IMG/VR virus record: IMGVR_UViG_3300019776_000571
Span: 1-56,901 of that record
DNA length: 56,901 bases
Source of the DNA: a virus
Reading direction: 5' to 3' (one strand)
In this document: in pieces, positions 1 to 56,901 of the stretch
Layout of the letters: every line of letters begins with the position of its first letter
Numbering within the stretch: the first letter of the stretch is position 1
The notes under the pieces: model-generated
What the model saw: only the letters and a program-made list of their open reading frames with translations
Databases searched by the model: none
What the model was told of the DNA's origin: nothing
Program-made: the position numbers and the translations under genes

Positions 1-242
1 ACATATCTATGTATACAAAATATGTTTGATGTTTGACAAGACATTGTACGACTTTGTATTTTATTCTTGCGAAGTATTGTTCGGTATTCTTTTATTTCTT
101 TTTCACATATATTAGAATTACATGGTGAATCACTCCATGTACCCGTATCATTTGCACCGGCTACTGCATTGATTGGTTCTACATAACCTCGGTATCCACC
201 TGTGCTGACATATTTCGTTTTAGTTGAAATGTATTTTTTCAT
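1..242 (-). CDS. Hypothetical protein, partial (runs off left edge)
   Basis: An open frame on the minus strand starts with ATG at 242 and has no stop before the window edge, so only about the first 80 residues are visible. It begins MKKYISTKTKYVSTGGYRGY and has a Cys pair (CNSNIC) near residue 45. I do not recognise it. It follows the 329-562 gene with an 86-base gap in which I see neither a host-type promoter nor a terminator, so it is probably the last visible gene of the unit started at 602-631. Confidence 0.55.
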   Translation of the reverse strand, partial: MKKYISTKTKYVSTGGYRGYVEPINAVAGANDTGTWSDSPCNSNICEKEIKEYRTILRKNKIQSRTMSCQTSNIFCIHRY

Positions 243-328
243 GGTTGTTTTTCTTGATGTTTTATTTTGAAAAAATGGCTGTCTTTCCAGTCTGTCAACC
301 CTGTACGAATACTGTGGGATTTTTATCT

Positions 329-562
329 TTAGTCTAATCTTTTATATTTAGGGAATTTTCCTGTTTTTATGTCTATTTCGTAAGGTGTTGAAAGCAATTC
401 AAGTGATGCAAAAGAAACCCAGCTTTTACCGGCACTCCTCCACTCTACTTGTGCTCTGTTTTTTTCAGTATCAATAGCAATTATTTTTCCTATTCTACCT
501 ACTACATAATCACCTTTACTTCTTACTACTTCAGTTCCGATTTGAATGTTTGAGTTTGTCAT
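329..562 (-). CDS. Small KOW/SH3-like protein
   Basis: A 77-residue protein with a short beta-rich segment (GDYVVGRIGKII, then QVEWRSAGKSWV and SLELL) of the kind seen in KOW or SH3-like barrels, which bind nucleic acid or protein. This is a resemblance, not a firm assignment. The frame stays open upstream to 631, but a strong host-type promoter occupies 602-631 and its transcript would begin near 595. The ATG at 562, preceded by AAAGGAAAC, is therefore the likely start. It is the first gene of its own short minus-strand unit and is probably early. Function unknown. Confidence 0.7.
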   Translation of the reverse strand: MTNSNIQIGTEVVRSKGDYVVGRIGKIIAIDTEKNRAQVEWRSAGKSWVSFASLELLSTPYEIDIKTGKFPKYKRLD

Positions 563-601
563 TCCTTTGTTTCCTTTATTGGTTGTTCTTAATCTTACAT
601 A

Positions 602-631
602 CAAAGATAGAGAATTTTCTTTATATAACAA
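602..631 (-). promoter_or_regulatory. Bacteroidota-type promoter
   Basis: Read on the minus strand: TTG (631-629), 19 bases, then TATCTTTG (609-602). This fits the Bacteroidota vegetative promoter TTG-N17-23-TAnnTTTG. Transcription would start near 595, leaving a leader of about 33 bases before the ATG at 562. Confidence 0.7.
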
Positions 632-632
632 A

Positions 633-650
633 GTAAAAAATATTTTTTAC
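633..650. repeat. Perfect 18-bp AT palindrome
   Basis: The 18 bases are identical to their reverse complement (GTAAAAAAT followed by ATTTTTTAC). The palindrome contains the stop codon of the 647-907 gene and lies immediately upstream of the -33 element of the promoter at 602-631. It could be a weak terminator for the upstream gene, or an operator for the downstream promoter. The sequence alone does not decide. Confidence 0.6.
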
Positions 651-907
651 GTAATATCTTCTATTCCAACGATTTCTATGTTATAATTATCAACACTCTG
701 TCTGGTCCAATAATTTTTTCTTTTTGCTGCGTCTTCCATAGTTTTTTCTAATGAAAATACATGTGGTTCATCCACATCTTTACCGTATGAAACTACTGCA
801 AACTCGTAGTTATTTGGATATTGTTTTGTACCCCATAAATTATCAAACACATTATATTCATAAATACCGTTTGTATTTTTTCGTTTTGTTGGAATTTTCT
901 TTTTCAT
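647..907 (-). CDS. Hypothetical protein
   Basis: An 86-residue basic protein (starts MKKKIPTKRKNTNG, later VSYGKDVDEPHVFSLEKT and RKNYWTRQ). No family recognised. Its ATG overlaps the stop of the 904-1116 gene (ATGA), so the two are translationally coupled and belong to the unit started by the promoter at 1570-1600. It ends inside the AT palindrome at 633-650. Probably an early host-takeover or regulatory protein by position only. Confidence 0.65.
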   Translation of the reverse strand: MKKKIPTKRKNTNGIYEYNVFDNLWGTKQYPNNYEFAVVSYGKDVDEPHVFSLEKTMEDAAKRKNYWTRQSVDNYNIEIVGIEDIT

Positions 908-1116
908 TTTAACTTTTCCAATATAGAACTGTGTATTAAGTATTTAATCCGTCTGCCATTCTTTATAACTCTAATGTACTTTTCATCTATCTTAGGTGAT
1001 TCCTTGCGTGTTCTATCACCATATTTACGATTTCTACCTACTATCAAGTAACGAACATATTGTTCGGAACATTCAAGTTCGGTGGATAACTCTTTCACCG
1101 TTAGCCAGATGCTCAT
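904..1116 (-). CDS. Small helix-turn-helix DNA-binding protein
   Basis: A 70-residue protein whose N-terminus, WLTVKELSTELECSEQYVRY, reads like a MerR/excisionase-type helix-turn-helix: a hydrophobic start, an 'S-x-E-L' helix, then a recognition helix with 'SEQYVRYLI'. A basic wing follows (GRNRKYGDRTRK, KNGRRIKYLI). Such proteins act as small repressors, activators or excision factors. It lies between two small genes in one minus-strand unit and overlaps the next by 4 bases. The target is unknown. The AT palindromes nearby are possible sites, by inference only. Confidence 0.65.
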   Translation of the reverse strand: MSIWLTVKELSTELECSEQYVRYLIVGRNRKYGDRTRKESPKIDEKYIRVIKNGRRIKYLIHSSILEKLK

Positions 1117-1127
1117 AACAATACTCC

Positions 1128-1529
1128 TTATGATTTTTTAGATTTAGATTTTTTAGTTTTTAATTTCTTGTTGTACTCTTCTTGAATTTTATCATCCAAT
1201 GTAGGTTTTACTTTACGTGGCTTAGCAGTCTTGAATGGTGTTGGTTCAAGTGTACCACGTAGACTTGGTTGCTCTTCACCCTTATGATAAACACTTCCGT
1301 TCTGATGTACGAACTCTTTCATAAATTTCCATCCACGTGGAAAGCCAGTTGCCACATTTGATTTGCCTACCATGGTTGGTGTGGGAAGACCTTTAGCGGT
1401 ACATCTCCAACAAATAACCTTCACTACGTTATCGGCTACTTTAAGGTACTGACCGCACGGTTCACTATGATAATGCTTACTCATTGGGTTATTTCCTTCA
1501 CATGGCAATGTTTTCATTTTAGTACTCAT
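1128..1529 (-). CDS. Basic protein with possible zinc-binding cysteines
   Basis: A 133-residue protein. Near the N-terminus lie C-E-G-N-N, H-Y-H-S-E-P-C-G and C-W-R-C, so a Cys/His cluster ending in CxxC could bind one zinc ion. The C-terminal quarter is strongly Lys-rich (KKLKTKKSKSKKS), which suggests nucleic-acid contact. I place the start at ATG 1529, because a host-type promoter at 1570-1600 lies within the longer open frame. Two bases of GGA lie just upstream (AATGGAAAAAAT). Function unknown. It heads a three-gene minus-strand unit. Confidence 0.65.
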   Translation of the reverse strand: MSTKMKTLPCEGNNPMSKHYHSEPCGQYLKVADNVVKVICWRCTAKGLPTPTMVGKSNVATGFPRGWKFMKEFVHQNGSVYHKGEEQPSLRGTLEPTPFKTAKPRKVKPTLDDKIQEEYNKKLKTKKSKSKKS

Positions 1530-1569
1530 ATTTTTTCCATTTGTTATTCGTTTGTAAATCACTAACACA

Positions 1570-1600
1570 CAAATATAATAAATCTTTTTATAACAACCAA
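1570..1600 (-). promoter_or_regulatory. Bacteroidota-type promoter
   Basis: Minus strand: TATATTTG at 1577-1570, with TTG 16 bases upstream (1596-1594) or a second TTG 20 bases upstream (1600-1598). Transcription would start near 1563, giving a leader of about 34 bases to ATG 1529. It sits directly behind the terminator of the preceding unit. Confidence 0.65.
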
Positions 1601-1631
1601 AAACAAAAAAGTCCAACTAATTGTTGGACTT
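1600..1631 (-). terminator. Intrinsic terminator
   Basis: A perfect 9-bp stem (AAGTCCAAC at 1609-1617 with GTTGGACTT at 1623-1631) and a 5-base loop. On the minus strand it is followed by a T-rich run (TTTTTTGTTT). It ends the unit containing the 1645-2064 gene. Confidence 0.85.
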
Positions 1632-1644
1632 AATTTTATTAAGG

Positions 1645-2064
1645 TTATTCTGCACTTCCCACCAGAGTATCGGGTCGAGTTACTATATCAATGTTTCCAA
1701 ACTCATCATCAAAAAGAACTTCGGTATCACTCCATGAAATAATTTGTTCGGGGTTTAAGCAACCAAATCTTTGAAAGTAACCATTGTAATCTTCAAACAA
1801 TTGATCAACCGTATCCAAATCATCATCACTAAACAAAGGAATCTGATAAGACATTTCATATTCAAACTTGGAAAATATTTTTAAAAATTCTCCACGTTCT
1901 TCCGTGTCTTGAACTTTCTCAAATAAAGAATCAAATATGTTTTCACGTACTAATTCCAATTGAATATAATTTTCTTTTAACTGCTGTAAATTTTCTGAAT
2001 CATTTACTTTAGCAAATTCTTCTTCAAATTTTTTGAGCATCTTTTTAAAATCATTGTTGTTCAT
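1645..2064 (-). CDS. Acidic helical hypothetical protein
   Basis: A 139-residue acidic protein. The N-terminal half is probably helical (MNNNDFKKMLKKFEEEF, ENLQQLKENYIQLELV) and the C-terminal half is Asp-rich. No family recognised. The frame is open to 2121, but ATG 2064 is preferred because the longer version would overlap the 2051-2260 gene by 71 bases. Even so the overlap is 14 bases, so translational coupling is likely. The terminator at 1600-1631 follows the stop. Confidence 0.6.
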   Translation of the reverse strand: MNNNDFKKMLKKFEEEFAKVNDSENLQQLKENYIQLELVRENIFDSLFEKVQDTEERGEFLKIFSKFEYEMSYQIPLFSDDDLDTVDQLFEDYNGYFQRFGCLNPEQIISWSDTEVLFDDEFGNIDIVTRPDTLVGSAE

Positions 2065-2260
2065 TGATGTAGTCCACGATTTTTGATTCTGAAATAGTTT
2101 TAACTTCAAACGGTTCAACACTTGCTGACAAGTATTTGTTTAATTGAACTTCTGCATCAGTAATAGATACTGCGTTCACCATGTAACTGCGAGAATGTCT
2201 TCTCACTTTACCATTATCGCTAGTAATTTCAAACTGTACTTTAGCGAGGTAGTAAGCCAT
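2051..2260 (-). CDS. Small hypothetical protein
   Basis: A 69-residue protein (starts MAYYLAKVQFEITSDNGKV, then RRHSRSYMVNAVSITDAEVQ). The pattern of a beta hairpin followed by 'S-I-T-D-A-E' and a helix is common in small phage early proteins, but I cannot name the family. AAGGAT lies 10 bases before the ATG. It is the first gene of a minus-strand unit with a strong promoter at 2298-2328 and is divergent from the 2365 gene. Confidence 0.65.
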   Translation of the reverse strand: MAYYLAKVQFEITSDNGKVRRHSRSYMVNAVSITDAEVQLNKYLSASVEPFEVKTISESKIVDYINEQQ

Positions 2261-2297
2261 AAATAATCCTTAAATAATTGTTGTTAATAATCATGTA

Positions 2298-2328
2298 CAA
2301 ACATACAAAATGGTTCAATCTATTCCAA
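2298..2328 (-). promoter_or_regulatory. Bacteroidota-type promoter
   Basis: Minus strand: TTG (2328-2326), 20 bases, TATGTTTG (2305-2298). It matches TTG-N17-23-TAnnTTTG and would start RNA near 2291, about 30 bases before ATG 2260. It occupies the region just upstream of the divergent gene at 2365. Confidence 0.65.
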
Positions 2329-2364
2329 ATATTATTTTTATTTTTTTCAAACATACTTATAAAA

Positions 2365-3024
2365 ATGAAAGGGATAATAAAAATATTCTTAGTGATATTA
2401 TCACTCAGCACAGCGTATTCAAAGGAATGGGTAATTAAACTTCATTTGAATGAAATAAAGCTGTTATCCAACTCTGGATTGAAACATCCTTCCTGGTTTG
2501 TTTCCAAATATAAAGTAAAAAATATGGTTAACCTATCTTTTTTTACAACTAAAACGTTTGTTCCTCCCTATAAAGATTCTGTTAGGTTTAATCCAAATAA
2601 TCCATTACTATGGCCGTTTGTATCAATAGATTATTCAAACCATTTAGGTATTCCTAATTTGAAACCACATTTACATTTTAATCTTCATACTGATGTACCC
2701 GCCATATGGTCAAAATACCTCTTCTCCGGGACGCCATTGATTGTTAAAGATAGCATACCACAAAAGATACCAAACAACAAGTTTACACTCGCCAAACGTC
2801 CTAGAACGGTTTTTGGTAGTCATCACCCTGATAGTGTTTTGATCTACATTAACTCTTCCATACGAATAGTTGATATGCCGAAAAGATTATTGGAACTTGG
2901 TTGTAAATACGCAATGAATTGCGATGGTGGTGGTTCTACATTCCTTTATCAGAACTCTGAATACCTTTATATTCAGTCAGCAGTAAAAAATATGAGAAAA
3001 TATCCAAATATTTTGACTTGGTGA
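2365..3024 (+). CDS. Secreted phosphodiester glycosidase-like (NAGPA/DUF2233) protein
   Basis: A 219-residue protein. Residues 1-20 (MKGIIKIFLVILSLSTAYS) read as a signal peptide, so the product is probably exported. The C-terminal half carries marks of the phosphodiester glycosidase family (NAGPA/DUF2233): a 'RPRTVFGSH' strand near the middle, then 'LLELGCKYAMNCDGGGS', where the DGGGS motif after an 'ELG...A.N' helix is the family signature. Members cleave sugar-phosphodiester linkages, so the substrate here may be a cell-surface polymer. The frame is open upstream (ATG at 2293), but the ATG at 2365 puts the signal peptide at the N-terminus. It lies beside the lysozyme gene, so a role in lysis or envelope breakdown is inferred. 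No clear ribosome site is seen. Confidence 0.7.
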   Translation: MKGIIKIFLVILSLSTAYSKEWVIKLHLNEIKLLSNSGLKHPSWFVSKYKVKNMVNLSFFTTKTFVPPYKDSVRFNPNNPLLWPFVSIDYSNHLGIPNLKPHLHFNLHTDVPAIWSKYLFSGTPLIVKDSIPQKIPNNKFTLAKRPRTVFGSHHPDSVLIYINSSIRIVDMPKRLLELGCKYAMNCDGGGSTFLYQNSEYLYIQSAVKNMRKYPNILTW

Positions 3025-3191
3025 AAGAAAGTTCTTGTTTTGTATTGATTTTTTTTGTATATTGCCAGTGAACACGGGAAAGGTGTGAACACAGAGAAAA
3101 GTGTTTAATATTATATATTATATATTAATATTATACTAGAGTATATATTATATACTACTATACATAAAATTATTAGGAAAAATTTAATTTG
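3025..3191. other. Non-coding AT-rich gap with repeated octamer
   Basis: No gene is seen. GTGAACAC occurs twice (3068-3075 and 3085-3092), 17 bases apart. From about 3107 to 3166 the sequence is almost only A and T, with near-palindromic runs (for example around 3136-3155). This could be an easily melted or strongly bent region between the two secreted-protein genes. I see no terminator with a G/C stem. Confidence 0.5.
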
Positions 3192-3219
3192 TTGATATTT
3201 ATCTTTTTGCTTATATTTG
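3192..3219 (+). promoter_or_regulatory. Bacteroidota-type promoter for the lysozyme unit
   Basis: TTG (3192-3194), exactly 17 bases, TATATTTG (3212-3219). This is a full match to the Bacteroidota promoter. RNA would start near 3226, giving a leader of about 105 bases before ATG 3331. A TATTTATC, one base off the presumed late element, lies inside the spacer at 3196-3203. Confidence 0.75.
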
Positions 3220-3246
3220 TACATCGTTCTTTTACATAGAAAAAAT

Positions 3247-3258
3247 ATGGTCGGTATA
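3247..3258 (+). promoter_or_regulatory. Leader segment complementary to the terminator loop
   Basis: TATGGTCGGTAT in the lysozyme leader is the exact reverse complement of ATACCGACCATA at 3864-3875, which sits in the loop of the terminator hairpin behind the gene. In RNA the two could form a 12-bp duplex joining the two ends of the message. Confidence 0.5.
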
Positions 3259-3330
3259 TGTTTTAACCATGGCGTTGAAATCAACGAGATGGTATGTTAA
3301 ATATATTATCCATAAATGAGGACAGAAATT

Positions 3331-3834
3331 ATGACTAACAAATGTAAACGGGTTATAACATCTTTCTTTCTTATTTTTTGTTTACCTATGGTAACTATGA
3401 CTTCCGTAGCAAATAAAAACGCTGAGATTAAATCAGTAGTAGTTAAGAATGTGTTATATTCATCTATCGTTTGGGTTGAGTCTAAGGGCAATGCAACCGC
3501 ACGATCAAAGGATGGTTCACTTGGAATAGTTCAAATTTTACCAATAATGGTAAAAGAAGTGAATCGCATCTGTAAAGCAAAGGGAATACATAAACAATTT
3601 ACTTTACAAGACAGGTTAAATCCTGATAAGTCTGAACAAATGTTTTGGATTTATCAGAATTTCTACAATCCCAAACTTAACTGGGAAACCATTACGATGA
3701 CCGAAATGGAGATATTAGCGAGAAAGTGGAATGGTGGTCCACATGGACATACAAAAGGGGCTACAAAACACTATTGGAAGAAAGTATCGAGATTAGTTTA
3801 TTCCGAATTAAAGAATAAAGGAATTTCAGTATAA
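3331..3834 (+). CDS. Secreted lytic transglycosylase/lysozyme (endolysin candidate)
   Basis: A 167-residue protein. Residues 1-27 are a basic start plus hydrophobic segment (RVITSFFLIFCLPMVTMTSVA), a signal peptide or signal-anchor. The mature part reads as an SLT-type lysozyme fold: 'SSIVWVESKGN' with the likely catalytic Glu at residue 50, then 'DGSLGIVQI', and 'RKWNGGP' near residue 133. This family cleaves the glycan chain of peptidoglycan. A Sec-exported enzyme could act without a holin pore or with a pinholin, but no holin is obvious. The start at 3331 is preferred over the in-frame ATG at 3316 because AGGAC then sits 8 bases upstream. The gene has its own host-type promoter and terminator, separate from the late units. 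Confidence 0.75.
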   Translation: MTNKCKRVITSFFLIFCLPMVTMTSVANKNAEIKSVVVKNVLYSSIVWVESKGNATARSKDGSLGIVQILPIMVKEVNRICKAKGIHKQFTLQDRLNPDKSEQMFWIYQNFYNPKLNWETITMTEMEILARKWNGGPHGHTKGATKHYWKKVSRLVYSELKNKGISV

Positions 3835-3851
3835 TCTTCAGTTATACATGT

Positions 3852-3890
3852 ACGAGAGAATTGATACCGACCATACCTCTCTCGTTTTAT
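3852..3890 (+). terminator. Intrinsic terminator with an 18-base loop
   Basis: The stem ACGAGAGA (3852-3859) pairs with TCTCTCGT (3878-3885), followed by TTTAT. The 18-base loop contains ATACCGACCATA, complementary to the lysozyme leader at 3247-3258. Confidence 0.75.
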
Positions 3891-3901
3891 CATTAGTACA
3901 C

Positions 3902-3909
3902 TATTTATA
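3902..3909 (+). promoter_or_regulatory. Presumed late promoter TATTTATA
   Basis: TATTTATA lies 34 bases before ATG 3943 and directly behind the lysozyme terminator, where a new transcription unit must start. The same octamer precedes six other late units in the window. Confidence 0.55.
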
Positions 3910-3942
3910 GACAATGATGCTTATTAACAATTGGAGACTTTA

Positions 3943-4203
3943 ATGGAAATGATTTTCTCATTTTTAATTGGTTTTGTAAGTGTTTGGTTTATAACCAAAA
4001 GTTCATTAACTTTATCAATGAAACCAAATCATTGTCCCATGAAGGATTCAATGGTTAATATCGCTAAAACTTACGGTAATAATGACAAAATTGTCAGAGA
4101 ATTAACAAACTTTTCTATGAATAAAATAAAAGAAGGTAATCACGAGTATATTGAAGTAATTGACACTATAAAAAGGTATAATCATGACAAAGCAAGAGCG
4201 TAA
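3943..4203 (+). CDS. Small membrane-anchored protein
   Basis: An 86-residue protein. Residues 2-18 (EMIFSFLIGFVSVWFIT) form one membrane segment. The remainder is a short soluble tail with alternating charge (NIAKTYGNNDKIVRELTNF). No family recognised. ATG 3943 is chosen because GGAG at 3933-3936 gives good spacing. A TTG at 3931 would put the ribosome site inside the gene. First gene of the presumed late unit that begins at 3902. It overlaps the next gene by 20 bases. Confidence 0.65.
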   Translation: MEMIFSFLIGFVSVWFITKSSLTLSMKPNHCPMKDSMVNIAKTYGNNDKIVRELTNFSMNKIKEGNHEYIEVIDTIKRYNHDKARA

Positions 4204-4645
4204 ACTAAAGTCTATGCTGAATTACTTTGAAATAACTTTGAAAGGTTCTAAAGACGAAAAACTTAACAAAAAAGAACTTAATACTTTCATAGATAAGTTC
4301 TGGAGAATGCATGATATACTAACTGTTCAAGACATAGTAGAAAAAATAAAGCAAAAAAGAAAAGATGAATTTCCACCACCATCTGATGAGGATGTTGAAG
4401 AAGATGATTGGATGCTTCCACCTAACGAAGAAGAAGAGATTGATGACAATTTGTTTGGTAAAGTCGAACCAAAGAAAGAAAGTAATGAAAGTTTAAGTGA
4501 CCCAATAAGTACAGATATAAATAAATTTTTAAGATGGTTGACGATAGTATTATATTCAGGAAACCATTCGGTAATTATATCTGAAGACACTAATGGTATT
4601 TATATAAAGTTGATAAAAATAAACAAGGATAAAGGTAAAAAATAA
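4184..4645 (+). CDS. Acidic-linker hypothetical protein
   Basis: A 153-residue protein with three parts: a basic helical N-terminus (MTKQERKLKSMLNYFEITL), a central very acidic and Pro-rich linker (FPPPSDEDVEEDDW, LPPNEEEEIDDN), and a C-terminal domain with a hydrophobic segment (FLRWLTIVLYSG) and a beta hairpin. Family unknown. It overlaps the upstream gene by 20 bases and is 3 bases from thyX, so it belongs to the same unit. AAAAGG lies 8 bases before the start. Confidence 0.6.
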   Translation: MTKQERKLKSMLNYFEITLKGSKDEKLNKKELNTFIDKFWRMHDILTVQDIVEKIKQKRKDEFPPPSDEDVEEDDWMLPPNEEEEIDDNLFGKVEPKKESNESLSDPISTDINKFLRWLTIVLYSGNHSVIISEDTNGIYIKLIKINKDKGKK

Positions 4646-4648
4646 GTT

Positions 4649-5299
4649 ATGTCTGTAAAATTAGTTTCGATTACGCATCCTAAAATGGATGGTTTAAGTT
4701 CATCAGAAGAATTAATTTCTTATTGCGCAAGAGTTAGTAATCCATCGAATCAGATGAACATGGAGACATCGCCAAAACTTTTAAATTATTTAATTAAACA
4801 TAAACATTGGTCGCCATTTGAAATGGTAGATATGACAGTTTCGATAGTTACTCGCAGAAGTATTGCAGCTCAAATTTTACGCCACCGTAGTTTTTCTTTT
4901 CAAGAATTTTCTCAAAGATATTCAACAGCAACAGACATTCAACAAATAGAATTGCGTAAACAAGGAAAGACAAACAGACAAAGTTCAGAAGAAATTATTT
5001 TAGATTCTACTTTAAGTAAAATGGTTGATAACCATTTAGAAAAAAGTAAAGAACTATATCAATACTTAATTGATGAGGGTGTATCACGAGAAACTGCTCG
5101 TGATGTTCTTCCACTAGCAACTGAAACAACTATGTATATGAAAGGTTCTATTCGTAGTTGGATTCACTACCTTGACTTACGGTGTTCACAAGATACACAA
5201 CTTGAACACAGACATATCGCAAATGACATTAAAGATATATTTATTAAAAATTTTCCTAACATTTCGGAAGCACTTAAATGGAACATACAACAGAATTAA
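4649..5299 (+). CDS. thyX: Flavin-dependent thymidylate synthase
   Basis: A 216-residue protein, the normal size for ThyX, which makes dTMP from dUMP using FAD, NADPH and methylene-tetrahydrofolate. The diagnostic RHR-x7-S motif is present: R78-H79-R80 and S88 in 'RHRSFSFQEFS'. Also seen are 'HWSPFEMV' at 53-60 and the C-terminal 'ARDVLPLATETTMYMKGS...LRCSQDTQLEHR', which carries FAD/dUMP contacts. It supplies thymidylate for phage DNA synthesis independently of host ThyA. It lies in the presumed late unit from 3902. Its 3' end overlaps the next gene by 22 bases. Confidence 0.95.
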   Translation: MSVKLVSITHPKMDGLSSSEELISYCARVSNPSNQMNMETSPKLLNYLIKHKHWSPFEMVDMTVSIVTRRSIAAQILRHRSFSFQEFSQRYSTATDIQQIELRKQGKTNRQSSEEIILDSTLSKMVDNHLEKSKELYQYLIDEGVSRETARDVLPLATETTMYMKGSIRSWIHYLDLRCSQDTQLEHRHIANDIKDIFIKNFPNISEALKWNIQQN

Positions 5300-5811
5300 A
5301 TCAAAATTTCGCAACAGAAATAATCTATTGTGGAATTGGCCAGCATGAAAGTGTTTTGCATTTTGGAGCATGTGATAAGGGATTAGATTTTCTAAAAACA
5401 TTAGATGAGTTTGGACTTGACATAGAGTACACGGCAGTTGATGTTGATGAAAAAGTAAACACATTATTTTCAGATTTCCAACCATTGGAACGTACACACC
5501 CATGGGCAACAGTTCAAGCATCCATGCAAGAGTATATTGATGAAGTAGATTTTGAAAGACACCATTGGACTATTATTACAGGTGTATTTGACAAACCAAA
5601 GTACAGCGAAAGACAATATCAATTTATAGATACTGTAATAAGAAAGTGTATTGAATTTTCAGATAATGTTTTATTTACAATTGATGAAAACGCATCAACA
5701 ACATTCAAATACAGTATGATTTATTTATATTCTCATTTCACAAATCAATACGATACAGTAACAGTTAAAAAAATAACAGATGGTAAATATATATTTCATA
5801 TAAGTAAATAA
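5278..5811 (+). CDS. Class I SAM methyltransferase-like protein
   Basis: A 177-residue protein with a Rossmann-like order: 'SVLHFGACDKGLDFL' near residues 25-40 in the place of the SAM-binding glycine loop, 'IEYTAVDVDEKV' with the acidic residue ending strand 2, then 'HHWTIITGVFD' as strand 4, and a late 'FSDNVLFTIDE'. The glycine loop is poor (FGACDKG), so SAM binding is uncertain. It could be a methyltransferase for nucleotide, DNA or protein, or a degenerate fold. It is translationally coupled to thyX by a 22-base overlap, which suggests a link to nucleotide metabolism only by position. Confidence 0.5.
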   Translation: MEHTTELNQNFATEIIYCGIGQHESVLHFGACDKGLDFLKTLDEFGLDIEYTAVDVDEKVNTLFSDFQPLERTHPWATVQASMQEYIDEVDFERHHWTIITGVFDKPKYSERQYQFIDTVIRKCIEFSDNVLFTIDENASTTFKYSMIYLYSHFTNQYDTVTVKKITDGKYIFHISK

Positions 5812-5822
5812 AGGAGTTGGTT

Positions 5823-6098
5823 ATGTTGGATGGAAATTCAATTTTAATGATAACGGTTAATTCAGTAGTACCGTTTTTAATTGGTGCTATCGGTGTTGGA
5901 GTCTATTATAGAAGTAAGTTAACAGAAGTGTTAAATGAATTAGCTGATAAGAAAGCAATTGTTGCTGCGGTAATTCATCATTCTGAAGAACAAGAAAGAG
6001 CGAATGTTAAAGTTAAAAAAGTAAGTAAGCAGACAACTACTAAACCTGTGGTTGTAGAACCAAAGAAGTTAAATAAAAGAAAAACTACAAAAAAATAA
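5823..6098 (+). CDS. Small membrane protein with basic tail
   Basis: A 91-residue protein. Residues 4-26 (NSILMITVNSVVPFLIGAIGVGVYY) form one membrane segment. A short helical stretch follows, then a Lys/Thr-rich tail (KVSKQTTTKPVV, KKLNKRKTTKK). This layout is seen in phage membrane proteins including holin-like ones, but there is no firm match. AAGGAG at 5811-5816 fixes the start at ATG 5823 rather than an upstream TTG. Last gene before the presumed late promoter at 6121. Confidence 0.6.
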   Translation: MLDGNSILMITVNSVVPFLIGAIGVGVYYRSKLTEVLNELADKKAIVAAVIHHSEEQERANVKVKKVSKQTTTKPVVVEPKKLNKRKTTKK

Positions 6099-6120
6099 TA
6101 GTTTTATTTTTCCGTTTTGA

Positions 6121-6128
6121 TATTTATA
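6121..6128 (+). promoter_or_regulatory. Presumed late promoter TATTTATA
   Basis: TATTTATA lies 38 bases before ATG 6166, in the only gap between the 5823 and 6166 genes. RNA starting 6 bases downstream would have a leader of about 32 bases. Confidence 0.55.
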
Positions 6129-6165
6129 GGTGTGAATCAATTTATTAATATGAATGGAGAAATTA

Positions 6166-6786
6166 ATGGGTGTTGTTCTCATAGGCGCACAAAAATGGAG
6201 TGATACTAATTTAGATGTAAGTACATTCCAAGATGGTATTCCAATAGCAGAAATATCATCATCTACACAATGGACTGAATATTACAATGCTGGTACACCA
6301 GGTTGGTGTCACTATAATTTTGATGCAAGTAATAGTACACTTTACGGAAAACTTTATAATTGGTACGCTGTTTCTTCATCAGCAAGAATAGCTCCTTCTG
6401 GATTTAGAATACCAACTAATGCAGATTATACAACATTAGTAAACTATTTAGGTGGACAAAACGCAGCTGGTAATAAAATGAAGAATTCACAATATTGGTT
6501 AACATTATCACGTAGAAGTGGAAATGGAAATAACGAAAGTGGATTCAAAGGAAACCCAGCAGGTTATTTGAAAAGTTCAACAGCAGAGATGTGGGATTTA
6601 GGTTGGAGTGCTAATTTTTGGACTGCAACAACAGCATCTGCAACAGAAGTAATTAGTAAGCGTTTATATTGGTCAAATACTGATTGTGTTTCCGTTAATG
6701 CACCAAAAGATATGGGTCTTTCAGTAAGATTACTATGTACTGGTTCATGCACTGAAGGTGAATACGATCCAACAAATGATTTTTAA
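6166..6786 (+). CDS. FISUMP-domain protein
   Basis: A 206-residue protein almost wholly made of a FISUMP domain (Fibrobacter succinogenes major paralogous domain), a fold frequent in Bacteroidota surface proteins. Marks: 'YGKLYNWYAV' near residue 60, 'PSGFRIPTNADYTTLVNYLGG' near 75-95, 'NESGFKGNPAGY' near 126-137, 'FWTATTAS', and the closing 'MGLSVRLLC'. No signal peptide is seen, so it is probably a virion or intracellular protein and not exported. GGAG at 6156-6159 supports ATG 6166 over 6154. A role as decoration or adhesion protein is inferred, since the fold resembles C-type-lectin-like carbohydrate binders. It has its own presumed late promoter. Confidence 0.8.
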   Translation: MGVVLIGAQKWSDTNLDVSTFQDGIPIAEISSSTQWTEYYNAGTPGWCHYNFDASNSTLYGKLYNWYAVSSSARIAPSGFRIPTNADYTTLVNYLGGQNAAGNKMKNSQYWLTLSRRSGNGNNESGFKGNPAGYLKSSTAEMWDLGWSANFWTATTASATEVISKRLYWSNTDCVSVNAPKDMGLSVRLLCTGSCTEGEYDPTNDF

Positions 6787-6808
6787 TTTTTATTTAAAGG
6801 AATTAGTT

Positions 6809-7360
6809 ATGAAAAACTATATTAAGATTTTGGTTTTAAGTTTATTATTTGTTATTGGTTGTCAAGAACAACTAACAAAAGTTGAAGATACAACTTCATT
6901 TGAAAAAAGAACACCGATTGGTGTACGTGATTCAATAAAAAAAGATTCAAGTGCAATACAAAGAAGAGTTCCATTAGAAGCAGTTTTACCTTGTTTGAAT
7001 CTTTCACAAGAGCAAATGAGTAAAATTAAATTTATTTTATCAGAAGCTCGTACTTGTGAAAAAGAATGTAAGTTGAATTTGAAAACAACAATGGAAGAAT
7101 TAAGAAAACAACAAGCAGAAAAGTTGGCTCAATACAAAGGATTAGAAAAAGATTCTTTAGTACGTCAGCAAGTTGAATCCATTAGAAAAGAATACGCTAA
7201 ACTTGCTAAAGAAGCACAACTTGCATTTCAAATTAATATGAAAAAATGCAATGAAACAACACTTTCTTTGATTGAAGGTTTACTTACTGAAGAACAGTTA
7301 GCGATTTTTAACAAATGGAAATTAACTGGCCAACTACCATGTGAAAGAAAAAAACCATAA
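6809..7360 (+). CDS. Lipoprotein with LTxxQ (Spy/CpxP-like) motifs
   Basis: A 183-residue protein. The N-terminus is a lipoprotein signal: KNYIKILVLSLLFVIGC with the lipobox Cys at residue 18. The mature part is helical and Cys-containing. It has 'LNLSQEQMSKIKFIL' and, near the C-terminus, 'LTEEQLAIFNKW', the LTxxQ signature of the Spy/CpxP periplasmic chaperones. Those proteins form helical cradles that hold unfolded envelope proteins. In a phage it may alter envelope stress sensing or block superinfection, which is inference. AAGG at 6797-6800 sets the start at 6809. The terminator at 7400-7433 follows. Confidence 0.7.
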   Translation: MKNYIKILVLSLLFVIGCQEQLTKVEDTTSFEKRTPIGVRDSIKKDSSAIQRRVPLEAVLPCLNLSQEQMSKIKFILSEARTCEKECKLNLKTTMEELRKQQAEKLAQYKGLEKDSLVRQQVESIRKEYAKLAKEAQLAFQINMKKCNETTLSLIEGLLTEEQLAIFNKWKLTGQLPCERKKP

Positions 7361-7399
7361 AAATTCCTACGGAATGGGAAAAGGGATGATACCCTAAAT

Positions 7400-7433
7400 A
7401 ACCTCCAACTTTGGTTGGGGGTTTTTTATTTTT
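7400..7433 (+). terminator. Intrinsic terminator
   Basis: AACCTCCAAC (7400-7409) pairs with GTTGGGGGTT (7414-7423) with one G-U pair and a 4-base loop, followed by TTTTATTTTT. It ends the unit that carries the FISUMP and LTxxQ genes. Confidence 0.9.
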
Positions 7434-7447
7434 GTATATTTATGGTT

Positions 7448-7816
7448 ATGATAAGTTTAACCGAAATATTATTACTTACCGAAGCAGCACCTCAAGATTC
7501 TGTTCTGATAGGTGCGGTAAAGGAAAAAAAAATAATAGCACTTTATTACAAAGGTGATAGAGAAAATTCTCCTGGTTGGAGAACTGGAATTATTCCTGTT
7601 TGTTTTGGTACAACAGCTGGTAAAAAATATTTACGAGTATGGCAAACAACTGGAAAAACAACAACACAGATTCCTGGTTGGAAATTACTTAGGGTTGATA
7701 GAATTAGTAATATAAATGTATTGAGTAAGAAAACTGCTGATAAAGTTCCAGACTCACGATTTAATTCAAATGGTGATAAACAAATCCAAAAAATATTAGC
7801 AATAGCAAAATTCTGA
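7448..7816 (+). CDS. WYL-like small protein with possible capsid-targeting peptide
   Basis: A 122-residue protein. The core (IGAVKEKKIIALYYKGD, a GWRTGIIPVCFG strand, KKYLRVWQT, then WKLLRVDRISNINVL) follows the order of a WYL domain: a Y-Y strand, a 'basic-P' strand, a 'Y-L' strand and a closing 'R-x-D-R-I'. WYL domains bind nucleic acid or small ligands and regulate transcription or defence. There is no helix-turn-helix partner here. Residues 1-12 (MISLTEILLLTE) end in L-x-E, resembling T4 capsid-targeting peptides. ATG 7442 is an alternative start. No ribosome site is visible, and TATTTATG at 7437 overlaps the start region. Confidence 0.5.
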   Translation: MISLTEILLLTEAAPQDSVLIGAVKEKKIIALYYKGDRENSPGWRTGIIPVCFGTTAGKKYLRVWQTTGKTTTQIPGWKLLRVDRISNINVLSKKTADKVPDSRFNSNGDKQIQKILAIAKF

Positions 7817-7821
7817 TAAAT

Positions 7822-7860
7822 TCCGTATATTGTCATATTAAAACTTTATACGGATTTTTT
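7822..7860 (+). terminator. Intrinsic terminator ending at the uvdE start codon
   Basis: TCCGTATA (7822-7829) pairs with TATACGGA (7847-7854), with a 17-base loop, followed by six T up to 7860. The next base is the A of the uvdE ATG, so hairpin and T run form the whole upstream region of that gene. Confidence 0.65.
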
Positions 7861-8751
7861 ATGCTTGGCTACGCCTGTATTAACATGACATTGGGTAAAG
7901 AAAAAATTACCACCAATCGTTCTATGATTAAAAAAACTTTTTTAACTAAAGGTGTAAGTTATGCTTCCGAACTTGCATACAAAAATGTTGTTGATTTAGA
8001 AAAAATCATCAAGTGGAATGTAAAGCATGGTATTTATTTCTTTCGTGTTTCATCTGATATTTTTCCATGGGCTTCTGAGTATGACTTAGAAACTTTACCC
8101 CAGATTCATTTAATTCGTATTGTATTACAACGTATCGGTAAATTCGTACAAGAAAACAATGTACGTATCACTTGCCATCCTGGTCCATTCAATGTGTTGG
8201 GTTCTCCAAATGATGATGTAGTTAGAAGAACCATTATTGACTTGGAATTACACGCTAAGTTGTTTGACATGATGGGTTTATCTAAAACACCGTTCAACAA
8301 GATTAACATACATTGTAACGGCACATACGGTGACAAAGTAGAAACTATGGAACGCTTTTGCCGTAAATTCGATTTGTTATCTGATTCTGTTAAATCAAGA
8401 CTGACAGTAGAGAACGATGATAAAGCAAGTATGTATTCGGTTAAAGACTTAATGCAGATTCATAAAACTATCGGTATTCCTATTGTATTCGATTACCACC
8501 ATCACAAGTTCTGTACGGGTGACTTATCAGAGGAAGACGCATTAAGACTCGCCACATCGACGTGGGGTAGTGTAAAACCCATTGTACACTACTCAGAAAG
8601 TAAATCACTCCATGAGAATGACGATAAGATAAAACCACAAGCACATTCAGACTATATACATACATTACCTGACACATATGGGTTAGATGTTGATGTTATG
8701 TTAGAGACAAAGCAAAAAGAGTTAGCACTTCTAAAAATGATTAAAACCTAA
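7861..8751 (+). CDS. uvdE: UV damage endonuclease UvdE
   Basis: A 296-residue protein of the UvdE/UvsE family, metal-dependent TIM-barrel nucleases that nick DNA 5' to UV photoproducts. Visible marks: the N-terminal 'LGYACINMTLG', 'YFFRVSSDIFPWAS', 'ITCHPGPFNVLGSP', 'INIHCNGTYGDK', 'LTVENDDKASMYSV', 'PIVFDYHHHKFC' and 'VHYSES', with the His/Glu/Asp metal ligands expected in these strands. Length is normal. It repairs phage DNA, possibly replacing T4 DenV. The ATG directly follows a terminator T run with no ribosome site, so translation initiation is unusual or coupled to read-through. Confidence 0.92.
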   Translation: MLGYACINMTLGKEKITTNRSMIKKTFLTKGVSYASELAYKNVVDLEKIIKWNVKHGIYFFRVSSDIFPWASEYDLETLPQIHLIRIVLQRIGKFVQENNVRITCHPGPFNVLGSPNDDVVRRTIIDLELHAKLFDMMGLSKTPFNKINIHCNGTYGDKVETMERFCRKFDLLSDSVKSRLTVENDDKASMYSVKDLMQIHKTIGIPIVFDYHHHKFCTGDLSEEDALRLATSTWGSVKPIVHYSESKSLHENDDKIKPQAHSDYIHTLPDTYGLDVDVMLETKQKELALLKMIKT

Positions 8752-8759
8752 AATTTTTA

Positions 8760-8767
8760 TATTTATT
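8760..8767 (+). promoter_or_regulatory. Presumed late promoter variant TATTTATT
   Basis: TATTTATT, one base off the octamer found elsewhere, lies 30 bases before ATG 8797, in the only gap between uvdE and the kinase gene. Confidence 0.4.
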
Positions 8768-8796
8768 CGTAGTATTCTAAAACAATGGGTAGGACT

Positions 8797-9585
8797 ATGA
8801 TTAAGTTAAAGAGAATAATAGAAGGTATACTAAAAGAAAGTGTCCATGATAAGAACATATTCAAGGCAGTATTTCTTGGTGGTGGACCAGGATCTGGTAA
8901 AGGATTCGTATTAGGGGGTTTAACAGGTACAACAGCGGGTGGAATCAGTCCATTTGGGGTAAAAGTAGTTAATTCTGACACTTTTTACGAGTTTTTATTG
9001 AAAAAAAACAATCTTCCATTGATAATGGACCCTGGTTCTGATATATATTCTTTACAGATGTTTCAGAGAGAAAAAGCAAAATTAATGGCTTCAAATCAGT
9101 TTTTTCAGATAGTTAACGGTTGTTTACCTGTTTTTATTGATGGAACTGGCGCAGATTTACCTAAAATTCAGAAAGTTTCAAGTATGCTATACTCATTGGG
9201 ATATGATGTTGACATGGTAATGGTAAATACTTCATTAGATATAGCTCAACAAAGAAATCAAATGCGCGCAAGAAGAGTACCGCCGATGATAGTAGCAAAG
9301 AAATGGGAAGAAGTTCAACATAATATTGGTGCTTTCCAAAGTTATTTTGGAAATCAACACTTTCATGTTGTTGATAATAACAAATCATACGCTACTGATT
9401 CAGAAGAATATAATGATTTAATGCTACAACTTTTTAGAAAAGGTAAAAGTATATTGGAACGCCCATTACAAAATCAAGTTGGTAAAAAATTAATTCAATT
9501 GATGTATAAAGAAGGTGTTTCTTATCTTACTGATTTATCAATAAGTGAAGAACTTATTGCTTTAATGAGAAATTTAGAACCATAG
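8797..9585 (+). CDS. P-loop kinase / zeta-toxin-like protein
   Basis: A 262-residue protein. A Walker A motif 'GGGPGSGKG' lies near residues 24-32, an Asp-containing 'VVNSDTFYEFL' near 53-60, 'PVFIDGTG' as the Walker B-like strand, and 'RNQMRARRVPPMIV' as the basic lid. This arrangement fits the zeta toxin/polynucleotide-kinase group that phosphorylates a sugar or nucleotide. No antitoxin-like partner is next to it. The N-terminus MIKLKRIIEGILKES has an L-x-E site of capsid-targeting type, so it may be packaged and injected, as T4 Alt is. ATG 8797 is preferred over 8785 because AGGA lies just upstream. Confidence 0.65.
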   Translation: MIKLKRIIEGILKESVHDKNIFKAVFLGGGPGSGKGFVLGGLTGTTAGGISPFGVKVVNSDTFYEFLLKKNNLPLIMDPGSDIYSLQMFQREKAKLMASNQFFQIVNGCLPVFIDGTGADLPKIQKVSSMLYSLGYDVDMVMVNTSLDIAQQRNQMRARRVPPMIVAKKWEEVQHNIGAFQSYFGNQHFHVVDNNKSYATDSEEYNDLMLQLFRKGKSILERPLQNQVGKKLIQLMYKEGVSYLTDLSISEELIALMRNLEP

Positions 9586-9595
9586 TGAGAATTTG

Positions 9596-10642
9596 ATGAA
9601 ATCCAAATTATTGTCATTACAGACACTTATCTGGTTTTGTGCAATAGGTTTAGCATCTTTTTCTGGATATTACTCTGTATACGGAATATCCAAATTATTT
9701 TCTGGTGGTTCATGGTCAATCATAGGAATGGCTGCCATGCTTGAATTTTCCAAGTTAGTTGTTATAACATTTTTACATGATCACTTCAAAACACTTAAAC
9801 CTTTATTTAAGTTTTATTTAATGTCATCCGCAGCGGTATTAATGATATTAACTTCTGTTGGTGTATACGGTTATCTTACTAACTCATACCAAGAAACAGC
9901 AAAATCTATTTATGAAGCACAAAATAAAATTGCTCTTCTTGAACAAAAGAAAAAAATATTCACGGAACAAAAAACACAAATAGATACTTTGGTTAAACAA
10001 AAAACTGAACGTATTTCCTCATACGATAAACTGAGACTTTCACAAGAGAACTCATTAAATTCCCAATTAACTCAGAAGCAAGGAACTCGTGGTTTACAAA
10101 AAAATATTCAATCAGTTGATCAATCCACACAAACACTAAATTTAGAAATTTCCCAATTAAATCAGAAATCAATTAATTTATCCGATTCGGTAGCTTTATT
10201 AGAACAAGATAAATTAGTATTGGAAAATTCAACATTTAGTTCCGAAATTGGTCCATTACTTTATTTGAGTAGATTAACAGGAAAACCGATGGACGTAATT
10301 GTAAATTGGTTTATACTTGTTCTTGTTTCTGTGTTTGACCCATTGGCGGTTTCTTTAGTAATTGCTGCAAATCATTTAAGGCATAGAGGAAAAGAAACCA
10401 TAAAAGTAGAACCTCAAATAACAGATGCCGTAACTGCTCCCAATTTCAATAATCAAATAACAGATGCCGTAACTGTTCCTATGAAAAAATCAATGGAAGT
10501 AGTTGATATAGAAGAAGATATAGAAAAAAATAATTTGGAAATGGAAAAAGAAAATGTTAATTTTGAAGTAGATGAAAGTGAAAAAAAAGTATTCTACGGA
10601 GAACCATCTGTTCAATCTTATAGAAGAGGGATTTCTGTATAG
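9596..10642 (+). CDS. Multi-pass membrane protein with long coiled coil
   Basis: A 348-residue protein. Three membrane segments lie near the N-terminus (about residues 8-28, 38-58 and 68-92). A Gln/Lys-rich coiled coil of about 110 residues follows (for example IALLEQKKKIFTEQK), then a fourth membrane segment near 232-256 (IVNWFILVLVSVFDPLAVSL). The acidic C-terminal tail has a near-repeat 'QITDAVT' at two points. I do not recognise a family. The topology suggests a membrane sensor or spacer protein. It is 11 bases from the kinase gene and 32 bases from the ClpP-like gene, in one unit. TTG 9593 is an alternative start. Confidence 0.6.
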   Translation: MKSKLLSLQTLIWFCAIGLASFSGYYSVYGISKLFSGGSWSIIGMAAMLEFSKLVVITFLHDHFKTLKPLFKFYLMSSAAVLMILTSVGVYGYLTNSYQETAKSIYEAQNKIALLEQKKKIFTEQKTQIDTLVKQKTERISSYDKLRLSQENSLNSQLTQKQGTRGLQKNIQSVDQSTQTLNLEISQLNQKSINLSDSVALLEQDKLVLENSTFSSEIGPLLYLSRLTGKPMDVIVNWFILVLVSVFDPLAVSLVIAANHLRHRGKETIKVEPQITDAVTAPNFNNQITDAVTVPMKKSMEVVDIEEDIEKNNLEMEKENVNFEVDESEKKVFYGEPSVQSYRRGISV

Positions 10643-10674
10643 AATACTATTATTATATATACTGGAGTAGTTAT

Positions 10675-11331
10675 ATGGAAGATTTTTATGATGACGGAGT
10701 TAGTGCAGAAAATAATAAAATTGAAAAAAAAGAAAAGCAAGAAGAAGATATTCCGTTACGATGGAAAGAAGCAACTACTCAAATGGATTATGGTATTGAC
10801 GTAAACGCTTCAAGTGTTCTTTTGTTTGGTGAAATTATGGACGGTACTCTTTATGATTTAATTACTCGTATTAGAGCAATTTTACATATGAGAGACGAAA
10901 GTAAAAAAGATGACCCAATTAACCTCGTTATTAATTCAGGTGGTGGTTCTGTTTACGAAGCGTTAGGTATTATTGACTATATTCAAAGTTTAGATGTTAA
11001 AGTAAATACAATTGTACGTGGATGTGCAATGTCCGCTGCTGCTTTAATATTATGTTCTGGTACAGGTGTTCGTGCAGCATCTAAGAACAGTACAATAATG
11101 TTTCATGAAATGTCCTCCGATATTTACGGTAAATCCTCTGATATGAAGGCAAATGTTCAACATATGGAGAAATTAGAAGACATTTTATTAGATATTATGT
11201 ACACAAATTCCAAAAAAGACGTTGAATGGTGGAAAACAACTACAATTAAAGATTTTTATATTACACCGAAAGAAGCATTAGAATTAGGTGTTATTGATAC
11301 AATTATAAAACCCAAACATTTAAGGGGATAA
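10675..11331 (+). CDS. ClpP-type serine protease (prohead protease candidate)
   Basis: A 218-residue protein with the ClpP/crotonase-like fold: 'VINSGGGSVYEALGIIDYI' near 85-103, nucleophile Ser120 in 'GCAMSAAALILCSG', His144 in 'MFHEMS', and a probable Asp193 in 'KDFYITPKEALELGVIDTI', equivalent to the ClpP Asp. An acidic Lys/Glu-rich extension precedes the fold. ClpP-type enzymes serve as prohead maturation proteases in many tailed phages. That is the likely role here, since no separate T4 gp21-type protease is seen in the window. A role in host protein turnover is the alternative. GGAG lies 10 bases before the ATG. Confidence 0.8.
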   Translation: MEDFYDDGVSAENNKIEKKEKQEEDIPLRWKEATTQMDYGIDVNASSVLLFGEIMDGTLYDLITRIRAILHMRDESKKDDPINLVINSGGGSVYEALGIIDYIQSLDVKVNTIVRGCAMSAAALILCSGTGVRAASKNSTIMFHEMSSDIYGKSSDMKANVQHMEKLEDILLDIMYTNSKKDVEWWKTTTIKDFYITPKEALELGVIDTIIKPKHLRG

Positions 11332-11334
11332 TTT

Positions 11335-11667
11335 ATGGCTATTTTAGTGTATATACTGTTACTTTTATTGTGTGGAGCAGTGTATGTTATATATAACCTA
11401 AACAAAAAATACACAGAATTGGAAGAAATTGCTTTAGAAAACCAAGAATTTGTATTGTCACTTAGAAATAGAGTACAATCTCATAGGTCTGTATTAAAAC
11501 AATTAGATAGAATTGGTTCGTTTGAAGCAGATGATGAAACTGGTTATTTTTTCAAAGAATTAAAGAAAATAATAAACGATATAAATTATTACTTTGATGA
11601 AAAACCAATTGAAGAAGATGAAGAAACTGGTAGTAGAAGAGTTGGTATGTTTTCAAATATAGAGTGA
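11335..11667 (+). CDS. Conserved phage membrane-anchored protein
   Basis: A 110-residue protein. Residues 2-20 (AILVYILLLLLCGAVYVIY) form one membrane anchor, followed by a coiled coil and the segment 'SFEADDETGYFFKELKKII'. A similar 'FEADDE-x-G' segment is, as I recall, present in small membrane proteins of marine T4-like phages, so this is probably a conserved core-genome protein of unknown function. It is 3 bases after the protease and 7 bases before the late sigma factor. Confidence 0.6.
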   Translation: MAILVYILLLLLCGAVYVIYNLNKKYTELEEIALENQEFVLSLRNRVQSHRSVLKQLDRIGSFEADDETGYFFKELKKIINDINYYFDEKPIEEDEETGSRRVGMFSNIE

Positions 11668-11674
11668 GATTGAA

Positions 11675-12406
11675 ATGGAAGTACAAAAGAAAGTTAAACA
11701 AAATATATATTTCACTCAAGAAACCGAAGATGCTATTGTAATGTACAATACCATTGAAGATGACATACAGCGTAATATAATATATACAAAAAAGATTCAC
11801 CCTGCATTCTATAAACTTGCAGAAATAATGATTCATAGGTTCAAGTTTTACAATTTTGATGTTTCTCATGAAGATGTTAAACATGAAGTTGTTGCTTTCT
11901 TACATGAAAAAATTCATAAATACAAAGCCGATAACGGAAAGGCTTTTTCTTATTTTTCAATTGTTGCTAAGAATTATCTTATTGCTGAAAATAATAAAAA
12001 CTATTATCATTTCAAGCGTAGTCAAGATATTCAGACAATCGATGCTGAAAGAAACATAGTAAATGAAAAAATAAGAACAGACATGATAGAAGAAAAACAA
12101 GATTTTATTGATTTATTTTCTAACGTTGTAGAAAAGTATTTACCACTTTTATTTTCAAAGAGACGAGATATACAAGTTGCGGATTCTATTATATATTTGT
12201 TTAAGACGCGTGAGAATATAGAAAACTATAATAAGAAGGCTATATACATTCTTGTTCGTGAAAGAACAGGAATAAGTTCACAATATATAACTAATGTAAT
12301 AAATAAAATAAAATACATTTATACAAAACTGTATAAACAATACCGTGATGGTGTTAACATAAACAATTTATCTTGGTACGAATTACAAGACATTATTAAC
12401 AACTAA
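11675..12406 (+). CDS. Late-transcription sigma factor, T4 gp55-like
   Basis: A 243-residue protein. Residues 48-115 match the sigma-region-2-like core of T4 gp55 in order: 'LAEIMIHRFKFYNFDVSHEDVK' (T4: 'LAIMLIAEGLSKRFNFSGY'), 'EVVAFLHEKIHKYKADNGK', 'AFSYFSIVAKNYLIAENNK' (T4: 'PHAYITQACFNAFVQRIKK'). In T4 this protein replaces sigma-70 on host RNA polymerase and reads the late promoter. The protein is longer than T4 gp55 (185 residues), with a C-terminal helical extension (RERTGISSQYITNVINKI) that might be an extra DNA-binding helix-turn-helix. It fits the octamer TATTTATA in front of the late units. The assignment rests on motif order by eye. Confidence 0.75.
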   Translation: MEVQKKVKQNIYFTQETEDAIVMYNTIEDDIQRNIIYTKKIHPAFYKLAEIMIHRFKFYNFDVSHEDVKHEVVAFLHEKIHKYKADNGKAFSYFSIVAKNYLIAENNKNYYHFKRSQDIQTIDAERNIVNEKIRTDMIEEKQDFIDLFSNVVEKYLPLLFSKRRDIQVADSIIYLFKTRENIENYNKKAIYILVRERTGISSQYITNVINKIKYIYTKLYKQYRDGVNINNLSWYELQDIINN

Positions 12407-12419
12407 CATATTTATTTAC

Positions 12420-12809
12420 ATGAGCTTTGATCAAGAATTATTTGGAAATAAAAAGTTTTCTGATTTATTAAAAGATATTTACGATAATCAGAAAAAAAAG
12501 GAACGGCAACTCAATTTATTGATTGCAGACCTAAAACCACTTATAACTAATATAAGTGATGCAGGTATGTTAGTTCCTTCTATCAAAGACTTAATGGAAG
12601 TGTCAGTTAAGAATGATGAACATTTAGTTAAATTGGCAGCGGTTATACAACGTGCTACAAGTAATAAAACTGAGGAATCTTCCTCGTTCTTGACTGATGA
12701 AGAAAAAGAAGCCTTATTAAAGGGATTTCAAGAAATTCAAGAAGAACAAGAGGAAAACAAAATTGGAACTAAATCCACAAAAGACGATTCTGAATGGTCA
12801 GGAACTTGA
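12420..12809 (+). CDS. Helical hypothetical protein upstream of the hub gene
   Basis: A 129-residue acidic, mostly helical protein (QELFGNKKFSDLLKDIYDNQ, a heptad-like centre, and an acidic C-terminus 'EEQEENK'). Function unknown. Candidates by position are a baseplate assembly factor or a chaperone for the hub. It ends 47 bases inside the next frame. TATTTATT at 12409-12416 lies only 3 bases before the ATG, too close to serve as its promoter unless the message is leaderless. Confidence 0.55.
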   Translation: MSFDQELFGNKKFSDLLKDIYDNQKKKERQLNLLIADLKPLITNISDAGMLVPSIKDLMEVSVKNDEHLVKLAAVIQRATSNKTEESSSFLTDEEKEALLKGFQEIQEEQEENKIGTKSTKDDSEWSGT

Positions 12810-15081
12810 AAACATACCTGCTGAAGTAGTTTCCGTAGATTTTAACGGTTCTAACAAAGAAAAATTATACACAATATATTGTAAAATTTTAGGGTCAGTT
12901 GGTTCACAGACACAGAATAATGTTATAGCAGCGAGGGCGCTTGATGCTAACATAAAGAACATACCAGTAAAAGGTGAAGTTGTTATGTTAATTAAAGGTC
13001 CAACTGCATATAATAGTGCTCTTCGTTCAGGTCAAGAATATTATTATACAAATCCCGTCTCAATACAAAGTTCTGTTCATCACAATGGTCTTCCAGGTGT
13101 TACAGACTTTGCTTCCATAAACAATACTCAAAACGTAAAAGCAAGAGAGGGTGCTCAAGATGGTATTGCAAATCACGTAGATACCAGATTGGAAACAGGA
13201 AAAACAATAGATCCAGGTTTTCCAGAGAGAATAGATGTTTACCCAATACAACCGTACCCTGGTGATATTATATTAGAGGGACGTTGGGGTAATTCTATTA
13301 GATTGGGTTCTACTGTTGATGAGAGAAGAGTATATTCACAAAGACCACTTTGGAAAAAAGGATTAGGTGATACTGGAAACCCTATATTGATAATTTCAAA
13401 TGGTACTAATCCAGATAAAAAACCTAATAACGAATTTATTCTTGAAGACCCAAACGTAGATGATTCATCTATTTGGATGACTTCTGGACAGTCTATCGCT
13501 TTTACTCCTGCATCAACAATAGCAGCATCGATTGCAAATCGTAGTGTTAACTTATATATAAACAACACCAATGCCGGTAATCAGATTTTAATGGCGTCAG
13601 ATAGAATATTATTAAACGCTAGAAAACAAGAATTAATGGGATTCAGTAGTGAAGGAATTGGATTTTCTTCTGAAAAAGCAATAGCGTTAGATGGTGGTAT
13701 TGTTGTTGAAATGGAAGCACCTCGTATAAATTTGGGTTTAAATGCAGTTTCTCCTGTTTTATTGGGAGACAAAACAATGCAATGGTTGGGTGATTTATGT
13801 GATTCATTAGCTAGTTTATGTTCATCTATAAGTAAACAAACTCATTTAACAGGTACGGGTGAATCATTACCACCAACTAACGCTGCAGATTTTAATAAAA
13901 TTAAATCTGATCTAAAATCATTACGCTCTTCTATAAAATCTCTTCCGAGTAATCAAGTATTTGTTTGTGAAAATCCTGGCGGACCAACAAAAGCAGAAAT
14001 GGATAAAGCTAAGGAAAGAGCTGCAAGTGGTGGTGGTTATGTTGAGGAAAATAAATTGGGCGGTGATAGACCAGATATATTAGCAGGAGCAGAATTGAAT
14101 CCACCAACAACAAACGTAGTAACTATAATCGACCAGATTAATAAAGTTGAAGTAGAGAAGAAACAAATATTAGAAGAATTATCTGCAAAATCAGGCGTTT
14201 CATTAGTACCGTTATCCGATCAAGGTAAAGCACCTGGCTTAGATACACCACCACCATCTGGTGAAGTACCTAATACCAATACCAACACAGCAGGTAATCA
14301 GCCAACCGATACCACCGTAACAGGTAATCAGCCAACTGGTACTAACACAGCAGGTAATCAACCTACACCACAGCCAGCTGCTCAAATTCCTGGTAGTGTT
14401 TCTTCCAACTATCCAAACGGTTTATCATATGAACAATTAGGTTTAGAACCTACTAAGATGAAAAATATTGGTGGTAGATGGAATTATGATGGTGATGTTG
14501 ATATTTCAGGCAAAACAAATCCAGTTACAAAGACGAGATTTACAGAAATACCTATACCTTTTGGTACGGTAGTTGGTAATTTTAAGTGTTCTGGAATGGA
14601 TCTTAAATCATTGAAAAATGCACCAACCGAAGTTGGTGGAACATTTGATTGTTCCAATAATTCTTTAGAATCATTACAGTATGGACCTAAGAAAGCAAAA
14701 TCATATATGTGTAGAAGATCAGAATTAAAGTCCTTAACTGGTGGACCAACTGAAGTTACAAGTACATTTGATTGTAGTGATAATAGATTGGATAGTTTAG
14801 TCGGTGGTCCAACTAAAGTTGGTTATTCTTACCACTTGGGTGGAAATATGAAGTTATCTTCATTGAAAGGTATTTCTTCTAATGGTCCACTTAATCCATT
14901 GCAAATATTACAATGTGATAATTGTTCATTAACCGATGTAACAATATTTGCAGGAGTAAATGAAATAAAAACAAAAACATTCAATGGTCAAATGCAGCAA
15001 GATGCATCAGATGGTACACAAATAAAATTAGATGCTACAATAATAAAAGAAATTACAGGCGCAACTAAGATTTACGTTTAA
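12763..15081 (+). CDS. Baseplate hub protein, gp5-like, with LRR tail
   Basis: A 772-residue protein. Residues 1-180 carry the OB-fold end of a T4 gp5-like hub: 'PVKGEVVMLIKGP' and 'YPGDIILEGRWGNSIRLGS' near 164-182, a motif typical of phage hub/spike proteins. No lysozyme domain follows, unlike T4 gp5. The lytic activity sits in the next genes. After a beta-rich middle and a Thr/Asn/Pro linker with repeated 'AGNQPT' (about 504-540), residues 600-735 form a leucine-rich repeat tail (units of the type 'F-D-C-S-N-N-x-L-x-S-L-x-x-x-P'). The start is TTG 12763 with AGAGGA upstream. No in-frame ATG lies nearby. Located inside the host envelope-facing end of the baseplate. Confidence 0.75.
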   Translation: MELNPQKTILNGQELENIPAEVVSVDFNGSNKEKLYTIYCKILGSVGSQTQNNVIAARALDANIKNIPVKGEVVMLIKGPTAYNSALRSGQEYYYTNPVSIQSSVHHNGLPGVTDFASINNTQNVKAREGAQDGIANHVDTRLETGKTIDPGFPERIDVYPIQPYPGDIILEGRWGNSIRLGSTVDERRVYSQRPLWKKGLGDTGNPILIISNGTNPDKKPNNEFILEDPNVDDSSIWMTSGQSIAFTPASTIAASIANRSVNLYINNTNAGNQILMASDRILLNARKQELMGFSSEGIGFSSEKAIALDGGIVVEMEAPRINLGLNAVSPVLLGDKTMQWLGDLCDSLASLCSSISKQTHLTGTGESLPPTNAADFNKIKSDLKSLRSSIKSLPSNQVFVCENPGGPTKAEMDKAKERAASGGGYVEENKLGGDRPDILAGAELNPPTTNVVTIIDQINKVEVEKKQILEELSAKSGVSLVPLSDQGKAPGLDTPPPSGEVPNTNTNTAGNQPTDTTVTGNQPTGTNTAGNQPTPQPAAQIPGSVSSNYPNGLSYEQLGLEPTKMKNIGGRWNYDGDVDISGKTNPVTKTRFTEIPIPFGTVVGNFKCSGMDLKSLKNAPTEVGGTFDCSNNSLESLQYGPKKAKSYMCRRSELKSLTGGPTEVTSTFDCSDNRLDSLVGGPTKVGYSYHLGGNMKLSSLKGISSNGPLNPLQILQCDNCSLTDVTIFAGVNEIKTKTFNGQMQQDASDGTQIKLDATIIKEITGATKIYV

Positions 15082-15093
15082 TTGGAGATAAAT

Positions 15094-17241
15094 TTGGCAG
15101 CAAGTTCTACATATACAATAACGGCAAATGACTTTGTATTTTTGGAATGTACTAAAGCAGTAGAAGAAAATGGTATAAAATTTCCAACTACTTATACGTT
15201 TGTAGAGTGTACTGATGATACAAATACAATAGAAAACGCAGCAAAATACAGAAAAAATGCTCGTGTATATAGTATGGCAAAAAAATATTGCTCTGGTGTT
15301 ATTTTTGATATTAGTAAAGAAACCGAGTTATATGTTGTAAACGGTGAATATATTGGCGATAATGTTTGTCCAGTAAAAGCAACCGATAATGCACCACCAA
15401 CTAATGTTCCTACTGGTAATCCAACCGTTAAGACAATGTTTGAAACTGGAACTAATCAACCAATGACTTTTGAATCAACACTTTCAGATGCAAAAGAAAA
15501 AAGTACATCTATAATTCTTGAAAGTGTGAAAGATACAATATTAAACAAACAATTTGATATTGATAAGTTAAAAGGTTCTGCCTTAGACGCATTAAAAGAT
15601 ATAGCACCTGGCGCTTTACAATCTTTAGCAACTGGAATCGGAGTAGACACAAAAACATTGTCTGCAATAACAAGTGTTATAGATTTTGTAGGTGGAGATA
15701 ATATTCTTAATGGTGACATTGATGCTATAAAAGCTAAATTACTTGAACAATTAGAATTAAAAAATCTATTAGAAACTGCAGCAAAACCAGAAGTATTATC
15801 AATGTTATCTAAAACACTTGGTATTCCTGAAGATATTTTATCAACCATGATTGATTCTGCAAATACTATAAAAACTTTATCTGATATACAAGACTTAAAA
15901 ACTTATCAAGCGTTAGATATTGTATTTAAAAGTAAATTAGCGAAAGATTTAGGGTTACGTGATGTTGCTTTATTGGACGGTGTGGTTACTGTAATGAATC
16001 AGTATAATTCAGATGATCCAGAGGAACGTAAAAAAGTATTTGAGACTGCACAGAAAATGGGAACTGAATTTATAAGTCTATTAAGTCCAGAAGATTCTGA
16101 ACCAGAAGTTGATCACCCACCTGGTTCAATGCCAATTGTTGATAGTCCAATGATTTCCGATATGTCTAAAATGGACTATAAAGTACAAAAAGTCGCTGCT
16201 ATTGCACTTGGATTCGGACTTGAAGAAAATGGCGTTGACGAAATGAATAATACAATTGAAAAAATAAGAAAATTCAAAGAGTTAGACGAACAGTCAAAAA
16301 ATTTGAAAGCTGGGTTAACAGAACACGTTGAAAATCTTGAAATACAAAACAGATATAATTCGGGTTCTATTGAAGATTATCAGAAAGAACACGGTTTAAC
16401 ATCAGAACAATTTCAAGCAGCGTTGACTACAACTTATGATGAAAACTTAAAAAGTAGTAGTGAACTTAATGAAAGTCCTTGTGATACTGAATTTGATCCA
16501 ATCATAGAACAATATGTAAATAGTAATGATCCTATATATTCTATTGGTTTAAATCCGGCACTTGCTATTAAAGATGCTTCTGGACAATATATTGGATACA
16601 ATGGTGACATAATATTAACAAATAATAAAAATAATATAACAGCCGAACCTTTCAAATCTATACCATTTAAGTTTAAAACTGTTAACGGTAAATTTATATG
16701 TAAGAATATTGGATTAACTAGTTTAGAAAATGCACCAGATATTGTAGAAGGTGATTTTGATTGTTCTGGTAACGAATTAATTTCTTTAGAATTTGGTCCA
16801 AAATCTGTTGGTGGAAATTATATTGCTAATAAAAATAAATTAGAAAACTTAGACGGACTTCCAAGTTCAATAGGACAAAATTTGAATTTATCTGAAAACA
16901 GAATAAGCAGTTTAGAAAATTTAGGTTGTGGAAAATCATCAACTACATCTGGCTGTCCAACTACTGTGTTTGGTGATGTTAATTTATCTAATAATGATTT
17001 AAAATCATTAAATAATGCAAATTTGAATATTCGTGGTACACTCGATGTTAGTAAAAATGAATTAACCGATGCAACTATTTTCACTGGTATACGTGAAGGA
17101 TTGGGTGGTAAGAATGAGAATTTCAATTCGGATATAAGAGTTAAGAAATTCATTGGTGTTAATCAACAACCAGACGGTGTTGGAAAACTAAGTAGTAGTT
17201 TAATTGAAAAAACATTACAAATAGATAATATAACAGTTTGA
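15094..17241 (+). CDS. Baseplate-associated protein with LRR tail
   Basis: A 715-residue protein. Residues 1-85 are a small beta domain (STYTITANDFVFLECTKA). A long Ala/Leu/Asp helical region follows (about 120-440). Residues 530-690 form the same leucine-rich tail as the 12763 and 25928 proteins ('GDFDCSGNELISLEFGP'), closing with a short unrelated cap. The middle is not recognised. The start is TTG 15094 because GGAG at 15084-15087 gives a 6-base spacing. The TTG at 15082 lies inside the ribosome site. It is 12 bases after the hub gene and 15 bases before the CHAP gene, so a hub-complex component is likely. Confidence 0.65.
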   Translation: MAASSTYTITANDFVFLECTKAVEENGIKFPTTYTFVECTDDTNTIENAAKYRKNARVYSMAKKYCSGVIFDISKETELYVVNGEYIGDNVCPVKATDNAPPTNVPTGNPTVKTMFETGTNQPMTFESTLSDAKEKSTSIILESVKDTILNKQFDIDKLKGSALDALKDIAPGALQSLATGIGVDTKTLSAITSVIDFVGGDNILNGDIDAIKAKLLEQLELKNLLETAAKPEVLSMLSKTLGIPEDILSTMIDSANTIKTLSDIQDLKTYQALDIVFKSKLAKDLGLRDVALLDGVVTVMNQYNSDDPEERKKVFETAQKMGTEFISLLSPEDSEPEVDHPPGSMPIVDSPMISDMSKMDYKVQKVAAIALGFGLEENGVDEMNNTIEKIRKFKELDEQSKNLKAGLTEHVENLEIQNRYNSGSIEDYQKEHGLTSEQFQAALTTTYDENLKSSSELNESPCDTEFDPIIEQYVNSNDPIYSIGLNPALAIKDASGQYIGYNGDIILTNNKNNITAEPFKSIPFKFKTVNGKFICKNIGLTSLENAPDIVEGDFDCSGNELISLEFGPKSVGGNYIANKNKLENLDGLPSSIGQNLNLSENRISSLENLGCGKSSTTSGCPTTVFGDVNLSNNDLKSLNNANLNIRGTLDVSKNELTDATIFTGIREGLGGKNENFNSDIRVKKFIGVNQQPDGVGKLSSSLIEKTLQIDNITV

Positions 17242-17256
17242 TAATTGGAGAAATAA

Positions 17257-18267
17257 ATGGCTTTACCAGAAATAGAGCAAAATACTATTGAAGAGGAATT
17301 AGATGGTACAACCGTTGGTGTTCCTTATAAAATTCAATTGTTGGAAAATATAATAGAAGGTGAAATAGATGAAGCAGAGTTAGAGAGTAAGGCAGAAGAT
17401 TGGAGTGATGTGAAGGCAGGTGTTTATATCGTACTTCCTGGTGATGTACCAGATGAGTCAAAGGGGGGAATTATAACATTAAGAGCTGGATGTGTTAAAG
17501 TTGGAGAGACTCCGCCACCGAATACAAATAATGGAGCATCCACTCCAAAAACAAAAGAAGAAACATCAGCAGACGCTGCTGCATCTCTTAATCCAAACAA
17601 TACTGGAATTAAAATTGGTGTTAACACTTCACAATTGAATGAAATGCAAATTGAAACTATAAACTGTGCAATAGAATGGTTGAAGAAAGGTGTACCTGGA
17701 CAAAAATGGGAAGATGCAAATGGTCGTGGACCATTAGTTGACGCAGTAAAACAAGATTTTGGATGGAAACCCGGTTCAGATGCATGGTGTGCTATGTTTT
17801 GTTCCGTTGTTGTTAGACAGGCTATGAAAAATGTAGGTTCACTTGGTCAGGCAACTAAAAATGCAAAAATAGCAAGAGAAGTAAATAATTTTCTTATGAT
17901 TGCAGGTGCCAGACTACTCGTATATTCAAACTCTCAAGCTCCATTGGTTGGAGGTGCTAAATCGGTTACTCCAGAAATTGGAGCAATATTCCATACACCA
18001 CCTGCACCTGGCGCTAATGGTTCTGGTCATGTTGGTATTGTAGTTGGTATTGATGGTCCAAAACAACAAATAATAACGTGTGAAGGTAATGCAAGTGATA
18101 GAGTTTGTCTGCATATAAGTGGTGCACAGAAAATTGCAACAATGCACTTTACATATCCAAATCGAATACCATATTCTGGTAAATCAAGAGGGAGTGCTGT
18201 ATTGACAGAAATCCCACAATTATTAAAAACCGCTTATTTAGTTGGTGGTAAATATAAAACACGTTAA
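17257..18267 (+). CDS. CHAP-type peptidoglycan hydrolase, baseplate-associated
   Basis: A 336-residue protein. The N-terminal 110 residues are acidic and of unknown fold, followed by a Thr/Asn/Pro linker. The C-terminal part is a CHAP/NlpC-like cysteine peptidase: 'SDAWCAMFCSVVVRQAM' with the nucleophile Cys near 178, 'GSGHVGIVVGID' with the His near 258, and 'ITCEGNAS' as the third active-site strand. These enzymes cut peptide bonds in peptidoglycan. Lying between the hub gene and the multi-enzyme gene, it probably opens the cell wall during infection. GGAG lies 6 bases before ATG 17257. Confidence 0.75.
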   Translation: MALPEIEQNTIEEELDGTTVGVPYKIQLLENIIEGEIDEAELESKAEDWSDVKAGVYIVLPGDVPDESKGGIITLRAGCVKVGETPPPNTNNGASTPKTKEETSADAAASLNPNNTGIKIGVNTSQLNEMQIETINCAIEWLKKGVPGQKWEDANGRGPLVDAVKQDFGWKPGSDAWCAMFCSVVVRQAMKNVGSLGQATKNAKIAREVNNFLMIAGARLLVYSNSQAPLVGGAKSVTPEIGAIFHTPPAPGANGSGHVGIVVGIDGPKQQIITCEGNASDRVCLHISGAQKIATMHFTYPNRIPYSGKSRGSAVLTEIPQLLKTAYLVGGKYKTR

Positions 18268-18308
18268 TCATAATTATATTATATGTTATTGATATATTGG
18301 AGATATAA

Positions 18309-21300
18309 ATGGCAGGTCCATTAGAACCAAGAGTAGAAACACGAGGAAAATGGGGTAGATTCAAATCCTCAAAAAAAGCATTGAACGCACCATTGGTATA
18401 TTGTGCTGGTGGAATACCATTAGGAAAGGGTTTTGGTTGTGAGGGTAAAGCGTGTGTTGCACTTCCTGGTGAATATATGTGGCCAGAAAATCCAGATGGA
18501 AGCGATGGAAGTCCTTCAGATAGTGCACAATACAAAGGATATTCTATTTTAACAGATTTTCACGTTTATACCCCAATGTATACATCTGGTGGTAAAGGTT
18601 CATCGGGCGACCATTGGAAAAACTATTCAGCGGCCACATTTGCACGAGAATCTTGGAATGATTTACAATCTATTTTAACACGATATAAAATACAACCATC
18701 TAAGAAAATAATTGTAGGTTTTTCTGGTGGTGTTGCTTTTGTAACAAACAACATTTCAACGTTTGGGGGTAGTTGGAAATATTGGGATGTTGTTTTACTC
18801 GCAGGTGCTTGGGCTCCAAATAGAGGTGATGAGAAACCAATACAAAATGCAAAGAAACAAAACCCAAATACATATTATTTTTCAGGTGGTTTAACAGCAG
18901 GTTCTGATAATTTTGATGATCCAGGTTATAGTTCTACTGCAACACTTTTTGGTAAAGACTTTATAAAAACTAGTGGGAATCACATGAGCTTAGTTCCTAC
19001 TACTGCTAATTGGATTAAAAAAAATATTACCGTTACATCTACTGGAGAAGCATCAACACCAAGTGGATTTACACCAACTGCTACCGAGGGTACTAAAACT
19101 AATAATGGAACTTCAAGTACTACAACAACTACTACTCCAAAAACAACTACGAGTGATGGTGTACGTAAACCGAGTGTATGTGATTTATTAAAAGATGATA
19201 TACCTGAAAGATTCATGAAAGAGTTGCCTACCATAATAGACAGATTCAAAATAGACAGTATGACTAAATTGATTCATTTTCTAGCTCAATGTATGCACGA
19301 ATCTGGAAACTTTAGATATACAGAAGAAATAGCAAGTGGAGCAAAATATGAAGGTAGGAAAGATTTAGGTAATAATCAACCAGGTGATGGTAAAAAATTT
19401 AAAGGTAGGGGTCTGATTCAATTAACAGGCAGAACTAATTATAAAGCATTTGCCAAGTGGATAGGTGAAGATGTTGTTACTAATCCAGAATTAGTAGCAA
19501 CTAAATATCCATTTATTTCTGCTGGTTATTATTGGGAAACACATTGGTCTGGTAATTTATTTGACCAAGCAAATGCAGGATTATCCGACGCTGTTATAGT
19601 TAAAATTACACAAAGAATAAATGGTGGAGATAATGGTTTAGAAGATAGAAGAAAAAAAACAAGGTATCTTGAACAAAAACTAGCAGGTAAAGAGTGTATT
19701 AATTGTGGTGAAAATGGTGTAGTTATATCTTCATCCGTAGCCGAAGTTAATGGAACTGATAGTCAAGTTTCAACTTCTTCAAATGATTGTAACGATTTAA
19801 TTAAAGAAGACGCAAAAGAAAAATCAAATGCATCACCAGAAGGTGCTGCAACTGAAGAAGTAGCAAAAGATCCTTTACCACCTCCTAAAGATGAAACTCC
19901 TATTAGTTTGGATGGGAGATATAATCATAGATTTTATATTTTACCAACAAAAGAAAACAAACCAATGGCATTAGCAGACATGGTAAGTAATAAGAAAAAA
20001 TATGCTAAGAGATGTTGGGCGTGGAGAACAGATGAGGGTCCAGGATACGGATACAAAGAAAATGAATATAAATTAACTACAACCGATGGTAAAAGTTTAG
20101 TTAGTGGTTTAGTTCCTTATTGGCCAGCGTATAGTGGTTCATTCGCAAGTGCTTCGTTAGATATAGATGCTTTGGAAACTCCAAAAGTCAATGGAAGTTG
20201 GAAGAAACTATTAGAAGGACAAAAAGAAATTCAATCGTTTTTAGACATTCCAATTTTATTAAATGCTTACGATGTTGGTGTTTATAACAATAATATTGAA
20301 TATATTTTTGAAGCTGGAAATGAATTACACATGACTATTTTAGAAAAGGTTGTTGTGGAAAATAAAGGTTCTCAGATTGGAATTGGTAACGCTATTAATA
20401 CAACAATAACAGATAAAAAAAATCAAGACTCAAGTTGGAGAGAATGGCCGAAATGGTCTGGAATATGGGTAAACCATTGTTTGAAAAATTCTGGTTACTC
20501 TTTACATGCACCAATAGACGTAAATATTAATACCTATCATGAGAAAATATTAGCTGGAAACAAGTTAATAAATTATCCCGGTAATAAAGAATGGAAGTGG
20601 AAAGATTTGAAAGCAGCGGGTATGCAAGACCTTGTTTTTAAACCAAGTAAAATATGGTATGATCCAGCAAACTTAAACTCAGACGAATTATTAAAAGATA
20701 GTGGTGATATTGCAATATTCATTGTTGATTATCACATAAAGAAAGATGGTACATTAACTGAAAGAGGGCAGAAATTATTAGATAAAATACTCTCATTAAA
20801 TTGGAAGTTGGGAGTGGTTTCCGCAGTAAAAAGTCATACTGCACAATCTAATCAGTTATATGCAGAAGTTTTAGTGTATCTTGATAAAACTGGTAAGATG
20901 GTTACATTTGGTGGCAATACAACACCAAGGGGAGCAGATTCTATTCCAGGTGGTGGTCCATATCACATTGCTATAAAAGAAACAAACTTCAAAGATTTTG
21001 CAATTTTAGCAGGTGATAATTGGATAAATGGTGCTGTATTCATTTCAAATGTGAAATCTGGCGGAGATGGACAAAGAGCAGGCGGTTTAGATTCTAAAAT
21101 ATACACAAGTGAAATATTCAAAGATTATTATAAACGAATAGATAGTGAAAAAGGAAAACTAACAGGTAGAATGTATAATTTTCTTTTACCATACATTGAC
21201 CAAAAACCAACTCCACCTGCACCAAAACCTGCGGAAAAAACATTAGAAGAAACAAACTTTACACCATCACCACTTACCAGTCCAGGTAATGATCCAGGTA

Positions 21301-21842
21301 GTGGTGAGCAATTGATGGGAACTGTTGCGGAATTAATAGCAAAAGGATTATTAAAAAAGTTAGAAACGTATAGAGGTGGAACATCAGAAAAGGGAGAAGC
21401 ATATCCTGGATTATTAACGGGTGGCCCTTGGAATACATTTCATGCAATGAGTGCTGATTCTGTAAAAGCAGGGGTTGGAGCAATTACAACTGGTCATGAT
21501 GTATTTAGAACTTATAACGACCAATACAAAAAATGGGTTAATGCAGGTGGTAGTAAATCACCACCATGGAAAGGACCAACTGGAAAAAATGCAACACCAG
21601 GTGGGTCTTTTCACGGTAAAGGACGTGCGGTTGATATTTCTGGTACAGCAGGTGGTACATTAGGTAAAGGAGGAAATCTCGATGCATATAGAAAAAAAAT
21701 GAGTCCACTTCAAAATTTTGCCTTTAAACACGGTATCCCTTTTGGTTGGTATAACTATTTTAATGAAGTTTGGCATTTTAATTACAAGCATGACAAAACC
21801 CTTCCTGGCAGAAATATAAGTTTGTGGACTAAGGGTGGATAA
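18309..21842 (+). CDS. Giant multi-enzyme baseplate lysin: hydrolase-like + GH19 + DUF2272-like + M15 peptidase
   Basis: An 1177-residue protein with four enzyme-like regions. (1) About 75-240: an alpha/beta-hydrolase-like part with 'KKIIVGFSGGVAFV' (nucleophile elbow Ser near 139) and a late His in 'SGNHMSLV'. (2) About 290-460: a GH19 chitinase/lysozyme-like domain, 'LIHFLAQCMHESGNF' with catalytic Glu near 331 and 'GRGLIQLTGRTNY'. (3) About 540-900: a DUF2272-like part with 'WSGIWVNHCLKNSGY' and 'TFGGNTT'. (4) About 1030-1177: an M15 D,L-/L,D-peptidase with 'GSFHGKGRAVDI' and 'EVWHFNY' metal ligands. Thr/Ser and Pro linkers separate them. GH19 cuts the glycan and M15 the peptide, so the protein can open peptidoglycan alone. 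Regions 2 and 4 are firm, 1 and 3 less so. Confidence 0.78.
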   Translation: MAGPLEPRVETRGKWGRFKSSKKALNAPLVYCAGGIPLGKGFGCEGKACVALPGEYMWPENPDGSDGSPSDSAQYKGYSILTDFHVYTPMYTSGGKGSSGDHWKNYSAATFARESWNDLQSILTRYKIQPSKKIIVGFSGGVAFVTNNISTFGGSWKYWDVVLLAGAWAPNRGDEKPIQNAKKQNPNTYYFSGGLTAGSDNFDDPGYSSTATLFGKDFIKTSGNHMSLVPTTANWIKKNITVTSTGEASTPSGFTPTATEGTKTNNGTSSTTTTTTPKTTTSDGVRKPSVCDLLKDDIPERFMKELPTIIDRFKIDSMTKLIHFLAQCMHESGNFRYTEEIASGAKYEGRKDLGNNQPGDGKKFKGRGLIQLTGRTNYKAFAKWIGEDVVTNPELVATKYPFISAGYYWETHWSGNLFDQANAGLSDAVIVKITQRINGGDNGLEDRRKKTRYLEQKLAGKECINCGENGVVISSSVAEVNGTDSQVSTSSNDCNDLIKEDAKEKSNASPEGAATEEVAKDPLPPPKDETPISLDGRYNHRFYILPTKENKPMALADMVSNKKKYAKRCWAWRTDEGPGYGYKENEYKLTTTDGKSLVSGLVPYWPAYSGSFASASLDIDALETPKVNGSWKKLLEGQKEIQSFLDIPILLNAYDVGVYNNNIEYIFEAGNELHMTILEKVVVENKGSQIGIGNAINTTITDKKNQDSSWREWPKWSGIWVNHCLKNSGYSLHAPIDVNINTYHEKILAGNKLINYPGNKEWKWKDLKAAGMQDLVFKPSKIWYDPANLNSDELLKDSGDIAIFIVDYHIKKDGTLTERGQKLLDKILSLNWKLGVVSAVKSHTAQSNQLYAEVLVYLDKTGKMVTFGGNTTPRGADSIPGGGPYHIAIKETNFKDFAILAGDNWINGAVFISNVKSGGDGQRAGGLDSKIYTSEIFKDYYKRIDSEKGKLTGRMYNFLLPYIDQKPTPPAPKPAEKTLEETNFTPSPLTSPGNDPGSGEQLMGTVAELIAKGLLKKLETYRGGTSEKGEAYPGLLTGGPWNTFHAMSADSVKAGVGAITTGHDVFRTYNDQYKKWVNAGGSKSPPWKGPTGKNATPGGSFHGKGRAVDISGTAGGTLGKGGNLDAYRKKMSPLQNFAFKHGIPFGWYNYFNEVWHFNYKHDKTLPGRNISLWTKGG

Positions 21843-21878
21843 TGGTTTCTATAAATTACTGAAAATATATAAAAATGA

Positions 21879-21886
21879 TATTTATA
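21879..21886 (+). promoter_or_regulatory. Presumed late promoter TATTTATA
   Basis: TATTTATA lies 46 bases before ATG 21932, in the 89-base gap behind the multi-enzyme gene. The gap holds no terminator hairpin that I can see. Confidence 0.55.
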
Positions 21887-21931
21887 TTTTTAGATAGGTT
21901 ATTATTAAAAATTATTTGAGTAGGTATTCAA

Positions 21932-22363
21932 ATGGAATCGAATCAGTTTTTTAAGAAAATCCGAGAAATAATCAGAGAAGAAATAGATTACGCATTGGAT
22001 AAAAAATTAAATACGCCACCAGTAAACAAAAAAAGTCAAAAGGAAACTATTGAGCATGGTTTAGCTTTATTAAAGCAATATCAAGATAAACCTAAACCTC
22101 AACAAAAACCAAAACAATCTAATTCAAATTTCGGTTCTATACAGGATATTTTGGCAGAAACAAGAAGAACATTACAAGAAAGTACCGATTTAGACGGTGA
22201 ATTTTCATTCACATCTGATATGGCAAGCGGATTTGGCAATTCTAAATACGGTGCTATACCACAAGGTGTTGATCCAACAGAAGTTCCAACAGAAGTAATG
22301 AGTGCATTGACAAGAGATTATTCTGCACTTGTTAAGAAAATGGACGAGAAAAAAGGGAGATAA
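21932..22363 (+). CDS. Small virion/baseplate protein, unknown
   Basis: A 143-residue protein. A helical N-terminus (FFKKIREIIREEIDYALDKK) precedes a Gln/Lys/Pro-rich linker (KPKPQQKPKQ). A C-terminal part follows with 'SIQDILAETRRTLQE' and 'EVMSALTRDYSALVKKMDEKKG'. No family recognised. The N-terminal 'IIREE' segment resembles an I-x-E cleavage site, but weakly. It is the first gene of the unit that continues with gp25 and gp6, so a baseplate part or assembly factor is likely. Confidence 0.6.
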   Translation: MESNQFFKKIREIIREEIDYALDKKLNTPPVNKKSQKETIEHGLALLKQYQDKPKPQQKPKQSNSNFGSIQDILAETRRTLQESTDLDGEFSFTSDMASGFGNSKYGAIPQGVDPTEVPTEVMSALTRDYSALVKKMDEKKGR

Positions 22364-22367
22364 TTAA

Positions 22368-22862
22368 GTGGCTATGTTCAGAAGAGAAAGAGTTACTGTA
22401 AATACTACAAATCCTGCAATAAACTTTGGAAAACCTATTGGTATTTTAGTTCCATTCAATGCAGAAACTGGTATATTTAAGCAAAGTTATACTAATAACC
22501 AACAGGTACTCTCTAATCTTAAAAACTTGCTATTAACCGCAAAAGGTGAACGGTATTTATTGCCGACTTTTGGGACAGACATACGAATGATTCTTTTTGA
22601 AAACATAGTTAGTGAGGATGATTTTACAAACAGAATAAATTCTGAAATAGAGGGTGCAATATCCGAATGGATGCCATATTTGGTTATAGTAGAATTACAA
22701 ACTATAATACCAGAACAAGACCCAAGATTAGATGATCCAGGTCATGCTGTTCAAGTAAAACTCGTTGTTAAAATTGGTGGTACAAACATTTATCTACCCA
22801 TACAAATACTTATATCTGAGACAGGAAACTTACAAATAAAAGAGGCGGTTTATAATGGCTGA
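22368..22862 (+). CDS. Baseplate wedge protein gp25-like
   Basis: A 164-residue protein of the GPW/gp25 family, the small wedge component at the sheath-baseplate junction. Marks: 'LSNLKNLLLTAKGERYLLPTFGTDIRMILFEN', where 'G-E-R-x-x-x-P-x-F-G' is the family signature, and a C-terminal beta region. The start is GTG 22368 with GGGAG 9-13 bases upstream. It overlaps the gp6-like gene by 8 bases, the usual order in T4-like phages. In such phages gp25 joins the gp6 dimer and starts sheath assembly. Confidence 0.85.
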   Translation: MAMFRRERVTVNTTNPAINFGKPIGILVPFNAETGIFKQSYTNNQQVLSNLKNLLLTAKGERYLLPTFGTDIRMILFENIVSEDDFTNRINSEIEGAISEWMPYLVIVELQTIIPEQDPRLDDPGHAVQVKLVVKIGGTNIYLPIQILISETGNLQIKEAVYNG

Positions 22863-24756
22863 TTTAGTTAAAAAAGACATACGTTACCTTTCAAGAGATT
22901 TTACCTCCTTGAAACAAAATCTTATTGATTTTACAAAAAACTATTTTCCAAATACGTATCAGGATTTTAACGAAACTTCTCCAGGAATGATGTTTTTGGA
23001 AATGGCTGCATATGTTGGTGATGTTCTTTCATATTACACCGACGTTACTTTACAAGAATCAATGATTTTACATGCAACAGAAAGAACTAATATATTTAAT
23101 GCTGCACAATCACTTGGTTATAAACCAAAAAACAGAATTGCTGCAAATGTTACTCTTGATGTTTTTCAAGTAGTTCCTGCTAAAACAGTTACTTCCCCAA
23201 GTGGTAGTTCTATTGTTCCAGATTATTCATATGCTTTTTCTATCGAACCAGGAATGGTAGTTGGACCATCAGCAACAAATGGTACAGAATTTAGAACAGT
23301 TGATTTCATAGACTTTAAATTTAGTTCAGATATTGATCCAACAGAAATAACTCCATTTGAAGTAAATGGAAGTGGTGAAGTTTTATTTTGGTTATTGAAA
23401 AAACAAGTAAAAGCGGTTTCTGGTAATGTAAACTATATTGATTATGAATTTAATGATCCAAAACCATATGATAGAGTTGTTTTGGAAAATCAAGACATGA
23501 TAGAAATTTTATATGGAATCGATTCAGATAATAACGTTTGGTATCATGTTCCGTATTTAGCAGTTGATACTGTTTTCGATCCAGTATTAAATGTTGCAAG
23601 AAACGATAGAGAATTATCTTTACATAGAACTGAAACACCATACTTACTAAAACTTAGAAAGGTTTCAAGGCGATTTACAACAAGAACAGTTGATCAGGGT
23701 ATATATGAAATTCAATTTGGTGCAGGTGTTTCCGATATAGATGATGAAGAACTAATTCCTAATCCAGATTTAATAGGGAATTCACTAACTGGTCTTGAAA
23801 GTTCTGTTTCTTTAGATATTGATCCTTCAAATTATTTATATACAAAGACATACGGACTTGCTCCAAACAATACAACTTTAAGAATATATTATACAACTGG
23901 TAAAGGTATTCAAGATAATGTTGCGAGTGATGTTTTAACAAGAATAATTTCACGTAATATATTATTAGATGAAACTGGTTTAGACCCAGTATTGTATAAT
24001 CAAGCAATTTCAAGTTTGGCTGTAACAAATCCTGTTCCAGCAGTTGGTGGTAAAACAGTTGAGGATATAAATGAAATTCGTCAAAACGCTTTAGCATATT
24101 TTGCTGCTCAAAATAGAGCGGTAACAAAAGAAGATTATATAATCAGAGCATATAGTTTACCATCAAAATATGGTTCAATAGCTAAAGCATATATTACAAA
24201 AGATACACAACTAACAGTTGAATCTATTTATAATAGTGAAAGAATCCAAAACAGTTTGGCTCTAAATTTTTATATTCTTGGATATGATGCAAATGGAAAA
24301 TTAACAACCATTAATGATGCAACAAAAGAGAACTTAAAAACATATTTGAATTATCACAGATTACTAACCGACGCTATTAATATTCGTGATGCGTATATTA
24401 TAAACATAGGTATTGAATTTGATATAATAACATTTCCAGATCAAAATAGTAATCAAGTAATTCTTCGTTGTATAAACAAACTAAAAGAATATTTTGATAT
24501 AAGGAAGTGGCAAATAAATCAACCAATAGTGTTAAGTAATTTATTTACTGAATTGGATAGAGTAGAGGGTGTACAAACTGTTGTTGATATTAGACTTACA
24601 AATTTATATGATCAAACATTGGGTTATTCACCACATGCCTATAATTTACAAGAAGCAACAAGAAATGGAATTGTATTTCCTTCTTTAGACCCTTCAATTT
24701 TTGAATTAAGATTTCCAGACAATGATATTCTCGGTAGAGTGAGGGCATTCGGATGA
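22855..24756 (+). CDS. Baseplate wedge protein gp6-like (baseplate J family)
   Basis: A 633-residue protein. The N-terminus 'KKDIRYLSRDFTSLKQNLIDFTKNYFPNTYQDF' followed by 'GMMFLEMAAYVGDVLSYYTD' is characteristic of the gp6/baseplate-J family. 'RAVTKEDYIIRAYSLPSKYGSIAKAYI' in the middle is the second hallmark. Length is close to T4 gp6 (660). It forms the ring that ties the wedges together. The ATG overlaps the end of gp25 by 8 bases, and the gene's own stop overlaps the next ATG. Confidence 0.85.
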   Translation: MADLVKKDIRYLSRDFTSLKQNLIDFTKNYFPNTYQDFNETSPGMMFLEMAAYVGDVLSYYTDVTLQESMILHATERTNIFNAAQSLGYKPKNRIAANVTLDVFQVVPAKTVTSPSGSSIVPDYSYAFSIEPGMVVGPSATNGTEFRTVDFIDFKFSSDIDPTEITPFEVNGSGEVLFWLLKKQVKAVSGNVNYIDYEFNDPKPYDRVVLENQDMIEILYGIDSDNNVWYHVPYLAVDTVFDPVLNVARNDRELSLHRTETPYLLKLRKVSRRFTTRTVDQGIYEIQFGAGVSDIDDEELIPNPDLIGNSLTGLESSVSLDIDPSNYLYTKTYGLAPNNTTLRIYYTTGKGIQDNVASDVLTRIISRNILLDETGLDPVLYNQAISSLAVTNPVPAVGGKTVEDINEIRQNALAYFAAQNRAVTKEDYIIRAYSLPSKYGSIAKAYITKDTQLTVESIYNSERIQNSLALNFYILGYDANGKLTTINDATKENLKTYLNYHRLLTDAINIRDAYIINIGIEFDIITFPDQNSNQVILRCINKLKEYFDIRKWQINQPIVLSNLFTELDRVEGVQTVVDIRLTNLYDQTLGYSPHAYNLQEATRNGIVFPSLDPSIFELRFPDNDILGRVRAFG

Positions 24757-25925
24757 TATATACATTATACGCTCAAAAAGATACAACTATTTATGAAAAA
24801 TTTGAAACACTTAATAGCGGGTTAGATCCATTATTAGAGTTATCTCACGAAAAAGCATCCACATCATCTTTAGTTTATAACAGTCGTGTTTTAATGAAAT
24901 TTGACATGGATGAAATAGAAAGTAGAGTTAATAGTGGTAAAATTTCTCAAAATGCAAAATACTATTTATCATTACGTTCTGCTGATGTTAGAGAAATTCC
25001 CCAAGAATATAAAATATATGCCTATCCAATAAGTTCTTCTTGGACAAACGGAACTGGAAAATATTTCAATAATCCAATAACTACTGATGGTGTTTCTTGG
25101 AAATATATAAAATCAAAAGCAAATGGAACTGAATGGGATATTCCACCTGCAATTGCAAATTATGAATGGGATACTATTTCACAAACTTGGGTTGATGCCA
25201 ATATTTTATTTGGTGTAAACCTTTCCGCTTACGTAACTTCTTCATATACTTCTGTTGAAGGTGGTGGTACTTGGTGGGATTACGATAATGTAGAATGTAC
25301 TCAATCGTTTTCATATGAATCGTCTGATGTTTATATGAATGTTACTCAGATTGCAAAGAAATGGATAACTGGTTCTGGTAGATTTGTAAATGATGGTTTA
25401 ATTTTAAAATTTAGTGATGAGCTTGAAAAATCAGGTGAAAGTTTAACAAGTCTGAAATTCTTCGGTACTGATAGTAATACAATATATGTTCCAAGATTAC
25501 ACGTTGTTTGGGATGATTCTATATTTATTACTGGAAGTTTAACACAAGTAGATGTTGACGGATTAATGCCAAACATTAAGTTAAAGAAGTTTTATTCACA
25601 AGACGAAAAAGCAAAAATAAAAATACACGCTAATAAAAGATTTCCACAAAAAAATTATACAACTGAAGCATATCATTTAACAAACTATTATTTACCTTCA
25701 TCTTCTTATTATGAAGTAAGAGACGCACATACTGATGAAGTAATTTTACCGTTTGATTATACTGGTTCAAAGATAAGCTGTGATGGTACAAGTAGTTACT
25801 TTAACTTGTGGATGAATTCTTTTCAACCAGAAAGATTTTATAGAATAGTATTAAAGGTTGAAACATCTGGCGGAGATAATGTTCAAATATTTGATAACAA
25901 TTATTACTTTAAGGTTACACGATAA
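24753..25925 (+). CDS. Virion structural protein with DNRLRE-like beta domain
   Basis: A 390-residue beta-rich protein. 'IYTLYAQKDTTIYEKFETLNSGLDP' followed by 'SRVLMKFDMDEIE' and 'YYLSLRSADVREIPQEYKIYAYPISSSW' reads like a DNRLRE-type domain, found in surface and fibre-bearing proteins. Many Tyr, Ser and Thr residues. I cannot assign a T4 equivalent. A role next to the wedge (a gp7/gp8 place in the map) is inferred from its position after gp6. It starts within the gp6 stop codon (ATGA). Confidence 0.6.
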   Translation: MIYTLYAQKDTTIYEKFETLNSGLDPLLELSHEKASTSSLVYNSRVLMKFDMDEIESRVNSGKISQNAKYYLSLRSADVREIPQEYKIYAYPISSSWTNGTGKYFNNPITTDGVSWKYIKSKANGTEWDIPPAIANYEWDTISQTWVDANILFGVNLSAYVTSSYTSVEGGGTWWDYDNVECTQSFSYESSDVYMNVTQIAKKWITGSGRFVNDGLILKFSDELEKSGESLTSLKFFGTDSNTIYVPRLHVVWDDSIFITGSLTQVDVDGLMPNIKLKKFYSQDEKAKIKIHANKRFPQKNYTTEAYHLTNYYLPSSSYYEVRDAHTDEVILPFDYTGSKISCDGTSSYFNLWMNSFQPERFYRIVLKVETSGGDNVQIFDNNYYFKVTR

Positions 25926-25927
25926 TT

Positions 25928-27538
25928 ATGTTAAAGAGAGATACATTAACGGGAAGAATAATAAGTTATACATTAAACAGCGGAGTAGAAAACGAAGGTT
26001 CGTTGGATGTTGCTGTTATTGATGGTAGATTCCTACGTTCAGAATTTAACAGAGTAATAGATACAAAATTCAAAACATTACCAGCAGCTGTAAATGCAGA
26101 AAATGTTGTTTTAAATAAAATAAAGAAAGCACAGGTGGATATAATGAAACCAGATACATCTACGATACTTCCTTTATCGGTAGATACTACAAAGTTAACA
26201 CCTGCTCAATTAAAAGAATTAGCAAAACAAAATTTCTTGTCAAATATAGCAAATCTGATAGATGAAAACGGTACAAGTCCTGCAAGTTATGAGACAAAAT
26301 TAAATAATATGCAAGAACAATTAGCAACTAAAGATTCTATTATAAGTCAACAAATACAAACAATTTCAAAATTTGATGATGTTTTATCATCTGTTTCTGC
26401 TGAAAGAGCGTTAGCTATTGCAAAAACAGAAAGATTAAGGGCTGCTAATGTTGCCTTACAAAGACATGCAGAAGAGAAATTAACACGGATACAAAATGAA
26501 GTTGTTGCTCAACGAGAAGAATCTAAAAAATCTGCTGAAGCATTAAAAACTGCTTTGGTAGATAATATAAGTGCAACAAATACAAAACAAGATGTTGATA
26601 TTGAACAACTTAAATTACAAAATTTACAACTTCAACAGAATTTACAAGATACAAATAAAGCAATAATTGATTTAAAAACAACACAAACAACACAAACAAC
26701 ACCTACTACACCGACTACGCCAACAACACCTCCATCATCAGATAAGGAATTTTTCTCCTCTCCTACTTTATCAAGAGAAGGAAAATTATCAGAGTTGGGA
26801 ATTACTGATCCATCAAAGGCAGCATGGAGTAAAGACCCTTCAACCGGTGAAGATATTATTAGTATATCTCAAGATTTCAAAGTTCCTGGCGTTAAGATTA
26901 AAAATGGTAAGGTAATGTTGCCAATAAAATTTGGAGGAGTACAAGGTAAATTTGATTGTTCTAATTTAGGTTTAACTACATTAGAGGGTGCACCGACTGC
27001 ATGTGATTCATTTATTTGTTCAAACAATAAACTTAAAACATTAGAATTTAGTCCAATACGAGTTTATCAGGGAGTTATTGATGTTTCTAATAATCAATTA
27101 GAAAGTTTGGTTGGTGGTCCAAAAATGGGATTTAACGTACAAAAATCTGGTGACAATCCTAACACATATAGAAATACTTTTAGTAGTTATAATTGCTCAA
27201 ACAATAATCTTAAAACATTAGAAGGTTATCCAGATGGTCAAAGTCAAATAGTTAATGATGCAGGACAAATAACATATGTTAAAGAAGTTTCAATAGGACA
27301 ATTTGATTGTTCAAATAATTTATTATTATCAGACTTACGTTTTGTTACACCAACAAATGTAGATTCTCCAATACTAAAATTTACAGCAACTAAATGTAAT
27401 CTTTCAGATTTATCATTTGATACTACTTCTATTCAATTCAATTGTGAAACATTTGTAGGAGATCAACAAATAAATGGTAAAATTCTCAATATAGAAAAAG
27501 TAAAATCATTCACAAAAGCAAAAACGGTTATTGTATAA
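25928..27538 (+). CDS. Coiled-coil baseplate protein with LRR tail
   Basis: A 536-residue protein. The N-terminal 100 residues may bind the baseplate (MLKRDTLTGRIISYTLNSG). A coiled coil runs about 120-255 (QLATKDSIISQQIQTISKF, LQNLQLQQNLQDTN), followed by a Thr/Pro linker with repeated 'TTPTTP'. Residues 335-536 form leucine-rich repeats of the same type as in the 12763 and 15094 proteins, opening with 'GKFDCSNLGLTTLEGAP'. This pattern (stalk, flexible linker, ligand-binding tail) suggests a short fibre or a trimeric baseplate extension that binds something on the cell. Function is inferred. Confidence 0.65.
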   Translation: MLKRDTLTGRIISYTLNSGVENEGSLDVAVIDGRFLRSEFNRVIDTKFKTLPAAVNAENVVLNKIKKAQVDIMKPDTSTILPLSVDTTKLTPAQLKELAKQNFLSNIANLIDENGTSPASYETKLNNMQEQLATKDSIISQQIQTISKFDDVLSSVSAERALAIAKTERLRAANVALQRHAEEKLTRIQNEVVAQREESKKSAEALKTALVDNISATNTKQDVDIEQLKLQNLQLQQNLQDTNKAIIDLKTTQTTQTTPTTPTTPTTPPSSDKEFFSSPTLSREGKLSELGITDPSKAAWSKDPSTGEDIISISQDFKVPGVKIKNGKVMLPIKFGGVQGKFDCSNLGLTTLEGAPTACDSFICSNNKLKTLEFSPIRVYQGVIDVSNNQLESLVGGPKMGFNVQKSGDNPNTYRNTFSSYNCSNNNLKTLEGYPDGQSQIVNDAGQITYVKEVSIGQFDCSNNLLLSDLRFVTPTNVDSPILKFTATKCNLSDLSFDTTSIQFNCETFVGDQQINGKILNIEKVKSFTKAKTVIV

Positions 27539-27552
27539 CATAGGATATTTTA

Positions 27553-30500
27553 ATGTCAAATTTTAATTATACAAATATAGATTCTATACTTCAAGCAAAC
27601 GGTCCAATACGTGGTACTAGATTTAGATTAACTTCTATAAGAAGAAAATTAGTTGTACCCGTTATAAGTGAACCGACTGATCAATATTTTGGTTTAGAGT
27701 CGAGTCTTGAATTACATGCTTTTTTAGATAATACTAGATATGTGGATAACAGTTCTCTATATGATTTACCATTTAGTATTGAAAGTAGAGTTGAAAGTAT
27801 AACCGCAAATAATGTAACAGAACAAGTAACGAGGAAATATGTTGTAATAGATGTTTACGATCATGTTCAAAGACTTTTAGATTTGCCACCTGAAAAATAT
27901 AAAATTGTTTATAATTTTATTAGAAATTTGATTGGTGGTGCAAGTAATGATACTGATAGATTATTTATTTCTGATATTTCTCAAGATAGAAAAGAAATAA
28001 AATTATCATTAAAATATCCAGATAGTCAAACTGGAAAACAGGCTTTAGAAAACTTTGTTTTAAGTTATTTGGCATCAACTAAATACTTACCACCTATTAT
28101 TTTGAATTTCGGTGAAAATCTGATAGTAGACGTTGTTAATATTGCTTCCGATGGTGATAATACTTACTTTTATGCAAAATTATATGATCCATTACCAAAC
28201 GATGTTGATTTATATTATGAATGTTGGCTAGGAAGCCAGACGTTAAAACCATGGATAGATGTGGTTGATGTTAGATTCGCAGATGAAATTGAAAAAATCC
28301 CTTATATTAAAGGACCTAACTTTGAAGTTGACTATGATTATTGGGTAAACACAGAAACAACATATAAATCTTGGACTGATTTACTTTCAACTAATGTACA
28401 AACATCGCAAGAAATTCTTAACCGATATGTAAATAATACTGGCTCTTCGGTACAACTGAATGTTGATTTTAGAAATTTTGGAAATTTCATATTCTATTCC
28501 TCAGCAGAAGATAGAGTTGCTAATTTCTTTTATAAAACAGAATTAGTTCAACAATATAATTCACAACTTTCAATATTAAACACATATACTGGATCTTTAT
28601 CTTCTAATATTGTAAAAGTAAAAGGACTTAGAGATAAAGTTATAAGTGGATTTGACGATTTTGAAAAGTGGTTGTATTATGAAACAACTGGTAGTAATTT
28701 TTATACTAGTCAATCCGTTGCTTTAGTTACACCATTTCCAAAATATGAAGTTAACATTACTTCAAGTGACTACCATATAGCAACTAAAGAAGGTAAGTAT
28801 AAATTATATCCAGTTACTTCTTCCAATGTTTTGGATTGGTATGATAATATTTTGGACTTGGCTTACGATTATGACTTAAAAAATTATAACTCGCTTAATA
28901 AAGCAATACCAGAATATATCAGAGATGATGGACAAAGTGAACAGTTTACAACTTTTGTAAATATGATTGGACAGCATTTTGATATTTTATATTTATACAC
29001 CGATCACATACTAAAGAAAAACACAAGACAAGAAAATCCAAAAGACGGACTTTCTCAAGATTTGATTTATGAAACAACACGTAATTTAGGATGGACATTA
29101 TCGCATGGAACACAAGCAAAAGACCTTTGGGAATACGCTTTAGGTTTAAGTGGTAGTGGTGAACCAGTTTGGACAGGTAAAACTACAACAAATAAATACT
29201 TAACTAAATCTGAAGAAGAAAGAACAAAAGAAGTTTGGCGTAGAATATTAAATACTCTTCCATATATTTACAAAACAAAGGGAACTGCAAGAAGTGTTAA
29301 AGCATTACTTGCTGCTTATGGTATTCCACAATCAATTCTTGCAATTCGTGAATACGGTGGACCAGATAATGCCGATTTTGGAAAAACTCCAAAGACGGAA
29401 TGGGAAAAATATACAAACTATCTTTCTTTTTTAGGAAGTAGGCAGCAACCAACAACAAATCAATATGTTCGAGTTCCTTGGGAAAAAGTAAATAATACTA
29501 ATAGTCAATGGCAATATCCAGATACTTTGACGTTCCGATGGAAAATGCACAATTCAAAGTATTATGAATACAAAAACGATTCGGTACAAACACTTTTACA
29601 AAAACAATCTGGTAGTAGATTGGATTGGTATGTAACAATAGAGCATGATGGTACAGACTACGATAAAGGAAGTTTGACTTTCCACATGAAAGGTGAGGAC
29701 ATTACCACAACTGGTGGTTGGTCAAAAATATCAGCAGGGTTCAATCATAGTACCGCTGTTAAAACAGACGGAACACTTTGGGGTTGGGGATTGAATACCA
29801 ATGGTCAACTTGGTGATAATTCCACTACAACTAAATCAAGTCCAGTTCAAATTGGAACTCTTTCAAATTGGTCTTATGTATCAGCAGGCGATAACTACAC
29901 ATTAGCAGTTAAAACTGACGGAACACTTTGGGGTTGGGGACAGAACACTTATGGTGAACTTGGTGATAATTCTACTTCAACTAAATCAAGTCCAGTTCAA
30001 ATTGGTACTTTATCTAATTGGTCAAAGGTAGAAGGTGGAAATAACCATGTATTAGCTCTTAAAACTGACGGTACACTTTGGAGTTGGGGTTTTAGTGGTA
30101 ATGGTGAATTGGGTCAAGGTAGTACTGTATCACGTTCTTCTCCAGTACAAATTGGAACTTTATCAACTTGGTCATCTATATCAGCTGGTTCAAACCATTC
30201 ATTTGCTATAAAAAATGATAATACTTTATGGGGTTGGGGTAGAGGTGGTTTTGGTGAATTAGGAGATAATACAACTGTTAATAAATCTTCTCCAGTACAA
30301 ATTGGTTCAAGTTATTCAGTAGTTTCTGCTGGTGGATATTATACATTAGCAGTTAAAACAGACGGAACATTATGGGCTTGGGGTTATAATAATAAATACC
30401 AACTCGGTGATGGTACTACTAATACATATTCATCGCCAATTCAAATAGGTACGGGATTCGCAACAGTATCCGCTGGACCAGATTCTGGTGGGTTGAATTA

Positions 30501-32625
30501 CGCTACATCATTAGCGGTTAAATCCAATGGAACTCTATGGGGTTGGGGTAACAATAGTGATGGACAAGTTGGTACAGACACAGGAGTTGGTTTTCAAGTA
30601 ACTTCACCTATTCAAATTGGTGGTAGTACAGATTGGAATACTGTAAGTGATGGATTAACACATACCGTTGCCTTAAAAACAAATGGTAGTTTGTGGGGTT
30701 GGGGAAATAACGCAAATGGACAAGTTGGTGATAATACAACAGTAACACGTTCATCGCCAGTTCAAATTGGAACTTTAAGTGCAACAGCAATTAGTTCATA
30801 TAAATCTGCTTCAATTACAGACCAATATTTGTATGATGATGTGCCACTAAATATTATGCTACAAAGAAGAGTTTCAACTGATTTAACTTCTTCAAACCAA
30901 ATTTATGACTTTATTCTAAAAACAGGAAAATACGGTAAGATTGTAATTGAACAATCCGCAAGTATTGTTATAAGTGGAAGTGTGAGTGGTAGTTATAATA
31001 AAGCATGGGCTTCTGATGGACAATTATACATAGGTTCTGGTTCAAATCCACAGACTGATAATATACTTTCTGGCTCTATTTTTGAATTAAGATATTGGTC
31101 AAATATATTAAAAACTTCTTCTTTTGATAATCATGTATTAGCACCAAGAGCATACAATGCAAATACTATAACTGGTTCATTCTATGACTTACAAGGTCAA
31201 TGGGAGTTTTGGAAAAAATTTGATGCTGCGGCAACTACAAGTATTATAAGTAGTCATCCAGACCAAACAAAGAATACTTTTTATAGTTCTTCTAAATTTG
31301 CTTATCTGAATGGATTCAATACTTCTTCATTTAAGTCGGTAGTTGAAACATATAACATGGAAGTTGCAACTATTGCAAACAATACACCATTTACAGAAAA
31401 AGTAAGAATTGATTCTGCTTCATTACAAGATTCATTACAATTTGATGAGTCTGTTACTGTAACACAGTTTGATAAATATTCAATAGATTTGAATAAGTTA
31501 ATGGTTGCATTTTCACCACAACATATAATAAATGAAGATATTTATGAATCGTTGGGATATGTTGAACTTGATAATTATTTGGGTGATTATTCTACTGTTA
31601 ACATGGATGAATACCCACAGTTAAAGTTATTATCAGCGGAGTATTGGAAAAAATATCAAAATAAAAATGATTTTACTGCTTATATAGATTTAATAGCTAA
31701 ATTTGATTTTAGTGTATTTGATCAAATACGTCAAGTTTTACCACTTCGTGTAAATGAAATATTAGGTTTGGTTGTAGAGCCAAATGTTTTAGAAAGATCT
31801 AAAGTTAAAGTTTTAAGAGAATTTGGTGCAGAAAAATCTGAAATAATTGATACAAATGATATTTCAAAATTACCGAAATCACGAGCAACATTATCTAAAG
31901 AAAAAGCTACTGTAATGATTGGATTCGATGAAAATTATGGTAGTGAATTATTAGAAGTTGGTGGTGAATTTGAAATAGAAACTACGTTTAAAAATGAATT
32001 ACAAGAAATATCTGGTGAGCGTGATTATAACTTTAATACTAATTTGGTAGTAAATAAAACTACTGGCAGTTTTGTCATTCCTCCAAAAGTTGTTACTGCT
32101 GAAAAAAATAAATTAAAAACTAATATCGGTAACAATAAAGCATTTTCTGCAACTATAAAAGAATTTAATTCAAGTGTATCTGCAAAACCAACACTAACAA
32201 CTACTGAATTATGGTACACACCAGAAGTAGAAGCAATTTCTACTACGTTCTTAGCATCCGATGCGGTATCTAGTTTTACATCTCTAAGTCAAAACGCTTT
32301 GGAAAAGGAAACAGCTCTATTTTTACAAATAGATAACTATAACTCAGATGGATATTATTCAACATTTGAACCAGTATACAGTACAGCACAAGATTATATA
32401 AATGACAATGCTAGTTCATACAACACAATATCGGTAGAATATGTTAGTCCAGACTCATTAAGAACAGCTCAACAGAACTATATGTTTGCTGGTTGTAAAT
32501 TAGAAGGTGAAAATGGTGAAGGTATTAACGATGTAACATACCCAGCTGTAACACCATTCGGTGGCTCAATAGTTGAAGTTACAACTGATAATGTTTTAGA
32601 GGATGTTTTGTTTATAATAGAGTAA
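27553..32625 (+). CDS. Giant baseplate/tail protein with RCC1 propeller inserted in a lectin-like domain
   Basis: A 1690-residue protein. The first 640 residues are wedge-type; 'RILNTLPYIYKTKGTARSV' followed by 'LAAYGIPQSILAIREYGG' near 580-610 is a stretch I associate with T4-like baseplate proteins. A LamG/concanavalin-like domain starts near 655, is interrupted at 721-1076 by seven RCC1 repeats, and resumes at 1077-1190 ('GQLYIGSGSNPQTDNILSGS'). The remainder, about 1190-1690, is an unrecognised structural region. RCC1 propellers mediate protein-protein binding, so a receptor- or ligand-binding role at the baseplate edge is inferred. The gene belongs to the unit started at 21879. Confidence 0.75.
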   Translation: MSNFNYTNIDSILQANGPIRGTRFRLTSIRRKLVVPVISEPTDQYFGLESSLELHAFLDNTRYVDNSSLYDLPFSIESRVESITANNVTEQVTRKYVVIDVYDHVQRLLDLPPEKYKIVYNFIRNLIGGASNDTDRLFISDISQDRKEIKLSLKYPDSQTGKQALENFVLSYLASTKYLPPIILNFGENLIVDVVNIASDGDNTYFYAKLYDPLPNDVDLYYECWLGSQTLKPWIDVVDVRFADEIEKIPYIKGPNFEVDYDYWVNTETTYKSWTDLLSTNVQTSQEILNRYVNNTGSSVQLNVDFRNFGNFIFYSSAEDRVANFFYKTELVQQYNSQLSILNTYTGSLSSNIVKVKGLRDKVISGFDDFEKWLYYETTGSNFYTSQSVALVTPFPKYEVNITSSDYHIATKEGKYKLYPVTSSNVLDWYDNILDLAYDYDLKNYNSLNKAIPEYIRDDGQSEQFTTFVNMIGQHFDILYLYTDHILKKNTRQENPKDGLSQDLIYETTRNLGWTLSHGTQAKDLWEYALGLSGSGEPVWTGKTTTNKYLTKSEEERTKEVWRRILNTLPYIYKTKGTARSVKALLAAYGIPQSILAIREYGGPDNADFGKTPKTEWEKYTNYLSFLGSRQQPTTNQYVRVPWEKVNNTNSQWQYPDTLTFRWKMHNSKYYEYKNDSVQTLLQKQSGSRLDWYVTIEHDGTDYDKGSLTFHMKGEDITTTGGWSKISAGFNHSTAVKTDGTLWGWGLNTNGQLGDNSTTTKSSPVQIGTLSNWSYVSAGDNYTLAVKTDGTLWGWGQNTYGELGDNSTSTKSSPVQIGTLSNWSKVEGGNNHVLALKTDGTLWSWGFSGNGELGQGSTVSRSSPVQIGTLSTWSSISAGSNHSFAIKNDNTLWGWGRGGFGELGDNTTVNKSSPVQIGSSYSVVSAGGYYTLAVKTDGTLWAWGYNNKYQLGDGTTNTYSSPIQIGTGFATVSAGPDSGGLNYATSLAVKSNGTLWGWGNNSDGQVGTDTGVGFQVTSPIQIGGSTDWNTVSDGLTHTVALKTNGSLWGWGNNANGQVGDNTTVTRSSPVQIGTLSATAISSYKSASITDQYLYDDVPLNIMLQRRVSTDLTSSNQIYDFILKTGKYGKIVIEQSASIVISGSVSGSYNKAWASDGQLYIGSGSNPQTDNILSGSIFELRYWSNILKTSSFDNHVLAPRAYNANTITGSFYDLQGQWEFWKKFDAAATTSIISSHPDQTKNTFYSSSKFAYLNGFNTSSFKSVVETYNMEVATIANNTPFTEKVRIDSASLQDSLQFDESVTVTQFDKYSIDLNKLMVAFSPQHIINEDIYESLGYVELDNYLGDYSTVNMDEYPQLKLLSAEYWKKYQNKNDFTAYIDLIAKFDFSVFDQIRQVLPLRVNEILGLVVEPNVLERSKVKVLREFGAEKSEIIDTNDISKLPKSRATLSKEKATVMIGFDENYGSELLEVGGEFEIETTFKNELQEISGERDYNFNTNLVVNKTTGSFVIPPKVVTAEKNKLKTNIGNNKAFSATIKEFNSSVSAKPTLTTTELWYTPEVEAISTTFLASDAVSSFTSLSQNALEKETALFLQIDNYNSDGYYSTFEPVYSTAQDYINDNASSYNTISVEYVSPDSLRTAQQNYMFAGCKLEGENGEGINDVTYPAVTPFGGSIVEVTTDNVLEDVLFIIE
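29712..30780 (+). repeat. Seven RCC1 repeats in the 27553 gene
   Basis: Seven units of about 50 residues with the pattern 'SAG-x-x-H-T-x-A-V-K-T-D-G-T-L-W-G-W-G'. At DNA level the units share stretches such as AAACAGACGGAACA and GGTTGGGG. Seven blades are enough to close one beta-propeller. The sixth unit is longer by several residues. Confidence 0.85.
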
Positions 32626-32666
32626 ATAAAACTTGTAAAAAATATCAAAAATAGTTATTTCGTTTA

Positions 32667-32674
32667 TATTTATA
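32667..32674 (+). promoter_or_regulatory. Presumed late promoter TATTTATA
   Basis: TATTTATA lies 76 bases before ATG 32750, the largest such distance in the window. Its last base is the first base of the hairpin at 32674-32697. Confidence 0.5.
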
Positions 32675-32705
32675 TGTAACTATATCTGTGGTTACATGGG
32701 TTTTT
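32674..32705 (+). terminator. Hairpin with T run, possible terminator of the baseplate unit
   Basis: ATGTAAC (32674-32680) pairs with GTTACAT (32691-32697), loop of 10 bases, followed by GGGTTTTT. The stem is short. It could end transcripts coming from the 27553 gene while the overlapping promoter restarts transcription. Confidence 0.5.
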
Positions 32706-32749
32706 AAGTTTGTTATTTAATAGTATAATTAAAATAAAAGGAGTATAGT

Positions 32750-33487
32750 ATGGGTTATTTAAGTAATAATGGTACAATTACCGTTGATGCAATCCTTACA
32801 AAAAAAGGCAGAGAATTATTAGCGAAGGGAGAAGGTAACTTTAGAATCACACAATTTGCTCTTGCAGATGATGAAATTGATTACGATTTATGGAATCCAA
32901 ATCATGGTGGTGGTTCAAATTATTACGGTGTTGTTATTGAAAATATGCCAATTACTGAAGCAGTTCCCGATGAAACCCAATCAATGAAATACAAATTGAT
33001 TTCTTTACCCAAAGGGACTCTTGCAATTCCTTATATGCAAACAAGAGATGGATTAACTTCATATTCGTTTAATGGAACTACTGGAGGAGGACCAGGGGCA
33101 TTGAGTCAAAATCTTGGTTATACACTTATAGATTTAAAGACATATCAATATACAGGCGTTCCTGGTGAATATAATACACCAGAAGGTCAAACTTACTCTG
33201 TTACTTTATTAGATACCACGTATATGGACTTTTCTATTAAAAGAAGTACTCAAGCAGGTACATTAACAACTTCAGGCAATTCAAAAACAATATCTGGTGC
33301 TCCAGAATCCGATGGTTACTTAAAAATTTGGGTTGGTGGAAAATCAAAACTTGGTGAGGGTACTAAAACAACTAAACTTGTTATTACAAATGAAAGATAT
33401 GGTTCTCGTTTAGTTATACCAGTTACATATACTTGGACTCAACCAAATACTCCAATTATTGGTTTAGAGTTAGCTGAATATAGATAA
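32750..33487 (+). CDS. Conserved virion protein of T4-like marine phages
   Basis: A 245-residue protein. The N-terminus 'LTKKGRELLAKGEGNFRITQFALADDEIDYDLW' follows a pattern ('A-I-L-T-x-x-G-R-x-x-L-A-K-G', then 'I-T-x-F-A-L-G/A-D-D-E-I-x-Y') that I recall from conserved structural proteins of marine T4-like phages. The rest is beta-rich. The exact place in the virion is unknown. AAAGGAG lies 8 bases before ATG 32750. It opens the unit of the paralogous virion proteins. Confidence 0.6.
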   Translation: MGYLSNNGTITVDAILTKKGRELLAKGEGNFRITQFALADDEIDYDLWNPNHGGGSNYYGVVIENMPITEAVPDETQSMKYKLISLPKGTLAIPYMQTRDGLTSYSFNGTTGGGPGALSQNLGYTLIDLKTYQYTGVPGEYNTPEGQTYSVTLLDTTYMDFSIKRSTQAGTLTTSGNSKTISGAPESDGYLKIWVGGKSKLGEGTKTTKLVITNERYGSRLVIPVTYTWTQPNTPIIGLELAEYR

Positions 33488-33529
33488 TAAAAAAATGTTT
33501 TAATATAAAAAAGATAGGAAACTAAAGAC

Positions 33530-34738
33530 ATGGCAGACATATTTTTCCCAATAACATTCAAATTAGATTCAACTACACAAAGAGCAGAAATATTTACTGA
33601 TACTCCAACACGGCCACTTTGGGGAACTGAAATCGGATATACTGTTAAGAATTTTTTTACTAGCTCTACTGAAACAGTTACCTCAAAGGAATATTATTAT
33701 GATGTTTGGGCATCTGCTTCCTTGACATGTGATGATGAACGACTATTTTCAGTTACGTATGGACACATTTCTGGATCTGGTTCTTCGTATTCAACTAGTG
33801 ATACATCACTTACAGGTGATACACCGTCTCGTTCTATATACAATCAGTTTAGACTTTTGTGCTTGGATGGTGATGAAGCTGGTATTATATTTTCTGGTTC
33901 AACAACACCAACAAGAGATTTATATGCACTTGTGATTAATCGTGATAAATTTGGTGATAAATTAGACCCAGGTAATTTTCAATTGAATTTGGCAGAACTA
34001 AATGGTGGAGCTTACGCAAATATTTTTTACACTGGTAGTCATGTTTCTGTAAGTTCTTCTAATAAAATTATTTCTCTCGTTGATGATTCAATGGATATTG
34101 ATAACAATTTATTGGAATATGGCGAATTTGTAGAATCACCTGCTTCTTTATCAAGACCAAGAGCTATTGTAAGTGGAACATTAGCAGGAATTTATGATAA
34201 CGGTAGCGATTATTTAGGTGGAAGGGAAGTTTATGGTATAGTATATCCAAGTCTTGGTGTATTATTATTATCTGCTGATTTATTAAATAAATCTGCATCT
34301 TTCAACACAGTTACAAGTAGTAATGCTAATGGTGATAATTCTTATAAATTATTTACATCTATAAGTGGAGCCGCTTCGATTAATTCAAGCAATGGGTTTC
34401 AAGCTCGTTCAATTGATGTTAAAAAATCAACAAATTATTATATAAGTGTAATGCCAACCGATTACGGTATTGGTTCAACAAATCCAAGTTGGGTTTTACC
34501 ACCTAATAGTGTAAATCCATATGACCCAAAAACAACGGTAACTGGTTTAATCAAACATACAAGTATGCGGTGGATAGGTGATGTAAATACTGGAACAGTA
34601 GGTGAACCCGTTGTTTATATTACTTCAATTGGATTATATAATGACGCAAAAGAATTGTTAGCGGTTGCTAAATTAAGTGAACCAATAAAACATGAAAAAA
34701 ATGATATGTTATCCGTTACTGTTAAGTTGGAGTATTGA
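33530..34738 (+). CDS. Virion protein, paralogous module copy 1
   Basis: A 402-residue protein. From about residue 50 to the end it consists of a module shared with four other genes nearby. Its marks are 'VTYGHISGSGSS', 'RSIYNQFRLLCLD', 'GDKLDPGNFQLNLAELNG', 'SNKIISLVDDS', 'FNTVTSSNANGDNSYKLFTSISGA' and the closing 'VYITSIGLYNDAKELLAVAKL'. The shared order implies one fold, probably beta-rich, used repeatedly. Family unknown to me. AGGAAAC lies 11 bases before the ATG. GGAG near the end of this gene serves the next. Confidence 0.65.
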   Translation: MADIFFPITFKLDSTTQRAEIFTDTPTRPLWGTEIGYTVKNFFTSSTETVTSKEYYYDVWASASLTCDDERLFSVTYGHISGSGSSYSTSDTSLTGDTPSRSIYNQFRLLCLDGDEAGIIFSGSTTPTRDLYALVINRDKFGDKLDPGNFQLNLAELNGGAYANIFYTGSHVSVSSSNKIISLVDDSMDIDNNLLEYGEFVESPASLSRPRAIVSGTLAGIYDNGSDYLGGREVYGIVYPSLGVLLLSADLLNKSASFNTVTSSNANGDNSYKLFTSISGAASINSSNGFQARSIDVKKSTNYYISVMPTDYGIGSTNPSWVLPPNSVNPYDPKTTVTGLIKHTSMRWIGDVNTGTVGEPVVYITSIGLYNDAKELLAVAKLSEPIKHEKNDMLSVTVKLEY

Positions 34739-34740
34739 TT

Positions 34741-35817
34741 ATGGCAGAAGCTAGAGCACAACAAAACGATTCAGTTTCTTTTAAGAGATTTACACAGGAT
34801 TCAATATCAACTTCACAGAGACAAGTAGTTTCTGCTCCAGTTTGGTCTGGTAATATATCCAAGTTATCTACTATACATACGAGTTCAAATCAGTCTGCAA
34901 ATGAAAAAAGATATTACTATAATGTATACAATAGTCAATCAAGTGCTCAAAACGCACAAGTTCAATTTTCTGTTGCTTATGGTGACTTATATGGTAGCGG
35001 TTCTTCAACTGGATCATCTGGTACAAATATATACGATTATCCAACAAAAGCTATTTACTCACAATATCGTCAATTATTGTTAGATGCTGGTACATCTTTA
35101 TTTACATTTGAAAATGGACAAACATCGGATTACATTTACGTGATAAATGTTAATAGAAGTAGATACAAAGACAGAATCGATACTAATACTTGGCAACTTG
35201 GATTAGCTGAATTAAATTCAACTGGTGCAGTTTCTTCTTCAAATAGGATTATTACACTTATAGATGATGCAACTTCTTCTACTACTGAATTAGCAACTCA
35301 AGGTGGTAGAGTATTTAATATAAGAAGTGGAAGTCTTACTAACGGAATATATACAGCCGATACAACACCTTGGGGACTTTTTTATCCAGATAATGGTATT
35401 ATTGTTTTGAATGGTAAAGCGTTAGATGCTTCAGCATCATTCACAACTCGTCGCAGTCCTGCAACTGGAAGTGGAGATAATAGTGCTTTCAAATTGTTTA
35501 CTGCAATTAGTGGTGCTATGACAATTAATTCAACATCTGGTTCATTCACCGCAAATACAAGTGAAATGTATGCTTCATCTTACTATTTTGTCAGATTATT
35601 AAATAATGAATTCAATTATACAACTAATCCGAGTTTCTTATCTGGTAGTACAAATATTGTTAAATGGGCAGGTATGTATGATAATCCAAGAACTTATATA
35701 ACATCGGTTGGTCTTTATGATGATAATGCAAATTTAGTTGCTGTTGCTAAACTAAACCAACCAATAGCAAAAACATTCGATAAAGAGCTTTCTATAAAAG
35801 TAAAATTAGATTTTTAA
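34741..35817 (+). CDS. Virion protein, paralogous module copy 2
   Basis: A 358-residue protein, paralogous to the 33530 gene: 'VAYGDLYGSGSS', 'KAIYSQYRQLLLD', 'YVINVNRSRYKDRID', 'NRIITLIDDA', 'SGDNSAFKLFTAISGA', 'TYITSVGLYDDNANLVAVAKL'. ATG 34741 is preferred over TTG 34735 because GGAG at 34729-34732 then has normal spacing. It starts 2 bases after the stop of copy 1 and is 8 bases from the next gene, so the copies are co-transcribed. Confidence 0.65.
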   Translation: MAEARAQQNDSVSFKRFTQDSISTSQRQVVSAPVWSGNISKLSTIHTSSNQSANEKRYYYNVYNSQSSAQNAQVQFSVAYGDLYGSGSSTGSSGTNIYDYPTKAIYSQYRQLLLDAGTSLFTFENGQTSDYIYVINVNRSRYKDRIDTNTWQLGLAELNSTGAVSSSNRIITLIDDATSSTTELATQGGRVFNIRSGSLTNGIYTADTTPWGLFYPDNGIIVLNGKALDASASFTTRRSPATGSGDNSAFKLFTAISGAMTINSTSGSFTANTSEMYASSYYFVRLLNNEFNYTTNPSFLSGSTNIVKWAGMYDNPRTYITSVGLYDDNANLVAVAKLNQPIAKTFDKELSIKVKLDF

Positions 35818-35825
35818 GGTAAACT

Positions 35826-38800
35826 ATGGACAACTTCTTCACCCAGAAACAAAAAGATGATATAAAAGCTGCGTATATAGCATTCCTTCAGAGAAATGCT
35901 ACTACCTTGGAATCACTTTTACAAAATGTTTTACCACTTGACTTAATTGACATAAAAATTGAATATGAAAATACCACTAACAAAAGGCCAGAAACTGTTT
36001 ATCAAAGTTTTATAGATTTATTTACGATATATCTTGAATATCTACAAACTTTTCCAAATATTCAATTTGTTGATTGGGTTGAACAGGCAGGCAGACAGGC
36101 TACTATTAATGGTATAATAACTTTGATAGAAGGTATTCGAGGATTTGGTAATGATAAAAATGGTGATTTATGGTCATATTACTTTGGACCAAATATATAC
36201 GGAACAGCAATTAAAACCACCATGTCTCCCGCTTCAACTGGTGGTGTAGTTAATCCAGTTCCACAATGTTTACCAAATGAATATAACTATAAATTTGAAC
36301 CAAAAATACGAGAATTAACAGAAGAGCCGGATCAAATAATCAATGGTATAAATGCAGGAAAACAAGTTGTATTGGAATATACTTTACGTAGATGTTGTAC
36401 GAGAAGACAAGGTACTTCATATACTGGTGATCCTGTAAAACTAAAAGGTGCTACCGACCAATTTACGGTAAGGATAAAATCGGAATTAGTAGCAGATGCT
36501 CAAAAATGTGACAATAGTGATGTTCTTGGTAAAATAACATATAAAAGATATTTCAATGTAAGAACTATCGCTCAAACTTTATATGATTCATTGGATATTG
36601 TAGTAGACAATAGTTTTCTACTATTGCCTATTCTATTGGGTAAAACTAACATATATTCTAAGAATCAAAGTATATGTGAAACCTTAAACTCATCAACACC
36701 TAAAGACTTTAAGGCTGCTTTTAATGAGTTTGGAAATAATGGCCTTGAACTACTAACATGGGCAAGTACAGCGAATATGACTCAGTATAGCAACTGGACA
36801 GAACAAGTTGTTAACAAAGACGTTATAAATATCGGCAAGCAAGTAACAAGTAATGCAAATAATATTTTGTTAGAACGATTTTTGTTAGATGCAGGGTTCA
36901 GTCCGGCTGATTTACTTAATAGTACAAAGATAACAGATCCATCTGCTCAGGCTTTAAGTACATTCAATGATGTAAAAGGAAAGACATTATTAATACCAGC
37001 TCAAGCAACAAAATTTGTTGATGGGTGCGGTGGTACTGACATAACACCACCAAAACCACCTGTGGAACAAACACAAGGTGTTGTTGTAGATTCTTGTAAT
37101 ACACCATACGATTCAAATAGAAAATTACAATGGTCTTTACGTAAAAAAGAAGTAAATAAACCAGAATATTTTCAAGATATTTTTGACTATAAAAATGATT
37201 ATAATAATGCAACTAAATTATTTAACAATTTAGAATTGCAGTATCCAGTAGATATAAAAGACGGTTCTGTAAGAATAAAAACAGGTAAATCTTTTGATAC
37301 TAATCAAAATATAAACATACGTAAAACTTCATTAAACAAGATTGAAAGAAAACAACTTGCAAGCAATCCATGTTATTCTGCAACAGCAGAAACATTTATC
37401 ATGGATATAAAGAGACGTAGAAAAGTATATCTTGAATTAGTTTGCGGTGTTAATGCAAATATACCTGTAAAATATTTTTCACCATCGGGTATTAATGATA
37501 GAATAGAAATTCCAATTGATGATAATGGCGTTATAAACTTACTAACAAATACTACATTTGGTGATAAAATAGTAAATGGTGTAATATTTTCTGGCGAAAA
37601 AACTCGCGGACAATTTGTAACATCACTTGCTCTTAGAGATTATGGTAATAGAATTCAAAGAGAGGATTCTGGTGAATTTGCAGGAATGTGGTATATTTGG
37701 GAAGATATATATTATCCATTATTAGATCAAAGTGGAAATAGAAATTTTATATCAGATATATCCGATGAAGCAACTATACAATTTAATAAAAATTCACAGA
37801 ATTGTGAACCAGGTGAATATTGTATAGATAAAGGTTGGATTCCTGATCCAACTGATTTATGTGGATGTGTTGAAGTAAGTGTACAAGAGTGCTACGATGT
37901 TTATCCAGAATTAGTATATACTGATGCATTCGGAATGGTAAAGAAATTATCAGAAAGATTAATTCTCAAAACATATCCGTACAATCCAGATTATCCGTTC
38001 TTAACAAAAGGACAACGTGTAGTTAATACAAGACGTTCAACTGCTGCTGCATGTGATCCTTCTCCTATAAAATTATATCATCCGTTATTATACGGTGGTG
38101 ATATTTTACCAGGTGTAAGTAAAAATGAAGTTTTTGGTATATTCAATGGTTCTGGTTCTTTACTTTGTTATAACACAAGTTCAATACAACCAACAGAAAC
38201 TAAGAAACAATATTATGATATAGTTGGCTGTGATAATTGTGATACTTCACCACTTTATGCAGTAACATACGGACACTATGAGGGTTCTGGTTCAGCTGGA
38301 TATAATTACGATTATAGTGATAGTTCAACAAAAGCAATATATTCACAATTTAGATTATTAGCATTAGACCCAACTGATACACGATTTACATTTTACAACT
38401 CTGGTACAGTTCAAACTCCAAAAGATGTTTACATTATAAATTATTATAGAAATGGTTTAACACATAGATTGGATTTAGGAAACTTTGAAATAAATTTAGC
38501 TGAATTGAACGGTACTGCTTATGCAAACAAATACTATACTGGTAGTAATGTTCAAGTAAGTTCTTCAAACAAAATTTTATCACTTATAGATAATTCTGGC
38601 GATATTGATGAAAGTCAATTCTGCTTAGAAGACCCAAATTCATACTATGATATTGTAAGTGGTTCTCTTTTGGGTGGTACTCATAGTAGTGGAACTGGCA
38701 GTAACATTACAACTTATGGAAAAATATACCATAATTTAGGAATAATAGTATTAGACGGTAGCAAGTTAAATAGTTATTTGAATTTTAATAGTGTAACAGG

Positions 38801-39155
38801 TTCTAACTTAGAGGGTAACAACGCATTAAAACTACACACTTCAATTAGTGGTGCAGCCGTATTGAATAAGCCAATGCAAGGTAGACGTGTTAAAACAAAA
38901 ACAACAAATCATTATTTCATAAGAATACCTGTTGAAGCAGCCAATTATAGTACAAATCCAACTTATGTTTTGGATACGGCAGATAAAAAAGGATATATTA
39001 AACACGATTGTTTCATAGAAAATCCTGTTACATATATTACAACAGTTGGGTTATTCAATGATAAAAATGAAATGTTGGCTGTTGCTAAACTAAACAAACC
39101 AATACAAAAATCTTATGAGAATGATATTTTAATAAAAATTAGATTAAATTGGTAA
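35826..39155 (+). CDS. Large virion protein ending in paralogous module copy 3
   Basis: A 1109-residue protein. Residues 1-790 are unique, with an N-terminal 'FLQRNATTLESLLQNVLPLDLIDI' and 'ITYKRYFNVRTIAQTLYDSLDIVV', and several Cys pairs (RRCCTR near 190, 'GEYCIDKGWIPDPTDLCGCVE' near 665). Residues 793-1109 are a complete copy of the paralogous module ('VTYGHYEGSGSA', 'KAIYSQFRLLALD', 'TYITTVGLFNDKNEMLAVAKL'). The unique part probably anchors the module to the virion. The T4 equivalent is unclear; a large wedge or tail protein is likely. Confidence 0.6.
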   Translation: MDNFFTQKQKDDIKAAYIAFLQRNATTLESLLQNVLPLDLIDIKIEYENTTNKRPETVYQSFIDLFTIYLEYLQTFPNIQFVDWVEQAGRQATINGIITLIEGIRGFGNDKNGDLWSYYFGPNIYGTAIKTTMSPASTGGVVNPVPQCLPNEYNYKFEPKIRELTEEPDQIINGINAGKQVVLEYTLRRCCTRRQGTSYTGDPVKLKGATDQFTVRIKSELVADAQKCDNSDVLGKITYKRYFNVRTIAQTLYDSLDIVVDNSFLLLPILLGKTNIYSKNQSICETLNSSTPKDFKAAFNEFGNNGLELLTWASTANMTQYSNWTEQVVNKDVINIGKQVTSNANNILLERFLLDAGFSPADLLNSTKITDPSAQALSTFNDVKGKTLLIPAQATKFVDGCGGTDITPPKPPVEQTQGVVVDSCNTPYDSNRKLQWSLRKKEVNKPEYFQDIFDYKNDYNNATKLFNNLELQYPVDIKDGSVRIKTGKSFDTNQNINIRKTSLNKIERKQLASNPCYSATAETFIMDIKRRRKVYLELVCGVNANIPVKYFSPSGINDRIEIPIDDNGVINLLTNTTFGDKIVNGVIFSGEKTRGQFVTSLALRDYGNRIQREDSGEFAGMWYIWEDIYYPLLDQSGNRNFISDISDEATIQFNKNSQNCEPGEYCIDKGWIPDPTDLCGCVEVSVQECYDVYPELVYTDAFGMVKKLSERLILKTYPYNPDYPFLTKGQRVVNTRRSTAAACDPSPIKLYHPLLYGGDILPGVSKNEVFGIFNGSGSLLCYNTSSIQPTETKKQYYDIVGCDNCDTSPLYAVTYGHYEGSGSAGYNYDYSDSSTKAIYSQFRLLALDPTDTRFTFYNSGTVQTPKDVYIINYYRNGLTHRLDLGNFEINLAELNGTAYANKYYTGSNVQVSSSNKILSLIDNSGDIDESQFCLEDPNSYYDIVSGSLLGGTHSSGTGSNITTYGKIYHNLGIIVLDGSKLNSYLNFNSVTGSNLEGNNALKLHTSISGAAVLNKPMQGRRVKTKTTNHYFIRIPVEAANYSTNPTYVLDTADKKGYIKHDCFIENPVTYITTVGLFNDKNEMLAVAKLNKPIQKSYENDILIKIRLNW

Positions 39156-39164
39156 GGAATTTAT

Positions 39165-39557
39165 ATGGAAGAAGAATTTTTTATTGAAAATATTAATGAT
39201 ATTCTACATCAAATCAGACAATACGTTTTAGTTCAAGTTCCGAGTATAGATTTACTTGGATTTGATGTTAATTCTGATAAATTTCAACCGAATGTTAATC
39301 AAGAAGAAGCGAAAACTATTGTTAGGCAAGAGGTTAATCGTGTTGCTGCGGAGGTTGCTTTACGAATATTAGAAAAAGATTGGTTTTACGTTCCAGATAC
39401 CTTTTCAGCAGATGATATGCTACTGATACTTGAAGACGCATATCAAGATATTTTAGCAACTGACAATGAATTCGGTAATTATATTAAAGAAACTGGAGAT
39501 GATACAGTATTATCAACATCTCAGTTTGTTGGATTAGAATTTTTAGATTGGTTATAA
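39165..39557 (+). CDS. Small acidic virion-region protein
   Basis: A 130-residue acidic protein, largely helical (FIENINDILHQIRQYVLVQ, EEAKTIVRQEVNRVAAEVALRIL), Asp-rich toward the C-terminus. No family recognised. AAGGAATT precedes the start. It sits between two module-bearing genes, 9 bases after the first and 3 bases before the second. It may be a chaperone or connector for these proteins. Confidence 0.6.
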   Translation: MEEEFFIENINDILHQIRQYVLVQVPSIDLLGFDVNSDKFQPNVNQEEAKTIVRQEVNRVAAEVALRILEKDWFYVPDTFSADDMLLILEDAYQDILATDNEFGNYIKETGDDTVLSTSQFVGLEFLDWL

Positions 39558-39560
39558 TAT

Positions 39561-40841
39561 ATGATAAATTCATTTGATATAAATAAACATATTATTACGT
39601 TACTAAAGGAATATGTTCAATTTATACGGGATAATGGATTCCCTAAATTTGAAAGTATTAGTATTATAGATGAAACAAAACCAGAATCACCAAGACCATT
39701 TCTTAGATTTATAAATAACGAACCAGATAAACCAGATAGTTCTCTTGTTTTTAAACAGATAGATACGAGTGAAGATATTTCACCAAAATTAGTGGAATGG
39801 AAAACTAAAGGTTTATTTAATTGTAATTCAACTGAAAAATTACAAACAATATATACAGGCTCTGTTACAGCTAATCATGAAAAATATTTCATGTCTGTTT
39901 ATAATAAACCAATAACCGATACTAATTCTTATCATGAATTTGATATTTCTTATGCACATATTTCTGGTTCAGGTTCTTCATATGTAGTTAATAATCAAGG
40001 TATAACAAGTCAGTTTTTACCTGCAAAATCTATATACAGAAAATATATGTTGGAGTGTTTTGATACAACACACGGTAAAATTAAATTTAAGAATAATAAG
40101 AACGGTGATTATTTTTATGTTATAAATTTTAATCGTGAATCTATACAAGATAGATTAGATCCAGGTAATTTTCAAATAACATTATCACCTATTTCTTCAA
40201 GTACCAATCAACTGATAAATACTGGCTCTAATACATACGTACATCCTTCTTCTAGTGTAATTTACACTTTAATTGATGATTCAAAAGATGGAAAAGAACA
40301 TATTACATATACCGAAGAAATTTCTGATTATTATTATTTAGTTTCTGGTTCATTGAATCAAGGTATTTATGGTGATACTGAAGACGATGCATGGGGTATG
40401 GTATTTCCTAAACTCGGATTGGTTATTTTAGATGGTGTTGTACTCGATCAGTCTTGTTCTTATAACACAGTTACCGCTTCAATTGATGGGGACAATATGA
40501 ATAAATTATTTTATTCGATAAAAGGTTCAATGACAGCGAATGCGGTAAGAACTGAAACTGGTTCTTGGTGGGGACGTTCTTCTGAAGAATATATGGTTGA
40601 AACTTATTTTTGTAGAGTTTATCCTGATCAGATGAATTATTCTTCAAATCCAACTTATATTTCTGGTTCAAATAAAGAATTGAAATATTTAACTATGAAG
40701 AATGAACCACAGTCATACATATCTACAATTGGTTTATACAATAAAAAGAAAGAGTTATTAGCAGTTGGTAAATTAAAAAAACCAATTAATAAAAAACATA
40801 ATACAGAGTGTATTTTTCAAGTTAGAGTAAGGTTAAATTAA
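39561..40841 (+). CDS. Virion protein, paralogous module copy 4
   Basis: A 426-residue protein. The N-terminal 100 residues are unique (LKEYVQFIRDNGFPKFESIS). From about residue 105 the paralogous module follows: 'YAHISGSGSSYVV', 'KSIYRKYMLECFD', 'FNRESIQDRLDPGNFQI', 'YTLIDDSKDGK', 'DGDNMNKLFYSIKGS', 'SYISTIGLYNKKKELLAVGKL'. Sequence divergence from copies 1-3 is clear. Function as a virion surface protein is inferred. Confidence 0.6.
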   Translation: MINSFDINKHIITLLKEYVQFIRDNGFPKFESISIIDETKPESPRPFLRFINNEPDKPDSSLVFKQIDTSEDISPKLVEWKTKGLFNCNSTEKLQTIYTGSVTANHEKYFMSVYNKPITDTNSYHEFDISYAHISGSGSSYVVNNQGITSQFLPAKSIYRKYMLECFDTTHGKIKFKNNKNGDYFYVINFNRESIQDRLDPGNFQITLSPISSSTNQLINTGSNTYVHPSSSVIYTLIDDSKDGKEHITYTEEISDYYYLVSGSLNQGIYGDTEDDAWGMVFPKLGLVILDGVVLDQSCSYNTVTASIDGDNMNKLFYSIKGSMTANAVRTETGSWWGRSSEEYMVETYFCRVYPDQMNYSSNPTYISGSNKELKYLTMKNEPQSYISTIGLYNKKKELLAVGKLKKPINKKHNTECIFQVRVRLN

Positions 40842-42557
40842 GTGTCATTTCAATTTGGAAATAGTATAAGTTTTGCTTGGAAAAAATTATCGGCAGGTGA
40901 TTACGTAGTCCGTCAGTTCCAAGCTAATAAAACATGGGAATTTAATACAATTCCTACTGATATAAATTATTATGAAAATAATGGTTTTAATGTTTATCGT
41001 GTATTATATCCAGAAAATCATAGATATTTTGGAAATGTTGTAAACATATCTTCATCTTTATATGAAAGACCATTTAATATACAAACGTTAGACCCAAAAC
41101 TTTTGTGGTACTACGCTGACCATAGTTATTATACCGTTTATTCTGATTTTAGAACGGGTGATTTTTCACACGATGGAAACCATAAAAACTATTTATGGGA
41201 ATCAAGTTCTATGTTTGTAGCACCGATGCGAACATTTGGCGAGGGAATAAAAAAAGGTTCATTGTCTTTAACTAATTACAATACAAATCCATCTTATAGT
41301 TATACGTTAATCGATGATGAAAACGGTAACTTAATAGATACATCGTTTGATGCAACTACTTTTGTTGATGATAGTTACAATCTTTTGTATGTTGGATTCA
41401 ACGAAAAATATAGAGAGTATAATTACAAAAATAATAAATCATATTATGTATCTGATACTTCAGAGCATAACACGATTATATCAATATCAAATCCTAAAAA
41501 GATAAATTATTATAGTGGAATACCAACAACTGATACAAGTGAATCAACTGGCGTAAGTGCTGCATTCAATGGTGCATATCTGTCTGTTAGTGATTATGAA
41601 CGATTCAATTTTAACAGAGCAAACAACTTTGCGTTTAGTTTTTGGATTAATATTCCAAGTTCACAATCATTAGAAAACTACGATCATAATTATCTTTTCA
41701 ATAAAAACAAAATAACAATGGTTCAGAAGGGCGATGATCACATTATAACTAGCAGTTATACTGAAAAGTTTCCTTTTGATATTTCAATTAGAAATAGAAC
41801 TTCGAGTTATCCGCATTCTATTGTTTTCAAACAACAATCAAATGTTGAAATTATGCAAGTTACTTCAAGTTTGTTAGCAACTGGTTCTTGGCATCATGTT
41901 GTTTGTCAAAAAACTGGTAGTAACTATCAAATTTACATAGATGGTACATTAAATGCAAGTTATAATAAGATTATGACTAAACCTATTGGTAATGATCACT
42001 ATTTTTATATTGCAGGTGATGGTACTTCTGATAAAACATTTTCTGGTTCTCTTGATGAAATTCGTATTTACTCAAAAGGATTAACTCAAACAGAAATAGA
42101 TGGTTTATACAATAATAGTTTAGTGAATGGGTATGCTTATCAAACTTCAAGAGTTGGTAATGTTTTTTACAAAAATGGGATAGCTATTGTTTCAGACCCA
42201 AGACCAAAATATAAAAATGCATTACTTGGTGAAAGTGGAAGTTTTGATTATAGTGGTTCTGCTTATGGTTTCGATGGTAAGTTTAAGAGTACAATTACTT
42301 TATATGAACATGAAATTATTTGTAAAATAAAAAAGAATGAATTTAATTTTACTCAAAACCCTTCTTTATTTACAGATATAAATCTTGGACCACAATTAGT
42401 AGATACATATGCATCGCATAAAGATTTTAATCCGTATATAACAACAATCGGATTATATAATGATAATAGAGATTTAGTAGCAATTGCAAAATTGGCTAAC
42501 CCTTTGATAAAACGTGATGATGTTGACATGAATATTATTATACGATTTGACATGTAA
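40842..42557 (+). CDS. Virion protein, paralogous module copy 5 with LamG domain inserted
   Basis: A 571-residue protein. The module is present at both ends: N-terminal residues about 50-205, C-terminal 'NEFNFTQNPSLF' and 'PYITTIGLYNDNRDLVAIAKL'. A LamG/concanavalin-type domain (about 238-428) lies between them: 'VSAAFNGAYLSVSD', 'NNFAFSFWINIPSS', 'GSWHHVVCQKTGSNYQIYID', 'FSGSLDEIRIYSKGLT'. LamG jelly rolls bind carbohydrate, so it probably carries a receptor-binding role. The start is GTG 40842, immediately after the previous stop; AAGG lies just upstream. The stop overlaps the next ATG. Confidence 0.7.
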   Translation: MSFQFGNSISFAWKKLSAGDYVVRQFQANKTWEFNTIPTDINYYENNGFNVYRVLYPENHRYFGNVVNISSSLYERPFNIQTLDPKLLWYYADHSYYTVYSDFRTGDFSHDGNHKNYLWESSSMFVAPMRTFGEGIKKGSLSLTNYNTNPSYSYTLIDDENGNLIDTSFDATTFVDDSYNLLYVGFNEKYREYNYKNNKSYYVSDTSEHNTIISISNPKKINYYSGIPTTDTSESTGVSAAFNGAYLSVSDYERFNFNRANNFAFSFWINIPSSQSLENYDHNYLFNKNKITMVQKGDDHIITSSYTEKFPFDISIRNRTSSYPHSIVFKQQSNVEIMQVTSSLLATGSWHHVVCQKTGSNYQIYIDGTLNASYNKIMTKPIGNDHYFYIAGDGTSDKTFSGSLDEIRIYSKGLTQTEIDGLYNNSLVNGYAYQTSRVGNVFYKNGIAIVSDPRPKYKNALLGESGSFDYSGSAYGFDGKFKSTITLYEHEIICKIKKNEFNFTQNPSLFTDINLGPQLVDTYASHKDFNPYITTIGLYNDNRDLVAIAKLANPLIKRDDVDMNIIIRFDM

Positions 42558-42964
42558 TGAAAAGAAATGCCGTAGCAATAAAGCATGGTTTCAGAAGTGG
42601 ATTGGAAGATAATATAAACAATGCACTTCAAGAATCTAAAAAAGAATTCGGTTATGAAACCCATAAAATATCTTATATACAGCCTGCAACAAAACACAAT
42701 TATACTCCTGATTTCGTTCTTACTAAGAAAACAGGTGAGAACCTTTATATTGAATCAAAGGGTAGATGGGTAAAAACTGACAGATTAAAGTTTGATTTAA
42801 TATTTGAACAATATTCTGAAATAGATATTCGATTTGTATTTCAAAATCCAAATGCAAAATTGTATAAAGGAAGTAAAACCACATACGCTCAGTATTGTGA
42901 TAAAAAAGGTTGGAAGTGGGCAAAAAAAGATATTCCAAAAGAATGGTTGGATGAGTGTTTGTAA
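42557..42964 (+). CDS. Endonuclease I (T7 gp3-type Holliday-junction resolvase)
   Basis: A 135-residue protein. It follows T7 endonuclease I along most of its length: 'FRSGLEDNINNAL' with Glu17, 'YTPDFVL' with Asp52, 'YIESKGRW' with Glu66 and Lys68 (T7: E20, D55, E65, K67), then 'DIRFVFQNPNAKLYKGSKTTYAQYCDKKGWKWAKKDIPKEWL'-type C-terminus. All catalytic residues are present. It resolves branched DNA before packaging and may debranch recombination intermediates. It starts in the stop codon of the 40842 gene and is followed by the host-type promoter of the primase gene. Confidence 0.93.
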   Translation: MKRNAVAIKHGFRSGLEDNINNALQESKKEFGYETHKISYIQPATKHNYTPDFVLTKKTGENLYIESKGRWVKTDRLKFDLIFEQYSEIDIRFVFQNPNAKLYKGSKTTYAQYCDKKGWKWAKKDIPKEWLDECL

Positions 42965-42989
42965 TTGTCACAAATTTTTACTATATTTG
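42959..42989 (+). promoter_or_regulatory. Bacteroidota-type promoter for primase/recombination genes
   Basis: TTG (42959-42961), 20 bases, TATATTTG (42982-42989). A second TTG at 42965-42967 would leave only 14 bases. RNA would start near 42996, about 26 bases before ATG 43022. An 8-bp inverted repeat (42968-42975 and 42985-42992) covers the spacer and -7 element and could be an operator. Confidence 0.65.
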
Positions 42990-42992
42990 TGA
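42968..42992. repeat. Inverted repeat over the primase promoter
   Basis: TCACAAAT (42968-42975) and ATTTGTGA (42985-42992) are perfect reverse complements, 9 bases apart. The right arm contains the TTTG of the -7 box. It could serve as an operator or as a weak hairpin ending the endonuclease message. The T run that would support a terminator is absent. Confidence 0.55.
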
Positions 42993-43021
42993 TATAAACT
43001 ATTATACAAAAAAGTGTTGTT

Positions 43022-43978
43022 ATGATAAATTATGATTTACTTAATTTGTTAGAAAAAGTTCTTGGTAAGGGACGAAAAACTTCTGGCAATAACTACTCTT
43101 TTTTCTCTCCGTTCATTTCCCATTACAAACCAAAATTAGAAATAGATTTAAGTGCATCTAACGATGGACAAAATGTATGGCATTGTTGGGTGAGTAACGC
43201 TAAGGGTAGAAATATATCCTCACTATTCAAAAAATTAAAAGTCGATAGGTCTTACTATGCTGATTTGGATAAAATCATAAAGACCAGAAAACTTTATGTT
43301 TCTGATCAAAAAGAAACAAAAGAAATTCAATTAAGTCTTCCATCGGAAACTATTCGTTTGTATGAATACGGTAAAATAAAAGACATACAAACTAAAATGC
43401 AGTTAAAACAAGCAATAGATTATTTGAAAAAGCGAGGAATCAGTAGAACCGATATGATTAGGTATGATATTGGCTATTGCCCAAATGGTGCTTACTCAGG
43501 TAGAATAATTGTTCCATCGTACGATGATAATTTCAATTTGAATTTTTTTGTTTCTCGTTCTATTTTTGATGAGGATACATTAAAATATAAAAATCCAAAA
43601 TGGAGTAAAGATGTTATTGGTTTTGATTCATTTATTAATTGGAATGAACCTATAACTTTAGTTGAAGGTGTGTTTGATGCAATTAGTGCTAGGTATAACA
43701 CTATACCACTTTTTGGCAAACTAATGTCAAACTTATTAAAAGAAAAAATATTACTACGTAAACCACCGAAAGTAATTGTTGCTTTAGATAACGATGCAAG
43801 AAAAGATGCATTGAATATTTCAAGTTATTTGGTTAGAAATGGAATAAATGTTTCCATTGTAAATTTAGAACAAAAAGATGTAAACGAGGTTGGATTCAAA
43901 GAATTTACTTTAATCAAAAGTAAAAGTAAGAATACCGATACATATGATATTATTAAACAAAGGATTTTGAATGCTTAA
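43022..43978 (+). CDS. DNA primase, DnaG/gp61-type
   Basis: A 318-residue protein. The TOPRIM core is visible: 'ITLVEGVFDAISA' with the conserved Glu near 213, and 'KVIVALDNDARKDAL' with the D-x-D near 254-256. 'AIDYLKKRGISRTDMIRYDIGYCPNG' is the typical linker between zinc domain and TOPRIM. The N-terminal zinc-ribbon place (about 22-65, 'FFSPFISHYKP...VWHCWVSNAKGRN') holds only one Cys, so the metal site appears lost. It makes RNA primers for lagging-strand synthesis and should act with a replicative helicase not in the window. Overlaps the next gene by 8 bases. Confidence 0.85.
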   Translation: MINYDLLNLLEKVLGKGRKTSGNNYSFFSPFISHYKPKLEIDLSASNDGQNVWHCWVSNAKGRNISSLFKKLKVDRSYYADLDKIIKTRKLYVSDQKETKEIQLSLPSETIRLYEYGKIKDIQTKMQLKQAIDYLKKRGISRTDMIRYDIGYCPNGAYSGRIIVPSYDDNFNLNFFVSRSIFDEDTLKYKNPKWSKDVIGFDSFINWNEPITLVEGVFDAISARYNTIPLFGKLMSNLLKEKILLRKPPKVIVALDNDARKDALNISSYLVRNGINVSIVNLEQKDVNEVGFKEFTLIKSKSKNTDTYDIIKQRILNA

Positions 43979-46900
43979 CGTACACAGAATTATACACATT
44001 GCAGACATACATATTAGAAATTATAAACGCCATGAAGAATACCAAATAGTATTTAATAGATTATATGATTATTGCCGTGAAACTGTTTCTAAACATAAAA
44101 ACACTTTAATTTATGTTGCAGGTGATATTGTTCATGCAAAGACAGATATGAGTCCAGAGTTAGTAGAAATGACAAGACAGTTTTTATTAAACTTATCTGA
44201 AATAGCAACTACTATTTTTATAGCAGGAAACCACGATTGTAACTTGAATAATAAAGACCGTTTAGATTCTTTAACTCCAATTTTCAATACATTTAACAGC
44301 TACTCTAACTTACATTATTTGAAAGATACGGGTGTTTATCCGTTCGGCAATGTAAACTTCGTTGTTAATTCAGTATTCGATGATACTAAAAATTTTATTA
44401 AAGCATCTGACGTTGAAGATGACGGTAGAAAGAAAATAGTTCTTTATCATGGTGCTATTAATGCAGCAGAAACTGATACAGGTATGAAGTTGCATAATAC
44501 CGATGTTACTCTTGATTTATTTGAAGGGTTTGACTATGGATTTTTTGGAGATATTCACAGATTTCAATACTTAGATAAAGATAAAAGATTTGCGTATCCA
44601 GGTTCGCTTATACAACAAAACTTTGGGGAAGACTTAAAGCACGGTGTAATTGAATGGAATATACCGAAGGGAACATCGAAGTTTGTAGAAATTAAAAATG
44701 ATTTTGCTTACCACACAATTGAGGTTGAAAATGGAAAAATTAAAAACTTACCAGATGAATTTTCAAAAAATAATTACATACGTTTACGTTCGATTAATAC
44801 AGATAATTCAGACATTCATAAAGTCATTACCGAGTTAAAATCATTAGCAAATGTTCTTGATGTTAAAGTACAACGAGTTGGTAATTCATCAGAAGCAGGA
44901 AATACTTCTCAAAATAAATTAGGTGATATTAGAGATATTTCTTATCAGAACACGTTAATTTCTAATTACATTAAAAATAATAAGTTACCAGCTGATACTG
45001 CATTGTTAGAACGTATTTATGAAATAAACAGAAACGTAAACAAGCAAGTTGATGATAGTGATGTTGTTAGGAATTTAATTTGGACTCCAAACTATTTTAA
45101 GTTTGATAATATGTTTTCATACGGTGAAGGTAATATTGTAAACTTTGATTCTATGAATGGGATTTATGGTTTATTTGCACCGAATGCAAGTGGAAAATCT
45201 TCCGTTTTGGATGCTCTTATGTATTGTATTTTTGATAAATGTTCAAGAACATATAGAGCAATTCAGGTAATGAATAATAAAAAAGATAATTTCAGATGTA
45301 AACTTAGTTTTAATATTGGTGAACGGAATTACTTCATTGAAAGGGTTGCAACTAAGGACAAGAAGGGTGCTGTTAAGGTTGTAGTTAACTTTTGGTACTT
45401 AGATGGAGAGAACAAAGTTTCACTCAATGGCGAGGACAGAGACGATACAAATCGTATAATTAGAAAGTATTTGGGGACATACGATGACTTTATTTTAACA
45501 GCAATGTCTGTTCAGGGTAACAACACTAATTTTGTTGATAAAGCGCAACGTGAACGTAAAGATTTACTTGCTCAGTTTTTAGATTTAGAATTGTTTGAAG
45601 AATTACATACAATAGCAAATGATGATTCTAAGGGTGTGAGTACACTCATTAAAGAATTTAGTAAACAAGATTATTCAACTAAGATATTAAATGCGGAAGC
45701 AAAACGAGATGAAGCAAACACAATTTTATTTAATTTGAATTCAGAAAAATCTGAAATTGAAGATAAAATAGAAGGACTGAACACTACAATTAGAGACAAT
45801 GAAAATAAATTAATAAAAGTAGATTCTAATTTATCCCCTAATTCTTTACAAACGCTGTTAGAAAAAGAAATTTCAATTGATAGAAAAATAGATGAAACCA
45901 TTCGCGGTATGAAATCATTAGAATATGAATTGAAAGGAGCGAATGAAAGTCTTGAACGATACACAAGAATTCTTACTGAATTTGACAAAGAAGATTTATT
46001 AGAACGTAGAAAGATGGTTGACGAAATTAGATTAAAAATTTCTAAAAGTGAATCTGATTTGAGAAACATAAAACTTCAGATTCAACATTGTGAAGATAAA
46101 GTAGATAATTTGAAGAGCCATCAGTATGACCCAAAATGTAAATTCTGTGTTGGTAATGTGTTTGTTCAAGATGCAAAGAAAGCAGAATCAAATTTAGTTG
46201 GATTAAATAACGATAAAGATGCTTTGACTAATGAAATTGAATTACTCGAAAAAGAATTCAAGAAAAACTCCAATGTTTATGCGGAACTGGACAGATTACA
46301 GAAGTCAGAAAATGATCAACATTTTCATCAAAAAACGGTATTTAATTTAGAAAAAAATATTTATAGTAATAAAGAAACATTGAAAGGATTTGAAGAAGAT
46401 TTGGTAAATGTTCAAAATAGAATATTAAAATATAAAGAAAACGAAGAATCTATTAAAACAAATTCTTTACTGATGGAAATAATAGAAGATTCTAAGAATT
46501 CTAAATCAATGTTTACTAAAGAGTTAAAGCAAATTGAAGGAAAGATTATAGATTATAGTGGTGATATTAAAGTACAAGAAAGAATTATAAACGATTGTAA
46601 TGAATCGATTCAGAAATTAAAAGAACTTGAAACAGAATATCTCGCTTATGATTATTATTTGAAATGTGTAAATAGAAATGGTATTCCGTACGCACTCATA
46701 GGTGACGCTTTACCGAAGATACAAGCGGAAACAAATAATATTTTATCTCAAATCGTTGATTTTCAAGTGCTTTTTGAGACAGATGGTAAGAGTATTAATA
46801 CTTATATAGTGTATGATGATGAGAACTTCTGGCCACTTGAATTAACTAGTGGAATGGAAAAATTCATTTCATCGATAGCTATTAGAGCAGCACTTATAAA

Positions 46901-47117
46901 TGTCTGTTCTTTACCAAGACCAAACTTTATAGCGATTGATGAAGGTTTGGGAACATTGGATTCTGGAGTTTTAACGAGCTTCTCTATGTTTTTAGAGTAT
47001 CTCAAAACTCAGTTTGATTTTGTTATCTTAATATCTCATATCGATGTTGTTAGGGATATGGTTGATAGTCAGATAGAAATTAAGAAAGAGAATGGATTTT
47101 CAAAAATAGAAGGATAA
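43971..47117 (+). CDS. Fused gp47-gp46 (Mre11-Rad50/SbcDC-like) recombination nuclease
   Basis: A 1048-residue protein. Residues 1-340 are an Mre11/SbcD-type phosphoesterase: 'HIADIHIRN' (D12, H14), 'VAGDIVHAK' near 50, 'IAGNHDC' near 86, 'FGDIHRFQ' near 193 and 'YPGSLIQQNFGE'. Residues 350-1048 are a Rad50/SbcC-type ATPase: Walker A 'FAPNASGKSS' near 402, a long coiled coil with a zinc-hook 'CKFC' near 723, the signature 'LTSGMEKFISS' near 958, and Walker B 'FIAIDEGLGTLDS' near 988. T4 encodes these as separate gp47 (339) and gp46 (560). The fused enzyme resects DNA ends for recombination-dependent replication. It is transcribed with the primase. Confidence 0.92.
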   Translation: MLNVHRIIHIADIHIRNYKRHEEYQIVFNRLYDYCRETVSKHKNTLIYVAGDIVHAKTDMSPELVEMTRQFLLNLSEIATTIFIAGNHDCNLNNKDRLDSLTPIFNTFNSYSNLHYLKDTGVYPFGNVNFVVNSVFDDTKNFIKASDVEDDGRKKIVLYHGAINAAETDTGMKLHNTDVTLDLFEGFDYGFFGDIHRFQYLDKDKRFAYPGSLIQQNFGEDLKHGVIEWNIPKGTSKFVEIKNDFAYHTIEVENGKIKNLPDEFSKNNYIRLRSINTDNSDIHKVITELKSLANVLDVKVQRVGNSSEAGNTSQNKLGDIRDISYQNTLISNYIKNNKLPADTALLERIYEINRNVNKQVDDSDVVRNLIWTPNYFKFDNMFSYGEGNIVNFDSMNGIYGLFAPNASGKSSVLDALMYCIFDKCSRTYRAIQVMNNKKDNFRCKLSFNIGERNYFIERVATKDKKGAVKVVVNFWYLDGENKVSLNGEDRDDTNRIIRKYLGTYDDFILTAMSVQGNNTNFVDKAQRERKDLLAQFLDLELFEELHTIANDDSKGVSTLIKEFSKQDYSTKILNAEAKRDEANTILFNLNSEKSEIEDKIEGLNTTIRDNENKLIKVDSNLSPNSLQTLLEKEISIDRKIDETIRGMKSLEYELKGANESLERYTRILTEFDKEDLLERRKMVDEIRLKISKSESDLRNIKLQIQHCEDKVDNLKSHQYDPKCKFCVGNVFVQDAKKAESNLVGLNNDKDALTNEIELLEKEFKKNSNVYAELDRLQKSENDQHFHQKTVFNLEKNIYSNKETLKGFEEDLVNVQNRILKYKENEESIKTNSLLMEIIEDSKNSKSMFTKELKQIEGKIIDYSGDIKVQERIINDCNESIQKLKELETEYLAYDYYLKCVNRNGIPYALIGDALPKIQAETNNILSQIVDFQVLFETDGKSINTYIVYDDENFWPLELTSGMEKFISSIAIRAALINVCSLPRPNFIAIDEGLGTLDSGVLTSFSMFLEYLKTQFDFVILISHIDVVRDMVDSQIEIKKENGFSKIEG

Positions 47118-47135
47118 AAACGTGGTTGAACTGAA

Positions 47136-50100
47136 ATGATTGAAAAGAAAAAATTTAAGCGTGATTATATAAATGTAGCAACGAAATATTCTGAGATAAA
47201 TAACAGTTCTCCTAATATTTTGAATGTTACTTTCATGCCAGAATCATTTTCGGCAGGTAAAAATCTTTTTAGATTTAAACCAAACCCAATGTTCATTTCA
47301 CATGAGTTTCCAATTAACATAGAAGTTTTGGACTCAAACGGTAACCCTATCTATCATGAGGTTTTACGAAAAAAAGAAAAAGATAAATCGATTAACGTTG
47401 CTGTATATGTATACGATTCAGTACCTATCGGTGCATGTAGTATAACCATACTTTGTACTGTTTATAGGGATTTGAATGGTATTTTATTACCAAGAACCGA
47501 TGTTAAAAAATACAATTACAAATATACCCACTCACTAAATGCTGATAAAAGTAAATTAAATGATAGTGAAATTGTTTATAAGCAAGAGCCAATTGTACAG
47601 GTATCTGAAAAGAAGATTTCAATAGTTGAAGAAAAATTTGATGCTCAAAAACAAAGTGGTTCTATTGGGTTTGCAACTTATTCATTTAAGGATAGCTTAC
47701 CAGTACTTACAAATTTCAGTAATAATTTCAAAAAAGAATTTGAAGGTGGAAAGATATTCTTTCCCACACTTTCTTCTACTAGATTTCCAAGTGCACAAAC
47801 TTCATCGTTTGAATACTCATCGAGTATTGCATACGTAAATAGTCCTAATCAACTAACATTAAAAGATCCAGTTTACTTTCGTGGTACAGATGGTACGTAT
47901 AGACCTGTTTCATTCGCTGAAAATCAGGAATATAATATTATATATAATAATTCTTCTGATTCAAGAACCGTAACTCAGAATGTAAAATCATACGCACAAT
48001 TGGATATAAAAAATCTTGAACCAGAAGTTGGACAAATTTCTCGTATAAAAGTTTTTACAAGAAGTGCAAATAAACCAAATCAAGCATATCAGTTAGTATA
48101 TGACGGAAATGTTAATCAAAAAAATTGGATGGTTGATACTAGTTCAAATTTAGTTGAAAATCCAATCGGTATATTTTCAAAAAATGTTGATATAGAAATT
48201 GCAGGAAATGCAACACCATCTTCAATAAACGCTTACAGTTATTGGAATCCTGTTCAGATTAATGGTGCACCACTTGCTTTAATTAGTTCAGCATCATATT
48301 TTTATACACCATCTGGTTCTAATTCATCTTCATACTCAACATTTGATTATACGGAAGAATCTATATCAATAGTTCCTACCGCAATAATGTCTGGTTCTCA
48401 AGAAATTATCATAGAACAGACTGGATCAGCAGCAACTAAATTTTATAAAGACACGGTTTATAGTATCGTGTTTGACTATTATAACACTCCCAATAAATTA
48501 GATACACGTGAGCAGAAAATAGCAGTTTATATGAGTGGTAGTGCATTCAGTAATAATACCGAATACGGTAGGTATTTGGGTAAAGTTCCAATTTATACTG
48601 GTGCGGAATCTCGTAAAAAAGATTTTAAATTGAGAATACCAGTTGATAGAGACGGTGATGGTATTGTTAGATTTATGATCAGAGATGGTGCTAAAATTTC
48701 TAATATTCGTGTAGTTGATGATTCTAATTATGGATTTACTCCAAATAGAACACGTATTTATGTTCCAATAGATCAAGCACATAGAAATGAATATTTAGAT
48801 TTCAAGATTCAATATTTTAACGATACATCTAGAGAATCACAGGTATCTTCTTCAATAGAAGGTGTTTACTTTACAGGTGGGAATCAATACATTTATGGTA
48901 ATGATAATATAATAACTGGTTCTACTTTCCTTTCATCATATACTGCAAGTGGTATTCAATTATTTAGTAATATATCTGGTTCTAAATCTGGCTCTGCAAT
49001 ACAAACATATGGATATAACGGCATAGAATATGTACTTTCTAATTCACCAACTTCTTATAATTACGGTTGGAGTTTGACACAAGGAAATCCTTATGCTAGT
49101 TCTAGCTATTCACAAGCAACAGTTCAAATGATAAATCAAAGTGGTTCTTCTTTTGAATTCCGTTCTAATCCAGACACTTTTAATTTTAATGCAGTTGGTA
49201 GTAATTCTACTGTTTTAATTGGTAATAGTGGTTCTGTAAGTAGTTCTTACTTAAAATGGGATGGTACTAATTTAGCTATCTATGTTAATGGTTCTTTACT
49301 ATCGCCAACAAGTGGTTCAGGTGGTTTTTCTACAACCGCTTCTTACGCAGCAACTGCTTCTTATCTCCTAAACGGTGGCGCAAATATAAAGGCGGATATA
49401 GTTGATGGTGCTTCATTCACAGGTTCACCACGTACTTCTACTGTTACATTTCCTTCTCCATATGAGGATAATTTTTATTCTGTGAGTATATCAGCGGAAT
49501 CCGCACGTGCATGGACAATTGAATCAAAAACATTATCTGGTTTCACTATAAACTCAAACGCTTCCGATGTAGTTAGTGGTGATGTGTATTGGATGACTAT
49601 GCCAAAATCTTCATCGTTTATAGCAACAAGAGATATTGTGACTTCTGCTTCTTATGCAGCAACTGCATCGAGTGTAATAGGTTTTTCAAGTAGTTCATTT
49701 GCTAATATATCGAGTTCATTTGTTAACATATCAAGTTCTTACAGTCCTCTATCAAGTTCATTTATATTAGTATCAAGCTCATTTAGTTTAGTATCAAGTT
49801 CTTATAGTCCACTATCAAGCTCATTTGTTAATATATCAAGTTCTTATAGTCCTCTATCAAGTTCATTTAGTTTAGTATCAAGTTCTTATAGTCCACTATC
49901 AAGTTCATTTACTACTCTATCAAGTTCTTACAGTCCTCTATCAAGTTCTTACAGTCCTCTATCAAGTTCATTTAGTTTAGTATCGAGTTCATATAGTCCA
50001 CTATCAAGTTCATTTGTTAATATATCGAGTTCATTTAGTTTAGTATCAAGTTCTTATAGTCCTCTATCAAGTTCATTTACTACTCTATCAAGTTCTTATA

Positions 50101-51350
50101 GTCCTCTATCAAGTTCATTTACTACTCTATCAAGTTCATTTACTACTCTATCAAGTTCTTATAGTCCTCTATCAAGTTCATTTAGTTTGGTATCAAGTTC
50201 TTACAGTCCACTATCAAGTTCATTTAGTTTGGTATCAAGTTCTTATAGTCCACTATCGAGTTCATTTAGTTTAGTATCTAGTTCATTTAGTTTAATATCG
50301 AGTTCATTTAGAACTGGTTCATTTACTGGTTCATTACAAGGAAGTTCTTCATATTCGGCAACTTCTTCATATGTAAATACTCTTACTCAAAATGTTAATA
50401 TAGTTCCACCATCAACGGCAACAAATACTGCAATATATGTATCTGGCTCAAACACAGTCGGTGGTTCTACTTACATTGATTTCTTGCGAGTTTCTAATTC
50501 CACAAGTCCAGTTGTTAATCCAAATAAAACATTTAGATTAGATAATACAGGAACATTTCAAATAATAGATAGTGCATACCTAAATAATATATGGTCACTT
50601 ACCGATGCAGGAATTGTTCAAATACCAAGTGCTGCCGGTAAAACAACACAATTAAAGGCAACTGGCAGTGTAATAAGTTTTAATAACGGTGGTGGACAGA
50701 TATTCGATGACGGAAATTTTCACATACACAGTTTAAATCCAGACGGAACACTTTGGATGAATGCATCTGGTTCTGGTAAATTGATAATAAATGCGCAAAC
50801 TGGTGCAACGGGTGGTGTTTTAATTGGAACAACAACACAAGCTGGTTATGTAACTATAAACGGTAGTGTGAATGCAACTTATTCATACGCATATTTATCA
50901 TCAGCCGTCCCTTCACCATATACGGGAACATCTTCTGGAACAAATCCATATTCATTAACTGCAAATTCTCGTATTCAAGCATCTGAATTTAATGCAACTT
51001 CAGATGAAAGACTTAAAAATATAATCGGTAAAATTAAATTAGCAGATGCAATTAGGTTCATTAAAGGGGTCGATTCGATTCAATTTACATGGAAAGATGA
51101 AATAGATAAGGGAATAAAAACAGGCTATTCGGCACAACAACTTGTAAAAACTGGATTTGAACATTTGGTGGGTGGTGTTCCAAAACCTGGCTTAGAAGAA
51201 TCGGTTGATTCTGATGGATTTATTTCACCGAAAGATACTCAACTTGTAGTTAACAACGATCAAATAACACCGTATCATAGTTTATTAATAAAACATCTTT
51301 TGGAAAGAATAGAAGAATTAGAAAAAAGGTTATTAGTTTCAAACAATTGA
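47136..51350 (+). CDS. Long tail fibre with heptad repeats and S74 autochaperone
   Basis: A 1404-residue protein. Residues 1-700 form the head-proximal part (beta-rich, 'GKNLFRFKPNPMFISHEFPI'). Residues 765-828 are a beta-sandwich ('PYEDNFYSVSISAESARAW'). Residues 852-1061 are 30 tandem seven-residue units. The C-terminus is an S74 peptidase/intramolecular chaperone domain: 'TSDERLKNIIGKIKLADAIRF' with the conserved Ser1289, and 'KTGYSAQQL'. In this family the chaperone folds a trimer and cleaves itself off. The fibre should bind the host surface. The ATG at 47136 is 18 bases after the nuclease stop. Confidence 0.85.
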   Translation: MIEKKKFKRDYINVATKYSEINNSSPNILNVTFMPESFSAGKNLFRFKPNPMFISHEFPINIEVLDSNGNPIYHEVLRKKEKDKSINVAVYVYDSVPIGACSITILCTVYRDLNGILLPRTDVKKYNYKYTHSLNADKSKLNDSEIVYKQEPIVQVSEKKISIVEEKFDAQKQSGSIGFATYSFKDSLPVLTNFSNNFKKEFEGGKIFFPTLSSTRFPSAQTSSFEYSSSIAYVNSPNQLTLKDPVYFRGTDGTYRPVSFAENQEYNIIYNNSSDSRTVTQNVKSYAQLDIKNLEPEVGQISRIKVFTRSANKPNQAYQLVYDGNVNQKNWMVDTSSNLVENPIGIFSKNVDIEIAGNATPSSINAYSYWNPVQINGAPLALISSASYFYTPSGSNSSSYSTFDYTEESISIVPTAIMSGSQEIIIEQTGSAATKFYKDTVYSIVFDYYNTPNKLDTREQKIAVYMSGSAFSNNTEYGRYLGKVPIYTGAESRKKDFKLRIPVDRDGDGIVRFMIRDGAKISNIRVVDDSNYGFTPNRTRIYVPIDQAHRNEYLDFKIQYFNDTSRESQVSSSIEGVYFTGGNQYIYGNDNIITGSTFLSSYTASGIQLFSNISGSKSGSAIQTYGYNGIEYVLSNSPTSYNYGWSLTQGNPYASSSYSQATVQMINQSGSSFEFRSNPDTFNFNAVGSNSTVLIGNSGSVSSSYLKWDGTNLAIYVNGSLLSPTSGSGGFSTTASYAATASYLLNGGANIKADIVDGASFTGSPRTSTVTFPSPYEDNFYSVSISAESARAWTIESKTLSGFTINSNASDVVSGDVYWMTMPKSSSFIATRDIVTSASYAATASSVIGFSSSSFANISSSFVNISSSYSPLSSSFILVSSSFSLVSSSYSPLSSSFVNISSSYSPLSSSFSLVSSSYSPLSSSFTTLSSSYSPLSSSYSPLSSSFSLVSSSYSPLSSSFVNISSSFSLVSSSYSPLSSSFTTLSSSYSPLSSSFTTLSSSFTTLSSSYSPLSSSFSLVSSSYSPLSSSFSLVSSSYSPLSSSFSLVSSSFSLISSSFRTGSFTGSLQGSSSYSATSSYVNTLTQNVNIVPPSTATNTAIYVSGSNTVGGSTYIDFLRVSNSTSPVVNPNKTFRLDNTGTFQIIDSAYLNNIWSLTDAGIVQIPSAAGKTTQLKATGSVISFNNGGGQIFDDGNFHIHSLNPDGTLWMNASGSGKLIINAQTGATGGVLIGTTTQAGYVTINGSVNATYSYAYLSSAVPSPYTGTSSGTNPYSLTANSRIQASEFNATSDERLKNIIGKIKLADAIRFIKGVDSIQFTWKDEIDKGIKTGYSAQQLVKTGFEHLVGGVPKPGLEESVDSDGFISPKDTQLVVNNDQITPYHSLLIKHLLERIEELEKRLLVSNN
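49689..50318 (+). repeat. 30 tandem 21-bp units (seven-residue repeat) in the long fibre
   Basis: Thirty consecutive units of exactly 21 bases encode SSSYSPL, SSSFSLV, SSSFTTL, SSSFVNI and close variants in a mixed order. DNA identity between units is high (for example TCAAGTTCTTATAGTCC), so copy number can change by slippage or recombination. Confidence 0.9.
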
Positions 51351-51358
51351 TATTTATA
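51351..51358 (+). promoter_or_regulatory. Presumed late promoter TATTTATA
   Basis: TATTTATA directly follows the stop codon of the long fibre gene and lies 24 bases before the TTG start at 51382. Confidence 0.55.
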
Positions 51359-51381
51359 TTGGAATTAATGAGAGAAAATAA

Positions 51382-53520
51382 TTGCCAAGTACACAAAGAG
51401 ATTTAACCAGCCTTTACGTATCGGAATCGTATTATAGGCTGTTACAAACTGACCCAGTAGATGATTCTACACTCCTCGATGGAACTGGGTCTCTTGTTAC
51501 GTACTTAGCTGTATCGGGAACTGTTGACGCATATTATTTCAAAGGCGATGGTTCTCAGATAACAAACATTTCACCAGCAACATTGCCAAGTGGTGTTGTA
51601 TCTTCATCTACACAAACAATAAAGAATCTTGCAGGAACTAATATAGTATCTGGTTCAGCACAAAAAAGTGTTCTTGGATTGGGTACAACTGACTCACCTA
51701 CTTTTAATAACCTTACGTTAACTGGTGATTTAACTGCAAGGCAACTTATAATTTCTTCTTCTGTAATAAATGTAACTCAATCGTTTAGTAGTGGTTCAAA
51801 TATATTTGGTAACAGTTTAGACGATACACATCAGTTTACTGGTTCAGTATATGTAACTGGTTCTGTTTACGGAACTTTTGTTGGTGATGGTGCGGGTTTA
51901 ACAAATATAGTTGCACTCGGAACAATTTCTTCTTCACAACAAATTTATAACTTTGGGTTTATAACATCATCCGATTGGAATCAAATTGTTAATAAACCGA
52001 GTGGAATTGTATCAAGTTCTAATCAAGTATTAGTTGGAACTGGTATAGTATCATCATCAAGTCAAAGAAGTTCAATTGGTTTGGGTACTTCTGATAATGT
52101 TACATTTGGTAGTATTTCTGGTAGCGGATTGACTCTAACTGGCAACGCTTATATAGACGGTACACTTACTGCAAGAACTTATGTAATTTCTTCATCAGTT
52201 GTAGACATACAGTCGATTAAAGCATCTGGTTCAACACAGTTTGGTGATACAGTAGACGATACACACCAATTCACAGGTTCTTTATTAGTAAGTGGTTCAC
52301 TCACTTCTCGTGGAACAATTATAGCTCCATTGTTTAGTGGTAGCTTTGATGGTGCAATTTCTTCTTCACAGCAAATTAGTAATTTAGGATTTGTAACGAG
52401 TGGAGAACTTAGTGGGTCTGTTTATTGGAATAATATTCTAAATAAACCAACTGGTTTGGTTTCTTCTTCTACACAAACGCTAACTAATTTATTAGGAACA
52501 AACATAATTTCAGGTTCTGGACAAAGAAGTGTTCTTGGTTTAGGAGAATCTGATTCACCAAGATTTGCAACTTTATATGCAACTAATGCTAACTACGATG
52601 GTAATGTAGTTGTTGGTGGTACACTTACTGCAAGAACTTATGTAATTTCATCATCGGTAGTAAATTATGAAGTACAATCTGTATCTGGCTCAACTAAGTT
52701 TGGAGATACAGCAGATGATACACATCAGTTCACGGGTAGTTTGTCAGTAAGTGGATTTATACAAGCTCCTTCGTTTACTGGTTCACTACAAGGAACTGCA
52801 TCCTATTCAACATATGCAATTAGTTCATCATATGCTGCTAATGTTCCTGCAACTGCATCTTATTCACTACAATCATTGAGTTCTTCATTTGCAACAACTG
52901 CATCTTATGTACTCAATAGTGTAAGTTCTTCATTTGCAACAACTGCATCTTATGTACTCAATAGTGTAAGTTCTTCATTTGCAACTAATTCATTGACTGC
53001 TTCATACTATGGTGGAAGTGTAACTTCCGCTTCTTATAGTACAACAGCATCTTATGTACTCAATGCAATTAGTTCTTCATTTGCAACTACATCAAATACT
53101 TCTTCATACGTATTGAACGCTATAAGTTCATCATTTGCTACTACCGCATCGTATGTTAGGAACGCAGTTAGTTCTTCATTTGCAACAACTTCTTCATATT
53201 CATCAACTACCTTGAGTTCATCATACGCAATTACTGCATCATATGCGCTAAATGCAGGTGGTGCTTCAATAAATACTGGTTCTTTTGCAACAACTGGTTC
53301 AAATACATTTAACGGTAATCAAACAATAACTGGTTCATTAACTGTAACTGGTAGTACAAATTTTGATGCGGATACATTGATATTCACGGGGTCTGCTTAC
53401 ATTACTGGTAGTGTTGTTGTATCTGGTATATTTACTTTACCATCAACGACTTCATTGCCAGCAACGAGTACAGTTGGTACATTAATTGTTTCTGAAAGTA
53501 ATTTATACATATATCTATAA
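51382..53520 (+). CDS. Tail fibre protein with three long repeats and SSSFATTASY tandem repeats
   Basis: A 712-residue Ser/Thr-rich protein. The first two-thirds contain three repeats of about 100 residues, each with 'VSSS-x-Q', 'G-x-R-S-V/I-x-G-L-G', 'LTART-Y-V-I-S-S-S-V' and 'DDTHQFTGS' (about 51597-51870, 52007-52305 and 52455-52755). The last third is short repeats (SSSFATTASYVLN) ending in a small beta domain. The start is TTG 51382. An ATG at 51369 is in another frame and stops after 12 codons. It is preceded by a presumed late promoter. A role as fibre or adhesin is inferred from repeat type and position. Confidence 0.75.
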   Translation: MPSTQRDLTSLYVSESYYRLLQTDPVDDSTLLDGTGSLVTYLAVSGTVDAYYFKGDGSQITNISPATLPSGVVSSSTQTIKNLAGTNIVSGSAQKSVLGLGTTDSPTFNNLTLTGDLTARQLIISSSVINVTQSFSSGSNIFGNSLDDTHQFTGSVYVTGSVYGTFVGDGAGLTNIVALGTISSSQQIYNFGFITSSDWNQIVNKPSGIVSSSNQVLVGTGIVSSSSQRSSIGLGTSDNVTFGSISGSGLTLTGNAYIDGTLTARTYVISSSVVDIQSIKASGSTQFGDTVDDTHQFTGSLLVSGSLTSRGTIIAPLFSGSFDGAISSSQQISNLGFVTSGELSGSVYWNNILNKPTGLVSSSTQTLTNLLGTNIISGSGQRSVLGLGESDSPRFATLYATNANYDGNVVVGGTLTARTYVISSSVVNYEVQSVSGSTKFGDTADDTHQFTGSLSVSGFIQAPSFTGSLQGTASYSTYAISSSYAANVPATASYSLQSLSSSFATTASYVLNSVSSSFATTASYVLNSVSSSFATNSLTASYYGGSVTSASYSTTASYVLNAISSSFATTSNTSSYVLNAISSSFATTASYVRNAVSSSFATTSSYSSTTLSSSYAITASYALNAGGASINTGSFATTGSNTFNGNQTITGSLTVTGSTNFDADTLIFTGSAYITGSVVVSGIFTLPSTTSLPATSTVGTLIVSESNLYIYL
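52879..53013 (+). repeat. 45-bp tandem repeats in the 51382 fibre gene
   Basis: Three units of 45 bases begin at 52879, 52924 and 52969 and encode SSSFATTASYVLNSV. The first two are identical at the DNA level and the third diverges after 21 bases. Confidence 0.8.
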
Positions 53521-53522
53521 AA

Positions 53523-54359
53523 ATGAGTTTAACTTTTTCAAATATTGGTACAAATGGGGGTTTAACTTTTGTTAAAACTGGAGTTGGTGGTAGTTTTACT
53601 TTATCATCAACTCCAACAACATCATCTCTTTACATTATTTCAAACGGTTATACTTCCTCATTTTCTTTAACAGTAGGGGCATCAGTAACAAAGGATATGG
53701 CATCTGGTGTACCAGTTGCTTCAACAGTTGCAAAATTTGCATATCCTGGTACAAATAAACCACCAACTGGTTCATCGCAGAATTGGCCAGATTGGGGTGG
53801 TGATATTTTTGATGGTTGGGGTTATTTTTATTTATATAATCCAACAACAGATGCTTATTATAATCCTGTATTGTCTCCAGTAAATTCAGCAGACGGTGTA
53901 ATTACAACGCAAACCGCATCAGCGTTTGGTAGAACATTCACTATAAAGCATGGTTATCCTGTTACTGGAATATTCAAGTACGATATTTCAGTAAATGATA
54001 ATAACCCATTTGTATTTGGTGCTTTTGGTGATATGGGTTCTGATACTGGTACAGTAAATACTAATTTGAGTAGCTCTTATTCTTTGGGTGGTAATTCTTA
54101 TACTTTATATTACAATAGGAATTCTGATGCTGGTGTTACGGAACGTTTGTACACGTATGTTGTACCATATGAAACATCAAAAAATCAATCAACAATATCT
54201 TACACAAAAGTATCATCTGGACCAGGAATACATAGTGGAACACAGGAAGTACTTTCCATTTATACAACCCCCGTTATTAAAGGTGTTACTGTTTATTTTG
54301 CTAAAACTAATGATGTAAGAAACTGGGTTGTTAATGATTTGAAATTATCTACTCTATAA
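53523..54359 (+). CDS. Fibre-cluster protein, beta-rich
   Basis: A 278-residue protein. The N-terminus 'MSLTFSNIGTNGGLTFVKTG' and repeated 'SSY-S-L' motifs fit a beta-structured fibre tip or tail-associated protein. 'WPDWGGDIFDGWGYFYLYNP' near 90 contains clustered aromatic residues typical of carbohydrate-binding surfaces. No family recognised. It starts 3 bases after the 51382 gene, with no ribosome site, and may be its partner or a fibre adhesin. The next presumed late promoter follows at 54383. Confidence 0.55.
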   Translation: MSLTFSNIGTNGGLTFVKTGVGGSFTLSSTPTTSSLYIISNGYTSSFSLTVGASVTKDMASGVPVASTVAKFAYPGTNKPPTGSSQNWPDWGGDIFDGWGYFYLYNPTTDAYYNPVLSPVNSADGVITTQTASAFGRTFTIKHGYPVTGIFKYDISVNDNNPFVFGAFGDMGSDTGTVNTNLSSSYSLGGNSYTLYYNRNSDAGVTERLYTYVVPYETSKNQSTISYTKVSSGPGIHSGTQEVLSIYTTPVIKGVTVYFAKTNDVRNWVVNDLKLSTL

Positions 54360-54382
54360 AATAGAACTATCCTAAAACTACA

Positions 54383-54390
54383 TATTTATA
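54383..54390 (+). promoter_or_regulatory. Presumed late promoter TATTTATA
   Basis: TATTTATA lies 29 bases before the TTG at 54419, which has GGAG at 54409-54412. Confidence 0.6.
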
Positions 54391-54418
54391 GATATTGATA
54401 TAAATTACGGAGTTACCT

Positions 54419-55150
54419 TTGCCAACTTGGAAAAAAATAATTGTTAGTGGTTCGGATGCTCATATAACTTCATTATCGGCTTCAGTATCAATTGGTGTTG
54501 GTAATAACCAGATAATAGGTATTACCCAAGCAACAACATATATTACTGGTTCTTTTACTGGTTCTTTTACTGGTAATGGTAGTGGATTGACTAACTTAAA
54601 TTCTGCTTCTTATTCAACAACGGCATCTTACGCACTTAATTCCATGAGTGCATCATTTGCTACTACCGCATCGTATGTTAGGAACGCAGTTAGTTCTTCA
54701 TTTGCAGTAAACTCTGTAACCGCTTCTTATTATGGTGGAACTGTATTATCAGCATCGTATGCTTCAACTGCATCTTACTTATTAGGAACAATTACTTCTG
54801 CATCGTATGCTTCAACTGCATCTTACTTATTAGGAACAATTACTTCTGCGTCATATTCTGTTACTGCATCTTATGCAACAACTGCTTCATATTTAATCGG
54901 TGGTGCTGCTAGTTCAAACGTAAAGGGAGGTTATGTATCCGCTATATCATTCACTGGTACACCAAGAACAGCAACTGTAACATTTGGAAGCTCATTTTCA
55001 GATAGTAGTTATGCAGTAACAATTACTGGTGAAGATATTAGAGTTTGGTCAATAGAATCAAAAAGTTCTACTGGATTTACAATTAATACGAATTCAAATG
55101 TTGATTTAACCAATTCTGTTTATTGGATTGCAACAGCATTTAGTTCATAA
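54419..55150 (+). CDS. Short tail fibre protein
   Basis: A 243-residue protein. Residues 1-45 contain 'TGSFTGSFTGNGSGLTNL', a motif common at the start of fibre proteins of this type. The middle has Ser/Ala repeats (ASYASTASYLLGTIT). Residues 165-243 are a beta-sandwich ('SFSDSSYAVTITGEDIRVWSIESKS') that matches the sandwich of the long fibre at 49430-49620. The start is TTG 54419 with GGAG 6 bases upstream. It shares a 56-base identical block with the 51382 gene. A receptor-binding or trimerising fibre is inferred. Confidence 0.7.
   Translation: MPTWKKIIVSGSDAHITSLSASVSIGVGNNQIIGITQATTYITGSFTGSFTGNGSGLTNLNSASYSTTASYALNSMSASFATTASYVRNAVSSSFAVNSVTASYYGGTVLSASYASTASYLLGTITSASYASTASYLLGTITSASYSVTASYATTASYLIGGAASSNVKGGYVSAISFTGTPRTATVTFGSSFSDSSYAVTITGEDIRVWSIESKSSTGFTINTNSNVDLTNSVYWIATAFSS
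54651..54706 (+). repeat. 56-base block identical to 53129-53184
   Basis: The 56 bases from CATCATTTGCTACTACCG to GTTCTTCATTTGCA occur twice, here and in the 51382 fibre gene, without a mismatch. The shared segment encodes SSFATTASYVRNAVSSSFA. Confidence 0.9.
54752..54847 (+). repeat. 48-bp tandem duplication
   Basis: Two nearly identical 48-base units encode ASYASTASYLLGTITS. They lie in the 54419 fibre gene. Confidence 0.8.
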
Positions 55151-55154
55151 GTCA

Positions 55155-55162
55155 TATTTATA
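55155..55162 (+). promoter_or_regulatory. Presumed late promoter TATTTATA
   Basis: TATTTATA lies 39 bases before ATG 55201, between two fibre genes. Confidence 0.6.
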
Positions 55163-55200
55163 GTATGAATGATTTATAAAATAAACTTGGATAAGTAGTA

Positions 55201-56901
55201 ATGTCAACATTTTATACTAACACAGCGAGTATTGATTACCTTACTGTAACATCGTCTGCAATACTTTCTGGTAGTGTAACCGTATATGGTTCTTTTGGTG
55301 TTAACAGTAATCAGAGCATCACCACTACACAGGACACAACAAAACTTACTGGTTCTTTCACTGGCTCATTTGTTGGTAACGGTAGTGGACTAACTAACTT
55401 AAATTCTGATAACTTATCTGTGCCAACCGCACAAGTAACTACTTTAACAGGTAATGAGAAATTTTATGTAATTAACGGTACTGCTAGTTATATAACATAT
55501 GTGAACGTATTATCAGAACTAGCTGGCGATAATATTGAAGTTCAAGACGCTCATTCTTTAAAAGTTGCTCCAATAGTTACTGGATTAACTTCTGTTAGTG
55601 CAACCGCATTTACAGGTTCTTTACAAGGAACTGCTTCTTATAGTGTAACGGCCAATTCTTCATCATATGCATTAACTGCGTCATATTCTGCAAATGTTCC
55701 AGTAACTGCTTCATATTCTTTAGTTGCTTTAAGTTCTTCTTTTGCATCAACAGCGTCGTATTGGAGTGGAACTGTAACTTCTGCGTCTTACGCAACAACA
55801 GCTTCTTATGTACTTAATAGTGTGAGTTCTTCATTTGCAACAAATTCTTTAACTGCTTCATATGTACTTAATAGTGTAAGTTCTTCATTTGCATCAACTG
55901 CTTCATATTGGAGTGGAACTGTAACTTCTGCTTCTTATAGTACTACATCATCATTTGCTACTACATCGTCTTTTGCTACTACATCGTCTTTTGCAACTAC
56001 ATCATCATTTGCAACTACATCATCATTTGCAACTACATCATCATTTGCAACAACGGCATCATTTTTGAATCCATTGGTACAAAATGTTAGGTTAACTGGT
56101 TCATTCCTAATCACAGGTTCTAAAACCATAGTAGGTCAATCATACCTTACAGGTAGTTTATATATAACAGGTAGTGAATCAATAGTCGGTTACCTTGGAT
56201 TAGAACCAGTTGGAGGTTTAGCAATACCAACTAATAAATCTGCCTCATATATTTACACAAGTGGTTCAACAAATGATTTATGGTTTACACAATATCAAGG
56301 TCCATATACTAACAGTACACGTCTTCGTTGGTTAGAGTCAAATTTATCAACTGGTGTATTATATGGTGGTGTATTATCATCAACACCTGGTTCAACTCAA
56401 TTTAGTGTAACTGCGGGTGAGGGTATAATAGTTTCACAAAATGCTTTTACAGGAAGTGCACCATATCCAACAATTAAAATGGTATCATGGCCAACACAAA
56501 CTTTACCGATTACATACTCTGGCTCTGCTAAAATAACTTATGTTGGTATCAATGATACTGGAACAATAGTTCAACAGGTTGTTCCTTGGGGTTCTACTGA
56601 TATAAACCAATTTGATACTGAAATTGATTTAGGCGTTGTTCTGCATTTAAGTGGTAGTGTTTCAAGTGGTGTTTTCAATGCACCACAAGTTGGCTATGCT
56701 CACCCACAACAAACAGATGATTTCATTAGAGCATTTGGTCCATTAAAAATTACCGGCCATGTTCTTCAAGCAAGTGGTTCAACATTAAGCATCATCAAAT
56801 CGGGAGGAAGATCATTTCACGGTGGTGCAAATTATGTAATCAATCCAAATCACCCATCAACCGTTGTTGAGAGTGATATAACGGTATCAAAAATTTATCG
56901 T
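55201..56901 (+). CDS. Tail fibre protein, partial (runs off right edge)
   Basis: An open frame of 567 codons with no stop before the window edge. It starts MSTFYTNTASIDYLTV and has 'LTGSFTGSFVGNGSGLTNLNSD' near 50-70, close to the same motif in the 54419 gene. A run of Ser/Ala/Thr repeats follows (about 145-285), then a beta-rich region. 'GRSFHGGANYVINPNHPST' near 540 is a distinct domain. GGAT at 55191-55194 gives weak ribosome-site support. The frame is not bounded on the right, so the full length is unknown. Adhesin or fibre role by homology and position. Confidence 0.75.
   Translation, partial: MSTFYTNTASIDYLTVTSSAILSGSVTVYGSFGVNSNQSITTTQDTTKLTGSFTGSFVGNGSGLTNLNSDNLSVPTAQVTTLTGNEKFYVINGTASYITYVNVLSELAGDNIEVQDAHSLKVAPIVTGLTSVSATAFTGSLQGTASYSVTANSSSYALTASYSANVPVTASYSLVALSSSFASTASYWSGTVTSASYATTASYVLNSVSSSFATNSLTASYVLNSVSSSFASTASYWSGTVTSASYSTTSSFATTSSFATTSSFATTSSFATTSSFATTSSFATTASFLNPLVQNVRLTGSFLITGSKTIVGQSYLTGSLYITGSESIVGYLGLEPVGGLAIPTNKSASYIYTSGSTNDLWFTQYQGPYTNSTRLRWLESNLSTGVLYGGVLSSTPGSTQFSVTAGEGIIVSQNAFTGSAPYPTIKMVSWPTQTLPITYSGSAKITYVGINDTGTIVQQVVPWGSTDINQFDTEIDLGVVLHLSGSVSSGVFNAPQVGYAHPQQTDDFIRAFGPLKITGHVLQASGSTLSIIKSGGRSFHGGANYVINPNHPSTVVESDITVSKIYR
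55948..56055 (+). repeat. Six tandem 18-bp units
   Basis: Six consecutive 18-base units encode SSFATT in the last fibre gene. They differ only in synonymous changes (TCATCATTT against TCGTCTTTT, GCT against GCA). The length is a probable site of slippage. Confidence 0.85.

Follow-up and report, generated by a model that had tools for sequence, protein, structure and literature searches.

A putative baseplate lysin set that may have grown around a CHAP/NlpC-like domain with a lost active site

The window, a stretch of 56,901 nucleotides of viral DNA (IMG/VR record IMGVR_UViG_3300019776_000571), contains two adjacent putative lysin genes within a group of baseplate genes, all read from the plus strand. 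The first (17257–18267) encodes a 336-residue protein with a conserved N-terminal segment and a CHAP domain. The second (18309–21842) encodes a composite lysin of 1177 residues, delineated by its relatives and their alignment. Both open reading frames had been placed at these positions by the original prediction and are real. A hub-like protein of 772 residues, named from its position, is encoded upstream of the lysin slot (12763–15081), and a further gene (15082–17241) sits between it and the two lysin genes. Residues 1–412 of the hub-like protein share 59–65% identity with the product of the gene at the same place in five relatives. A small conserved gene (21932–22363) forms the 3′ border of the slot and is followed by gp25-like and gp6-like baseplate wedge genes (22368–22862 and 22855–24756), assigned by PHROG matches. 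The 1177-residue protein is also encoded by seven relatives in IMG/VR, and residues 1–1160 or more are covered in six of them.

Several other genes in the window were also noted. A ClpP-like head maturation protease (10675–11331; phrog_94, 9e-36) is encoded just upstream of the baseplate genes. A 1690-residue tail protein (27553–32625) has RCC1 repeats in its central part (phrog_4219, 3e-50), which probably form a β-propeller inserted in a baseplate protein. The proteins encoded at 12763–15081, 15082–17241, and 25928–27538 appear by eye to have in common a C-terminal leucine-rich-repeat-like tail of the DCSNNxLxSL type, and tails of a similar kind are found in L022 and L038–L040 (related loci are designated by L numbers). 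The open reading frame at 43971–47117 matches SbcD-like (residues 4–359) and SbcC-like (residues 242–1047) PHROGs and may combine two nuclease subunits in one protein.

The 336-residue protein comprises an N-terminal segment (residues 1–80; 17257–17496), defined by our own profile, and a CHAP domain (17629–18156) with C178, H258, and N278, identified by Pfam, PHROG, and these residues. The CHAP domain scores above the Pfam cut-off (27.9 versus 26 bits, E = 3.5e-6) and keeps C178, H258, and an EGN motif, which bears out the CHAP peptidase proposed for this gene. The N-terminal segment is conserved in relatives while the C-terminal enzyme is swapped. The latter is CHAP in the window, L006, and L032, M15_4 in L002 and L003, and GH19 in L023. 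Instead of a known enzyme, the preceding genes of L004, L005, L022, and L029 carry a C-terminal domain of about 260 residues, termed domain X (for example L004 6634–7917, L022 3745–5049, and L029 6682–7995). Domain X of L004, L022, and L029 has no match in Pfam or PHROG. A divergent phosphodiester glycosidase was considered for domain X of all four loci and rejected, as the hhalign probability of 0.4% was no better than that of controls.

Residues 1–80 are a candidate docking segment. A weak sequence likeness suggests that the minimal lysins described below may have a segment in common with the preceding gene. The hhalign P values are 0.004 and 0.0096, against 0.33–0.83 for controls, and an hmmsearch places the genes preceding the long one in L029 and L022 directly after the profile members and L073 (E = 0.04–0.06).

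The 1177-residue protein consists, in order, of an α/β-hydrolase domain (residues 1–245), a GH19 domain (290–465), a central region (525–965), and an M15/VanY-type peptidase (1030–1163). The first region (18309–19043) had been described as hydrolase-type, and structure prediction indeed gave an α/β-hydrolase fold (pLDDT 71, pTM 0.78). A PDB sequence search with this region returned nothing significant. The model has 362 PDB matches at E 1e-3 in Foldseek, and all 1000 of the PDB chains listed for it align with a Z of at least 5 (best 13.2, 173 residues aligned, rmsd 3.3 Å). All 10 rows of an alignment have S139, D200, and H225, so that the earlier naming of Ser139 and a His near 227 as key residues was right to within two residues. 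A wider set keeps S-D-H in 13 of 14 rows, two of which (the window and L008) are the same gene, and the exception, L051, has S-E-H. The best structural matches are mostly esterases, thioesterases, and lipases, making an ester substrate reasonable. A common fold alone is no proof of function. The earlier suggestion that the domain has no obvious role on peptidoglycan and may act on an envelope ester fits this fold.

The GH19 domain (19176–19703) also passes the Pfam cut-off (30.6 versus 25.5 bits, E = 3.6e-7). It matches phrog_181 at 2.7e-46 and solved GH19 endolysins at phmmer E values down to 2e-24, in agreement with its original assignment. The M15/VanY-type peptidase (21396–21797) is under the Pfam cut-off of 25 bits in the window (21.0), above it in L002 (28.1), L003 (35.8), and L005 (27.0), and just under it in L004 (24.8) and L006 (24.4). 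Its residues H1102, D1109, E1153, and H1156 do not vary across the 7 alignment rows and follow the pattern HxxxxxxD…ExxH, which we take to be the zinc and catalytic motif of M15/VanY. The M15 assignment is supported by these residues and by the scores of the three relatives.

Three enzyme types (GH19, M15, and CHAP) are thus supported by profiles, rather than two catalytic domains only, and the fourth, the α/β hydrolase, by fold and triad. A set of at least three lytic types adjoining baseplate genes is what had been predicted, and the gp25-like and gp6-like wedge matches lie nearby. The set had further been said to reside mostly on one polypeptide. GH19 and M15 do occur together, while CHAP belongs to the preceding protein and the remaining region, called DUF2272-type, appears to be no enzyme.

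This central region (19881–21203) has no Pfam match to DUF2272 at E up to 1 or up to 10, with the HMMER filters applied, and no meaningful match in Pfam, PHROG, or PDB sequence searches. Its predicted structure has a confident core (mean pLDDT 64), and Foldseek finds no match for it in the PDB at E 1e-3. The VIA-align rows are mostly papain-like, CHAP, and NlpC proteins, including phi812 and Andhra chains, and are weak (best Z 5.5, 108 residues aligned, rmsd 3.5). Other rows, namely ubiquitin proteases, ribosomal chains, and spike chains, were taken as noise. In an hhalign comparison with the CHAP domains of the slot itself, the His-strand-Asn blocks align with each other (P = 1.1e-4, probability 57%). 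Minimal relatives contain WCG, T-H or D-H, and GGN motifs, resembling the Cys-His-Asn of CHAP/NlpC peptidases. The same motifs in the kin of the window read WSG, then Y or F in place of His, and GGN. On the basis of the motifs, the weak VIA rows, and the hhalign pairing, the central region is read as a distant CHAP/NlpC-like domain.

In the window, the position of the nucleophilic Cys of intact relatives is occupied by Ser717 (codon 20457–20459) and that of His by Tyr851 (codon 20859–20861); Asn870 is kept. For this reason the domain is predicted to be catalytically dead and is not to be counted as an enzyme, contrary to the original prediction, and the tally of enzymes on the long protein should fall by one. 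The region probably has a distant CHAP/NlpC-like fold without being an enzyme. In sequence terms, it appears to be a homologue of CHAP/NlpC-P60 peptidases and not an active member.

A profile search with the central-region alignment found 28 loci. The count and the tree comprise 42 distinct central domains, with L008 (the same gene as in the window) removed beforehand and near-identical domains with single differences, such as L014 and L015, left in. Cys and His are both present in 23 of the 42; the other 19 have Ser or Asp where Cys would be. In these 19 degenerate domains, Tyr, Phe, or Arg mostly stands in for His. L049–L051 and L054 have Asp at the nucleophile position, and Asn has also become Asp in L049 and L050. 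L051 and L054 have lost Cys and retain His, and both belong to the degenerate clade. A tree that omits the catalytic columns puts the 19 degenerate domains, including that of the window, together on one side of a single branch with a support of 100/100. The change is interpreted as loss, not gain, because the intact forms are spread over the rest of this unrooted tree and fit the CHAP/NlpC pattern.

Selection on the degenerate domain is strongly purifying. The dN/dS ratio is 0.07–0.16 over residues 525–965 (seven pairs) and 0.04–0.18 over residues 655–900, and the former range argues that the domain is not a relic. Moreover, E668, E672, H674, and H809 are conserved whether the site is intact or degenerate: they occur in all 17 rows of one alignment and in most, though not all, of the 43 rows of a wider one. 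This selection and the four invariant residues would also suit a domain that is still an enzyme, acting through Ser717 or through another site involving these residues. Such an activity is very unlikely, since most degenerate forms have replaced the partner His by Tyr, Phe, or Arg, and four loci have Asp at the nucleophile position, two of them with Asp for Asn as well. A Ser–Tyr pair is not known to act as a papain-like dyad.

Loss of the active site coincides with a richer set of modules. None of the 23 proteins with an intact domain carries an α/β hydrolase, GH19, GH24, M15, SLT, or NAGPA domain according to our own profiles. Some of these proteins have long N-terminal parts in which the profiles may overlook enzymes. 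Pfam detects no enzyme in seven of the intact proteins, mostly with longer N termini (L094, L100, L113, L073, L076, L112, and L082). Extra modules are present in 18 of the 19 degenerate proteins, and the 19th (L054) ends at a contig end. An intact central domain and extra lytic-type modules can nevertheless occur side by side, since L039 has the former next to a separate NAGPA-domain gene.

Because the tree holds one transition, the link between active-site loss and module gain has a sample size of one. The two events might accordingly be unrelated and inherited by chance in the same clade. We consider this unlikely, given that the domain was retained under strong selection after the loss and that the replacements at both sites are varied. 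Retention and varied replacements together suggest that other enzymes took over.

The retained domain could alternatively be specifically wall-binding rather than a structural scaffold. Pfam shows no known cell-wall-binding domain elsewhere in either lysin protein, which is in keeping with such a role. There is also a precedent: in the staphylococcal endolysins LysSA12 and LysSA97 (PMC6024855), the central amidase domain is reported to be inactive on intact walls and to raise binding. These endolysins likewise have a domain of catalytic fold that gives binding and not cutting, but they are Gram-positive endolysins with an amidase, whereas the domain in the window probably has a CHAP/NlpC-like fold and belongs to a baseplate gene set. 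Against a dedicated binding role, the intact single-domain forms would also need to bind. On this analysis, specific wall binding is somewhat unlikely, and a broader scaffold role is preferred.

The slot was further surveyed in the best 80 loci selected by the gp6-like gene, a sample from a larger number in which near-identical contigs were counted. Both border genes are present in 43 of these loci and absent as a pair in 37. A lysin-type domain lies between the border genes in 41 of the 43: 18 loci have an intact central domain alone, 15 have GH19 without a central domain, and 8 combine a degenerate central domain with modules. The other 2 have no match to any of our own profiles. Among prokaryote genomes, 68 stretches matched a pattern, and none of the 68 encodes a gp6-like relative. 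A 2553-residue open reading frame in L091 (1–7659), located ahead of the slot's small gene, contains two GH19 domains (residues 158–318 and 1211–1394).

The GH19 and GH24 matches carry the PHROG label 'endolysin', as would be expected of lysis-time endolysins that are merely situated among baseplate genes. That interpretation is highly improbable in view of the slot, whose borders are the hub-like gene on one side and, on the other, the small gene that precedes the gp25-like and gp6-like genes, and of the lysin-type domain found there in nearly all loci having both borders. In addition, the CHAP region of the window and the C terminus of L032 hit PHROGs whose labels are baseplate hub and tail lysozyme. 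A function in the baseplate is therefore favored over one at lysis.

Minimal central-domain proteins in the relatives measure 456–629 residues. They clearly share an N-terminal segment with several GH19-only lysins (4e-15 to 8e-4), and its occurrence in the two kinds of lysin suggests a common docking piece with an exchangeable payload.

The modules around the central domain vary. The glycosidase place of the long protein is filled by GH19 in the window and L001–L003, by GH24 in L004–L006, and by nothing in L022, L023, and L029. The C terminus carries either M15 or, in L032, L060, and L061, a pair of lysozyme-like and NAGPA domains. NAGPA (phosphodiester glycosidase) domains in tail-slot genes were noted in L039 (4062–8195; Pfam 4e-14) and L032 (8194–12003; 1.4e-6), and in L060 and L061 by our own profile.

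L003 and L005, which come from different metagenomes, are 98–100% identical in DNA over alignment columns 600–1000. The identity is 38–66% over columns 0–500 and 1100–1300, with border blocks of 72% and 79%. Likewise, dS between the two is 0.03 over residues 525–965, compared with 1.10 for the α/β hydrolase and 1.26 for M15. The contrast in identity and dS shows recombination within the gene; what the two loci have in common is the degenerate domain. By these measures the gene is a mosaic and the degenerate domain is the fixed point of its recombination. Exchange of endolysin genes through recombination is known in lactococcal phages (PMC9371310).

Lytic activity carried by the baseplate opens the cell wall at infection in phage T4, where the tail lysozyme is a single domain inside the hub protein gp5. 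The window resembles T4 in the predicted placing of a lytic function in the baseplate. It differs in that several enzymes lie on two adjacent proteins and no lysozyme domain is detected by Pfam or PHROG in the hub-like gene at 12763–15081. The claim that the lytic functions have left the hub is consistent with this result, the label 'hub' being positional.

Virion-associated peptidoglycan hydrolases such as staphylococcal HydH5 and the phi812 hub CHAP are modular tail lysins that include CHAP. The lineage of the window is distinct from these in keeping a degenerate CHAP-like domain fixed while up to three other modules vary around it, and in including an α/β hydrolase. Tail-associated NlpC/P60 peptidases are described in jumbo phages (PMC7824862). 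WWT39505 of Microcystis phage Mel-JY01 (PP395634) occupies the same slot between a hub-like and a small gene and has GH19 and the N-terminal segment of the minimal lysins, but it is a single GH19 lysin of 343 residues without the central domain or the α/β hydrolase. The minimal lysins of L014, L034, L036, and L037 share the slot and a homologous central domain (28–29% identity). In contrast to the window, their Cys, His, and Asn are intact, the proteins have 456–480 residues and no added modules, and no separate lysin gene lies ahead. A search of 50,697 deposited phage records gave no match to the central domain or to the α/β-hydrolase region, and literature searches on these lysins found no report of a degenerate peptidase as a tail scaffold.

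Taken together, these baseplate-associated lysins have probably grown around an ancestral CHAP/NlpC-like peptidase that is now a dead scaffold, with the surrounding modules exchanged by recombination. The two genes would encode a lysin set that opens the cell wall at infection, and gene order would place it in the virion. The 1177-residue protein would have grown around the CHAP/NlpC-like domain, which is the sole enzyme detected on its protein in related phages. The lineage of the window would then have lost the Cys and most of the His, with the domain kept as a folded scaffold for docking, spacing, or wall binding. Around it would be gathered, with their motifs intact, an α/β hydrolase, a module that cuts glycan (GH19 or GH24), and one that cuts peptides (M15), with a further enzyme on the preceding protein (CHAP in the window). 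Phages would exchange these modules by recombination through the homology that they share in the degenerate domain.

On contact with the cell, GH19 would cut the glycan, the peptidases the peptide bonds, and the α/β hydrolase would remove an envelope ester. The inactive central domain would hold the modules in place or bind the wall. More tentatively, the dead peptidase may be a recombination and assembly platform in the tail tip, on which esterase-like, GH19, GH24, M15, lysozyme-like, and phosphodiester glycosidase modules are exchanged.

Modular lysins and tail lysins are known already. Here, one slot can be traced from a single intact enzyme to a protein of four modules that retains the original fold but no longer its active site. 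It lends itself to testing how an enzyme may become a scaffold in a virion machine, and provides a natural series of the wall-cutting activities that phages combine. If the dead peptidase is indeed such a platform, the lineage would refit its wall-penetration toolkit to the host while leaving the baseplate interface unchanged.

Follow-up and report, generated by a model that had tools for sequence, protein, structure and literature searches.

A gene on the plus strand of the window (27553..32625) was predicted to encode a 1690-aa protein of the baseplate wedge region, in which a complete seven-bladed RCC1 propeller replaced a hairpin turn of a LamG-type domain. The window is the whole stretch of DNA that was analyzed, namely positions 1 to 56,901 of IMG/VR virus record IMGVR_UViG_3300019776_000571, taken as one strand from 5' to 3'; the gene had 78 related loci. 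The favored reading, to which a probability of about 0.55 was assigned, is that the propeller is an optional plug-in at a surface hairpin of the LamG-type domain, that it is exchanged between phages, and that it most likely serves as an accessory host-surface adhesin.

The propeller occupied residues ~723-1075 (29719..30777, +), which is close to the sequence-only reading of a complete seven-bladed unit at residues 721-1076. Pfam matched seven stretches to PF00415 (RCC1; whole-protein E 9.5e-65, 215 bits against a curated cut-off of 21.7), with all seven single repeats above the cut-off, and PF25390 (RCC1-like domain) scored 252 bits (cut-off 150). The repeats were also visible in the DNA, as seven copies spaced 144-171 nt apart. 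The AlphaFold2 model of the window protein contained 28 strands (7 x 4) flanked by lectin strands on both sides, although at its pTM of 0.56 the way in which propeller and lectin are placed toward each other is only tentative. Foldseek placed UVR8 at the top of the matches to the predicted propeller (TMt 0.87, rmsd 2.5 Å), followed by HERC2, HERC1, RPGR, and RCC1; such likeness in fold would by itself say nothing about Ran exchange activity. The UVR8 photoreceptor is marked by GWRHT-type tryptophan motifs. No GW.HT string was found in the seven blades, in which the G..H positions read GFNH, GDNY, GNNH, GSNH, GGYY, (insert), and GLTH.

The host domain was split into a first part at residues 620-712 (29410..29688, +) and a second part at residues 1082-1260 (30796..31332, +). 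The lectin sequence ran to M712 and resumed at S1081/Y1082, and the linker KGEDITTTGG (residues 713-722; 29689..29718, +) stood in place of the GDGT-like hairpin turn of the relatives. The empty form of the site was modeled with AlphaFold2 on the propeller-less orthologue L015 (on a contig shared with L104; pLDDT 87, pTM 0.87), in which strands 105-113 and 119-128 were connected by a hairpin turn exactly where the window insert sits. This model matched PAPP-A, pentraxin, laminin G, and neurexin (Z 12-16 over ~160-200 residues), and its Foldseek list also included the CBA120 tailspike TSP2. Because the propeller-less model matches laminin G, pentraxin, and neurexin domains, the flanks of the propeller are read as a single LamG-type fold, as had been proposed from the sequence. 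Pfam gave no above-cut-off match in this region, with Laminin_G_3 touched in only 1/39 relatives (E 0.0044), and the LamG (concanavalin-A-like) assignment is a prediction made purely from the fold. A second tail-region LamG protein was encoded at 40842-42557 (Laminin_G_3 E 7.1e-18).

The insertion was single, in frame, and took the place of the hairpin turn. About 60 distinct relatives could be aligned across the site (63 when propeller carriers were counted), and most of them showed the strand end KGSLTF(Y/H)x, a GDGT-like turn, and xYxSASI in this order; no other insert of at least 12 residues occurred at the propeller site in these spanning relatives. The alignment, the empty-site orthologue model, and the window model, with lectin strands before and after the propeller, all agreed with a clean insertion at one place. 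The two ends of the propeller lie near each other, so that its addition is possible without breaking the lectin fold. In distant relatives (L073 6977-12985; L076-L080), big N-terminal insertions were found near residues 150-195, a site unlike that of the propeller.

The placement of this protein at the baseplate is putative and draws on the gene neighbors and on a weak Pfam match. Upstream lay genes for gp25-like (22368..22862, +; phrog_261 / phrog_43) and gp6-like (22855..24756, +; phrog_219 E 1.5e-24) wedge subunits and a hub/lysozyme-like gene, in agreement with the baseplate context that the sequence-only reading had assumed. A stretch directly before the LamG-type domain (29215..29352, +) resembled Tail_P2_I, but under the curated cut-off (Pfam E 0.001; 14.2 bits against 20.6), and the same family was matched in 7/17 relatives with a weak best E of 0.036; because the match is weak, a gpI/gp7-like role is no more than a lead. 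The N-terminal 620 residues matched no solved structure. The gene directly upstream (25928-27538) had a C-terminal LRR-like extension with CSNN.L.TL.G-like repeats in the group of the window and L011-L015, which was absent from the shorter homologues in L018, L023, L034, and L008 and whose DNA conservation was also poor.

Most relatives had an empty site. The lectin alignment retrieved 133 confirmed relatives from IMG/VR, and the best 79 of these loci were scored; the propeller was present in five and absent from 74, which spanned 882-891 bp instead of 1980. Close relatives thus do not all carry it, and lectin-fold relatives without it are common. A search for the junction pattern recovered the same five contigs, giving six carriers with the window, of which the window, L011, L012, and L013 were complete, whereas L014 and L190/L197 were cut by the contig end. 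The empty-site form HDGASA was found in L015, inside the carrier clade, and in L106/L107-type contigs. These six junction residues in L015 were considered as a deletion scar, which was dropped, since the GDGT-like turns of relatives are of similar length and HDGASA also occurs in the L106/L107-type contigs.

The relationships among propellers disagreed with the N-terminal tree, in which, with supports of 1.0, the window paired with L014 and the sister clade comprised L011, L012, L013, and L015; the propeller-less L015 was nested within this clade. Between the window and L012, the propeller had a dS of 0.10 and the C-terminal lectin part one of 0.14, whereas the values were higher elsewhere, at about 1.07 for residues 1-610, 0.68 for the N-terminal lectin part, and 0.76 for residues 1191-1450; amino acid identity was 97% in the propeller and 96% in the C-terminal lectin part, compared with about 76% outside. 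Informative sites placed the 5' switch of the window in 29667-29782 (gene nt 2115-2230) and the 3' switch in 31102-31152 (gene nt 3550-3600), so that the segment common to the window and the L012 lineage has the outer limits 29667..31152 (+). On the other hand, the sister lineages window and L014 had a dS of 0.18 in residues 1-610 and 0.67 in the propeller, showing that L014 holds a different allele. Among L013, L014, and L190, propeller dS values of 0.08-0.21 contrasted with flank values of about 1.0-1.1 (0.08 and about 1.1 for L013/L190). This mosaic pattern indicates that the propeller and part of the lectin domain moved between lineages.

The clearest junction of this kind was found in L190, which was 98.6% identical in DNA through gene nt 2154 to L105, an empty-site contig from a separate sample. 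Beyond nt 2154, L190 followed the L013 propeller; identity in 100-nt steps was 84-100%, and 98-100% once blade 2 was reached, whereas the L013 lineage and L190 were only about 55-83% identical outside the propeller. At the join, the L105 and L013 types agreed exactly over no more than the 12-bp tract AAAGGAAGTTTA, which encodes KGSL and is homologous to the conserved KGSL tract of the window (AAAGGAAGTTTG; 29665..29676, +). The switch in L190 is read as probable short-homology recombination between phages, a 12-bp de Bruijn join appearing unlikely.

The sequence-only reading had called the insertion recent because of the high similarity among its repeats, and this argument did not hold. In 20/21 comparisons, a blade resembled the blade at its own position in another phage more than it resembled other blades, and the seven-blade set is therefore older than the divergence of the alleles; blades 1 and 2 were locally homogenized, being 80% identical in the window and L012 and 58-59% in L011 and L013. 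What does appear recent is the movement of the cassette, as judged from the dS mosaicism and the L105/L190 pair. A foreign origin by composition was rejected, because GC3 in the propeller (0.156) matched that across most of the gene (0.14-0.15), and for the same reason the higher overall GC of the propeller (0.386) was ascribed to its amino acid content.

RCC1 propellers also occurred elsewhere in this phage group. Stand-alone RCC1 proteins ranged from 726 to 2851 aa; the L011 phage encoded one of 2851 aa (L173 7056-15608), almost all of it RCC1 repeats with over 40 matches, and those of the L106 and L018 phages measured 755 and 726 aa, with N-termini that were alike. Furthermore, a Peptidase_S74 tail-fiber-like protein of the window (47136..51350, +) had a homologue in G015, the phage of L133, with an independently inserted RCC1 propeller (L176 minus strand 8016-14000; 1995 aa, propeller near residues 618-976). 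This propeller fell between parts aligned to window S74 residues 602 and 638, a site at which the window and other homologues had none and continued uninterrupted. Elsewhere in the window, one gene (43971-47117) encoded a protein with both a calcineurin-like phosphoesterase (6-197) and an AAA/SMC-like ATPase (379-601), resembling a fused SbcD-SbcC / Mre11-Rad50. Outside the family, phage contigs L074, L090, L093, L096, and L100 contained RCC1 proteins in tandem or repeats inside proteins of up to 4385 aa. In the RCC1 tree, the inserted propellers grouped together (1.0), then with further RCC1 proteins from this group of phages (0.82-0.88), within a wider phage RCC1 clade (0.97), and the bacterial sequences L160-L166 fell outside. 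The best bacterial and the best phage matches were both near 51-52% identity, so that identity alone is not decisive for the origin. The proposed comparison with Bacteroidota RCC1 proteins did not favor direct capture from that phylum, since the tree groups the inserted propellers with the phage proteins.

The propeller is probably an exchangeable binding module, because it is mostly absent in relatives and is passed on by recombination. The dN/dS between complete propellers was about 0.15-0.29, which argues that it is kept functional, and no sign of positive selection was seen in it. As for ligand and function, we infer that the propeller would face away from the baseplate and bind a protein or glycan of the host surface as an accessory adhesin, and that exchange of alleles would alter the host variants that the phage can hold. 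Weighing against a binding module, most relatives evidently manage without the propeller. A wider proposal, put forward only tentatively, is that RCC1 propellers are a general exchangeable specificity cassette, in which stand-alone tail-region RCC1 proteins would act as a store, copies would enter hairpins of baseplate and fiber proteins, and alleles would circulate by short-homology recombination and alter host attachment.

A possible, though clearly less probable, alternative to the adhesin is that the propeller docks a virion protein (a fiber, a whisker, or a stand-alone RCC1 protein) and so fastens this partner to the baseplate. Eukaryotic RCC1-like domains often bind proteins (UVR8-RUP2, RPGR-PDE6D, and HERC2-peptide in the PDB), and the L011 phage possesses the inserted propeller together with its 2851-aa RCC1 protein; however, the propeller crosses lineages whose dS is near saturation elsewhere without an obvious co-moving partner, and the L018 and L106 phages have a stand-alone RCC1 protein without an inserted propeller. 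Variable sites did not cluster on one face of the propeller (0.34 vs. 0.33; strands 0.32), and since they mark no single face, sequence alone cannot decide between a host and a virion partner. It is improbable that the propeller is a near-neutral passenger, tolerated because of its close ends and spread by hitch-hiking recombination only. The patchy distribution and the persistence of the HDGASA form in L015 and L106 would suit such a passenger, but the low dN/dS, the intact frame in all alleles, the repeated transfers, and the second insertion in the G015 S74 protein would not. Mis-joining of metagenome contigs at the repetitive propeller is a very improbable source of the mosaic alleles: although the L014 and L190 contigs both stop within it, the tract common to L190/L105 and the donor type at the join is shorter than the k-mers commonly used in assembly, the 3' switch of the window lies in non-repetitive lectin sequence, and several contigs have differing switches and share propellers that are closely related rather than copies.

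The adhesin reading agrees with known phage propellers, which in phi11 gp45, PRD1 P2, and phiKZ gp131C are likewise carried on peripheral, putatively host-facing tail or baseplate proteins (PMC4901313, PMC6115969). These are (putative) receptor-binding proteins whose receptor role is partly unproven (PMC6115969, PMC4901313); they were not described as RCC1, in contrast to the optional seven-bladed RCC1 insert in the LamG hairpin of the window. RCC1-like proteins are known from the large coliphages GAP32 (Gp1), phAPEC6 (eleven copies), and W70, in some cases detected in the virion (PMC7247149, PMC5259590, PMC11370258): W70 has them among its virion proteins (PMC11370258), and GAP_001 was found in the virion by mass spectrometry (PMC5259590). 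The authors of the phAPEC6 work suggested a role in DNA ordering. These coliphage proteins are separate, whereas in the window a conserved baseplate-region protein contains the propeller, which is exchanged. Among Bacteroidota RCC1 proteins, that of Flavobacterium sp. GT3R68 (L136, 51% identity) has seven similar units as in the window, but it stands on its own, its N-terminus is leader-like, and its C-terminal tail resembles, by eye, a T9SS sorting domain, and the phage propellers stand apart from it in the tree. Recent domain shuffling and ongoing mosaicism of host-interaction domains have been reported for receptor-binding and baseplate proteins (PMC10684548); here, by comparison, what varies is whether a single hairpin holds a whole propeller. 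RCC1 proteins of phages, tail propellers, and mosaicism in receptor-binding proteins are thus each known singly, and no description of an RCC1 propeller within a baseplate lectin/LamG domain circulating as an allele was found in the open-access papers searched.

Whole-domain exchange at the tips of tail fibers is well known. Here a baseplate-region gene acquires an entire propeller inside another folded domain, and the empty form, the filled form, and a near-identical pair of contigs from before and after the exchange are all present, so that direct tests can be made of how a phage binding domain is inserted and transferred and of what it does. PHROGs classes phage RCC1 proteins under 'DNA, RNA and nucleotide metabolism', and these results suggest that they may fit better among extracellular binding modules.
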